Shown in pieces: positions 1 to 64,000 of a stretch of 64,000 nucleotides of DNA. The notes beneath the pieces were generated by a model. The model saw only the letters and a list, made by a program, of their open reading frames with translations, was not told where the DNA came from and ran no database searches. Position numbers and translations under genes: made by a program. The stretch lies in the NCBI GenBank assembly GCA_963402885.1, contig OY727095.1, positions 15,815,001 through 15,879,000 of the forward strand, read 5' to 3'. This DNA comes from Antedon bifida (taxonomy: Eukaryota > Echinodermata > Crinoidea > Comatulida > Antedonidae). How positions within the stretch are numbered: position 1 is the stretch's first letter; each line of letters begins with the position of its first letter.

Positions 1-934
1 ATTAAGCCTATTTTTAATCTATTATAGCTCCTCAGGATCATCCACGACCCCCAATTTTTTTAATTTAATATGTAAGCAGATATGTTGTAGATATGAATTC
101 ATGCAGAACCTTTACCACTCGGATGTTATGACGTCATCGTATGGCCACACGAATGTAAAATATAGGATTTTTTACTCTTTCGTTATTGATCATCACATTC
201 AACAAAGCGCGTCTCGCTTATACGTATTCCATTTCCCCCGAAATTTTAATATTGTCTATGTCAATCAACTATCTTTCGCATGAATTAAAAATATTTTAAT
301 TTTTATAACGTCATCATGTCTAAAAACGTAAATAACGTGGGTCACTTATTTTCATCTTTACAGTAAATTTCAATCTGTTATAGCTCGTCAGAATAAAAAG
401 TGATAATCATGATTTAAATGTTTTCTGGAAGCTATTGGATTGTAGATACGAATTGATGTGAATATTTTGCCAATCAGATGTTGTGACGTCATCATATGGC
501 CAGTTGAATTCAAAAAGTCATATTTTCATCTCTTGCATAAAAGTTCACTGCGTTTAAACGAGAGCGCATCTCACTTTTACGTGCCTAAAATTCTTCAAAT
601 TTGTTTTAATGTAATTATTTAGATAATTATCTTCTAAAATTGTTATCTTTATTTGTCAATTTGATGATGTCATCGTGTTAATAATTGGATTTAAAAGATG
701 AGTCTCGTAATTTTGTCTATGCTACACTGTATATAACATATACAGTTTATTCTGTAAAATACTGTAATATGGTGTATGCTAGTGCTACATAATAGGTACA
801 ATTAAGCACTGTAAACATATTTATTTTATGTCATAGAATGGCATAATAATTTTCGAGGTTCATATAGTTAAGTATGTGCATGTTGCGTTTGCGCGGATAA
901 CCCGAACTCGTCAAAGTGACGAGTTCAAATCTAG
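1..934 (+). mobile_element. Helentron-like unit A (3' part)
   Basis: This is the 3' portion of a non-autonomous rolling-circle element, cut off by the window edge. It ends in GCGGATAACC, a hairpin (GAACTCGTCA / TGACGAGTTC) and AAAT-CTAG at 931-934. The body repeats at about 1.55-kb spacing (position 1, near 1531 and 3120) and carries TGACGTCA palindromes. No coding potential was recognised; the short ORFs recur because the unit recurs. Confidence 0.7.
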
Positions 935-2456
935 TTTCATCTTTATTCTTCTTTCTTTCCCAGATTTTTGTTGCAGCTATATCTCAAATTTTTGTAGACA
1001 TAACTTTGTATAACTTTGTCATAAGATTGACCTGTAGCTGTAGATGTGCAGGAAACTTTGTTATATGACGTTAGAGTCGCGCAGCGTAAGTAACGCGCGA
1101 TTTTATGAATTTCAATGATTGATCATAGATTATAAACCAAAATTAATTTTGTATTGACACTTGGTGAAAATTTAAGTCATATCATGGGAAAACTTTCTAT
1201 GGATTAAAAATAGCATGTTTCACAAGAAGTTACGCGCACACGCGCATTTAAAATTTCAAAATGCGCAAAATTAATTTCTAATCAACTTTCTACGCTGATC
1301 ATGACATTTTGAGCATGTCAAAAATTCCCACGCGCGCGAAAAAAATTACGCGCAAGGTGCGCACGGAGCATGAAAATCATGTGTTTTTCTCTTGAATTAA
1401 GATTTTACAGTCTTTCCTAGTTATTTTAAAAAAGATTGACATCATTTCAAATTAAAATGACGTCATACGAACACGTTGATTTAGACCCTTTGCGCGCGTT
1501 TTAGTTGCAAAAGTGACAACATATTGTCAAAATTATGCCTATTTTTAATCTATTATAGCTCCTCAGGATCATCCATGACCCCCAATTTTTTAAATTTAAT
1601 ATGTAAGCAGATATGTTGTAGATATGAATTCATGCAGAATCTTTACCCCTCGGATGTTATGACGTCATCGTATGGCCACACGAATGTAAAATATAGGATT
1701 TTTTACTCTTTCGTTATTGCTCATCACATTAAATAGAGCGCATCTCGCTTATACGTATTCCATTTCCACAGATATTTTAATACTCTCTAGGTCAATCAAC
1801 TATCTTTCGCATGAGTTAAAAATATTTTAATTTTTATGACGTCATCATGTATAAAAAAGTAAATAACGTGGGTCCCCTATTTTTATCTTTACAGTAAATT
1901 TCAATCTGTTATAGCTTGTTAGAATAAAAAGTGATAATCATGATTAAAACGTTTTCTGGAAGCTATTGGATTGTTTTGTGAATATTTTGCCAATCAGATG
2001 TTGTGACGTCATCATATGGCCAATTGAATTCAAAAAGTCATATTTTCATCTCTTGCGTAAAAGTTCATTGCGTTTAAACTAGAGCGCATCTCACTTTTAC
2101 GTGCTCAAAATTCTTCATATTTGTATTAATGTAATTATTTAGATAATTGTCTTCTAAAATAGTTATCTTTATATGTCAATTTGATGACGTCATCATGTTA
2201 ATAATTGGATTTAAAAGATGGGTCTCTTAATTTCGTCTATGCTACACTGTATATAACATAATACAGTGTACAGTATTCTGTAAATACTGTAATATGCTGT
2301 ATGCTACAAAATAGGTACAATTCAGCACTGTAAACATATTTAATTCATGTCATAGGATGGCATAATAATTGTCGGCGTTCATATATTTTAAACGTATGTG
2401 CATGTTGCGTTTGCGCGGATAACCCGAACTCGTCAAAGTGACGAGTTCAAATCTAG
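935..2456 (+). mobile_element. Helentron-like unit B
   Basis: A full-length tandem copy that starts directly after the CTAG end of the preceding unit and ends with the same GCGGATAACC plus hairpin plus CTAG (2453-2456). It lacks the 5' GGTTATCCGC hairpin seen in the next unit, as expected if copies were joined at 3' ends by rolling-circle read-through or truncated at the 5' side. It is non-coding. Confidence 0.7.
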
Positions 2457-4053
2457 TTGGTTATCCGCAACTTAGTTGCGGATAACCCTTGTGATTGTAA
2501 ATATCTTTTTTTTTCATCTTCATCATCTTTGTTATTCTTCTTTCTTTCCCGGAATTTTGTTCGCAGCGTATCTCTAATTATGGTCAACATAAGATTGCAT
2601 AACTTGGTCATAAGATTGACCTGTAGCTGTAGATGTGCAAGAAATTTCGTTATATGACGTTAGAGTCGCGCAGCGTAAGTTACGTGCGATTTTATGAATT
2701 TTAATGATTGATCATAGATTATAAACCAAAAGTCATTTTGTATTGACACTTAGTGAAAATTTAAGTCATGTCAAGGGTAAACTTTCTATGGATTAAAAAT
2801 GGCATGTTTCACAAGAAGTTACGCGCGCACGCGCATTTAAAATTTCAAAATGCGCAAAAATAATTTCTAATCAATTTTCTACGCTGATCATGACATTTTG
2901 AGCATGTCAAAAATTCCCACACGCGTGAAAAAATTTACGCGTAAGGTGCGCACGGAGCATGAAAATCATGTGTTTTTTTCTTGAATTATGATTTTACAGC
3001 CTTTCTTAGTCATTTTAAAAAAGATTTACATCATTTCAAATTAAAATGACGTCATACGAACACGTTGATTTAGACCATTTGCGCGCGTTTTAGTTGCAAA
3101 AGTGACAACATATTGTCAAAATTAAGCCTATTTTTAATCTATTATAGCTCCTCAGGATCATCCACGACCCCCAATTTTTTTAATTTAATATGTAAGCAGA
3201 TATGTTGTAGATATGAATTCATGCAGAACCTTTACCACTCGGATGTTATGACGTCATCGTATGGCCACACGAATGTAAAATATAGGATTTTTTACTCTTT
3301 CGTTATTGCTCATCACATTCAACAAAGCGCATCTCGCTTATACGTATTCCATTTCCCCCGAAATTTTAATATTGTCTATGTCAATCAACTATCTTTCGCA
3401 TGAATTAAAAATATTTTAATTGTTATAACGTCATCATGTCTAAAAACGTAAATAACGTGGGTCACTTATTTTCATCTTTACAGTAAATTTCAATCTGTTA
3501 TAGCTCGTCAGAATAAAAAGTGATAATCATGATTAAAATGTTTTCTGGAAGCTATTGGATTGTAGATACGAATTGATGTGAATATTTTGCCAATCAGATG
3601 TTGTGACGTCATCATATGGCCAGTTGAATTCAAAAAGTCATATTTTCATCTCTTGCATAAAAGTTCATTGCGTTTAAACGAGAGCGCATCTCACTTTTAC
3701 GTGCCCAAAATTCTTCAAATTTGTTTTAATGTAATTATTTAGATAATTATCTTGTAAAATTGTTATCTTTATATGTCAATTTGATGACGTCATCGTGTTA
3801 ATAATTGGATTTAAAAGATGGGTCTCGTAATTTCGTCTATGCTACACTGTATATAACATATACAGTGTATTCTGTAAATACTGTGATATGCTGTATGCTA
3901 CAAAATAGGTACAATTCAGCACTTTAAACATACTTAATTCATGTCATAGGATGGCATAATAATTGTTGAAGTTCATAATTATAGTTTAGAGTATGTGCAT
4001 GTTGCGTTTGCGCGGATAACCCGAACTCGTCAAAGTGACGAGTTCAAATCTAG
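2457..4053 (+). mobile_element. Helentron-like unit C, complete with 5' hairpin
   Basis: This unit starts with a 5' palindrome (GGTTATCCGC at 2459, loop, GCGGATAACC) and ends with the 3' hairpin and CTAG at 4050-4053. The first ten bases are repeated inverted just inside the 3' hairpin. That asymmetric terminal inverted repeat is the reported hallmark of Helentron/Helitron2-type elements. To its right lies the ankyrin-gene repeat unit. No rep/helicase ORF is present, so the element is non-autonomous. Confidence 0.75.
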
Positions 4054-4451
4054 TTAATCAATGTAGTTGTCCCATTTTATTTAATCTTTACAATTAATTA
4101 GACCATTGTCAATCATTGTTATCTTTACAGCTACATATGCGCAATATATATTTATTTTATGGCAAAAAGTATTTAAACAAAATTATACTGATTCACCTGA
4201 ATATAAAAAATTACAAGTAGATTGTTTTTGTTCATTAAGAAAAAAGATAAATATTATTTGATGGATAACTGTATACTTTAAATCAGTTATCATAAATTAT
4301 ATATAACTGTTTAGTTATTATTTTAATTTGGTTTCATTTAATAAAATTAGATTTTTGTTAATGGGCTTACTTTTTTCTCTCATTGAATTGTTTACTTCAG
4401 GAGATCTATACAATGTTAGCCTACTACACTAGCAAATCCCTGTACATTTAC

Positions 4452-4556
4452 CTTATTTTGCAATGCTACTGGTGCCCCATGCTGAATGAGACACGTCAAT
4501 ATTTCTGAGGTAGGGCATAGTCTTCTCAGATGTACATGTAATGGGGTGTCACCATC
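4452..4556 (-). CDS. Ankyrin exon, copy 1
   Basis: A 105-nt exon bounded by ttttccag and gtaaatgt on the minus strand. It encodes [20 protein letters not shown] followed by [15 protein letters not shown]. It differs from copies 2 and 3 at two residues (RRLC versus RSLY), so the copies have begun to diverge while staying open. Confidence 0.7.
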
Positions 4557-7500
4557 CTGGAAAAGAATCAAAATCATGTTATATAAATACTGACAACAGA
4601 CATTATGTGAAATTGGGTTTTTTTTGACAATACAAACAACAACAATTAATGCTAAATAAAGTGGTAAATAATCATAATTATCATTATTAATAAATGAGTA
4701 GAACAAAATAGAATGGTTTACCACAGCATATCTATAGAATGTTAGCCTATTACACTAGCAAATCCCTGTACATTACCTTCTTTTGCAATGTTGCTGGTGT
4801 ATAATACCGACAACAGACATTATGTGAAATTGAGTTTTTTTTTGTCAACCCAAACCATAGCAAGAATTACTGCTAAATAATGTAGTCAATAATCCTAATT
4901 GACATGATTGATAAATGAGAACAAAATAGAATATCTTACCATGAATCAGATCTAGAGATTGTTAGCCTATTACGATTACAGAAGCATTTTTTAGTAAGGT
5001 AAGGGAGGGAAACCACTATAAACTAAACATTATTTACATTTCTCTTCCATTTGTGGCAAAATGTTTGCAAAAAAAAAAATGCTGGAAAAGGATCTCTTTA
5101 AGGTCATATTCAAACTGTAATTACCTGGATATACTGACAGAAGTATTTTTTTTTGGAAGGTAAGGGAGGGAGCAGGTTATTAACAATTAATAATTCTTTT
5201 TTATTAAAATCAGATTCTATTAATTTTGTTAACAATAACACAAACATTTTTGTTTGCTATTTTATTATTTGTCAACATACTGTAGTTGTCTCATTTTATT
5301 TCATATTTACAATTAATTAGACCATTTTCAATTGTTGTTATCTTTACAGCTACATATGAGCAATATTTATTTATTTTATGGTAAAAAGTATTTAAACAAA
5401 ATTATACTGATTCACCTGAATATAAAAAATTACAAGTAGATTGTTTTTGTTCATTAAGAAAAAAGATAAATGTTATTTGATGGATAACTGTATACTTTAA
5501 ATCAGTTATCATAAATCATATATAACTGTTTAGTTATTATTTTAATTTGGTTTCTTTTAATAAAATTTGATTTTTGTTAATGGGCTTACTTTTTTCTCTC
5601 TCATTGAATGGTTTACTTCAGCAGATCTATACAATGTTAGCCTACTACACTAGCAAATCCCTGTACATTACCTTATTTTGCAATGCTACTGGAGCCCCAT
5701 GCTGAATGAGACACGTCAATATTTCTGAGGTAGGGTATAGACTTCTCACATGTACATGTAATGGGGTGTCACCATCCTGGAAAAGAATCAAAATCATGTT
5801 ATATAAATACTGACAACAGACATTATGTGAAATTGGTTTTTTTTTGACAATACAAACAACAACAATTAATGCTAAATAAAGTGGTAAATAATCATAATTA
5901 TCATTATTAATAAATGAGTAGAACAAAATAGAATGGTTTACCACAGCATATCTATAGAATGTTAGCCTATTACACTAGCAAATCCCTGTACATTACCTTC
6001 TTTTGCAATGTTGCTGGTGTATAATACCGACAACAGACATTATGTGAAATTGAGTTTTTTTTTGTCAACCCAAACCATAGCAAGAATTACTGCTAAATAA
6101 TGTAGTCAATAATCCTAATTGACATGATTGATAAATGAGAACAAAATAGAATATCTTACCATGAATCAGATCTAGAGATTGTTAGCCTATTACGATTACA
6201 GAAGCATTTTTTAGTAAGGTAAGGGAGGGAAACCACTATAAACTAAACATTATTTACATTTCTCTTCCATTTGTGGCAAAATGTTTGCAAAAAAAAAAAT
6301 GCTGGAAAAGGATCTCTTTAAGGTCATATTCAAACTGTAATTACCTGGATATACTGACAGAAGTATTTTTTTTTTGGAAGGTAAGGGAGGGAGCAGGTTA
6401 TTAACAATTAATAATTCTTTTTTATTAAAATCAGATTCTATTAATTTTGTTAACAATAACACAAACATTTTTGTTTGCTATTTTATTATTTGTCAACATA
6501 CTGTAGTTGTCTCATTTTATTTCGTATTTATAATTACTTAGACCATTTTCAATTGTTGTTATCTTTACAGCTACATATGAGCAATATTTATTTATTTTAT
6601 GGTAAAAAGTATTTAAACAAAATTATACTGATTCACCTGAATATAAAAAATTACAAGTAGATTGTTTTTGTTCATTAAGAAAAAAGATAAATGTTATTTG
6701 ATGGATAACTGTATACTTTAAATCAGTTATCATAAATAACTGTTTAGTTATTATTTTAATTTGGTTTCTTTTAATAAAATTTGATTTTTGTTAATGGGCT
6801 TACTTTTTTCTCTCTCATTGAATGGTTTACTTCAGCAGATCTATACAATGCTAGCCTACTACACTAGCAAATCCCTGTACATTACCTTATTTTGCAATGC
6901 TACTGGAGCCCCATGCTGAATGAGACACGTCAATATTTCTGAGGTAGGGTATAGACTTCTCAGATGTACATGTAATGGGGTGTCACCATCCTGGAAAAGA
7001 ATCAAAATCATGTTATATAAATACTGACAACAGACATTATGTGAAATTGGGTTTTTTTTGACAATACAAACAACAACAATTAATGCTAAATAAAGTGGTA
7101 AATAATCATAATTATCATTATTAATAAATGAGTAGAACAAAATAGAATGGTTTACCACAGCATATCTATAGAATGTTAGCCTATTACACTAGCAAATCCC
7201 TGTACATTACCTTCTTTTGCAATGTTGCTGGTGTATAATACCGACAACAGACATTATGTGAAATTGAGTTTTTTTTTGTCAACCCAAACCATAGCAAGAA
7301 TTACTGCTAAATAATGTAGTCAATAATCCTAATTGACATGATTGATAAATGAGAACAAATAGAATATCTTACCATGAATCAGATCTAGAGATTGTTAGCC
7401 TATTACGATTACAGAAGCATTTTTTAGTAAGGTAAGGGAGGGAAACCACTATAAACTAAACATTATTTACATTTCTCTTCCATTTGTGGCAAAATGTTTG

Positions 7501-10500
7501 CAAAAAAAAAAATGCTGGAAAAGGATCTCTTTAAGGTCATATTCAAACTGTAATTACCTGGATATACTGACAGAAGTATTTTTTTTTTGGAAGGTAAGGG
7601 AGGGAGCAGGTTATTAACAATTAATAATTCTTTTTTATTAAAATCAGATTCTATTAATTTTGTTAACAATAACACAAACATTTTTGTTTGCTATTTTATT
7701 ATTTGTCAACATACTGTAGTTGTCTCATTTTATTTCGTATTTATAATTACTTAGACCATTTTCAATTGTTGTTATCTTTACAGCTACATATGAGCAATAT
7801 TTATTTATTTTATGGTAAAAAGTATTTAAACAAAATTATACTGATTCACCTGAATATAAAAAATTACAAGTAGATTGTTTTTGTTCATTAAGAAAAAAGA
7901 TAAATGTTATTTGATGGATAACTGTATACTTGAAATCAGTTATCATAAATCATATATAACTGTTTAGTTATTATTGGTTATCCGCACTTGGCGGATAACC
8001 CCTTGTTATTGTCACGATCTTTTTTTTTTGGTTATCCGCAACTTAGTTGCAGGATAACCCATGTGATTGTAAATATCTTTTTCTTCATCATCTTCTTTGT
8101 TATTCTTCTTTCTTTCCCGGATTTTTGTGGCCAGCATATCTCTATTGCTTGTGAACATAAATTTGTATAACTTGGTAAAAAGATTGACATTGAAGTGTAG
8201 ATGTGCAGCCAAGCTTTTGGACGATGTCAGAGCCGCGTTGCGTAAGTTACGCGCGATTTTATGATTTTCTATAATTGATCATAACTGTAGAACCAACAAA
8301 TATTCTTTCATGAAACTTAGTGAAAACTTAAGTCATATCAAGGGCAAACTTTCTATGGATTAAAAATGGCACGTTTCACATAAAGTTACGCGCGCACGCG
8401 CATTTAAAATTTCAAAATGCGCAAAATAAATTTCTAATCAACTTTCTACGCTGATCATGACATTTTAAGCATGTCAAAAATTCCCACGCGCGCGAAAAAA
8501 ATTACGCGTAAGGTTCGCACGGAGCATGAAAATCATGTGTTTTTCTCTTGAATTATAATTTTACAGTCTTTCCTAGTCATTTTAAAAAAGATTGACATCA
8601 TTTCAAATTAAAATGACGTCATACGAACAGGTTGATTTAGACCATTTGCGCGCGTTTTAGTTGCAAAAGTGACAAAATATTGTCAAAATTATGCCTATTT
8701 TTAATCTATTATAGCTCCTCAGGATCATCTATGACCCCCATTTTTTTAATTTAATATGTAAGCAGATATGTTGTAGATATGAATTCATGCAGAATCTTTA
8801 CCCCTCGGATGTTATGACGTCATCGTATGGCCACACGAATGTAAAATATAGGATTTTTTACTCTTTCGTTATTGCTCATCACATTAAATAGAGCGCATCT
8901 CACTTTTACGTGCCCAAAATTCTTCAAATTTGTTTTAATGTAATTATTTAGATAATTATCTTCTAAAATTGTTATCTTTATATGCCAATTTGATGACGTC
9001 ACCATGTTAATAATTGGATTTAAAAGATGGGTCTCGTAATTTCGTCTATGCTACTCTGTATATAACATACAGTGTATTCTGTAAACACTGTAATATGCTG
9101 TATGCTACAAAATAGGTACAATTCAGCACTGTAAACATTCTTAATTCATGTCATAGGATGGCATAATAATTGTCGAAGTTCATATAGTTTAAAGTATGTG
9201 CATGTTGCGTTTGCGCGGATAACCCGAACTCGTCAAAGTGACGAGTTCAAATCTAGTTTTTCTATGTTATTCTTCTTTCTTTCCCAGAATTTTGTGTCAC
9301 GTGTATCTCAAATTCTGATCAAAATTACATCGTATAACTTTGTCAGAAGATTTACCTCTATCTGTAGAAGTGCAGGACAGTTCGTTTTTTTACTTTAGAG
9401 TCGCGCAGCGTAAGCTACGCGCGATTTTATGAATTTTGCGTATTTAACATAGACTAAAAACCAAAAGTCATTTTGTAATGACACTTGGTGAACATTTAAG
9501 TCATATCAAGTGCAAACTTTCTATGGATTAAAAATGGCATGTTTCATAGAAAGTTACGCGCGCACGCGCGTTTAAAATTTCAGAATGCGTAAAATCAATT
9601 TCTAATCAACTTTCTACGCGTTTCAGGTCATTTTGAGCATTTCAAAAATTCCCACGCGTGCGCAATATTTTTACGCGCACGTGCGCACGTAGCGCAAAAA
9701 CATCTTTTTTTTGCTTGATTTTTGTTTTTTCAGCCTTTTCTAGTAAATTTACCAATTTTCAATCAATTTCGACTTAAAATCACGTCATACGAGCACGTAG
9801 AATTAAACAATTTGCGCGCGTTTTTAATGAAAAAGTTAAAAAATTTGTCAAAATTTTGCCTTTTTTAAAACAGTCATAGATTGTAAACTACGTGGTGAAC
9901 TTTTTTAAAATTGCATATTCTGGAAGTTGATGAGTTGTAGATATCGAATCATGCATCGATATGGCTAACCAGACATTGTGACGTCATCGTATGGCCACTC
10001 GAATATAAAATATAGGATTTTTGTCTCTTTCGCATAGCTCATCACATTTAATAGAGCGCATCTCCACTTATCCGTATTCCATTTCCCCCCATTTTGTTAT
10101 ATTGTCTAGGCCAATCAATTATCTTTCGCATAATCTACCATTTTTTAAATTGTGATGACGTCATCATGTCCAAAAGCGTCAATAACTTGGGTCCCTTATT
10201 TTCACCTATTCTGCACTGTATGTAGTACGTATACAGAATATAGTGTATACCGTATATACTTTGACGTGACGCAAAATAGAGAGCGCACTAACATTTTTAC
10301 AATGGCATAATCGTTTTTCTGCGCGCAATATTCTAACGTATGACGTGCACGTGGCTTTTGCGCTGCGGATAACCTAACTCGTCCGTAGTGACGAGTTCAA
10401 ATCTAGTTTCTTCTATGTTATTCTTCTTTCTTTCCCGGAATTTTGTTGGCAGCGTATCTCTAATTCTGGTCAACATAAGATTGTATAACTTTGTCATAAG

Positions 10501-13500
10501 AGTGACCTGTAGCTGTAGATGTGCAAGAAATTTCGTTATTTGACGTTAGAGTCGCGCAGCGTAAGTTACGCGCGATTTTATGAATTTCAATGATTGATCA
10601 TAGATTATAAACCAAAAGTAATTTTGTATTGACACTTTGTGAAAATTTAAGTCATATCAAGGGCAAACTTTCTATGGATTAAAAATGGCATGTTTCACAA
10701 AAAGTTACGCGCGCACGCGCATTTAAAATTTCAAAATGCGCAAAATTAATTTCTAATCAACTTTCTACGCTGATCATGACATTTTGAGCATGTAAAAAAT
10801 TCCCACGCGCGCCCGCATTTTTACGTGCGTTGTGCGCACGTAACACTAAAAATATATTTTTTTGCGTGATTTATGTTTTTCCAGCCTTTTCTAGTAATTT
10901 TACCAACTTTCTAAACAATTTCGACTTAAAATCACGTCATACGAGCACGTCGAATTGGATAATTTGCGCGCGTTTTTGATGAAAAAGTTTAAAAATTCGT
11001 CAAAATTATGCCTTTTTTTAAACAGTCATAGATTCTAAACTACATGATGAACTTTTATTTTTTTTACATATTCTGGAAGTTAATGAGTTGTAGATATCGG
11101 ATCATGAATCAATGGGTAACCGGACATTGTGACGTCATCGTATGGCCACTCGAATATAAAATATTGGATTTTTGTCTCTTTTGTCATAGCTCATCACATT
11201 TAATAGAGCGCATCTCCACTTATACGTATTCCATTTCCCCCCATTTTTTATATTGTCTAGGTCAATCAATTATCTTTAGCATGATTTATCATTTTTAAGA
11301 TTTTTAAGACGTCATCATGGGCAAAAGCGTCAATAACTTTGGTCACTTATTTTCACCTATTCTGCACTGTATGTAGTACGTATACAGTATATAGTATATA
11401 CTGTATTACTTAGACGTGACACAAAATAGAGAGCGCACTAACATTTTTTCAATGGCATAATAGTTTTTCTGTGCGCAATATTCTAACGTATGGCGTGGCG
11501 GATAACCCGAATTTGTCAAAGTGACGAGTTCAAATCTAGTTTTTCATCATCTTTGTTCTTCTTTCTTTCCCGGAATTTTGTTGCACGCATATCTCTCACC
11601 CTTGTCAACATAAGATTGTATAACTTTGTCATAAGATTGATCTGTAGCTGTAGATGTGCAGGAAACTTCGTTATAAGACGTTAGAATCGCGTAGCGTAAG
11701 TTACGCGCGATTTTATGAATTTCAATGTTTGGTCATAGATTATAAACCAAAAGTCATTTTGTATTGACACTTGGTGAAAATTTAAGTCATATCAAGGGCA
11801 AACTTTCTATGGATTAAAAATGACATGTTTCACAAGAAGTTACGCGCGCACGCGCATTTAAAATATAAAAATGCGCAAAATTAATTTCTAATCAACTTTC
11901 TACGCTGATCATGACATTTTAAACATGTCAAAAATTCCCACGCGCGCGAAAAAAATTACGCGTAAGGTGCGCACGGAGCATGAAAATCATGTGTTTTTTT
12001 CTTGAATTATGATTTTACAGCCTTTCTTAGTCATTTTAAAAAAGATTTACATCATTTCAAATTAAAATGACGTCATACGAACACGTTGATTTAGACCATT
12101 TGCGCGCGTTTTAGTTGCAAAAGTGACAACAAATTGTCAAAATTAAGCCTATTTTTAATCTATAATAGCTCCTCAGGATCATCCACGACCCCCAATTTTT
12201 TTAATTTAATATGTAAGCAGATATGTATGGGCGGCCATTAGGGCCATAATAGTAAAAAATTAAAACAAAGAACTACGTCAAAAAACAACGAACGTTTTCA
12301 AAAATCAACGAACGTTTTCAAAAATCAACGAACAAACTCAAAAAACAACGAACGTTTTCAAAAATCAACTAACAAATATAGAAAACAAAGAACTAAAACA
12401 TATTCTCATAATAGTCAAGTTAAACACCAAAGAATAAACAAAAAAACAACGGACAATTTGCCAAATCAAATGACAAGTTTTCGCAATAGGACAATTTGTC
12501 AATTTAAAGGTCAAGTCGAACAATCGAAGGACAAGCTCAGCAATCAAAGGACGTTTGCAAAAAAATACTAACTAATTTTCGACGTTTGAGGGCAGCATTC
12601 ACAATCGATCTCGTGTAGATTACAAGCAGCATGCAGTGTGGTGGTAGGCACATTGTTTGCAGCCTATTTAGTATTTATTATGATTAGTAGGTCTATTATA
12701 TTATCAAAGTAATGTAGGCAATAGAAATATTTTTATAAACATTTATGGAGTGTACATGTAAGGAGGCAAGTGTTGCATATTAAATATGGCCTAATTAATA
12801 TGAAAGAGTGGACGACTATTTTATTTTAGTTAGGCCTAGCTAGCGGCCTAGCCTAGCTAGCCTATCTAGGCTATTCTAGTTAGGCCTATTTTAGGAGGCT
12901 AGCCTAGCTAGGCTCTAGCCATCATTAGGGCTAGGCCGAGAGGCCTAGCTTTTCATGTAATGTAGCATATTAGTATTATGACTGAACAAAAACTTATAGG
13001 CCTAGGTCAAATTTACTTGAGGTAAACCATAGAATGACCCTCATTATATTTATAAAATAATGACTCCAAGGTATAAATATTTATATTCGAATAAACGCCC
13101 CGCTTGAAATATACAGATAAAACTCCCATGGGCCATGGAACATCGTTTGAATTAAACACCCCCGCTCGGTGTGTTCATTTTTTTGCTGGAACAATACGCC
13201 TCGCTACATTCATAATACACAATAGGCCTCCTACCACGTCTTGACATTAATTATTTTGTATTTTTCATATCAAGGGGTGTTATTTTTAGTATATATATAT
13301 AATTATGTCACCATTTTACATCAAAAAATAATAAACGCCTCTCAAATAAACTCCCCTTAAAAACCCTCCTGTTTGGCAGACTTCCTAGTGGCGTCTATTC
13401 GAATATAGTTATATAATCCTTCCAAAGATATTTAAAACACAATATAATGCTAGGCCTATAATTGCACTAGAATGAAACATTGCATGTTTCATGTTACGAT

Positions 13501-16500
13501 GCCTTCAAAAAAAGGAAAGTCCACTCACTAGCCTCTTTTGACTTGTTAACAATTAAAACGATAAAAACGGAAAACATGAAACCTGGAAAGGTATGCTCGT
13601 TTTTTGGTAGTTAATGGTTGCCAAAATAGGTTTAAAAATAAACTTTATTATTATAAAGGTTTTTTATAATTTTCGGGTCACACAGTGGTAATCATATTGC
13701 TTTTCTTTCCAGTGGAGAATGGAAACAGAAGCAGTATTTACAAATATTAAAAACAGGGTGCAAAGACTTATAGATGGATTACGAAATAGTGAAACAACGT
13801 CAGGAAATGTCCAATATAGGTTGGAAAGTTTGTGCCGTGATGCCATACAATTTCGAGACCACATACCACATACTGTATTTGATTGTTTGGTGAAAGCTCA
13901 GAGTATCATGGATACAGAGCTAAATGTCCCTGCATTTGACTACACATCTGTTTCACCACCTGAAGTAACAAATAGCGGGGTTGGTCGGCCGCGATACAAT
14001 ATTACAGAGGAACAACTACGGTTCTTCATAGGTGAATGTTTGATTAATATAATGTTTAAAGTCTTCTCCACAATTGTTTTGCTTGATTTGTGGATAGAAA
14101 ATAATTTGTTGTTCTTTTTTCTACACAAGAATGGGTAAACCTATCTGAAACAACTTTAAAATATTTTCGTTCGTATACTGTATCTTAACATCAAGTTTTT
14201 GCGTTTGTTCGCAGGTGAAATGGGCAGTTCTTGCAAAGAAATGGCCAAATGTTTTTGCGTCAGTGAGAGAACAATTAAAAGGAGACTAAAGGCATTCAAC
14301 TTGTCCAAGAGGAGGCTGTACAGTGAAATGCCGGATGATGAGTTGGATGTACAAGTGCGGTTTCTCCTTACCAATATGCCTAATGCAGGTAACTATCACG
14401 TACGACGTATGCCTATGACATAAAAATTAAGTACAACCAAATTTCCGGAAAAAAGTCCTACAAATTAAGTGCAAAGTTAGCTGCCACACACAATCATTTT
14501 GGGTAGTGTTTCCCATTTGCATCATGCATGATGTATGTGTTAATAACATAGTCAGATCAAGGGGATCAAGCAGGCTCCCCACCCCATTCTATTTTGAAAG
14601 GTAGAAAATACAAGATGGGGAAAAAAGTGGAAATTCGGTAAGCAGATTGTTTTTTTTTTGTACCTCAAAATTGTAATGATTGTGAACAGATATAATGTTT
14701 TAAAAATATTTGAACAATATTTAGGATACAAGACAGTTGATGGTTATATGGTGTCACGTGGGATAAGGGTGCAGAGATATCGTATCCGGAACGCCTTACT
14801 GCGATTAGAACCGGGACGACAGGCACTGAGACAGATAACATCTATACGGAGAAGGCATTACTCGGTGCCTTCTCCTCTGTCTATTTGGCATATTGATGGC
14901 CATCATAAGCTTATCAGGTAAAGAATGTTATGCATTAAATTTACAATAAATATTTTATTGCGTATGTATTCAGTACAGATTCACAGTACTATACAGTAAT
15001 TAATTTAAAAAAATAAAAAAAATAATAATTTTATAGGTGGAGATTTGTGGTTCATGGTGGGATAGATGGATTTAGCCGTGTAATTGTATATTTAAAATGC
15101 AGTTCAAACAACAGGGCTGAAACAGTTCAACAACTATTTGAAGAAGCTGTTGTCAATTGGGGACTACCATCGAGAGTGCGGTCAGACTGTGGCGGAGAGA
15201 ATGTGGGAGTTGCCCGATTCATGCTTGAACATCCACTCAGAGGTCCTGGTAAGTTATTTCTAGATAATGTTCATTTCTGAGACTGTATTAAAGTACCTAA
15301 AGCAGTTAATTAAAGATTCAACGTATGCGCTGAATTTCTTTTATTTAAAAAAAAGTGTTGTTTATGTACAACAGATGGAATCAGATAAGTTGCGTATTCA
15401 TTTGTACAATCTTGAATTAATACGGTAAGTTTTTAATTGTGTATGTTGTCATAGTAAATTATTTATTGATCTATTCTTTCATTCAGGAAGAGGCTCCTTC
15501 ATTACGGGACGCAGCGTCCACAATTCGAGAATAGAACGGCTGTGGCGGGATCTTGGAGAGCAAATAATAAGAAGCTTTTATAACCTTTTTAAAGGGTTCG
15601 AGTCGCGAGGGATACTCGATATAGAAAATGAAGTACATATATTTTGTTTGCATGCAGTTTATTTACCACGGATAAACCATTTGGTTACTTCGTTTGTCGA
15701 AATGTGGAACAACCACAAGATTAGGACCGCATCAAATAAAACACCGTTGCAATTATTTGTTATGGGACTGCACGTCAGAAGAGGAAGTTTAATCAGTAAT
15801 GAATATTTTGAACAAATGAATGAGGTATGGTAATAGCGGCTATTAAAAGTATATTTAGAACACATGCTTTTATAATTGGCGGAATATAGGCGCAGGCATG
15901 CTCCACAGCATTCTGTCCAGAACTTAATTTACTAAAAATTATATTGTGACAAATTGTATTATGCTGTTAGTTAGTTACCGCTACAGTTATTAAACAATTG
16001 AATCGGGTCTTTTCTGTTCTGAGTTCTCCCATGGACTAATTAATTACTTATTTTGCTTTATAAAAATACTTTATGGAGTAAATTATGTAATCATTTTCAT
16101 GTTTGTAGAAAAAAAAGCTTTATTATGTATAGCAAAAAAATATACAATTTCAACATGTTTAGTAATTATGATTTCAAGAGTGGAATGCTTAACAAACACA
16201 TCCTGTTTCTTAACTAAGATTTATAATGATGATATTATGATACTTTCATATGATACTACGGTATATTTATTACTGCACCTAATAGTATTTTATGATAGTG
16301 TTTGGTGAATCCAATAAAACAGAAGTAAGCATACATTAATAACAAATGTGTTACTGTATGTCTATATTACAGGAAAGAGCGCAAGACTATGGTATTGACC
16401 ACAATGGTCCATTTCAAGAAGATGAGCATAATACAAATGTTGTTGTTCCCGATATAATATGTACACTGACCGATGATCAAATGGAATATTTTACTCAGGA

Positions 16501-19500
16501 GGTGTTCTCTGATGATTATGCTATTGATATATGGGATGACAGGGCTTATTTGAAGGGGTTAAATATTCTTACGAATTTTATTCAATACTAACAGCGAATG
16601 TTACTCATAACATTTCAATTAGAATGGACCTACGCTTGTATGAAATCATTGACCCAATTATTTAAATACATAATGTAAACAAGATGATGTGCTCGCTTCG
16701 CTCACGTACCATCTGGATCATGGCCACAGATGGTTCTCAAATCACATTAATTTCAGCATTAAAAAAATATATTTTTTTTTTTCAAATGTGCGTACCGCAG
16801 GAGTTTACAGAAACGAATAGACACGATGATTTAAGTAGTCAACTAAAATTAGCACCCTGGGACAGTTTTAACAAAGCATTAAATCGCAAATGTGTTACTG
16901 TATCAAACATGAAAACGAAACGTGTGTAACATTAGTGTTGAAGGATGGGGAAGAGGATATGGGTACAAAGAAGAATAATTTTTAAATATATTCTTTTATC
17001 TACTCAGTAATGAAATATTTTTTTCATGTTTTATAGGCCTGTAAATAATATACCACTTGATACAGTAACACATTTGCGATTTAATACTTTGTTAAAACTG
17101 TTCATAGTCGATTGAAATGTCATAGTACATGTAACGATACACCACTACAACGTGATATTTTTTCAATAATTAATTACAACTACCAACATTGAGAAGCAAC
17201 TATCAGTAATAAAGTTTATTTGTATATTGTGCGTTTATATATACAACAGTAAGGCATACTCACACTCACAGTAATACGTTTATTTTTACATGTGTTTATA
17301 TATCTAACAGTACCCACACTCGCATTAAAAAAATTGCGATTGCGATGCCAAAAATGGTTAATACGTATTTACAGTATATCTATATAGGTTCCCCAAGGGG
17401 CAATAAATTTCATCGGAAATCAATACATTTTATATAAAAGTTTTCTAAATCTATCAAAATAGTATTTTTAAAATAAAATCAGCCTGTCTTCAACATTATG
17501 ATGCTGTACTCGAGCTTTTCAACCGGTTTTCAGCCATTAAAAACAATTATCGTAGGAGGAGATAGGAAAATGCGAAGCATCCTCGTATTATTGTGTGGGA
17601 GTATTTTTCACGATAGGCATCCATTAGACGGTGTAGGCTATACCACAATCGGAAAACACCCCTTTTTGGGGCAAATCGTTGAACCTAAATCCGTTTTAAT
17701 TGTCAATAACTAATTATCTAACTCGATTTAATTAGAAAACAGGGTTACATCAGGTGGTTGAAATTGGTACCAAAAGTACGAACTGACTTTATATACCACC
17801 ATCGAGTAAACATTCTAGAAGTAACACGCGATTTACCGAATTATGCCCTTACCTAAATTTATATATAGATACTGTTTATTCATCATAGATTTGTTTAATA
17901 AAAACTGGCCTTTAATGTGGACTTTACTTTACTCAAGCCCAAAGGAGTCGCACAAAAATGCCATGTCAAATAAATTGAATATATCTTCTGGCATGGGTTG
18001 GCCAATGACCAGAGTTATCCTATTTATACACGTGTTGCTACAAGGTAGCCAACTGTCGTCTCTTCTGCAAAAAGAGACAGCGGGGGCATAGCCAAAACCG
18101 AGTAATGGTTCGTTTGCAGCTCCTGTGCAGAACTGCAACACACGGCCCAAATCGATTCCGTTTCGTCTTCCAGCTATAAGGAAAAAAACGATTGTTATAA
18201 TTGGAAATGTTAGTTAATATTACTGTTGTACAGAAATAGAAACTTTTACTTTGAATAAAAAGCTCTAGCTCAAACGTGCTCTTAGTTTTATTCAGTTATT
18301 TTAAAATTTATTTTGCATGTACCACTCTTGTACACTATCATTTGTATTTTGTATATTATAGTTAACTTTTAAAAATCATTTTATCAGATACGTATATAAC
18401 ATCCGCATATATACAACAAGAATCATTTGTTACAGTGCATTTTTGTAAATTGCATATGTTTCTATTTACCGGCAACTTCGCGGAGATATGCTGTGAAGTT
18501 TTTATACACGTTTTCTTCCAACATCCTGGTGTTTGACCCCTCCTCACCGCTAAACATAGGTTTGAGTAGGTGTGTAATTTTTCTAAAGGTTAGGGGTTTT
18601 GGTTCGTCTTGCTGTACCAAATAAACCATACTTGGCCGTTTGCGCAGCACCTACAAAAGAAACATGTTATTGTTATTATATCTTCGTCCAACAGCGACCT
18701 GGCATCTGTTTAATATTGCTAATCTTACTGTAGGCCTATTCTTTCATTTCGTTTGATTTAGTTTACGTTATAACACTTTAATAATAATAGTGACCTTTAA
18801 ACTAAATTCTAAACTTAATACTAAAATATATAGTTGCATTAATTAATTCAGTCGCCTTCTCTGCTGTCTGTCCAGTGTTTGAACAGGAACTTTGGTAGTA
18901 AACTCCCACTTATTTATCCCTTCAATTGAATTATTACCTATCGGACGAGTTCCGACGGTGACACTAATAATTAACGCTTTGCTATTACTTAGGCCTATAT
19001 ATCATAATTCCTAAATCTTTATAAACGAAAATGTTCTCACGATGTCGAATGCAAAATGTTTGGAGCGATGGACCACAACAATAAATAAGCAAATATGCGC
19101 ACCAACACATAAACTGTTTTGAACATAATGTTAAGAAGAACCTACCTCAACAAAACCTAAATAGCTGAGTCCTTTCAGAAATTCAGCTTCTACAACATTT
19201 GCCTGGCATTCGCCCTTTACTACACTCATCAAGTGTTCTCCAAGTAGTGAGGGAGTAGGGCCATTTTGTAAGAGACAGAGCCCTACGAAATAATAACAAA
19301 GTATACACAATGAACAGATGTATGTTACGATGTTGCATTTTAATACACCGTTATTATCCATGCCGGGTATCTATTCACTGGATGACACAAAATATGGATG
19401 TGAATCATATGAATATCAGAATAACAATAATACTGCAAACTTACCCATTACTAACCCCATGCAATAATAATAGTTATTCGGAAGGCCGTCACTGATAAGT

Positions 19501-22500
19501 TGACCATTGTCGTCTAGCATCCTTTCTTTGCATGCGCGCAACATTTCTCTCAAAAATTCCTGTCTTGGCCCCCCTAAATCTTTAGCTCTTTCGCCCAAAA
19601 ACTCAACTTCCAGTGGAACTGTTAAGTCAGGGTTAGGCGCCATGAGTTCGACAACTCCGTCAGCGAAAAGGGTGTTCCTAGAGGGAAAAATTGTTTTTAA
19701 CTATGATTTTCTTAAATAACGAACCATGTCGGAATGTAGTTTTTATCTGTCGTTTATAAAAAACAAAATAAAAACGGTTTATAGCAACAACATATGCGTA
19801 CTTGATTTGTAATTTTAATATAATATGAAAGACTAACTAGATTTCGGTAGGCCTACTGATTTGGGTGTAAATGTAAATTAGACATGTAAAATTGTAATTA
19901 CCGTGCGATAAACATTGGAAATGTGTCGCCTTCAATAGTTTCAGCATCGGTTGTGAGGTCGAGTGGGCGACCACGCATTACGTTCTTCTGAAACGTTCTT
20001 AGAATTTCCACAGGATTGTCAGTTTCGGTACTAATTCGATCGACAAACATAGTAAGGGTATAGTTAAATAGGTGTATTTCCATTGTAATTGTGATTAGCA
20101 GCAAGTCGTTTATTAAATTATTTTAAGCTATGCTAATATTAAATGTTAGTTTCTCAGTTTTATCCACTTTTCTTAATTGTTATTATTATTATTATTACAG
20201 TATTATGAAAGAATGTGGAAGTTTTGTTACCTTCTAATTTAGTCGTGTTCTATTATTGTTTATACTTACACTATTATCATAGAATATTTTGCATAAACGT
20301 TATTTGAATTGAAATAACTTACGTTGTATTCAGCGTTTTTGTGACGGCTTCGTGAATATGTGTTTGCAAGGGGTTTAAATGTTGGTCTGCCTTTGGAACA
20401 TCCCTATAACAACAGATGGTGTTATATTTTAATTTAAAATTGTTTGCGCCAAATGGTGAAGATACTGTGAACCGGGCTAGGCACACTGACAGAGTATAGT
20501 GTGTCAACCAGTATCTGATTGCAAATAACAAATATCCAGAAATGTGCTACGTTCCTTATAATTGAAGTGGGAATGTTATGGGGAAAACCCCTCCAGTCTC
20601 TGCTTGCACCAACAATTTCCAGCACAATTACGCATTAGTACCATGCGTGTATAGGCTTATTTGTGAAATACTGGTTAATTAAAGAATACCCATGTAACTT
20701 AACTGTACAAAATGTGAACGATGATATAATAACGCATTACCTGTCAATTTCTAAGAACGGTAGTTCCCAATCATAAACTTCGTTATCGTCCAACACAATA
20801 CTTTGTGAGTCCTATTGAAAAAACGACAACTAACCAAATGACATATTCGTTGAAACAAAATCCAAACACCGCCACTTTACGAAGGTGATCGAACAGAGAA
20901 ATACTGTTTTAGTACTGTACAACCCATTATAGAACATGGCTTTGTCTACAAATCATATAAACATGGTACAGCAATTGCAAACAAATAAGTAATTTAGGCT
21001 ACATTTTGAGTATTTATATTTTCAATAGACTATACAACAACAATTGTTCTTAATGTTTCACTGTTAAAATAAGGGATGAAATAGGGAGAAAGGGGCGATG
21101 AGGGACTGAGATGTTCTTTAAAATTGCATTTTAGGGTAAACATAAACAGAACATTAACACACTAAAACCGAAGTTGACATTGACTCACCGTCTGTTCAGT
21201 ATTTGGAACGTCGATCTGAAATAAATAAAATTATTTTGTAACAACATTGGAAGGTTTTTCTGTGATTTCCATTATTTATTATAATTTACACGCGTCGATT
21301 AAAAGACATGAACTGTTGTTTTAATTTATTACATTATTTTCTGTTTATTGTCAATATCCATAGGCCTAAATTAGCCATAGGCCTACTTACAGACTGGGAT
21401 CCATTATCATCACTGTCGGAAACAGTCTGCAAGGAGAAAAAAAACACGTTATTGAGGAGCCTGATATTGTATGCTGCATCCATGTATATTCATTTTCCAC
21501 ACACGCCCAAAACCACGAATACCATAATAACTAGTCATTTTCCAACACAATCATTTCTATTAATTGTCCACATACGTAATTGATAGTAAAGGGTTTTGTT
21601 AAATCGGAACAAATAATGCGCCATATAAACAATATATCCAATACTCACATTCGCCTGGCAAAACTCCACATGAGAGCGAATTTCTCCGGCATCGAATAAT
21701 ATCCCACATATGCGACATTTTAATTGAATGCCCGACGATGGGCAAACAATGTCTTCAAGTATAATTGAAGTCTGGATTGGTCTGTTTATAAAAAAATAAT
21801 CTATTAGTATTGCATTTTTTTAATAATAATAACATAATTCTTTAAAATAGCCATGTACTTTCAAATTGCACATTGACATTTTTAAAAGAATAACATAAAA
21901 TCACCATTATGCCTATTCCCTTATTCCATTTTTTAGATGTCCATATATCGACTCACATTTTTAATATACTGTATTAGTAATTTTTTTCTTTTTCTTTACA
22001 GACCCCTCAGGATAAAAACCTCCGGAGGGTTTGTCTTTGCTCCTTTTTGGCATTTCGTCTATTGCTCTGTCTTGCATTCTCTTTTTTTAACTTTGATTTT
22101 GGTTACGTTTAAAATGTTGTTGGTATTTAATTATTTATGTATTCTTGATTCATTGTCATATATATGTTTTTGTCCTCTGGTTTTGTCTTAATTTTATTTA
22201 GTAGCCTATTGTATTTTTATATTTTGATGTATTTTTATATTATCATATGAGCCGGGAATAATAATAATAATAATAAAAAAACAAACCTCATGTACACGCG
22301 GTTGCTGCAGGCCAACTTTAGGTACTCGGCTGTACATGGCCCGTTATGCATTAGCTCCAGCAATGTTCTGCTGCCTTTCGCAGGCAACAGAAAATCGAAG
22401 CCGTCAAGGAGTTGTGGTTTATTGAATGCACTGTGAATAAAATGTAAAATGTGTTTTTTTTTTTTGTTTATTTTACATTTGATTGTTATACACCGTCAAT

Positions 22501-25500
22501 ATTCATACAATGTTAATAATATACCTGAATATTTGAGATTGGACATGTTCCTCGCAGCCGTCTACCTCAAATTGAATTTTCTTTTCGCCAATTCCATTGG
22601 CACTTAAAATGGCCTTTTCCTCCCGCGATGGGATAGTGGAATCACCGCAGTCGGCCAGACAAACAACGAGCCGTGAAAAATATCGGCATTTTTCTAAAAT
22701 GAAATATGAAAGGAAATGGAATAATAATAATCCACATCAAAAGAAACCTTTAGTACGTAACTGTGATTGGTTGACAGTGTATTCAAAATAAAATGCTACA
22801 CCAAATATATCTAGCTGCATGAATTCTCACTCATATGACTTATCACAAAGCAGTAAATATGTTTATAATTATTAATAATTCTAATAATAATGAATGACTT
22901 ATAATTACTAATGCACATTACTCCATAAACAAACCATAGTGGGTACCGGGTGAACAGAAAAATCCCAATTATTATAACAGGCGAATGACTTGAAACCTTT
23001 TTTAAAGAAAGAAAGTATTTTGTTTAAAAATTAAAGTTGTACTCACTTTTGGTCAAAGGCTTGCCGGTTGCGCTGTTGGAAGGCCTATTAAGCTAACGAA
23101 TGAATAATACATTAATATTTATGACGACAAAAATACGAAATATAGAATTAAATTATAATCAATGAGCAATACAATTAGGTTGTGACTGTATACATAATAA
23201 AAATACTTGTGCTTACACGAAAAAGACGGCTATGCTCTTGTAATATGCTGAAATGAAAAAAAAAAGAAATGAATGTTTTTGTTTATGTCAGAGCAAACAT
23301 AAATTCTATGTATATTTTCTATGCAAATGACAAAAATGGAAGTAATTTTCCACCGATGAATGAATGAATTAATATCAGACTTGACCATCAATTTCTGAAA
23401 ATATATAACATACATTGCATAATTATGTTGATGTTCGTCTTTTCTGCTAACGGAAAGTGATTAAAACATATATCACTGCGTAAACTACTATTACATAATA
23501 CCGTCGAACGGTATGTATTCAAATAAACACCCCGGACGTTTATTGTTCAGGTTTTTTTAGGGGTGGGGGGGGGGGGGGGGGCTTTATTCGATGGAGACGT
23601 TTATCGAGTGGGTGGGCCTTAATTTTTATTTTGTGCTTAAATTGGTAACATAATATGTATAAGCAAAATAACACCCCTTGACATGAGAAAAATAATAAAT
23701 TAATACCAAGACGTGATAAAATACAGTAGGCCTACAAATTTTACATAGAAATGTGTTATGGTACAGTGTTGTGTGTATTATGAATGTGACGTGACGTTTA
23801 TTAGATTAAAAAAAAATAAAGGGAAGGAGTGTGGAGAGTTTATTTGAGGGCCGCTAATACCCACGATGTTCCATGGTAAACTTGTTAAGTAGTCTAATTT
23901 ATATAACTAGGATAGGGCATTATACCTGCGTGTACTTGTAGTAGGTCTACCAATGGTAAACGGCCTACTACTACTGCCACTGATAGTAGTGGAAGTGTTA
24001 GCGATTGTACGAGCGTCAAAAATACGGCTGGTAGTAGTAGTACTGGTATTACTGTAACTACTATTACTAATTGTAGTGGTAGCAGCAGCTCTAGTTGAGG
24101 AAGATGGGACGCTGTCCATAATTCTCTGCAAGACACTGATTAGTTCCCGTGCTGTTTCCTCCCGTACCATTCCATGTACAGTATTGTCCTCTGCCATGTT
24201 TAATAAATACCTGATGTAAAACAAATAGTCAGAAATGTAATAGCCTTTAAAACAAACATTATGAATCTCTTACAAATTTTGCAACCAAACAGTGATTTTT
24301 AATATGTACCTATTGAGATATTTATATACTTAGGTTCATACCAAGTTCATGCAACCCAAGTCTTGTCAACGTCCATTATAATAGGGGGGTCAACCATTAT
24401 GACTACTACTAATTTCCACAATTAGCCTATTGAGTATATTATGTAACCAAAGAAATTAAATGACATAAACTAGTATAGTATGAACATTTCCAGACTTTGC
24501 AATAATTACAATCTATTCATTACAGGTCACAGAAAGATAAACATACCCATCCGAGTATAAAGCTCGCTACCATTCAAACAGGTATCTTTGGCAATTGTGA
24601 ATATAAAAAACACGATATATAGAACTAAATAACACCTAATAATTGTTCCTTATATATCAAACATTAGAATGATATAAAAATTAAAATGCTACTTACAATT
24701 TATATCAAGAAAATACGGAAAACTTCGCTACAATCCAACGGTCTCTCAAGTGAAGGCTGATAACACAGGCAAACCCTATTTGCATTTTGCCGCGTTTTTT
24801 AGGATGTTTTACATTTTTTTCAAAATAGATTTTTGCTCATAAGAAAAATATGTAAGGAATCTATCTATCTATCTTTCTTTTAAGATACTATTTAAAATGA
24901 TTGATGACATAGCCTACAAGTGATCTTAAGTTGCAAATAAAACACTTTGGTGCTTTAGAAAATAGCCAGGTACAGAATTGACCCCACACTGTCTGTTTTA
25001 AAACGTAAAATGACACATACTTTTATTTTGTAACTTTACAATTTAAAACATATATCATAATGTTCAGTATTGTCTACAGTTTATTTTGAGCTTTACTATC
25101 CAAAAGAATCCGATTTATAATAGCCGAGATATTTAGGTGGGAACATGAAAATCAAGTGTTTTTTTAGAATATCACGATGCAAAATCAGTGGTATTCATGT
25201 CCCAGTGGAGTGTGTTCAGGCAATTTAGCTATTTTGTTGAGATTCATATGATAATATTACAAATATTAAAACAAAAAACTGTATGTGTATGTACCTCGAG
25301 TTTTTCTGTAAAAAGTGAATGCTGCCCTCAAACGTCGAAAATTAGTTAGTATTTTTTTGCAAACGTCCTTTGATTGCTGAGCTTGTCCTTCGATTGTTCG
25401 ACTTGACCTTTAAATTGACAAATTGTCCTATTGCGAAAACTTGTCATTTGATTTGGCAAATTGTCCGTTGTTTTTTTGTTTATTCTTTGGTGTTTAACTT

Positions 25501-28500
25501 GACTATTATGAGAATATGTTTTAGTTCTTTGTTTTCTATATTTGTTAGTTGATTTTTGAAAACGTTCGTTGATTTTTGAAAACGTTCGTTGTTTTTTGAC
25601 GTAGTTCTTTGTTTTAATTTTTTACTATTATGGCCCTAATGGCCGCCCATAGATATGTTGTAGATATGAATTCATGCAGAACCTTTACCACTCGGATGTT
25701 ATGACGTCATCGTATGGCCACACGAATGTAAAATATAGGATTTTTTACTCTTTCGTTATTGCTCATCAAATTCAACAAAGCGCTTCTAGGTTATACGTAT
25801 TCCATTTCCCCCGAAATTTTAATATTGTCTACGTTAATCAACTATCTTTCGCATGAATTAAAAATATTTTAATTTTTATGACGTCATCATGTCTAAAAAC
25901 GTAAATAACGTGGGTCACTTATTTTCATCTTTACAGTAAATTTCAATCTGTTATAGCTCGTCAGAATAAAAAGTGATAATCATGATTAAAACGTTTTCTG
26001 GAAGCTATTGGATTGTAGATACGAATTGATGTGAATATTTTGCCAATCAGATGTTGTGGCGTCATCATATGGCCAGTTGAATTCAAAAAGTCATATTTTC
26101 ATCTCTTGCGTAAAAGTTCATTGCGTTTAAACGAGAGCCCATCTCACTTTTACGTGCCCAAAATTCTTCAAATTTGTTTTAATGTAAATTTTTAGATAAT
26201 TATCTTCTAAAATTGTTATCTTTATATGTCAATTTGATGACGTCATCGTGTTAAAAATTGGATTTAAAAGATGGGTCTCGTAATTTTGTCTATGCTACAC
26301 TGTATATAACATATACAGTTTATTCTGTAAAATACTGTGGTGTATGCTACATAATAGGTACAATTCAGCACTGTAAACATATTTATTTCATGTCATAGGA
26401 TGGCATATTAATTGTCGAGGTTCATATAGTTAAGTATGTGCATGTTGCGTTTGCGTGGATAACCCGAACTCGTCAAAGTGACGAGTTCAAATCTAGTTTT
26501 AATTTGGTTTCTTTTAATAAAATTTGATTTTTGTTAATGGGCTTACTTTTTTCTCTCTCATTGAATGGTTTACTTCAGCAGATCTATACAATGTTAGCCT
26601 ACTACACTAGCAAATCCCTGTACATTACCAATACTAGTATATAAATATATTTTAACGAGAAATCATTTTTCCAAAAATGTCATAAGATAAGAGACGGAAC
26701 TTTTCTTAAAAGCATTCAGTTTGAAAAGAATAATTTCATATTACCTTTCTATTTTAAATTGCATTACTCAAACAATTTAGATTTTGAAAACTAACAAACA
26801 TTGTGTACATTTCTCTTCCTTTTGTGGCAAAATATTTGCACAAAAAGATCCTAGGTTGGAAAAGGATCTCCAGATGTAGTTTAAGGCCATGTTTATAATT
26901 AGCTGGATAGACTGACAGAAGCATTTTTTGTAAGGTAAGGGAGGGAGCAGGTTTTTAATTAATAATTATTTTTTATTAAAATCAGATTCTATTAATTTTT
27001 TTAACATAAACATTTTTAGTTTTTTAGTAGTTGTCCCATTTTATTTCATATTTAAAATTAATTAGACCATTGTCAATAATTGTTAATTAATAACTAAATA
27101 TATAAAAAAAATAGATTTTTTTGTTCATTAAGAAAATTAAAGATTTATGTTATATGATAGGTAACTGTACACTTTAAATCAGTTATCATAAATCATATAT
27201 AACTATTTACTTATTTTTTTATTTGGTTTGTTTTAACCAAATTTGATTTTTGTTAATGTGCTTACTTTTTTCTCTCATTAAATGGTTTACTTCAGCAGAT
27301 CTAGAGAATGTTAGCTTATTACACTAGCAAATCCCTACGGGGCGCTGTATGGGACATTGCTAATTTTGTCGAAATATTACAATTTTGTCTACACATAATT
27401 AATTTTGTCAATACAAAATTCATTTTGTCAACACAAAATTCATTTTGTATTGACAAAATTCATTTTGTGTTGACAACATTTATTCTGTGTGGACAAAATC
27501 AATTTTGTCTTGACAAAATTCATTTTGTCTTGACAAAATTAATTCTGTGTAAACAAAACTCATTCTGTGTAGACAAAATTAATTCTGTGTTGACAAAATT
27601 AATTCTGTGTAGACAAAATTCATTCTGTGTAGACAAAATTCATTCTGTAACGACAAAATTCATTCTGTAACGACAAAATTCATTTTGTGGCGACAAAATT
27701 AATTCTGTGTGGACAAAATTAATTCTGTGTAGACAAAATTCATTCTGTAACGACAAAATTCATTTTGTGGCGACAAAATGTATTCTGTGTAGACAAAATT
27801 TATTCTGTGTAGACAAAATTCATTCTGTGTAGACAAAATTCATTCTGTGTAGACAAAATTCATTTTGTCGCGACAAAATGAATTTTGTTAGCCGAGCCTA
27901 CTCAAGCGTGGGACAAAACGTTTTAACATTTAAATTAGAAGGCGGGGTTGTTATTGGAAACTCGAAGATTGACAGTTATAGGCCTACGACCAAACAGCAC
28001 GCGAATATCATTTTACGACCTCCTCTACACCGGTGCCAACAAATTGTTCATAGGTGCACCATTTGTGTGGACGCGTGTATTAGCATTATTTTGTAAAACC
28101 CAGCAAACGCAAATTTACCTTCTACAAATTCTATCTCGATTTATTTATGTGGTCTGTATTAAATTTAAAATATGTTTTGTTACAAATATGTAAATTTTGT
28201 ATCTGTATATGTTTATAATTATGATTCTATATTTAAATTAACTGTTTTTAGTTTTTCTATCTAGTTAGGTTTTATATTTACTTTTGTTTTTAGTCGCGTG
28301 AAAGCAACTCTATAGTTCACTATGTCGGTCGGTCGGTCCGGTATCACTTTGCGTTTTATCGCGTTTTCTGTACTCTTTGAACTGCACGCGACTTACAGTG
28401 GCTGTTGGCCTTGTTTGCTATATGCTTTTGAAAGAAAAATGGTAAAGCACTTTCTTTACATCGACTCACGAATCAAACGATTTAAATTGAAAACAGAGTC

Positions 28501-31500
28501 CGATGCTGTTGTTTGAATATAATAATGTTAAAAATGCTAGATATAAATGTTATGTTTCTATGCTTATTTTACAACTTCATGGTTGATTTTATTTATTATA
28601 CATTGCTAATTGCAAATAATTGTTTATAGGTTTACATTGTTCTTTGTACTTTTGATGTACGTATTCAGTCTTTGGCTGGCTTGATAAGATTGATGTTAAA
28701 TAAAAATGCATTTTCCACTAATAAAATATGGAGTTGTATCGAGAGAGTATCGTAATTTCAGGCAGAATGGTTTTCGGTCTGGAAAGGTCATTATTACACT
28801 GGGGTGTTGATATTTATACATCGAATGTTTTATGGGCAATCAGTCCTGAACCTAGCCAACGTAGGTTACCTGTCCTACTTACTACTGTAGGTTAGAGGTT
28901 ATTAGGTTTCGCAGGGTGGATGACTGTTATAATAAAACTAACGTGAGCAATCTTTTGTAGTCAGTTCTTTAAATGTTTTTTTTTCCTTAAAATAACGGAC
29001 AGCTTTCAGCATCATTATTTCTGCAATGATTATTATTATCCTAAAGATATATTGTCCCCTGAAAAAATGTTTTTTTGGTTATCCGCACTTGGCGGATAAC
29101 CCCTTGTTATTGTCAGGATCTTTTTTTTTTTTTTTTTTTTTTTTTTCTATGTTCTTCTTTCTTTCCACGAATTTTGTTGCACGCATATCTCTAATTCTGG
29201 CCTACATAAGATTGTATAACTTTGTCATAAGATTGACCTATAGCTGTAGATGTGCAGCCAAGCTTTTCGACGATTTCGGAGTTGCGCAGCGTAAGTTACG
29301 CGCGATTTTATGAATTTCAATGATTGATCATAGATTAAAAACCAAAAGTAATTTTGTATTGAAACTTGGTGAAAATTTAAGTCATATCAAGCGCAAACTT
29401 TCTATGGATTAAAAATGGCAGGTTGTGCTGAAAGTTACGCGCGCACGCGCGTTTAAAATTTCAAATTGCGAAAAATCCATTTCTAATCAACTTTCTACGC
29501 GTTTCATGTCATTTTGAGCATTTCAAAAATTCCCACGCATGCGCATTAGTTTTACGCGCGCGTGCGCACGTAGGGCAAAAACATGTTTTTTTTGCTTGAT
29601 TTTTGTTTTTTCAGCCTTTTCTAGTAATTTTACCAACTTTCAAACAATTTTGACTTATAATCACGTCATACGAGCACGTAGAATTGAACAATTTGCGCGC
29701 GTTTTTGATAAACAATTTCAAAAATTTGTCAAAATTATACCTTTTTTTAAACAGTCATAGATTCTAAACTACATGGTCAATTTTATTTTTTTTTTACATA
29801 TTCTGAAAGTAGATGAGTTGTAGATATAGAATCATGCATCCATTTGGCTAACCGGACATTGTGACGTCATCGTATGGCCACTCCAATATCAAGTATAGGA
29901 TTTTTGTCCCTTTCGTCATAGCTCATCACATTTAATAGAGCGAATCTCTACTTATCCATATTCCATTTTCCTCAATTTTGTAATATTGTCTAGGTCAATC
30001 AATTATCTTTTACATGATTTACCATTTTTAAAATTGTGATGACGTCATCATGTTCAAAAGCGTCAATAACTTTGGTCACTTATTTTCACCTATTCTGCAC
30101 TGTATGTAGTATGTATACAGTATATAGTGTATACCGTATATACTTAGACGTGAAGCAAAATAGAGGGCACACTAACACTTTTTCAATGGCATAATCGTTT
30201 TTCTGTGCGCAATATTCTAACGTATGACGTGCACGTGGCATTTGGGCTGCGGATAACCTAACTCGTCCGTAGTGACGAGTTCAAATCTAGTTTAATCTTT
30301 TTGTTGAATATGTTATTTTAATGTCACATAATAGTTATTCACTTTCACAAAAAATTGGGTCTGAAAAAAAAATTATTTACCTGAAAAAACTGTAATTTAA
30401 AGCAAAAAATGGTCAAATTGTCTGGAAGCCAATGAGTTTTTGGGTAATTTAACTGTTTATTTTGTCTTTTTATAGGTGAAATAATTGTTTTCCCCGTTCT
30501 TTTTTCTTATGGAAGTGAACAGCTTCATTAAAACTGCATAATGGCCTATTCAAAGCCCGATTTTAAAAATCTTTATTTTTCATGATTTTGGGAGACAATA
30601 CATCTTTAATTTTAAAATAAAGTATATACATTTTATAAGATTAATAAATAATATTTTAAACGACAAAATATTAATTGTCAAAGTATGAATACTGATCATA
30701 TCTGATATTTTCAGGGGTCCCTGATATTATAAAATAGATTAATATGATAGCAATAGAGACGGAGGCATGCTCAGCCATAATAACTGAACCAACAACAAAT
30801 GTCAAAGATTCGCGCGCTGTCATCATTTATAGCTTCACCCTGTCTTGCCCTTTTCACGTTTAAACTCCGCCTTCTAATTTAAATGTTAAAACCGAGCCTA
30901 CTCAAGCGTTGGACAAAATGTTTTAAAAAACGTTTTGTCCCACGCTTGAGTAGGCTAGGCTAACAAAATTCATTTTGTCTACACAGAATGAATTTTGTCT
31001 ACACAGAATGAATTTTGTCTACACAGAATAAATTTTGTCTACACAGAATAAATTTTGTCTACACAGAATACATTTTGTCGCCACAAAATGAATTTTGTCG
31101 TTACAGAATGAATTTTGTCTACACAAAATGAATTTTGTCCACACAAAATGAATTTTGTCCACACAAAATGAATTTTGTTGTTACAGAATGAATTTTGTCG
31201 CCACAAAATGAATTTTGTCGTTACAGAATGAATTTTGTCTACACAGAAATAATTTTGTCAACACAGAATTAATTTTGTCTACACAGAATGAATTTTGTTT
31301 ACACAGAATTAATTTTGGCGAGACAAAATGAATTTTTTCCACACAGAATAAATTTTGTCAACACAAAATGAATTTTGTCAATACAAAATGAATTTTGTCA
31401 ATACAAAATGAATTTTGTGTTGACAAAATGAATTTTGTATTGACAAAATTAATTATGTGTAGACAAAATTGTAATATTTCGACAAAATTAGCAATGTCCC

Positions 31501-34500
31501 AAATGGCGCCCCGTAAATCCCTGTACATTTACCTTATTTTGCAATGCTACTGGTGCCCCATGCTGAATGAGACACGTCACTATTTCTAAGCTATGTGCAT
31601 ATCCACTCCCCAGATATGAATGTAATTATTTATTTATTTATTTATTTTAACCATATTTAATGAGGGTATAGAGTGTCACTGTCACAATGTTCAATACAAG
31701 TTGGGTAACAATGGGTAGAATATTGTGTATGCTTTCAATTGATACCATACAGTTTGTCCATTGGCATTTTAAAGAATAATTTAACCCGAAAATTTGTTTT
31801 TTGGTCATTTTTGGGTCAAAGGTCAGTAAAAGCATTTCCGGTCATTTTTTCGCTAAAAGTTGTGTTAGACCGAATATAAATATGTATATTCTGAACAATT
31901 TGCCACCAAAAGCAAATCTGTACGACAAGTGGTTGTCGAGATATAAGAACCACACATTTTTAACCTTTGACCCCGATTTTGGGCATGTTCGTCCCAGATA
32001 GCGAATTTGGCACACATTCCATGTTGTTCGTTGGGGTCAAATTATCTTATAACAGTTGAGATATTCTCTCCTAAATTAAATGCATACAAATCTGACCCAG
32101 GTCCTAGACTAAAAATACATATTTCATAAAATTGTACAGACAAATGTTCAGATATTAAAAATATGAGGTCAATAAGCAGTTTAATGAATTTATATATAAA
32201 TTTAGGTAATGGGAAATTTCAGTAAATTAGGTGCAACTTCTAGAATTTTTACCCAATGGTAGAGAAAGTTGGTACATACTTTCGGTACTAATTTTTAACA
32301 CCTAATGAAAACCAGTGTACTATATTGACAATCAAAACAAATTTATCATTTGCCTCGATGAAGATCATATCATATCATGAAGCCTTATACCATCCCATCA
32401 TCAAATGTACCAAGACAGGAATTTGGTGAACAATACCACGCAATAAACAAAATTAAGGTAATTCTCAGGATGACAATTATATTTGACTACATAAATTCCA
32501 TCATATCTGTATTTATTTGCCTTGTGTACAGTGCAATTTTCAGTTATTTACCAAAGTTCATGTATTGGAGAAGCATCTGTGAGCACTTACTAGTATATTA
32601 TATTTTAACAAGAAATCATTTTTCCAAAAAAGTCATAAGATAATGGACGGAACTTTTCTTAAAAGCATTCAGTTTGAAAAGAATAATTTCATATTACCTT
32701 TCTATTTTAAATTGCATTACTCAAACAATTTAGATTTTGAAAACTAACAAAACATTGTGTACATTTCTCTTCATTTTGTGGCAAAATGTTTGCACAAAAA
32801 GATCCTAGGTTGGAAAAGGATTTCTTTAAAATGGACCTGAAATGGACTTTCGATTTTCAAGAAATTCACACATGTTATTTAAATGTATCAAATTAACACA
32901 AACCCATACAAATAAAAACAAAATGTATAGTATTTTGAGAAAAAACGAAATTTTAAGATACCTTGGTAAATTAGCGAAAATTACTCACGCCATTGCAATA
33001 TTCTATTTCAACGGCCGTCGGGAGCATCTATATTCACGACGTCACATATACACACGACGATCGAGAGCGTGTATGCCGCCCGATAGTCCGTGAATGATCG
33101 ACGGCCAGGAAAGATACGCGAAGCGCTGACACTAATACTAATTTATTCAATATATAATGTTGTTGAAATTTAGTGCCCTAAAATGTACTTTGTTCTAAAA
33201 CCCGAATTTAGAAGGCCTACCTCCCAAACCTTTACTAGGCCTAGGCCCCAGCGCGCGGAGTCGATCCTCCACCCACCCATGCGAGGCTCCGTTTCATGTG
33301 CATCCAAAGCGATATCAACAACTTGCTGCTCATTGTCAAGCCAAAGTAAAATATGAATCAAATTCGTTTTCGAACTGCCTTATTCGTGACAAATAAATTA
33401 CCATCTCATATTACTAATTTAATTCTGCTAAACTAAAAACTAAAGAAACTAACACATTTAAATTACGAACGATATACAAAATTCTATTTTTGAAAATACA
33501 CGAACCGAAAAATATGGATACGCATCATTGCACACGGCGCTGTATATCATGGACAACGTTGCCAGGCTAACGTCGGTATTGCCAGAAAAAACCCGTCGAT
33601 TTGGAGATTTTAAATCGTCATTTACTCGATAAATAACCGTTTATACGGTAATAATTTTATATAAAAAAATTCTAAATATGTTTCTGCAAAAGCACAAGCA
33701 TTTTTTAGAAAATACTCCAAAGATTTCAAGAGTTATAGCCAAAAAACTGCAAATTGTCCATTGGAGGGATAGGAATATATTCGCAAAGTGACGTCACCCG
33801 CGAATTTTTTTGATTTTCAAATGGGGCTTTCCCCAAAAGGGCGAATTTATATTTTGTAACAATATACGTTCTAGCAACACCTAATAGCCCCCAAAACGTC
33901 ATTCTAAAATGAAAAAAATCGAAAATCCATTTCAGGTCCATTTTAAGGCCATTTTCATAATTAGCTGGATAGACTGACAGAAGCATTTTTTGTAAGGTAA
34001 GGGAGGGAGCAGGTTTTTAATTAATAATTATTTTTTTATTAAAATCAGATTCTATTAATTTTTTTAACATAAACATTTTTAGTTGTTTAGTAGTTGTCGC
34101 ATTTTATTTCATATTTACAATTAACTAGACCATTGTCAATAATTGTTAATTAATAACTGAATATATAAAAAAAATAGATTTTTTTGTTCATTCAGAAAAT
34201 TAAAGATTTATGTTATATGATAGGTAACTGTACACTTTAAATCACTTATCATAAATCATATATAACTATTTAGTTATTTTTTTATTTGGTTTGTTTTAAT
34301 CAAATTTGATTTTTGTTAATGTGCTTACTTTTTTCTCTCATTAAATGGTTTACCACATCATATCTATATAATGTTAGCCGACACACTAGCAAATCCCTGT
34401 ACATTACCTTATTTTGCAATGCTACTGGTGCCCCATGCTGAATGAGACACGTCACTATTTCTAAGGTAGGGTCTTCACGCCACAGATATTCATGTAATAG

Positions 34501-37500
34501 ACTGTCACCAGACTGGAAAGGAATCACAATGAAGTTTATAAATACTGACAACAGACATGTAATGTAAAATTGTTGGTTTTTTTGTTAATACAAACAACAA
34601 CAATTACTGCTAAATAATGTGATAAAATCCTAATTATCATTATCGATAAATGAAAACAAAATATAATATATTACCATGGATCAGATCTAGTGATTGTTAT
34701 TTATTTATTTATTTGTTCTTTCTTTAAACTGAAATACACTTTCAATACAGATGTACTGATTTCCAAAGTGGTTCAGTAAACATATTTACAACAAAAATAA
34801 AATATAAAAGAAAAACAAAAAGAAAGAAAACAGATATAAAACTATTTACAATTGTGAAGGCAAAAAGGTTAATACATATATGATTTCTATAGTGAAGATT
34901 TAAAAGTTGCCAAAGACATATTATGGAGTTCTGATTTTATGTTATTTGGTAGAGAATTCCATAATTTAGTTGATCTATAAACAAAAGTTCTTTTACCCTG
35001 AGAGTTATTCCATAACGGAATAGATAAATCATTATTACTTTGGGAGCGAGTGCATTTATTATGGTTATCTACAGTAAATTGAAATAATATTGTTAAGTAT
35101 CTTGGAGCTATTTCTTTTAAACATTTAAATAGCATTATAAGAATATTTTCATTCCATTTTTCTGTAAGTCTACTCCATCCAAGAGTACTTAAGATATCAT
35201 TAATAGGGGTATACATGTCTACTGATAACAATATTCTACCTAATCTGTTGATTAAAACCTGAAGAGAATCTGAAAAACTTATGTTACAATTGGACCAAAC
35301 ACAGCAACAATAATCAAATAATGGAATAATTAAAGCATTTGCTAACATTTTTAAAGTATACATAGGAAGATACATCTTAATACGACGAATCACACCAATA
35401 CGTTTAGCTATTTTACAAGACATTTTGTCTATATGTTCCTTCCAATTTAGTTGAGGATCAAAAATGACACCTAAATACTTAAAAGAATCAACTCTTTCAA
35501 TAGTTTCGTTATTATGAAGTAAAGTTATATTCTTAAATGTTGCCGTTTTCTGATTTGTGCTGAAAACCATAAGCTTGGTCTTATTAAGATTTAGTGTGAG
35601 TTGATTATGGTCAAACCATTCTATAATTTTGTTTAGATTGATATTGAGTTGATTCTGAAGTATTAAAGGGTCAGATGAACTACATAAGAGTGTTGTATCA
35701 TCTGCATACATCACACATTTACATGATAAAAATTCAGGAAGTGAATTTACGTATAAAATAAATAGTAAAGGTCCCAGTATTGATCCTTGTGGGACACCAA
35801 TATTAACATTCATGGTGTCAGATTTTGTTGAATTTATACAAACAACTTGAGATCGTCCACTTAAATATGATTTAAACCAGTGAAGTGCAATATCATTTAA
35901 GCCATAATTCCTTAATTTGGTAAGTAATATTTCATGGTTAACTGTATCAAATGCTTTCTTCAAGTCAAGAAATAAAGCAGCAGATGAAATACCTTTATCA
36001 AAGTTATCTAAAATATAATCAGTAACATCTAAAAGAGTAGTTTCTGTAGAGTGACCTTTTCTAAAGCCCGATTGGGAGGGATTTATAAGGTTGTTAGTTC
36101 TTAAATACAAGTATAATTGATCATGCACAGCACGTTCTAAGAGTTTTGAAAGTATGGGTAAAACAGAAATTGGGCGGTAATTATAAGGGTCTGACATATC
36201 CCCATCTTTATATACAGGTGTTACCTTAGCTAGTTTCCATTCATCTGGAAATCTAGAACTGAACATAGAAAGATTACAAATATATGAGAGTGAGTCACAA
36301 ATTATCGGAGCAGCTAGTTTAAGAAGTTTGCAATCAAAGTTATCAACACCCATAGCTTTATTAGTTGACAATTTACATAACTGGTTAAAAATGTAATCAG
36401 GGGTAAGAAGATCAAATTCAAATTTGTTACCCGCAAAACAATTTTCTGAAGTGTTACTAGTATAATTATTGGAGTTAGTATTATTGGAGTTAGTAAATTG
36501 ATTTGCTAAAGAACTTCCAATTGAAGTAAAATGAGCATTGAAAACATTGGCTGTGTCCTTATCATTGGATGTATAGTTTTTATTATTATCTTTATATACA
36601 TTATTTATACTGGGTTTAGTTTTAGGTATTAATTTATTTATTGTATTCCATAATTTCTTAGGATTTTTAGCATTTTCGTTAATAGTATTTGTACAATATT
36701 TTCTTTTTAAATTCCTATTTAAATTATTAACTTGATTTCTCAGTTGTTTAGCTTTGTCCCAATCTTCAGGTTCATTAGTTTTGTGAGCTTTCTTATATAG
36801 TAGTCTCTATAATAATAGCCTATTACTTAATGTAAGTAATCATTAAAATCTAATTACTGTACAATATCAATCACAAAATTTGAACGTTATAAAATACATA
36901 TTTCATAAAATTGTACAAACAAATGTTTAGATGTTAACAATATGAGGCCAATAAGCAGTTTAATGAATTTACATATAAATTTAGGTAATGGGAAAGTGCC
37001 CTCTCTAGTTTTCTATCAATTTATTATTAATTATTATTAATTAATGAGTAATATGAACATATTTTAAACATTTAATGCTGGAAGCTGGTTCTACTCCTAA
37101 CAAAGTTTCATACCTCCAAATTTCATCAACGTATTCAAAGCACTTCAATAAATATCACATTTACATTACAAATTCGGGTTTTGGATAGATTTTTGCTTAA
37201 AAACATATACAAAAAACATCGATAAAAAATACTTTTCGTATTTAAAAACATTTGAAACTTCTTTTATATGTTCAATTTTTAGCCTAATGTGGTTAATCAG
37301 TGCATGCAGGTTATACCCCATCATCAGTGTGTATTTATATTATTATTTTTAGCCTAATGTGGTTAATCAGTGCATGCAGGTTATACCCCCATCATCAGTG
37401 TGTATTTATAATATTATTTTTAGCCTAATGTTGTTAATCAGTACATGCAGGTTATACCTCCATCACCAGTGTGTATTTATATTATTATTTTTAGCCTAAT

Positions 37501-39178
37501 GTGGTTAATCAGTACATGCAGGTTATACCTCCATCATCAGTGTGTATTTATATTATTATTTTTAGCCTAATGTGGTTAATCAGTGCATGCAGATTATACC
37601 GCCACCATCAGTGTGTATTTATATTATTATTTTTAGCCTAATGTGGTTAATCAGTACATGCAGGTTATATCGCCATTATCAGTGTGTATTTATATTATTA
37701 TTTTTAGCCTAATGTGGTTAATCAGTACATGCAGGTTATACCCCCATCATCAGTGTGTATTTATATTATTATTTTTAGCCTAATGTGGTTAATCAGTACA
37801 TGCAGGTTATACCCCCATCATCAGTGTGTATTTATATTATCATTTTTAGCCTAATGTGGTTAATCAGTACATGCAGGTTATACCCCATCATCAGTGTGTA
37901 TTTATATTATTATTTTTAGCCTAATGTGGTTAATCAGTGCATGCAGGTTATACCCCCATCATCAGTGTGTATTTATAATATTATTTTTAGCCTAATGTTG
38001 TTAATCAGTACATGCAGGTTATACCTCCATCACCAGTGTGTATTTATATTATTATTTTTAGCCTAATGTGGTTAATCAGTACATGCAGGTTATACCTCCA
38101 TCATCAGTGTGTATTTATATTATTATTTTTAGCCTAATGTGGTTAATCAGTGCATGCAGGTTATACCGCCATCATCAGTGTGTATTTATATTATTATTTT
38201 TAGCCTAATGTGGTTAATCAGTACATGCAGGTTATATCGCCATTATCAGTGTGTATTTATATTATTATTTTTAGCCTAATGTGGTTAATCAGTACATGCA
38301 GGTTATATCCCCATCATCAGTGTGTATTTATATTATTATTTTTAGCCTAATGTGGTTAATCAGTACATGCAGGTTATACCCCCATCATCAGTGTGTATTT
38401 ATATTATCATTTTTAGCCTAATGTGGTTAATCAGTACATGCAGGTTATACCCCCATCATCAGTGTGTAATTATATTATTATTTTTAGCCTAATGTGGTTA
38501 ATCAGTACATGCAGGTTATACCCCAATCATCAGTGTGTATTTATATTATTATTTTTAGCCTAATGTGGTTAATCAGTACATGCAGGTTATACCCCCATCA
38601 TCAGTGTGTATTTATATTATTATTTTTAGCCTAATGTGGTTAACCAGTGCATGCAGGTTATACCTCCATCATTAGTGTGATAATGCAAAAGAATTGTAAT
38701 TCAGTATGTAAAAAAGCTTTAAACTATTAAAGAAAATTACATCCTCTGAAGAATTTCTTCTTTGATAATATTATAAAAATATATCTGTTTTTATACCTCA
38801 TTGATAGATTTCGGAAGACCTGGTTGCTTCTTACAAATTTGTTTAATTGTTTGCAAATCATTCCTTTTCAAAGCGTCTTCGAATTTGTTCCTGTTAAAAT
38901 GCAAGAAATAATGCATTATTACCCGTGTATATAATGAGAATGATGATTGATGGAATAATATTATTATTATATTTGATGAGAATAAGCCCTTTAATTGTAA
39001 TATTTATGATTTCATAATTTTCAAAGAAAGTTTGAAGGGGTATGTTTATTTATTCAATATAACTATTAAAACATTTTAATTTGTTTTTAATAGTTACATA
39101 TCTCAATAATATCAACACATATTGGAGCTGGTTATTTTTGTTTGATTTTAAATAATTGTTAAAAACGTACCTATCCAT
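4452..39178 (-). CDS. Ankyrin-repeat protein gene (exons within window, 3' end off left edge)
   Basis: Proposed minus-strand gene with exons 39178-39171 (ATG GAT AG), 38890-38797, 34512-34408, 6990-6886, 5776-5672 and 4556-4452. The first two exons join in frame into a 34-residue capping helix pair ([11 protein letters not shown]...[10 protein letters not shown]...), which resembles the N-terminal cap of ankyrin domains. Each later exon is exactly 105 nt, phase 0 at both ends, and encodes one 35-residue repeat with the TPLH-like motif and [13 protein letters not shown]. Joined, they give about 174 residues without a stop. Introns reach 27 kb because of mobile DNA, and no terminal exon lies in the window. 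The exon borders are seen directly. Linking them into one transcript is an inference, and the function is not identifiable beyond protein-protein interaction. Confidence 0.6.
5672..5776 (-). CDS. Ankyrin exon, copy 2
   Basis: A second 105-nt phase 0-0 exon with acceptor ttccag and donor gtaatgta. It keeps the TPLH motif and the [13 protein letters not shown] end, so joining to copies 1 or 3 keeps the frame and lengthens the solenoid by one 35-residue repeat. Confidence 0.7.
6886..6990 (-). CDS. Ankyrin exon, copy 3
   Basis: A third 105-nt exon encoding the same 35 residues as copy 2 (one silent or near-silent base change is visible). Splice sites are intact on both sides. It is the copy nearest to the Helentron array that begins at 7976. 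Confidence 0.7.
7976..8029 (+). mobile_element. Helentron 5'-end stub
   Basis: A 54-bp piece starting with the hairpin GGTTATCCGC-ACTTG-GCGGATAACC, followed at once by another element's 5' hairpin at 8030. Its left border is exact: the flank ends gtttagttattatt, and the other half of the target (ttaatttggtttc) appears at 26497. The same sequence is uninterrupted in the ankyrin units at about 5540 and 6750. Confidence 0.75.
8030..9256 (+). mobile_element. Helentron-like unit D
   Basis: Begins with the 5' hairpin variant GGTTATCCGCAACTTAG... and ends with hairpin plus CTAG at 9253-9256. It is shorter than units B and C because of an internal deletion that joins 'agagcgcatctcacttttacg' sequences near 8890. 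Non-coding. Confidence 0.7.
9257..10406 (+). mobile_element. Helentron-like unit E (divergent subfamily)
   Basis: A diverged 1.15-kb unit ending with a hairpin variant (CTAACTCGTCCGTAGTGACGAGTT) and CTAG at 10403-10406. The same variant ends the solitary copy at 29077-30290, so two 3'-end subfamilies coexist in the window. Confidence 0.65.
10407..11539 (+). mobile_element. Helentron-like unit F
   Basis: A 1.13-kb tandem unit bounded by CTAG ends at 10406 and 11539. Its 3' hairpin has one imperfect arm (gaatttgtcaaagtgacgag). It carries TGACGTCA-type palindromes and paired TACGCGCG / CGCGCATT segments like its neighbours. Confidence 0.65.
12226..12602 (+). repeat. Left terminal inverted repeat of the 13.4-kb transposon
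   Basis: A 377-bp repeat, nearly identical to the reverse complement of 25315-25651. It contains short internal direct repeats of the type CAACGAACGTTTTCAAAAAT (several copies between 12280 and 12370), candidate transposase-binding sites. It has about 40 bp more of these internal repeats than the right end. A shadow ORF lies in both TIRs and is not a gene. Confidence 0.9.
12603..13718. other. Transposon 5' region upstream of the transposase
   Basis: Non-coding stretch inside the large transposon. It holds a cluster of GGCCTAG/CTAGGCC palindromes (about 12830-12960) and an old MITE-like sequence (about 13070-13410). An intron acceptor (tttctttccag at 13712) lies just before the transposase ATG, implying a 5' untranslated exon further upstream. 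No promoter motif was identified with confidence. Confidence 0.5.
13070..13410 (+). repeat. MITE-like repeat, pair member 1
   Basis: Bounded by ATTCGAATAAACGCC-type sequences at both sides. Segments such as ccatggaacatcg, cattcataatacac and caaggggtgttattt recur inverted at 23500-23885. It looks like an old miniature element inserted near the left end of the large transposon. Confidence 0.45.
13719..16591 (+). CDS. IS3-like DDE transposase / integrase-fold protein
   Basis: Six exons: 13719-14031, 14215-14388, 14725-14917, 15037-15248, 15487-15824 and 16373-16591. They join in consistent phase into 482 residues. A helix-turn-helix ([20 protein letters not shown]) at about 107-126 follows a [12 protein letters not shown] segment. 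A second, IS3-OrfB-type segment ([16 protein letters not shown]) at about 163-178 precedes the rve-type catalytic core. The putative DDE triad is D220 (WHIDGHH), D277 (RSDCGGEN) and E314 (NSRIERLW), with 36 residues between the last two. The C-terminal part contains [20 protein letters not shown], typical of eukaryotic integrase-core proteins. It presumably cuts and joins the element's ends in the nucleus. Translation could also stop at 15833 if the last intron is retained. Confidence 0.85.
16861..17103. repeat. Near-perfect inverted repeat (47-bp arms)
   Basis: The left arm at 16861-16907 (gacagttttaacaaagcatt...) is matched by an inverted right arm at about 17056-17102 with only one or two mismatches; the loop is about 150 bp. 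It lies between the two convergent transposon genes. A third partial copy (aaatgtgttactgtat) occurs near 16344 just before the last transposase exon. Confidence 0.75.
17208..17220. terminator. Back-to-back polyadenylation signals
   Basis: AATAAA on the plus strand (17208-17213) is followed by TTTATT (17215-17220), which is AATAAA on the minus strand. The site lies between the convergent transposase and HECT genes and could serve both. Confidence 0.45.
17875..17880 (-). terminator. Polyadenylation signal of the HECT gene
   Basis: AATAAA on the minus strand, 49 nt beyond the HECT stop codon at 17929-17931. Confidence 0.5.
17929..24197 (-). CDS. HECT-type E3 ubiquitin ligase with UBZ-like zinc finger, transposon-borne
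   Basis: Fourteen exons on the minus strand: 24197-23926, 23084-23047, 22693-22525, 22430-22287, 21781-21649, 21426-21391, 21215-21189, 20811-20741, 20403-20323, 20030-19902, 19677-19445, 19282-19146, 18650-18470 and 18173-17929. All phases agree, giving 631 residues. The N-terminus is Ser/Thr-rich (1-90). A segment with [14 protein letters not shown] resembles animal G2E3-like proteins. A C2HC finger follows (C230, C233, H245, C249), close to UBZ ubiquitin-binding fingers, then an acidic linker ([12 protein letters not shown]). The HECT domain covers about 300-631 ([21 protein letters not shown]-lobe [16 protein letters not shown]) with catalytic Cys599 in PCSNTCIN and a terminal FGLE. It should transfer ubiquitin through a Cys thioester. 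Its role for the transposon is unknown; modifying transposase or host defence factors is speculation. Confidence 0.85.
23500..23885 (-). repeat. MITE-like repeat, pair member 2
   Basis: An inverted, diverged relative of 13070-13410 (gtattcaaataaacacccc at one side, gatgttccatgg at the other). It occupies part of intron 1 of the HECT gene and contains a 17-base G run (23565-23581), which may be prone to sequencing or assembly error. Confidence 0.45.
24198..25314. other. Transposon region upstream of the HECT gene
   Basis: AT-rich non-coding sequence between the HECT start codon and the right TIR. It must hold the minus-strand promoter if the element is autonomous. Only a short ctat run (about 24861-24875) was noted. 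Confidence 0.4.
25315..25651 (-). repeat. Right terminal inverted repeat of the 13.4-kb transposon
   Basis: A 337-bp inverted copy of the left TIR that ends ...GGCCGCCCATA followed by gatatg. It lacks one internal repeat block present at the left. Otherwise I saw essentially no substitutions by eye. Confidence 0.9.
26497..27336. repeat. Ankyrin-gene intron repeat, resumed
   Basis: 26497-26630 continues the ankyrin unit cut at 7975 up to the splice donor of a lost exon (aaatccctgtacattacc). Then the sequence jumps to a block (26640-27336) that is duplicated around 32590-32826 and 33947-34380. The exon itself is missing, so this copy was damaged by recombination. Confidence 0.6.
27362..27890 (+). 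repeat. 20-bp minisatellite, left arm
   Basis: About 26 copies of a 20-bp unit of the type gacaaaattcattctgtgta. Each unit contains a near-palindrome (ACAAAATTCATTTTGT), so the array can fold locally as well as pair with its inverted partner at 30965-31490. The 120-residue ORF across it is an artefact of the repeat. Confidence 0.9.
27950..29076. other. Interior of the foldback element, left part
   Basis: AT-rich sequence with no recognisable gene. Small ORFs (e.g. 28322-28516) have no motif that I recognise. Confidence 0.4.
29077..30290 (+). mobile_element. Solitary Helentron-like element
   Basis: A single complete 1214-bp copy. Its 5' end is GGTTATCCGCACTTGGCGGATAACC at 29077, and its 3' end is GCGGATAACCTAACTCGTCC...GACGAGTTCAAATCTAG at 30290. 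The flanks are runs of T on both sides (tttttt / ttaatc), as expected for insertion between two T residues. It sits inside the foldback element and shows that a single unit can be mobile by itself. Confidence 0.8.
30965..31490 (-). repeat. 20-bp minisatellite, right arm
   Basis: An inverted partner of 27362-27890 with unit aatgaattttgtctacacag. Copy-number and variant order differ from the left arm, so the arms have expanded or converted independently since insertion. Confidence 0.9.
31533..31615 (-). pseudogene. Relic ankyrin exon
   Basis: Keeps the donor side and about two thirds of the 105-nt ankyrin exon (coding ...[13 protein letters not shown] on the minus strand). The upstream part is degraded (ctaagctatgtgcatatcc), and the acceptor side runs into a (TTTA)n tract. 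Confidence 0.65.
31620..31700 (-). repeat. (TTTA)n and LINE-tail-like sequence
   Basis: A short (ttta)n run is followed by ttttaaccatatttaatgaggg. A similar arrangement appears at 48178-48215 (ttatttcaacaatattttatgaggg). It resembles the tandem-tailed 3' ends of CR1/L2-type LINEs read on the minus strand. Confidence 0.4.
31701..32589. other. Intronic sequence
   Basis: No gene recognised. A segment near 32110-32215 (acatatttcataaaattgtac) is repeated at about 36895-36995, so it belongs to a local intron duplication. Confidence 0.4.
32830..33942. mobile_element. TTAA-flanked MITE
   Basis: A 1113-bp insertion with about 30-bp inverted ends (AATGGACCTGAAATGGA...). It is flanked by TTAA on both sides (32826-32829 and 33943-33946). 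The paralogous intron copies at about 5090 and 26880 lack it and keep ...tttaagg. The TTAA duplication fits piggyBac or Kolobok superfamilies. There is no transposase ORF; a GC-rich patch lies at 33010-33120. Confidence 0.75.
34408..34512 (-). CDS. Ankyrin exon, upstream divergent copy
   Basis: A 105-nt phase 0-0 exon with intact acceptor and donor. It encodes [20 protein letters not shown] then [15 protein letters not shown]. The TPLH motif is altered to SLLH, so it is diverged from the three left copies but still open. Confidence 0.7.
34695..36806 (-). mobile_element. 5'-truncated LINE (Jockey/CR1-like group)
   Basis: A non-LTR retrotransposon fragment. Its 3' end has a (TAAA)n tail on the minus strand (plus-strand ttta run 34697-34716). 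It is truncated at about 36806, where an in-frame stop lies in the flank. The insertion splits an ankyrin-unit sequence (agattgttagcctattac). The endonuclease region is absent. Confidence 0.8.
34887..36806 (-). CDS. LINE ORF2 fragment: reverse transcriptase
   Basis: The frame is open for about 639 residues, but no start codon survives because the element is 5'-truncated. RT motifs in order are [52 protein letters not shown] and the catalytic MYADDTTL. The thumb and C-terminal regions follow ([35 protein letters not shown]). It would copy its own RNA into DNA at a nick if supplied with an endonuclease. The lack of internal stops suggests a recent insertion. Confidence 0.85.
   Translation of the reverse strand, partial: RLLYKKAHKTNEPEDWDKAKQLRNQVNNLNRNLKRKYCTNTINENAKNPKKLWNTINKLIPKTKPSINNVYKDNNKNYTSNDKDTANVFNAHFTSIGSSLANQFTNSNNTNSNNYTSNTSENCFAGNKFEFDLLTPDYIFNQLCKLSTNKAMGVDNFDCKLLKLAAPIICDSLSYICNLSMFSSRFPDEWKLAKVTPVYKDGDMSDPYNYRPISVLPILSKLLERAVHDQLYLYLRTNNLINPSQSGFRKGHSTETTLLDVTDYILDNFDKGISSAALFLDLKKAFDTVNHEILLTKLRNYGLNDIALHWFKSYLSGRSQVVCINSTKSDTMNVNIGVPQGSILGPLLFILYVNSLPEFLSCKCVMYADDTTLLCSSSDPLILQNQLNINLNKIIEWFDHNQLTLNLNKTKLMVFSTNQKTATFKNITLLHNNETIERVDSFKYLGVIFDPQLNWKEHIDKMSCKIAKRIGVIRRIKMYLPMYTLKMLANALIIPLFDYCCCVWSNCNISFSDSLQVLINRLGRILLSVDMYTPINDILSTLGWSRLTEKWNENILIMLFKCLKEIAPRYLTILFQFTVDNHNKCTRSQSNNDLSIPLWNNSQGKRTFVYRSTKLWNSLPNNIKSELHNMSLATFKSSL
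36807..37280. other. Intronic sequence
   Basis: Part (36895-36995) duplicates 32110-32215. No gene seen. Confidence 0.4.
37281..38690 (+). repeat. 71-bp satellite array with higher-order periodicity
   Basis: About 20 copies of a 70-71-bp unit (agcctaatgtggttaatcag...ttatattattattttt). Variant units recur at about 568 bp: caccagtg at 37464 and 38031, and ttatatcgccattatc near 37665 and 38233. Eight units were therefore duplicated as a block. It lies in intron 2 of the ankyrin gene. Confidence 0.9.
38797..38890 (-). CDS. Ankyrin gene exon 2 (N-terminal cap)
   Basis: A 94-nt exon with acceptor ttttaacag and donor gtataaaa. With the 8-nt first exon it encodes [14 protein letters not shown]...KSINE, a helix-loop-helix typical of the cap that precedes the first ankyrin repeat. 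The phase after this exon is 0, matching the 105-nt repeat exons. Confidence 0.65.
39171..39178 (-). CDS. Ankyrin gene exon 1 (start codon)
   Basis: ATGGATAG followed by donor gtacgttt. The split codon AG|G makes Arg3 across the intron. Its tiny size makes it less certain than exon 2, but phase and donor fit, and no better upstream start is seen before the minisatellite begins. Confidence 0.5.
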
Positions 39179-40236
39179 TGCAAAAATACAGTGTGTTCAT
39201 TTAACAATTATTAATGCCGATAGCTTCTAGTGTAAAAGTAAGCCTACACATTCTCTTCTGAAAATAGGAAAGGTAAACGTTTAATAGGAAAATAGGAAAG
39301 GTAAAACATAATTCCACTACTACTGAATGAAGATGACCTGTATGCTGGTGTTACTGAATGAAGATGACCTGTATGCTGGTGTTACTAAATGAAAATGACC
39401 TGTATGCTGGTGTTACTGCATGAAGATGACCTGTATGCTAGTATTACTGGTGTTACAGCATGAAGATGACCTGTATGCTAGTGTTACTGAATGAAGATGA
39501 CCTGTATGCTGGTGTTACTTAATGAAGATGACCTGTATGCTGGTGTTACTGCATGAAGATGACCTGTATGCTGGTGTTACTGCATGAAGATGACATGTAT
39601 GCTGGTGTTACTGCATGAAGATGACCTGTACGCTGGTGTTACTGCATGAAGATGACCTGTATGCTAGTGTTACTGCATGAAGATGACCTGTATGCTAGTG
39701 TTACTGCATGAAGATGACCTGTATGCTAGTATTACTGCATGAAGATGACCTGTATGCTAGTGTTACTGCATGAAGATGACCTGTATGCTGGTGTTACTGC
39801 ATGAAGATGACCTGTATGCTGGTGTTACTGCATGAAGATGACCTGTATGCTGGTGTTACTGCATGAAGATGACCTGTATGCTAGTGTTACTGCATGAAGA
39901 TGACCTGTATGCTAGTGTTACTGCTTGAAGATGACCTGTATGCTAGTGTTACTGCATGAAGATGACCTGTATGCTAGTGTTACTGCATGAAGATGACCTG
40001 TATGCTGGTGTTACTGAATGAAGATGACATGTATGCTGGTGTTACTGAATGAAGATGACCTGTATGCTAGTGTTACTGCATGAAGATGACCTGTATGCTA
40101 GTGTTACTGCATGAAGATGACCTGTATGCTGGTGTTACTGCATGAAGATGACCTGTATGCTAGTGTTACTGCATGAAGATGACCCGTATGCTGGTGTTAC
40201 TGCATGAAGATGACCTGTATGCTGGTGTTACTGAAT

Positions 40237-40545
40237 GAAGATAATAATAATAATAACTGGTACTTGATATAGCGCATTATGCTGAAAGCCTCAATGCGCT
40301 TTACATAGACAGAAAAATTTAGAAAATTAAAAATTCAACAGGTGGGTTTTGAGGAGAGATTTGAAGACACTGGTGGAAGTTGCCCGACGGATTTCAATAG
40401 GCAACGCATTCCATAGAAAAACGGATGCCGAAGAAAATGAACGCTTTCCATAAAACTTAGTGTAAGGATGAAATATATGGGCAAGAAGAGACTCAGATCC
40501 TGATCTCAGAGACCACTTAAGAACATAAAGTTGAATAAGTTCAGA
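40237..40545 (+). mobile_element. SINE/LINE-tail-like repeat, copy 1
   Basis: Starts with (aat)n then actggtacttgatatagcgc and contains tcaatgcgctttacat and gtgggttttgaggagag. A relative lies at 56936-57095. The family name is unknown to me. Confidence 0.55.
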
Positions 40546-40888
40546 AATGACCTGTATGCTGATGTTACTGCCTGAAGGTGAACTGTATGCTGATGCTACT
40601 ACCTGAAGATGACCTGTATGCTGGCATTACTGCATGAAGATGACCTGTATGCTGGTGTTACTGAATGAAGATGACCTGTATGCTGGTGTTACTGAATGAA
40701 GATGACCTGTATGCTGGTGTTACTAAATGAAGATGACCTGTATGCTGGTGTTACTTAATGAAGATGACCTGTATGCTGGTGTTACTACATGAAGATAACC
40801 TGTATTCTAGTGTTACTGAATGAAGATGACCTGTATGCTGGTGTTACTGAATGAAGATGACCTGTATGCTGGTGTTACTGAATGAAGA

Positions 40889-41190
40889 AAATAATAATAA
40901 CTGGTACTTGATATAGCGCATTGTGCTGAAAGCCTCAATGTGCTTTACATACACAGAAAAATTTAGAAAATTAAAAATTCAAAAGGTGGGTTTTGAGGAG
41001 AGATTTGAAGACACTGGTGGAAGTTGCCTAACGGATTTCAATAGGCAACGTATTCCATAGAGAAACGGATGCCAAAGAAAATGAACGATTTCCATAAAAC
41101 TTAGTGGAAGGATGAAATATATGTGCAAGAAGAGACTCAGATCCTGATCTCAGAGACCGCTTAAAAACATAAGGTTGAATAAGTTCAGAA
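40889..41190 (+). mobile_element. SINE/LINE-tail-like repeat, copy 2
   Basis: About 95% similar by eye to copy 1, with the same insertion borders in the minisatellite unit, 652 bp away. This favours duplication of insert plus flanking units over two independent insertions. Confidence 0.6.
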
Positions 41191-42075
41191 ATGACCTGTA
41201 TGCTGATGTTACTGCCTGAAGATGACCTGTATGCTGAATTTACTGCCTGAAGGTGAACTGTATGCTGGCATTACTGCATGAAGATGACCTGTATGCTGAC
41301 GTTACTGCATGAAGATGACCTGTAAGCTGGTGTTACTGCATGAAGATGACCTGTATGCTGGTGTTACTCCATGAAGATGACCTGTATGCTGGTGTTACTG
41401 AATGAAGATGACCTATATGCTGGTGTTACTGAATGAAGATGACCTGTATGCTGGTGTTACTGAATGAAGATGACCTGTATGCTGGCGTTACTGAATGAAG
41501 ATGACCTGTATGCTGGTGTTACTGAATGAAGATGACCTGTATGCTGGTGTTACTGCATGAAGATGACCTGTATGCTGGTGTTACTGAATGAAGATGACCT
41601 GTATGCTGGTGTTACTGCATGAAGATGACCTGTATGCTGGTGTTACTGCATGAAGGTGACCTGTATGCTGGTGTTACTGAATGAAGATGACCTGTATGCT
41701 GGTGTTACTGAATGAAGATGACCTGTTTGCTGGTGTTACTGCATGAAGATGACCTGTATGCTGGTGTTACTGCATGAAGGTGACCTGTATGCTGGTGTTA
41801 CTGAATGAAGATGACCTGTATGCTGGTGTTACTGAATGAAGATGACCTGTATGCTGACGTTACTGAATGAAGATAGCCTGTATGCTGGCGTTACTGAATG
41901 AAGATGACCTGTATGCTGGTGTTACTGCATTAAGATGACCTGTATGCTGGTGTTACTGCATGAAGGTGACCTGTATGCTGGTGTTACTGAATGAAGATGA
42001 CCTGTATGCTGGCGTTACTGAATGAAGATAACCTGTATGCTGGTGTCACTAAATGAAGATGACCTGTATATCACC

Positions 42076-45000
42076 AAGATATATGATAAACTGGCCATGG
42101 TCTCATCTTTAAATATTTAAAAAATTATTTTGTTCATAATAATTGATTGACAGATCAACAACTGGAAACATTGCTTTGTGTATTCATTTTCCCAAACGGC
42201 AATTATGACTTCTTTAATTAATACTAACAAATGGCTGCCATTCAGTTTGGCCGCTATACTTTACACCCCAAAAAAACAGCAAAAACATCCCTCTAGGCAA
42301 TTGTGAGTATCAGAAAAACGTATCAGTTATTTAATCAACAATTTTGTTAATATTCTACATACTACATAATCTGTGAACCATCTATTGATAACACATTTTG
42401 AAATGGTCTTTGACTGAATATCTTGTTGCTAGGGGTAACAGACCCACATAAACACAGCAAATCATTTTTAATCAGTACCCTCTGGAGATTTCAAGTTACA
42501 AATTTAGGTTTACCAGTCATCTGTCTTATAATCATAATGGCTATAATATTTATGGGTAAATATGTGGAGTAACCGTTCAACTTAAATAAGGTTTATCACA
42601 AATAGCTTGATATCACGAGGAACGGCATTGCACAATGCATGGTGGAAAGGAATCTGGTGAAATTATTTATAATTAACCTTACTGCACAAAATATCTATCC
42701 TAATATTGCAGCAAACAATTTAAACAGAAAAAAGTCTCATAACAGCGGTGGCGCCAGGATTTTCATGACGTGGGGGCTACATCCCGCGTCAAGGGGGGGG
42801 CTATGCGAGCATCTCTAGGCTGGGGGCCAGGGGGCCCAAGTGCCCCCGGTAGGGGTCCAGAGGCGGAATCCCCCGGGAGCAACGTGTTCTAGCGTCATTT
42901 GAGGCCATTTTAATCAAATATACAGTGGGGTAGCCACTTTTTCCATTTTTCATAAATAAAATACTGCATGCAAAAAACCGATGCACGTTGACTGTGTCAC
43001 TTTCAAGTGACCTTTAAAGTTCAAAATATGCCTATATTTATCGGGTAAATTGTAGCATAGAAAATATACGCGAATGTAAAACGTACCCACAGGCCAAGAG
43101 GTATATTGTTTATTGCAGAGGCGTGGCTGGTTGCTGTCTGGGGGTGCAAAAATTGTAAATACACACCTTGAGTTGATCTGTAAGAAAATTTTGAAAAATA
43201 GAGCTGCTAGGTCCCCGGAAATTGCAATTATACATTGTAAACTTAATAACTTGGCTATAATAAGATGTTGTTGGCTATGCGAAAATGGCATGTTTTTTGT
43301 TTATTTATTTTAGGTGCCCCACATTACAGAGGGTTAATCGTAAATTAAAAAATTGGTGAACATACGAACAATTAACATAATTTGTTTTTGCTGTAGTGTA
43401 CGTCGATACACAGTACACGAAGTAACGCATCGGTAAACTTCACCTGGAAAGTAACTACACTACACATTTTGGTCCCTGGATGGAACATGATATCACGCGA
43501 AAACCACAATGGGCCCAATGTTGAACGATTCGTACAAAGGGACACCGGCAGAGCGTACCTATTGTAGTAGTTAGATCGCTGGCAATAATGAATGCATATA
43601 AAGTGCATAATAACCCTCTGACATACTAACGGTTAATAGAATGTCGCGGTTTTCTAGGTGCTGAAGCTACGAAGTGAACGTGAACGATTTGTACTGTATA
43701 TTAAATTCCTCCCCGGCAAGGGGGCTAGAGCCCCGTAGCTCGAATTAGCATTTTTTTAAGTCGAAGTTCGAACTACAACTAAAGTCTGGTTTAAGAATAC
43801 AGGCGTATCACTGTACTATCAGGCTAATACACCTTTTTTTATTTTCACGTCAGACATGTTTTGTTCAAAATATACTTAGTACAAGATATTCAGCAGCCTA
43901 ACTTCTATGACTTTTGTACTCTCCAACAACAGACATTAGTAGGTTTGATATTAACATTTTAACACAAGTTTACTGAACAATTCATGTGCTATTAAACGAA
44001 AGGCCTGAAAGGTAAGTGATAACAGAGGCAGAATTTGAGCAAAAGATAGTCACCCTTGTAGTATTCACCAAGATTAGCTTTTAAGCCTCTGAATTTCGAA
44101 TTAAAATCTGTAATTTAATTGTATTGCAATTTTTGCTGTAAAAATTAAATAGTTGAGAAACACTTACATTGCAACTAAAACTAACATTTTCAAACAAAGT
44201 ATTGCTATTCGTGTATAAATTGCAATAAAACAAAGCACAATTCTGTAAGTCAAATTAAATATTCTTTTAAATAATATAAAAACTCACACTACAACTGAAT
44301 CTGAACAACAGAACCCTACCCTGAAAACAATCCTCAATCCACTGGTAAATCAGTCCGACTGAACAGCTCTACATCAACAACGCTACTGTTTATAATTGTC
44401 ACTGCTTCTGTGCGTCACATGTCTTGTTTACCTATCTATCATTTGCAAACTTAATATAAACAAGATAGTGTTAGCAAGATATCATAATTCCTATTCGACC
44501 AATGTAAACAAACGGATTATGGGCGGAGCCAGAGCCATATATATATATAAAGAGTTACGACATTGGGTTAAACTGAAAAGCCATGTGATATACAGATCAA
44601 ACTTTTTCAAAATTATCTCTATTAATCCATGTAAAGTATAGATTAGGAGCAACAATTACTTTAAACGTTTTCTTATATTTTTAAAAATATAATTGCATAT
44701 TTGACGGTGAATTATTGATGTGCAAAGTGTACAGAAGTACTTGCTTGCGCTAGTACATTATAAGATTTATTGATTTTGGAACAAAACATCACATAACTAT
44801 GAATATTTTTAATTCATAATAGATGCTTTGCTGATTAAATAAAATTAATAAAGTGTCATGGATATATTTGTTAATAATATTTTGTGCTTTAGAATAATAA
44901 TAATGTGTATTTTGATTACCAGGAATTGTTTAGGTATAAAAAACAATTTAGGCTAATTAGGAGGCTCTGTTTGGTTAATAGAGGCCTACTATGCCATTTT

Positions 45001-45716
45001 ATTGATAATATTATTTATTGGCCTATATACTGGTTAATTATTGGTACTTAGGTATATCAAGAAGGAAAAAAGATAATGGGAAAGCCAATCCTACTTCACA
45101 TCACATTCACTTTATTTTTTTATTTATCAGAAATTGGTATGGAGAATGCACTAGAAGCTATATTAAATGTATCACCTAATTATAAATTATTAATTTTAAA
45201 AAAAATCATATTTTGTATAATGAAACAAAAACTACTGTCTGTATTTTATTGTGAGCAGTCTACCAGCTTTATACGAAATATTTTAAAATAACAATTATGG
45301 ATAAAAAAAATGGATATTACAATAAAAACAGAACTTTATTTTGAATTAAATATATTTATTATGAGATAAACAATTCTTTATTCAATAATGATATCATTTA
45401 TTGTTCATTTATTATTAAAAACCAAAAGTGTTATTTCGCACTGCCATTTTAGTATGTGGAGGTCCGAAATCATAAAAATTAAATGGTGGGAGACTTTAAA
45501 AAAGCATGGCGAAAGAGGACATTTTAAAATTTTGATTAGAACCATGGGGCCTAGGCTTCTTTCCCCAGTCTATTATTAGCCCTCCCCTCTAAATCCTGGA
45601 TCTACTCCTGGTGTATTTCTACCAAAATGAGTGTGGCATTATGTTATGCAGGTTAGACAAACTTACTGATTCAACAGATTTGTACAATCTTCTGTCATGT
45701 GAAATATAAAGCAATA
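42076..45716. other. Gene-poor stretch
   Basis: No gene recognised on either strand. 42725-42900 is an unusually GC-rich patch (gggggg runs, gcgccaggattttc, cccccgggagc) that looks like a dispersed repeat. A (ta)n run lies near 44540. The remaining ORFs are short and lack motifs. Confidence 0.4.
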
Positions 45717-46218
45717 GAGAGGTTTCGCAATCTTACGAATACGATAACGAAAACGGATACGTCACGCACATGTATTCGTTTTCGTAAGCCATAAAAAAAT
45801 CTGTTTCGCATGGCAACGAAATATTAAGGCGCGTCCAAAATATGACTGCGGTAAATTTGAGCGAAGCGCAGGTACGTGTTGCTTGGTGCTTGGCTGCCTA
45901 GGCCTAGCGTAACATCAAAGCGAGTGAGGACTTTAAAAACTGCAATTTATCTAAATTGACCTGGCATTTTAGTAAATTACTTTAGTAAATTACTTTCAAT
46001 AAATCTATAATTATATTATAATAATGAATCATTCCTAATTCAAATGCAAAATGTGCAAAATAGATCAAAAACTATACTCGTTTTGTAGTTACGAATATGA
46101 CTGGTGATATTCGTCAACACGAATACGCTTTACGAATATGAAATGGGGATCAGCTTAGTTTCACAAATGTATGACGTATCCGTTTTCGTATCGTATTCGT
46201 AAGGTTGCGAAACCTCCC
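45717..46218. mobile_element. MITE with TA target site
   Basis: A 502-bp element with inverted ends of about 47 bp (G[A/G]GAGGTTTCGCAA[T/C]CTTACG...) flanked by TA on both sides (45715-45716 and 46219-46220). The body repeats ttacgaatacg-type sequence in both orientations. Non-coding. The TA site fits Tc1/mariner-type mobilisation but is weak evidence for superfamily. Confidence 0.7.
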
Positions 46219-48767
46219 TATTATAACTACAGAACTAAACTAAACTATCGTATTACTGCATACCCCACACAAGTACCCTTGACTAACAGCCCTGGGGAAG
46301 CAGTGCATTTTAGTCTATTAATAAATGGATCATAAAGTAATAACCAAACATTTCTATAACCTTTATACATGTTTCAAGCAATCATGATTTTTACTTTATC
46401 TTTTGTTTAAATACAAAGTTAATATTAAACTGACGTTAATGATTTTGATAGGATTTGTTTGGCTGTATCTAGGGGCAACAGGCAAACAGTAAACACAAAC
46501 ACACAACGGTCATTAATAATAATCAGGCCCCTTGTTTTTCTCAATGTAAGCTTGTTGACAATCTGCATAACATTTTTCTCAAATACAAAAACAATCCTGG
46601 CTAAAAAGATTCTGAGATGAAACACAATTCATGATCAACTCCTACTGAACAATTACAGTACTTTTTTTCATAAGAAAAATCTCTGACAAAAATTGTTTTA
46701 GCTATGAAATTGTCAAAAATTGAGTATGTTATCTAGTGCAAAATTAGTAAAGACATAATTTTTCCTTTTTAATTCTCTCTAGTTTCATATTTTTCTATTT
46801 CTTAATCTTACTCAAAATGGGTTTGTTTCTACAATGAAGAAATTAAATTTCTTTAAAGAAAATGTAATGAGGGTGTTTTTCGACGTAGCCATAGTGGCAA
46901 AGCCTTTGCACTTTATTTTCTTCTAAACTTGTGTAGTTTGCATGGATCACCTTCTAATTCCCCAAAAGTATTTAGGCTATAATGATTTCCCATACAAATT
47001 TGGTTTTCAAACATAATACTGCACACTATATTCTAAAAGAGACCTAATCTTTTACTTTTCTGTTGATTAGCTAGATTTCTAGTTTATAAATACTGTAATT
47101 ATATTTTTTAGCCAAATAACTCTGTAACTTTTGTTTAAGTAGGTTTCCAGTCATATCATTAACTAATTGGTTTGAATGACATTTTATGCATTTGCTGCAA
47201 TTGTGCCATCCTTTACTGATACAAGTCCTCACACACTAAGTGGGCGTTAAAACAGGTATTCACAATTAATACCTTAATTTAGTCTTATGTGGTATCCCAT
47301 GTTAGATCTAGTTCACGAGCTCTCTTCTTTGGGTTTCATGGGTCACTATACTTGTCAAAATTGGACATATTTGAAATGTTATTTTTGGTTAATCTTCTTT
47401 TGGGCTACATGGACCTCTGATCACATTTGATCTGGTCTGGTTCAGGGGCTACATACAGTCATAAGACTTCAGCAAACAGTTATTATCTTTATAATCTAAA
47501 TTTATTTGTTGTACATATAGCTCTGCATTATAACATTTATACAGAAAACCAGGGTAGAAATTGTTATTAATGATTTGTTTGTTTTGATTATTGAGTTCCT
47601 GTTAAACAATTTGTTATAGATAATCTTTAAACCATAGATTTAATATTAACATTGTATTCTAATGTTCAACAAAGATAATAAATAGAACACACAGCAGTTT
47701 ATCACTGTTCTGTACTAGTACCATTTTGGTTATTTACACAGAGTGGTAATAAAATGAACTTAGTCAATACTATATATTGTACACTACTATAATACCAAAG
47801 TGATAATGAGGATGAACTACAGTGAGTGGGTTAACAATGGCACTACCTAGCCCTAGTTCAAAATGATCAAGGCATGGCATAGCAGATAGATTGTTGTTGA
47901 CTTGTTTTCACGAAGGCTGGTTTAATAATATATCTATTTAACTTGTTTCTAGTAGAAAAAATAAATATTAATCAAATGTAACATTTATATCATAAATAAA
48001 TTACTTAATTTACCGGGCATAGATTATTACGCGGCAAAGAATAGACTATGCTGAGTAACGCTGGGTAGGTGTTTGTTGTTGTGGTTCGGTCTTTCTTTGT
48101 GAACTAATTTAATAATTTTCTGTAGAAGTGAATGTACCCATAGTTTGTTATTAAATATGTTTTATAAAATGTTTTATTTATTTATTTTTATTTCAACAAT
48201 ATTTTATGAGGGTGGTCCATCCAGCCAAAGCTGACCATTAGGGACCCTCACAAAAATACAATATGACGAGACATAAACATGTAACAATATAAATTAAATT
48301 AAAAGAAATCAAATTTATATATATTATCATAATTCTATGACATAATATCTGTCAAATCAAGTCTTCTTTAGTCTGTATACATCCGCGGGCATCCATGCTC
48401 TGTTACAAATTTCTAATGCAAAAATCGCAGATTACTCATTCTTGTGATATATATATTCTCCGCTTTTACGCTCAGCTGGTCACGACTGTTTGTCATCTCT
48501 GCCAGCTGGCTTCGGTAGCACAAAAATTGTTTATTGATTTGAGTTGTGAGAGTCATTTAGACCATACATTTTTATTTTGTACCCGATCGTCTCTTGTTCC
48601 AATCGTCGTACAACATTATTGGGCTCCCTGATCGCCTGGGCCTGATCGTCTGTGGTCCCAATCAACCGTCTATTGCACCCCTAATTAGTCTAGCCTAGTA
48701 CAAGAAACTAGAGAGATTAGTAGGCCTAGATAGAAGGTTAGGCCTGACCCTAGCTAGGGCCTAGGCC
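46219..48767. other. Gene-poor stretch
   Basis: No gene recognised. 48170-48365 has a (ttta)n run then tttcaacaatattttatgag, resembling a LINE 3' tail read in reverse. AGGCCTA palindromes cluster at 48690-48780. Confidence 0.4.
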
Positions 48768-49225
48768 GGCGCTAGTTCCGTTTTGCACCTGTTTTATTTC
48801 GACTTGCTTTCGACTCAAAATTTATTAAGTAACTTATTGTGAAGAAGAATCACATAAAAAGTAACAAATAAATTTGTTTTTCCTTTCTTTTTTTTTTAAT
48901 GATTTTACAGACGTGTTTCTTTCACACCGTTCGCAAATTTCGCATACACTAAGTTCAATATTTTCATTTCTATGGAGCGCCAAAAGAGCAACTATAATAG
49001 AGGGTTAAAAATTCAGTGGAATGTGTCTACTTTTAATGCATCTATTATGAAATACACATTTAATTTCCAATTTTTTTGTCAATAAAAAAGTTGTTACATA
49101 CGTTACTGCTGCTAATGTGCGGTTTTCAAAGAACATTAACAGACCCTAAATCAGCATCTAATTAGTCCATGCCGGGACTATGACTAAGAGGGATATTATT
49201 TAGATCATTGAGGTATATAAACCTA

Positions 49226-51395
49226 CGCCGTGGCTAAAGATATGGTACCGTATCTGGGGTAGCACTAACATTTCATTTTGTTTAGCCATTTGGCGAAAGT
49301 CAAAATATTTTTTTTAGTCAAATCAGTTTATCTATAGCCAAAATGGCTAAAGTTCAATTTTTTTATTTAGCCAAATGAATCGGTCATTAGCCAAAATTAA
49401 AAATTGTTGAAATATAATGGTAAAAACGTTTTAGTTAATTTATCTATGTCAATAGGTCTATACACTGTTCCCTGAACGTTTTTGTAAGGCATTTGGGGAA
49501 AGAGAGCCATGCCTAAATCACTGTATATTTGATTTTAAAAAATAATTGTTGTTGTATTTTATATGATCAAAACAATTGTTCAAATTGTTTTTAATCATAC
49601 AGCATTCATGCAGTTATCAATTTAATAAGAAACATTTTACAGTTTTCTGAAATCCCCTGAACGTATGTTATTTTTGTTTTTTACGCTTGGCTGGTGGCTT
49701 CCGTACTATACCACGCGAAAATTGTGTCCTAAGACTTTCACGGTCACCGCCGCGCAGCGGGTGAATGTTGTTTAATTGGGTATGCTCAAGAGGTGCGAAA
49801 GTGCAGTAGCGCAGGCCTAGGCTAGGGGCCTAGGCTAGGGGCCTAGCCTAGGCCTACAAAATTATGTACGACGGTACGTCGTAGGCCTATATGCTAAAAA
49901 TATTTCTAGCAAACGAACACTCGTATCGTTATTGAACGTGCAGATAATATAGGCCAAAGCACAGGGAAAACGCACAAGGAAACTTTATTAAGGGTAAAAT
50001 ATGAAACTACATTATTGGAGCCTAAAATGCATAACGCATAAATATTGATTTCGATAAGATCATTCATTGAAGATACTATGTTTTTTTTTAATCTGAAAAG
50101 AACACCCTTATCGAAAAATAGACAATCCCGGTAAATAGCCGACCGTCGGCTGTCGAGTCGTCGTTCGCTTGTGCAGCGCAACACGTGATAGTTTGGGTAG
50201 ACTCCATCATCCATGTGTCGTGTAATGTCTGTCTCTCTGTGCAGTCTACCTCTGCTATCTCCATCATATTGAAATAACAAAGAGACGCCTGGTACAACGA
50301 AACAAGTTGACGAAAATGGAGCTTGAAGTAAACAACATGATAACGAACAAAATAAATGCTTGAAGATCGACAAATGGACCTTTTAGTTGGACTTTATGCT
50401 TTCGCCAAAATTATTATTTTATCATCTATTTTATCATATGTCATAGCCAAAATGGCTAAAGTAGACGTTTTATTTTTCGCCAATCTGGAAACGTTTTCGC
50501 CCATGGCGACTTGGCGATCGGCCAGTGCGAGCCCAGCCGTATCCTAACTTCTCTTTACTAAAGGTACGGTAAAATTACATTACGTCATAATGAGCCATTG
50601 TATAAGGATTTTGTATATTTTGTCATACCGCGTCTGTAGAGAATGCCTATCGGCGGCGCCAGGCTGCATGGATGTGTGCGCTGATTATGTGACTCAGCCC
50701 CGGGGCTAGACCTAGTAATGTTGAATCCAGAAGTTTAATAACGGGTGACAACGTCGATGCTGTAGTAATAGAGCAATTTCATGTGGTTGGTGGACGTTAC
50801 ATAAAGCGTTTAAAACATGCACTCAATCTCAAATATTATTTCATTAAACAACATACAGTATTAGTATTATAATCCGATATGTTGATAGCCAAATTCTTTG
50901 TTTACAGATGATGACCATAAACAACAAGCAAATGCGGACAATAAAGGGGCCCTCAAATACTTAATTTAGACAGTAGCCCAAGGGCTGAGTCACAGAAATC
51001 AGCGAACACATGCAGCTTCCTTCCATGGCCCCAGTCTGGCACCGCTTTCCCTACACAAACTCGCATAATGAGGTATAGTAAGTAGGCATAGGCCTCTTTT
51101 GAAACGGTTTTCTGTATTCTAGAATTAAAATCAACATGTTTTGGCTTTTCAATAATAACAGACATAGGCTACATTTAGTTTTTGTCATCACACGACGGCG
51201 ATAATAGCGATAAATGAAGCATAAAGAAAATGCGGTTGATCACTGTTTTCGCGATATGAAAACAAATTCAAAGTCCTTATAAAATGACGTCACACACGTA
51301 CCAGCACCCCATTGGCTGATTATGACGTAATGTAATTTTACCGTACCTTTAGCAAACGGAAGTTAGGATATGGTACCGTATCTTTAGCCACGGCG
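49226..51395. mobile_element. Mutator-like element (9-bp target duplication)
   Basis: Termini CGCCGTGGCTAAAGAT...ATCTTTAGCCACGGCG with ATAAACCTA duplicated at 49217-49225 and 51396-51404. A 9-bp duplication is characteristic of Mutator-like elements. A 60-bp subterminal segment at the right (51318-51370) recurs inverted at about 50538-50602. The ORFs inside (e.g. 49906-50373, minus) have no motif that I recognise. Confidence 0.65.
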
Positions 51396-51499
51396 ATAAA
51401 CCTACAGTACATCTTATGATGATGAATTTGTCGATTTATTATTCTTAAAAGTCAACGAAAACCATGTACAGTTTCAACAGTAACATTTTAGTTGTACTA

Positions 51500-52245
51500 C
51501 AGTCGACTCCGCCTAAGTCGAATTCGCGTAAGTCGAAAAATCGCGAAAGTCGAATTTTTATGAAAGTCCCAATTCTTTCCTATACATTACTGTGTAATTT
51601 TTATTTGTAAGTCGAATTTTTCTAAGTCGAAATTCGTCTAAGTCGACGTCTTTTTGCGGTCCGAATACACACATTATTTAGTGATGTATATCGTATAAGT
51701 CGAAGTCACAAATCACGCGGCAACAACACGCTAAAAAAGCCGATGAAACGTACGTAATTCGATAAACAAACGACAGAGGGGATAATGTGGGACCATATCG
51801 GTTCTCTCAAGCAGGTTGTACAGTATAGGTGGCGTCCTACAACTCGCGCTAGTATAGTGTATGAGTTTAAGAGTTGAGAACTTAAGCGGCGTTTTGTGGG
51901 TACCCATTTTGTGCTAGGCAGATGGCAATAAACGATGGATACCGATTTCGAATAAGAACCGAAATGTATTTATTATACGTTTTCGTATTGTTTCGGGCTT
52001 AAACCATAAAAGAAAATACAGTTTATCATTGCCGATAAGCTAGCTAGCTAGCTAAGCAAACTCAATTCAAGAAGGCTCATCGCGTGGGCCGCGATCGCGA
52101 CAGGGCAGGGTCTACTACAGGCCTAGCCATAGCGCGGCTAGTGCGTGAACCTACAGTAGGCCTAGGCCTAGCATTTTTTTTGCAAATCTGTAAGTCGAAG
52201 TTCGCGTAAGTCGAATTTTTATACCGGTCCCATTAGATTCGACTG
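51500..52245. mobile_element. pogo/Tigger-like MITE
   Basis: A 746-bp element starting CAGTCGACTCCGCCTAAGTC and ending ...TTAGATTCGACTG, flanked by TA (51498-51499 and 52246-52247). It contains repeated AAGTCGAA motifs. CAGT ends plus a TA target fit the pogo branch of Tc1/mariner. No transposase ORF. Confidence 0.65.
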
Positions 52246-52612
52246 TACTATTAACATTGACAAAATATATTGAAATTGAACGTAATTTTCACCAATAGAT
52301 GCATTAAATATGTGCATTCCAATGCCTTTTTAGCCCTCTATTATAGTTGCTCTTTTGGCGCTCCATAGAAACGTCAATATTGAACATGGAGTAGCCTAGG
52401 CCTAGGCTATGTATGTGAAATTCACAAACCATGTGCAAGAAATTAAATTCATCAATTTAAAGGATTTATTTGTTACTTTTTCTGTGATTCTCCATCGTAA
52501 AACTAAAAGTACTTATGAGGTCTAATTCTAAGGTGTAGTATTCAGGATAAAGTTCCTTAACACATTTGGAGTCAAAATAAAAGACAGGTGCGAAACGGAA
52601 CTACCGCCCCTA

Positions 52613-53519
52613 GGCTAGTATAGTAGGCCTAGGCCCCTAGACTAGTAGTAGTAGTGTAGTACAGTACGTAGATGGCTATGCCTAGCCTAGGCCTAGCATA
52701 GTTTGTTAGCTAGCTAGGCCCTAAAGCCTAGGATACGAATATAAGATCCAAATAAAGACCTGCTATTAAAACAATACAGTATAAAGAATTCCGTATATGA
52801 TATGGTATGATAATAATGAAACAAAACTTACTTCTTGTTTCTGACATTCTTCTGGTGGGGTGATAAACTTTATTTTTTATAGAGGGCGCAATCACAATTT
52901 GTCTACATTTTTTATCTGCAATGCAATATTATCGAAGAACTTTATTACTCGATCTCCTATAATATACAATACATTTTTAACAATAGCTAGCACGTACAAT
53001 TTGATATTAAAATCTACCCCTTAAAAAAAAAAAAACACTATCCTTACAAACAAATAAGTTTTTCATTCATTAGTATTTATTAAAAATATGAATAACATTA
53101 AAACATAGCAGCATACTAAATTGAGTTTAATTAAAATTGAATTAAAAGTGAAAAACATCAAAATATATTCATTCAACAAATAGACATTATAAAATTCATT
53201 CATAACTGTACTGTACAAAAAAATTGAACACTACTGTATAAACAATTCATCAAACATTAATTTAGATTTAAGCATTGTTTGTTTAATAACTGGATCAAGT
53301 ATGGAACAGGGCTAGAGAAGTGGCGTTTAGTAGCACAGTGGGATTCAACAAAGTTGTGTCTATGTCTAGTGTGGTAAGGGGAAGGATTAGAGGGTGCGTT
53401 CATTTGACAAGCAAGGTTGAATTTCTTCAGGGGAACATTTTTGATTTTAATAAAAAGGGGAATCAAGAGTGGACTTTGACCTTTGGATTATTTTTCAAAA
53501 CAGTTTAAACAAAATTATA
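52613..53519. other. Gene-poor stretch with LINE relic
   Basis: AGGCCTA-rich to about 52740, then AT-rich. 53266-53466 read on the minus strand has YHTRHRHNFVESHCATKR, similar to LINE C-terminal tails; a weak relic. Confidence 0.35.
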
Positions 53520-53574
53520 TTGGGGTATATTGGACAGAATGTAATAAATGAAGTTGATAAAGGCTTGTTTGATC

Positions 53575-53850
53575 AATTTCTTTCATGGAAAAATAATATT
53601 CATAGTTTATTTCAAAATGTAAGAAAAAAAAATAGGCATATTATTTAAGTTGAGATATTTTGTTCCTCAATACATCCTAATTATAATCTACAACTCATTT
53701 ATTAATCCATTATTCGTTTATGGCATTGAGGTCTGAGGTAGCACATATTCTTCTTACTTAACTCAATTCTTATTCAAAAAATGTATGTTTGTCGTTTGAT
53801 TTTTGCCTGTAATCTCAACATAGAGACTCTAATATAAATGCACAACAAAA
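53575..53850 (+). pseudogene. LINE reverse-transcriptase C-terminal relic
   Basis: Plus-strand reading gives WKNNIHSLFQNVRKKIGILF, then LRYFVPQYILIIIYNSFINP and LFVYGIEV, followed by several stops. This is the thumb/post-RT region of Jockey/CR1-type LINEs (compare LNWKEHI...PLFDY in 34887-36806). It is degraded and headless. Confidence 0.7.
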
Positions 53851-53939
53851 TATAAAAACAGTTAAAATGGTCTTATCTCTAAATATAGCAATAGGTAATG
53901 TCTGCAACAGGAACATTAGCAATGTTTTATACCCACATG

Positions 53940-54265
53940 CTTGTAGGCCTACTATTATTTTTTGTAATATTCCATCTTTTTTTTGTTACTAACATTCATG
54001 TACCGTTTAGTACACTGAAATCTTATAATAAATCTTTGTAGGCCTACTGTTATTTTTTGTAAATATTCCAGTATTGTTATTTTGTTTTGTCTTCTTTTTT
54101 TGTTACTAACATTCATGTACTGTTTACTACACTGAAATCTTATAATAAATCTTTGTAGGCCTACTGTTATTTTTTGTAATATTCCAGTATTGTTATTTTG
54201 TTTTGCTGTCTTTCTTTTGTTACTAACATTCATGTACCGTTTAGTACACTGAAATCTAATAATAA
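53940..54265. repeat. About 116-bp tandem repeat, 3 copies
   Basis: Repeats of ttgtaggcctactgttattt...cattcatgtaccgtttagta, with cattcatg at about 53993, 54110 and 54228. Confidence 0.8.
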
Positions 54266-54277
54266 ATCTTTCAACAG

Positions 54278-54670
54278 TAGAACCCCTCCTCTTTACTACT
54301 GGAGTAAACCTCTTCTTTATGACACCCCTATTCAGGGGACATACCCCTCCTCTTTACTACTGGAGTAAAACCCTTGTTTAGGACACCCCTATTCAGGGGA
54401 CACACCCCTATTCAGGGGACACACCCCTCCTCTTTACTACTGGAGTAAACCTCTTCTTTATGACACCCCCATTCAGGGGACACACCCCTACGCTTTACTA
54501 CTGGAGTAAACCTCTTCTTTATAACACCCCTATTCAGGGGACACACCCCTACGCTTTACTACTGGAGTAAACCTCTTCTTTATGACACCCCTATTCAGGG
54601 GACACACCCCTCTTGCTTTACTACTGGAGTAAACCTCTTCTTTAGGACACCCCTATTCAGGGGACACTTT
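54278..54670. repeat. 61-bp tandem repeat
   Basis: Six to seven copies of a unit with ctttactactggagtaaacc and ctattcaggggacacacccc, some partly deleted or duplicated. It lies about 400 bp beyond the stop codon of the COR-DED gene. Confidence 0.85.
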
Positions 54671-55026
54671 CTCATAAAACGAGGGGAAATATATGTTTTA
54701 ACACTACAGCAAACTCCTAATCAGGGGACACCCCTATTAAAGGGACAGGGACACGTTTGAGAGTGCCAAATGGTTGATGTAATCTTATTATAAGGGGACA
54801 GATATTTTTTTTGGACAGAAAACACCACAGACAATAACTAGTGTGTTTTAATCCTGGGATACCAGGGTACCTACGCTATTGTACATTGAGGTATGACACG
54901 CTAACATTACATCACAACCAAATCAGTACTCAATTGGCAGATAAAAGAGTTAACAGGTAGATTGTACTGGTACCAGTTTTCAACACTTTAACGCCATCTA
55001 ACATTTGTATGAATAGAATGTCCATG

Positions 55027-55032
55027 TTTATT
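55027..55032 (-). terminator. Polyadenylation signal of the COR-DED gene
   Basis: AATAAA on the minus strand, 24 nt beyond the stop codon at 55057-55059. Confidence 0.5.
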
Positions 55033-55056
55033 GCATCATTGGGCTAAGTCTGTGAC

Positions 55057-58000
55057 TTAGTCTTCATCATCCTCTGAGAGATCTATACGAATGAAAAACA
55101 GTATCAATCATGATTATTGTGGAAATTGTAATTGTTGTTTTAAGATTATGAATAATAAATATAAATTGATAAAACACAATATTTTCCACTGTAATAAATT
55201 CAGTAGATTAGCATCATAAATATGATAATTACTTAAACTGTTTAAAAATGAAAGATTCAATAATATTACAAATAACTTAATACAATATAAAGTAGAAATG
55301 CATACCAAGTAGTATGTTACTTGCTGTTGTGCTAAGACGTTCTGCAAACCGATTTATTTTGTCTAAATCATCTACTAATTGTTTATCAATCTCCAGATAG
55401 AGAACTGCATCCCATACATTGGAGAAGTTATATTTTGTCAATTTATAGTAAGCAGTAACATTACGTAATGCATCTGGGTCAACTTGATTCAGGGCCGTAA
55501 ACAGTCGCTTTCTGTAAGATGACAACTTGGTTTTATCAGTATGTCTATTCTGAATGTTGTTGTCTGTCATATACTTTGATACAAGATCTTTGGCCTGTGC
55601 CATTTCAGATGTTTTCGTAACCTCTAACAGCAAGTTAACATTGGTTGGTGAGATTAAACCTTTGTCTTCAAGTGCATTGAGCAATTCATGTCCATTGCAA
55701 TGTGGATTTTTAATTTCACTGACACTCAAGTGAGAAAATAGTAGGAACCTTAGCCAACGATATCTTTCGCCATCAAAGCAACCACTGAGACCAGCTTTTA
55801 GATCTTGGAAATTGTCGCAAGTTTTCGATTCTGCAATTGTGTTCCTGTCTGCAAATAAAATTATAGCACATTTATTATTATTTTTTATTATTGTTTCCAA
55901 AATGAAAATAATTTGTTTGTTTAATTATAAGTATAGACTATCAACAAAATGTAAAAGCATAAAAAATTAAACAAATTAAAAAGTAATTAAGGTAAATGTT
56001 AAATTTGTGTTATGTTCTCTCTCCACTCTACTATTTCAAAATAAAAATATTGTGGAATTATGTCAGGTTCAGATCAAGTTCAATAATAAATATCAAACTA
56101 CGGTAAACTTTGGAAAACTTGATATTGTAAATTCTGGAAAAATTGACAGTCACATGTGTGTCATTCTAGACTTGGCTATATGTGGCAAGTTTTGGTATAT
56201 TAAACAATTAAAATTAAGGACTTGACAGTAGTTGGCTGAAGGCAGCCATAGCTAGGCTGGTACGTAAGCCACGGGCGGGTAGAGGCATGTCCTTAGTTTT
56301 GCTTTCCCAATGTGTTCCCAACAAAGATTAATGCATTGCTGTAAAAACTATTTCTCAATTGAACTGTTGATTTTATGCGTTTGTGTTAATGCTAGTTTAT
56401 TTAGTTCAGGTTCGAATTGAATGCGTCTGTGATGATACTATGTGTCCCATGCAGGATAGGCCTTGCTAGTACTACTGTAGTAAACTAGTATAGTACTAGT
56501 ATTACTGAATGGGTACCCCTGTTACTAGCTATAGGCTAGCCTAGACCCGATCATCTGTTACATGAGTCTAATTGTCTTTGCCATCTCGACCATGATGACC
56601 ATAAACAATTCTAAATTTGGTGTAAGTACAGTACTATCGTCATTTGATGCAATCATATATGGAAAGCTATCGTCGCAAAAACTCCAACAGGTAAAAAATA
56701 ACCACAAATCTTGAACATGACAAATTTTCACAAACATTTTTTTTTTGGGTTTGCACAAATCACTTTCAAGTCTAGTTTTAAACTTAATAATCAACATTAT
56801 ATTCTTGGTGCTATAATAATATGATCATAAATTTTAGAGAGAGTATATTATCATCATCATTATAATCAACTTAAATTTTTTAATTTAAAATTATTATAAT
56901 CTTGTTCATCATCATTATGTGTGTGTGTGTGTGTTGTTCGATTTATTAAGCGCTTATACAATCAAAAGATTGTCCCAAAGCGCTGACAGAAGAAACAGAA
57001 AGAAATTACAAAGAAAAAAGATGGGTTTTGAAATAGATAGTGGATGCATTTTTAATAGGATCAGGAAGATTGTTCCACAATATCACTATCTTTATCTACT
57101 AGTATCTTACCTTCACTTTGTTGGTGACTCTGTGATGTTCCTTCTCTTTCATCCTCATCACTACTACCTAAAAATGATAAAAATGAGAAGTATATGTTTA
57201 AAGTATGTTAGGATTTGTTTATATACATGGCACTTTTACACTGGATGATCGAGATTTGATCATTAAGAAAGTAGTGCATTACTAATACACTATCAAACTT
57301 GTTTGACATAAAAAGTGTGATGTCGTGAGGTAATTTCCCGATTGATCGTAATCAAAACGGTACCGGGTATGGTCTACTAGCTTTTCTGCTCCCAACCAGT
57401 ACATCCATTCATAGAAGCCTTGATTAAGTAAGCCTACCTGGTGGTGACCATAGAACGGTCCCGAGATAACGACTATACTTCAGCTTTAGTCGATAGAAGA
57501 TTGAAATATTGTTAGAGATAGAGTATATGATGTTTGATTATGTGTAGATATGTGATTTGTTCTATTATCCAAATGATGTTCCGTAAATAATTATCCTAGA
57601 CTGTATATTATGCGATAAATAATATTTTATATATATTTTAACAAATATTTATTGTTATGATTATAATATTAATAAAAATATATTTGTTAGTATAAATTAA
57701 AAAATTTAAAAATATAAAATATAGATATAAAGAAGAAAAGCAAAGAGATTATGGAGCGGCTATTCCTGAATATACAATAATAAGTATAATTTATAAATTT
57801 TAGGCGATCTTGTCAAAGGTCAAGCGCCTATAGCCTGCTACGTTTCGATATTCAATATTGAACTTGAAAGCTCTCTGTCTACACTATCAAACAAATTTGA
57901 CAAAAAAGTGTGATGTGCCCAAATATGAGTGATATACCCAAATATGGTAGTGATATGACATCATCATGTCCATATGTGGGCACATCACATTAGCGACACA

Positions 58001-61000
58001 TAGGCCTAATATAACATACCTTGATTTGAACTTGTCCCCACATCATCTGTAACAAATAAAATATACAATAATGAAATAATGTTACTTTATATATATATAT
58101 ATTTTAATATATTGTATATTTCCTATTATATTATTAGCTGTTTTAGGTCTTCAACCCTGTACAAGCTTTTAGCTTTTTGTTGTTGATCCTTTTCATCTTT
58201 TATGCATTTTATCTTTACATGTTTTATAATTTTTTTTTTTTGATGAAAAAAATGAATGAAATGAAATGAATTCAATGGATGCTATACAAATTCTATATTG
58301 CCAACACAACAGCACATTATCACATGTTCAAATGTTATAATAAAAGCAGCAAAGTATTTTATAAACCATTGAAGTGTTTTAGATCATCATCACATTCTGT
58401 TATTTCCTTCATCATTTTAATTTTTATTATTCGATCAAAACCAACAGCGATGAAAACCACCATTAATATAAATTTGCTACTTAAAATTGTCTATACCAAT
58501 TCATTTATGGAAAGGAATTACGTTGACCTTCATCCAGTCATTGGAAATGGTACCGGTTGAGAGGGATAAATTAAACAATTTTGAAAGCGGCTCAGCAATA
58601 AATGTAGCAGTTATCTTGAGCATAGTAGAAGTTATACCATCTTGACCTTGTGATTTACCAAATTTAAGCTTGTTTACGAGTCGCAATACCAAAACACTTT
58701 CATGAATATAAATTTGATATCTTGTTATAGTTATATTCTGTTTACTAGGGTAGGAAGCACTCGAGTCGGGGATGACGGGCCAAGTCACACATTGCAAGGG
58801 CATATCACATACTTAGGTTTGGGTTTAGTTTTTTTTCCTCAATTTTGTACTGTTTGAGAGGTTTCACAACATACAGAGCTTTATAAGTCCATGATATTAT
58901 AATATAAATACTCTGCGTATTTGTTAGACTCTCACAATGACGTGCCATATACACATATCCATTTCTAGAACATGTATGCACTCAGAATAAATCATGGTAC
59001 CCATCTTATGCTAAAATAAAATTCATTGATATTAACAAAGACAAATAATTTATTATACAAATAAACGCACAAGTCTAAATTTCTGCGTTAGAGGAGATGC
59101 GGCAAACTTGAGGGTATTTACAATGGTGTATGTTGCACAACATTTTTAATACCAGAGAGTTGCATCTCCAGTAACGCACAAACTTAGAATTGTGCGTTAT
59201 TTGTTTTACAACATGGGTCTATGAATTATTATCACCACTCTGCTCGGCGACCAAATCACCGACAAGGCCTAAGGAGCAGCAATCACCACTTTGCTTGCCG
59301 ACCAAATCACCGTCTAGCCTAGAAAATGGTACAATGCCTAGCACGATCGGTAATACTCTGCCATATGATTTACACGCAGTGGTGTTATGCTTTTTTTCCA
59401 CTTCAGTGATCGCATGACAGTGAAAAAATAAAGAGCGCCATGTGATTCATTTCAGCGCATCTGATTGGCTACTATACATCTTTGAACCCATGTTATAATA
59501 CTAGTTAATTATCATTCATAAAAGTAAAACATAGTTTTTACAATTTAAAATTTTTTTTTTAATAATCTATTTATCTGATATATAATATTTCAATCACCTT
59601 GGTCTCTTTTTCTTCTTTTTCTTCCCTTTTCAATTTCATCTGCAAATAAAATGAAAAATATTACACTAGTTGAACCTTCTGTAAGTGGACACCATTGGGT
59701 CCAGAAAAGTATCTGCTTATAAAAGTGCCTACTTATGACAGATTCAGCTGATAGTATCAATTGAGTGTTTATTAAGGGAGGGGAGGAGCACTGCATACCA
59801 TGTTTAACTATAATCACTTGAGACACAAAGATAAAATTGCTATGCAAGTAATCTACAACAAGCGACAGCTAATCTGAGCTTATCCAATCCTTTACTTGTC
59901 ATTGGTCAAATTACTATTGTTGTGCCTACGTTCTTGTGTTGCGTTCTTGTGTTGCATCCTAGAGATCCAAACAATCGTCATTGAGGGCAGCACAGCATTA
60001 ACAAAGGCAAATACTTTATTATAATTAAATATCATTGAGTCCATAAAAGTACAACATTTTGCAAAATTTATCTACTTATTTCAATCAATTACCTTCATCT
60101 GAATTTCTTCTTTTTCTTTCTGTTTCATCTGCAAATAAAATAAAAAATATTAGTTGAGTGGACACCATTGGGTCCAGCAAAGTGCAATGCACAGCTCATC
60201 TGAGCTTATTCACTTGCCATTGGTTAAATTACTTGTTGTGCCTACATTCTTGTGTTGCATCCTAATGAGATTCAAACTTAACAGCCAACATATTAAACTC
60301 TTGTCAAATAAAAAAAATAAATAGTTTTATAATATTGAACCTTCAACATTCACATTTTTGAATTTTAACTATCTTGACATTAACAAATAGATTGTTAATA
60401 TTTTAATATTTTAACTAAGTAGAGATTATCAATAATGATTCTATTAGTACTACTACTGGTAAGAGGAATGAAGATATCAAAGCTAATAGCAGCATGTTGT
60501 AACAATGTATAGATTATCAATAATGATTCTGATAGTACTACTACTGGTAAGAGGAATGAAGATATCACAGCTAATAGCAGCATGTTGTAACAATGTATAG
60601 ATTATCAATAATGATTCTAACAGTACTACTACTGGTAAGAGGTATGAAGATATCACAGCTAATAGCAAATTGAAGATATTTACTAATTTGTATGTGTTTG
60701 TTTAATTAAATTAAATAATAATCATTTAGTTTATTGTTTATTGGTCAAATAAATAATGAAAATAAACTTGTATGTATATATATATTACTCTTACTTCCAA
60801 ATAGCCGCTGGTAACGTGAAACATCCATTGAAAATGTCGCACCAGTTGTGGTGCATTTTAACTTTCTATACTGGAAATATTCAAGATTTTGAATGTGCTT
60901 CTTTTCTGATGTATTACTGCATTCACAAAGTATGCATCTCTCATATTGAATCCCTCTTCTACCACCATCTTTAGAAGGTGCAAATGACTTCTGGATCGTT

Positions 61001-63744
61001 AACAATACCTACAAATATAAATTGAATGGCAAACTGCAATTAAAACTATACTATGTAGCAACTTTGAATCAGCAGCACAAATTCTTAAAATGTTGTGTTC
61101 ACTAATAATTTACAATACAATAAAAGAGAAAACTAAAACAATAACAAATAAAATATCTAAAATACAATTCTAGTGAATTTTTGAAGACGTTTTTATAAAT
61201 CATTTGTTATTAATTAATGTTATATAATAAAAAAGTCAATAACAACTAGTTTTGACAACTGTACTTTAAGTTGCTTGTACTTTAAATTGATATTATATTA
61301 ACATTTTATCATTTTATAATTAAATTTTAAAGATGTTTTTATATCAATTGTTACTAAGCAATGTTATATTATATCATAATTAATTTACCTCCGCCAAGGA
61401 GGTATATGTAATCGATCGCGTGTGTTTGTCTGTCTGTCTGTTTGTTTGTTAGCAGGATTACTCAAAAGTAATTACAAGATCTTTACCAAAATGAATAGAT
61501 ATGTGGTCAAGGACCATTCCATTAAATTTTGTGACCATTTGGAACCATGGGCCCAATTCTGGACCACTTTTTAGTATACTTTTCAGACCTGCTAGTGTTA
61601 AAAGATAGGACAGAATTTTTCAAAAGCCGGCGAGCAGTCTTAAAGTAACAAGTAAACTGCAAATTGCATTTTCTCAAGAACTACTTGTCCAAGAGTTATA
61701 ATTTGTGATTTGTAATTTTAAAACATAATTTGATTGAATGTGCACGTTTTTGATGCGAGTAGTTTAAAAAACCTATTTCTTTTCAAATTCACTCGTTTGA
61801 TTTTCGCGTTGCTGTTCTATTGTTAGTCAACTGAAGCTATTGTTAATTGAAAGGCTTGTTACATAACCATTACACCAAACTCGCATACGCATGCTTGTAG
61901 TGAAATTAGCCTAAATCACAAACAGCATTAAGACACACACAACTATATATATATCTTATTTAGGAGAATTTTACAGTAGGCGGAGGAATGCACTCTCGGA
62001 GTGGCTTTCTAATTAATAACGTTAACTGAAATCAATAAAGTTTTAACGATATAGTAGATCTTAGCAATAGTGGGCTTAGATGTTTTTTTAATTATTGAAA
62101 ACTAAACCAATCTACAGAATTACAACGTCAAATACAAATTAAGACAATGAAACGGCTAAACGCATTACACAAAAATTATTTTAAATGTTTAAATTATTTT
62201 ATTTATTTTTTTTTTTTTTGTCGTACTATAACAATCTCAAAATCAACCAAAGCATCTATAAAAAATATATAGTTCTCCAAACTGATATGAAATAATAACC
62301 AACCTCTTTACATGCTTCAGAAGAGGGTTCCTCATTACTTGTTTCATTAAGAGCAGGAGTTCTTTTAATAGTCACCTGAAAAAAAGGAAAGTGATGTTTT
62401 GATATTTGAATTTGAGTTTATGAATAGATTAAATTATGATTTATTCACAAGATATTGAATGATACAGTACCTTTAACAAGAACTTTCGCTCATTCTCCTT
62501 AGTTATGAATTTGACAAGAGATAAAGTTACATCATGATCTTGGTCGAAGTAAAGTTCAGCATGATTATACAAGAGTATTGGGTCAACTCCTTTCTTTTGA
62601 AATTTGTTGAGGAAATCAATAATCATATATGGAAACAATACATCTGGCAGATATCCCTTAAAGTCGTAATAGATACTGATAGCTGGAAATTCATCAGGCA
62701 CTGCTTTCACTTCACTTGCTGTCTTGAAAGCAAGGCGTAGTGGCACAAAAAATGATTGCTTTCCAACAGATTCCTGAAATTGTTGATTTGTAAAAATGCC
62801 ATTTAAATTTCTTTTAAGAAAACTAATTTCATGTACATGTTAAAAACATCTTTCAGCAGAAAGTTTAATCAAAATACGTCATAACGCTACAAATAATTAG
62901 AAATTGTATGTAAAATTTCACCAATTATGTATCATATAAAAAATCTTTTTTTCACATATGCTTGCATGCAAAACATAACATGTTAGAAAAGGAAACTTAA
63001 CAAAACCTACTGTAGATGTACTTCCCAAATCTTGGCTGCTGGTTGTCTTCCTTTTACAAATGAAACCTAATTGAATCATCAGTGCTACAAGGAACTCAAA
63101 ATTCTTTCCTTTGTCAACATTACTATCTCTCCATAATTTTCGCAACAACTTTTCTTCCAGTATGCCCTTGTCAAGCTTATCATAAGATTCATTAAACATA
63201 CCGTACTAAAAAAAAATTGTTACTTTCTGTTTTTATTACAGAGTGGCAGGAGGGAATCAAGAGGGATACAGGGAAATAGTCAACAAATAAAGTAAACTTT
63301 TATAACATGAATAAATGTCAATGTATAATGCAGTATTATCATTGTGAAATTACAGTAGTTTGTTGCTGTGCTTTTTACTTTTTCAATTATAATACAATGA
63401 AAGTAACATAATTAAAACTTTAGTCACTTGCAAATGATGCCTTCCAGCATACTTAAATATAGAACATCTTAAGCAAGAAATTTAACACAGAACAGGAATA
63501 ATTATATTACTGCAACACGTTTTTCAAATGCAAGACATTACATGAGTCTACTTACAGATTTTGAGGGAACCACAGTTACAAATGCAGTAACAATTTCAAC
63601 CAGTTTCATCGGATCTAACACTGCTTTATTGATTAGTAATTCGTTGTCAGGCATGTAAACAATTTCACCATGATCGTGCAAGTTTATAAGCAGAACTGAT
63701 TTGGTTTTTTTGTCAATACCATTATTACTTGCCAGCGTTTTGAG
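55057..63744 (-). CDS. ROCO-family protein, 3' part: COR domain plus C-terminal DED-like module
   Basis: Eleven minus-strand exons: 63744-63556, 63205-63011, 62773-62471, 62375-62304, 61008-60795, 60128-60093, 59639-59598, 58046-58020, 57167-57111, 55848-55306 and 55082-55057. All phases agree, giving 567 residues to the stop. Residues 1-229 read as a COR domain (LLINLHDHGEIVYMPDN; YDKLDKGILEEKLLRKLW; FFVPLRLAFKTASEVKAVPD; YLPDVLFPYMIIDFLNKF). Residues 254-325 hold a Cys-rich segment (YERCILCECSN...KCTTTG). A Lys/Arg then Ser/acidic linker follows. The 379-559 exon encodes death-effector-like helices (RYRWLRFLLFSHLSVSEIKN; ELLNALEDKGLISPTNVNLL), possibly two in tandem. The tail is DLSEDDED. 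COR normally follows a ROC GTPase, expected beyond 64000. It is probably a cytosolic signalling or cell-death protein; exact function unknown. Confidence 0.75.
55306..55848 (-). CDS. DED-encoding exon of the COR-DED gene
   Basis: A 543-nt exon, phase 1 at both ends. The first half fits a death effector domain best: a helix with FLLFSHL, then the helix-3/4 region ELLNALEDKGLISPTN. The second half (SYRKRLFTALNQVDPDALRN; NVWDAVLYLEIDKQLVDDLD) has the same helix spacing and an acidic W-containing helix, suggesting a second, diverged DED. A CARD or other death-fold member cannot be excluded. Confidence 0.65.
56921..57100 (+). mobile_element. SINE/LINE-tail-like repeat, intronic
   Basis: Contains tttattaagcgcttataca, caaagcgctgacaga and gatgggttttgaaatagat. 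It is a diverged relative of the repeats at 40237 and 40889. A (tg)n run precedes it, and it ends about 10 bp from the exon at 57111-57167. Confidence 0.5.
57905..57992. repeat. Short hairpin repeat
   Basis: gtgatgtgcccaaatatg at one end and catatgtgggcacatcac at the other form an imperfect inverted repeat. A related gtgtgatgtcg segment lies at 57315. Confidence 0.55.
58503..58800 (-). pseudogene. LINE reverse-transcriptase N-terminal relic
   Basis: Minus-strand reading gives GKSQGQDGITSTMLKITATF then FNLSLSTGTISNDWMKVNVI and PFHK, the start of a LINE RT domain. It lies in an intron of the COR-DED gene and has no RT catalytic motif, so it is a fragment. Confidence 0.75.
60425..60668. repeat. 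About 91-bp tandem repeat
   Basis: Two full copies and one partial copy of gattatcaataatgattct...gaatgaagatatcacagcta. Intronic. The similar ORFs on the minus strand are by-products. Confidence 0.85.
61387..62010. mobile_element. Dispersed CTCCGCC/GGCGGAG element
   Basis: Begins acctccgccaaggaggtata with a tctgtctgtctg run and ends ggcggaggaatgcactctcg. This layout resembles a short dispersed repeat I have seen in many marine invertebrate genomes. It lies in an intron of the COR-DED gene and is non-coding. Confidence 0.55.
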
Positions 63745-64000
63745 CTTTAAAAATTAGTGTTAATCAGATTTTTTTTTAAATGTAGGTATATATTTATTAT
63801 CAACATTATTTTTGTCCTTAACAGCATAAATTTTTTGAGTAAATAACACTTTTTGGTTTTCCAGTGTAGTGAATATAAATAAATGTTACCAAAATAAACA
63901 AAAGGGTTCACTAAGAAGTTTGATACAATATATGTTAACTTTAAGCATAAACAAATAAAGTTTGACATGTTGAATATCAATGGCTCACTTTTTTACAGAT

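Follow-up and report, generated by a model that had tools for sequence, protein, structure and literature searches.

The element and its transposase

The window, a 64,000-nt stretch of the Antedon bifida genome, holds a complete DNA transposon with two convergent genes, one coding for a DDE transposase and the other for a HECT-type protein. Its ends and its transposase gene lie as follows.

12226..25651: complete DNA transposon of IS3EU type (family 1), 13,426 bp; genome place C8:15827226-15840651
12220..12225: left target site duplication (TSD), GATATG
25652..25657: right TSD, GATATG
12226..12602, + strand: left terminal inverted repeat (TIR), 377 nt, starting TATGGGCGGCC, with 20-bp tandem repeats
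25315..25651, - strand: right TIR, 337 nt, shorter than the left by 40 nt (two 20-bp units)
13719..16591, + strand: transposase gene, 482 aa, six exons (13719-14031, 14215-14388, 14725-14917, 15037-15248, 15487-15824, 16373-16591)

The 6-bp TSD is perfect, with GATATG on both sides, and the aligned TIRs are identical at 337 of 337 positions, with one 40-nt indel within the 20-bp tandem repeat. The long TIRs and target duplication of the preliminary description are thus borne out. With up to three mismatches allowed, the terminal 18 nt occur twice in the window, both times exactly, versus 0.01 expected. Members of the IS3EU/GingerRoot superfamily (Repbase) have TA..TA ends, TAYGG..CCRTA in rust-fungus members, a TSD usually of 6 bp, and a DDE transposase whose first D lies at 100-300 residues (PMC10045372, PMC12730594). 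The element runs from TATGG to CCATA, and both it and a second family described below show TAYGG..CCRTA ends; a 6-bp TSD flanks the family-1 element and six family-2 copies, the TIRs are longer than the 30 bp of the definition, and the first D of the integrase-core transposase, D220, falls 100-300 residues from the N-terminus. The 4-bp TSD of Ginger1 (PMC10045372) is found in neither family, both having 6 bp. Because ends, TSD and transposase fit the published IS3EU definition, we assign the element to that superfamily with high confidence; it is an autonomous cut-and-paste DNA transposon. Another possible reading, an 8-bp TSD (AGATATGT) next to ATGGG ends, was dropped because 6 bp and TATGG ends fit both IS3EU and the six family-2 TSDs.

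The splice model of the transposase gene has GT/AG sites and consistent exon phases, and its product matches Pfam rva_4 (E 1.5e-80), confirming the six-exon DDE transposase proposed earlier. D220, D277 and E314 are invariant across 15 aligned sequences. In a search of a genome contig collection, three contigs of a sponge-symbiont MAG match the transposase; tblastn of the HECT protein against those contigs gave no match, and a search of a viral contig collection gave no confirmed relative.

Accessory genes known from fungal IS3EU/GingerRoot elements are TET/JBP and alpha-kinase genes, the alpha-kinase lying opposite in orientation to the transposase (PMC10045372, PMC12730594). The Antedon element resembles these elements in ends, TSD and DDE transposase, whereas its accessory gene is of HECT type; the word HECT is absent from the main texts of both papers, and among the papers listed by searches of an open-access library none dealt with a DNA transposon that carries a HECT gene.

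The HECT gene and its finger

17929..24197, - strand: HECT gene, convergent to the transposase, 15 exons, 644 aa
Exons 1-8, - strand: 23926-24197, 23217-23247, 23047-23092, 22525-22693, 22287-22430, 21649-21781, 21391-21426, 21189-21215
Exons 9-15, - strand: 20741-20811, 20323-20403, 19902-20030, 19445-19677, 19146-19282, 18470-18650, 17929-18173
21658..21717, - strand: UBZ4-spaced finger C-x2-C-x11-H-x3-C, residues 243-262 (C243, C246, H258, C262)
19146..19282, - strand: exon 13, a single exon that continues through the site of the missing small N-lobe (about residues 481-492)
18028..18030, - strand: codon of Cys612 at the catalytic position (LPCSNTCIN)

All introns of the HECT gene are GT-AG and its exon phases are consistent. 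The convergent gene with an open frame that had been described therefore stands, with 15 exons in place of 14, a change that renumbers the finger as C243, C246, H258 and C262 and the catalytic-position cysteine as C612. GC content is 0.45 in exons versus 0.297 in introns, and 643 open codons in a row have, given the frequency of stops in introns, a log10 probability of about -21.7, with exon choice left out of account. Support for the model comes from a second, fragment copy, in which exons 4-8, 10 and 11 are conserved in part (the comparison leaves out exon 9, and the copy itself lacks exons 12-15), and from family 2, which has the same architecture.

Comparison of family 1 with that diverged copy gives dN/dS 0.19 over 182 HECT codons (Fisher p 9e-5), for a segment outside the catalytic C-lobe and against a copy that is itself a fragment. 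This run was limited to exons, with gapped codons dropped (6 in exon 5, 2 in exon 7 and the larger part of exon 4); it replaced a wider run with a ratio of about 0.46, because the alignment ends there derived from introns. Judged from this ratio, part of the HECT protein is under purifying selection.

The C-x2-C-x11-H-x3-C spacing matches once in each of families 1-3, among eight sequences scanned, with 0.02 expected per 13.4 kb (50 shuffles). The spacing is that of UBZ4 fingers such as those of WRNIP1 and RAD18, and the sequence match is weak: against solved UBZ structures WRNIP1 (3vhs) comes second of three matches at E 0.45, and in Pfam the finger piece matches an unrelated DUF at E 0.12. 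The UBZ-like C2HC finger noted earlier is thus upheld in its spacing and corrected in its residue numbers, with ubiquitin binding a putative property.

Recurrence of the gene pair in the genome

The 315.6-Mb assembly holding the window was searched for further copies. The family-1 TIR has 52 matches; only the window copy is full length, and pairs in opposite orientation elsewhere are short derivatives. Among these 52 matches, TIRs away from the window always lack the HECT gene, a pattern named beforehand as one that would speak against a transposon-borne HECT gene, and one that fails for family 2. The family-2 HECT protein is 39% identical to that of family 1, and all eight copies have HECT and transposase matches in convergent order. 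Both TIR ends are present in seven of the eight, so that copies with both TIRs and both genes do exist, and six of the seven have perfect, mutually different 6-bp TSDs. The copy at C10:7.40 is without 2.6 kb holding the N-terminal HECT exons, and three other copies have only 9.4-10.1 kb between end matches. A candidate family-2 end, GTAGTTCATG, proved wrong, and pieces taken at the ends predicted from it mostly missed. In family 3 the right end CCATA is present in both copies examined, and the left end was not found in these two. HECT exons are accordingly not confined to this locus, the same convergent pair occurs in several diverged families, and the proposal that a DNA transposon carries the HECT gene along when it moves holds.

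Across the genome, a HECT match lies no more than 10 kb away at 16 of 30 transposase loci, versus a random mean of 0.09 and a maximum of 2, counting 97 HECT matches and 8 further places, and with the eight family-2 copies non-independent. Four places with N-terminal matches only (C13:19.698, C8:21.148, C8:19.265, C11:10.531) were left out, and adding them keeps 16/30. Orientation is convergent at 14 of the 16; at C1:6.83 and C12:14.06 transposase and HECT lie on the same strand. One of the 14 loci with no HECT within 10 kb, C8:21.165, has an N-terminal HECT-protein match about 17 kb off. The HECT near the transposase at C8:23.29 appears different in type and may be a coincidence.

A host HECT gene trapped between transposon ends, with no role there, would agree with the single full family-1 copy in the assembly and with the 14 of 30 transposase loci lacking a nearby HECT. 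Such passenger capture is nevertheless improbable, as the convergent pair recurs in several diverged families, family 2 has inserted repeatedly with its HECT gene, and part of that gene shows purifying selection. Short of an assembly-wide fault, misassembly, or unrelated repeats and exons lying together by chance, has a negligible likelihood, since two genes, ends and TSD coincide in family 1 and at six family-2 places with different TSDs, and since the run of open HECT codons is itself so improbable. As related elements carry the same gene pair, the HECT gene seems to belong regularly to the lineage rather than to be there by accident. The explanation that accounts best for the data, and one we hold with good confidence, is an IS3EU transposon lineage in which the second gene is regularly of HECT type; that the HECT protein has a selected role is likely to the same degree.

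The shortened HECT domain and its possible role

The Pfam HECT profile scores the family-1 protein at 26.9 bits versus a cut-off of 23.9 (29.5 for the domain alone), with only the C-lobe scored, and pieces of families 2, 3 and 4 at 38.0, 37.5 and 43.5 bits. The profile searches suggested at the outset thus recover HECT and, in the transposase, rva_4, and give no other Pfam match at E≤0.1 in the HECT protein. When the 276-aa domain is compared with the PDB at E≤10, all 38 matching sequences are HECT E3s; with the full-length protein, 2 of 31 matches are not HECTs. Two protein-database searches with HECT gave no match among 7964 and 2339 candidates, which does not argue for absence, as a match depended on sharing 5-residue words.

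C612 aligns with the catalytic Cys of WWP1 and of three other families, and four families conserve both the Cys and a Phe four residues from the C-terminus. The family-1 domain shares N-lobe and C-lobe motifs and the catalytic Cys with the HECT E3 ligases WWP1, AREL1 and HACE1, but spans only about 276 aa and is without the small E2-binding N-lobe. Families 1 and 2 lack about 65-77 residues relative to known HECTs: the spacing is 152 in family 1 versus 229 in WWP1, and the stretch is 20 residues versus 84-86 in families 3 and 4, which retain it (splice joins there are approximate). The "intact HECT ubiquitin ligase" of the preliminary description therefore keeps its catalytic Cys and open frame and loses its claim to a whole domain. 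A hidden exon was rejected because the join lies inside one exon and because a search for in-phase candidates no shorter than 60 nt gave none in intron 12-13, one of 87 nt in intron 13-14 and one of 75 nt in intron 14-15, neither plausible. An AlphaFold model of exon 15 alone (pLDDT 39.9) was set aside.

The small N-lobe is the E2 site of HECTs (PMC10520629, PMC5294409); with this lobe absent and the catalytic Cys present, any canonical ligase activity is putative. An ordinary E3 that binds E2 in the usual way and ubiquitinates the transposase or host factors would fit the Cys motif, the N-lobe and C-lobe matches and the fuller HECTs of families 3 and 4; it is unlikely, given that family 1 lacks the E2 site described there and that neighbouring introns hold no fitting exon. 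Somewhat less doubtful is a protein that takes no ubiquitin from E2 but binds it as a decoy or adaptor, and in this way blocks the ubiquitin signalling of the host at the transposon or break: the lobe is missing inside one continuous exon in families 1 and 2, a similar short join occurs at two degraded, stop-bearing loci (C12:14.057, C8:20.199), and the finger is kept. Against it, Cys, surroundings and Phe are kept in the short families 1 and 2 despite 39% identity, and a dead enzyme would not need them. Both alternatives bear only on the ubiquitin-transfer step. As the sublineage of families 1 and 2 has lost the E2-docking lobe and kept the Cys, its HECT probably engages E2 unusually; from sequence, the chances of real ubiquitin transfer appear about even.

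In the lineage with HECT as its regular second gene, the DDE transposase would cut at the TATGG..CCATA ends and insert with a 6-bp stagger, the finger may bind ubiquitin or ubiquitinated chromatin, and a Cys612 thioester could, at the site of excision or insertion, pass ubiquitin to the transposase or to factors of host silencing or repair. According to PMC2836005, ubiquitin/SUMO-removing proteases occur in Ginger1, Mutator and Helitron transposons, with a ubiquitin-pathway role in transposition proposed, and the OTU or Ulp1 protease domain of Ginger1 lies within the transposase and removes the modifier. On that account, Ginger1 and family 1 are alike as integrase-like transposons coding for a ubiquitin/SUMO-pathway enzyme, whereas family 1 has a 6-bp TSD and codes for its ligase-type domain in a separate gene. 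A ligase-type partner gene in copies with perfect TSDs makes the proposal, as set out there, directly testable, and the short HECTs amount to a natural experiment, showing whether HECT chemistry can persist once the E2-binding lobe is gone.

More tentatively, a HECT ubiquitin-transfer gene may be an old and regular part of an animal IS3EU lineage, spread by transposition, with one sublineage having lost the E2-docking lobe while keeping the Cys, and working through a non-canonical E2 contact; expanded G2E3-like families of other animals would then be largely transposon genes. HECT-carrying transposons would offer transposition as an explanation for large HECT gene families. In G2E3, PHD/RING fingers precede the HECT domain, whereas the family-1 protein has no PHD or RING match outside it (Pfam). 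Its identity to a G2E3-like HECT consensus is 37% over 129 and 90 aligned positions, a lead rather than a test.

Termini, transposase and HECT gene of the element

The element, hereafter family 1, is an IS3EU-type DNA transposon carrying a transposase gene and a HECT gene. The window corresponds to C8:15815001-15879000 in the genome.

12226-25651, element (transposon)

Its terminal inverted repeats (TIRs) of 377 nt and 337 nt differ solely by a 40-nt indel inside a 20-bp tandem repeat, GATATG flanks it on each side, and within the window its terminal sequence occurs at two places only, the two ends. IS3EU ends and the target site duplication (TSD) are defined in PMC10045372 and PMC12730594. 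The transposase, 482 aa from six exons, matches the Pfam integrase-core domain rva_4 (E 1.5e-80), and D220, D277 and E314 are kept across an alignment of this protein with 14 of 120 listed relatives. These 120 are the best of 1860 proteins at E<=0.001 (4870 candidates); among the matches listed, the closest two come from a sea urchin (64% identity over 74% of the query) and a brittle star (58% over 83%), which makes an echinoderm host probable. The bacterial MAG of a sponge symbiont also encodes rva_4 transposases of animal type (on LWTN01000118, LWTN01000139 and LWTN01000127), which are probably host contamination. An inverted pair of ~100 bp (77%; 13232-13334 / 23623-23718) lies within the element outside the coding exons, and short, oppositely oriented matches to its TIR, MITE-like derivatives spanning 176-215 bp, are found at C7:2604053-2604267, C11:26393194-26393369 and C9:3355008-3355186 (C-numbers denote contigs of the same genome).

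The HECT gene encodes 644 aa in 15 exons with GT-AG introns and consistent phases, convergent with the transposase gene. GC content is higher in its exons than in its introns (0.45 vs 0.297), and 643 open codons would be very improbable at the intron stop rate. The Pfam HECT match passes narrowly, through the C-lobe alone (26.9 bits vs a cut-off of 23.9). When PDB is searched with the 276-aa HECT domain at E<=10, all 38 sequences reported are HECT E3s, WWP1 being the top match (E 4e-6) in two collinear stretches; with the full-length protein, HECT E3s make up 29 of 31 matches. The gap that separates the HECT and transposase genes, whose 3' ends face each other, contains a 45-nt inverted repeat (98%; 16862-16906 / 17057-17101).

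Repeated insertion of the gene pair

Exon-wise matches to the element's HECT protein number 50 in the 315.6-Mb genome. A family-1 fragment at C8:19.49 Mb is 82-85% identical in DNA over 750 and 1504 aligned bp, and no transposase match was found near it. Both genes belong to a mobile unit, and in family 2, a second family in this genome, the pair has inserted repeatedly. In all eight copies of family 2 the HECT and transposase matches are convergent, and a 151-bp end query recovers both ends at seven of them. Six of these seven are bounded by TATGG..CCATA termini and by 6-bp TSDs that are perfect and differ from copy to copy (GAAGCC, CGCGCG, ACCGTT, GTAGGT, GAGTTC and TCATGC), with 9.4 to 17.5 kb from end to end. 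The seventh (C7:36.22) has one truncated end and unmatched flanks, while the eighth (C7:36.24) has a single end whose flank, AATTAC, is also the left flank of the C7:36.22 copy. Since they share this outer flank, the two inverted copies may form a single 29.7-kb composite (C7:36215070-36244725), inserted or rearranged as a unit. Relative to the 13,333-bp C12 copy, the copy at C10:7.40 lacks 2.6 kb that include N-terminal HECT exons, and three others are short (9.4-10.1 kb each). An 11.5-kb pair of family-2 ends at C13:18457410-18468886 has no matching TSD, and the genome searches place no transposase or HECT match in it.

Genome-wide, 46 rva_4 matches group into 30 loci. The HECT set, 97 matches and eight further places, gives 40 loci after merging of matches less than 30 kb apart and exclusion of four N-terminal-only places. 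A HECT locus lies within 10 kb of 16 of the 30 transposase loci, against a random mean of 0.09 and maximum of 2 (2000 placements on 11 large contigs). Orientation is convergent in 14 of these pairs and same-strand at C1:6.83 and C12:14.06, and the pair at C8:23.29 may be a coincidence. Family 2 accounts for eight of the 16 loci and family 3 for two more, which brings the count of distinct families down to nearer eight. At the other 14 transposase loci there is no HECT match within 10 kb; four of these, at C1:3958953, C13:17080447, C15:8220536 and C16:18125870, have rva_4 matches of equal score and a 410-aa open frame. Viewed from the HECT side, a transposase is near 15 of the 40 loci, and the remainder are presumably mostly host HECT genes.

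A HECT domain without the small N-lobe

Background on HECT structure comes from PMC5294409, PMC6063350 and PMC10520629. Between the two WWP1-matching stretches lie 229 residues in WWP1 vs 152 in the element's protein, and the gap region holds 20 residues in families 1 and 2 vs 86 and 84 in families 3 and 4 of the same genome, for which the splice joins were placed approximately. The small N-lobe of HACE1 is its putative E2 site and comprises residues 676-751, with the Cys at residue 876 (PMC10520629). That lobe thus spans 76 residues and ends 125 ahead of the Cys; the element's join lies 120-131 ahead of C612, its catalytic-position Cys. The join falls at approximately residues 481-492, with provisional boundaries that were drawn from a consensus and are consistent with the alignment of families. 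The motifs on both sides share one exon, so the lobe cannot be restored by splicing, and the neighbouring introns contain no fitting exon. A similarly short join is seen at C12:14.057 and C8:20.199, both degraded loci with stops. By alignment, the element's HECT protein has lost the E2 lobe and retained the Cys. All four families aligned keep this Cys, together with a Phe four residues before the C-terminus, and the HECT domains of families 1 and 2 are 39% identical over 260 positions. Compared with the C8:19.49 fragment, the gene has a dN/dS of 0.19 over 182 codons (Fisher p 9e-5): the two copies differ by 14 synonymous and 10 nonsynonymous changes, over 121.3 and 424.7 sites respectively. 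The comparison covers exons 4-8, 10 and 11 with gapped codons dropped, exon 9 and the C-lobe being outside it. At the level of sequence, this indicates constraint on part of the protein. The protein would have an E2 contact of an unusual kind; the alternative, a pseudo-ligase, seems to us the less likely reading, though not a remote one.

The spacing C-x2-C-x11-H-x3-C of UBZ4 fingers occurs once each in families 1, 2 and 3 (0.02 expected per 13.4 kb) and in none of the five remaining loci scanned, all of which hold gene parts only. The closest solved finger is the WRNIP1 UBZ, a weak match (E 0.45).

Proposed mechanism and neighbouring features

The transposase would move the element by cut-and-paste, and the HECT protein may work through ubiquitin on the transposase or on host factors. 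In the literature, fungal members of IS3EU carry TET/JBP and alpha-kinase genes (PMC12730594), Ginger1 has OTU and Ulp1 domains, for which a ubiquitin-pathway role was proposed (PMC2836005), and a planarian retroelement has ubiquitination-related motifs (PMC6431247, whose accessible text contains neither the word HECT nor IS3EU). Among the open-access papers listed, judged by titles and abstract openings, none is about a HECT gene inside a DNA transposon.

Elsewhere in the window, a second TIR-like structure of ~4.2 kb has 600-nt inverted repeats (93% identical; 27336-27931 / 30916-31515) made largely of 20-bp tandem units. An ORF at 55277-55900 has a death effector domain match below threshold (23.4 vs 35.9 bits). 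A 494-aa reverse-transcriptase-like ORF, a LINE as judged by eye, occupies 34887-36371. A 71-bp unit is tandemly repeated over 37275-38679 and a 31-bp unit over 39321-42069.
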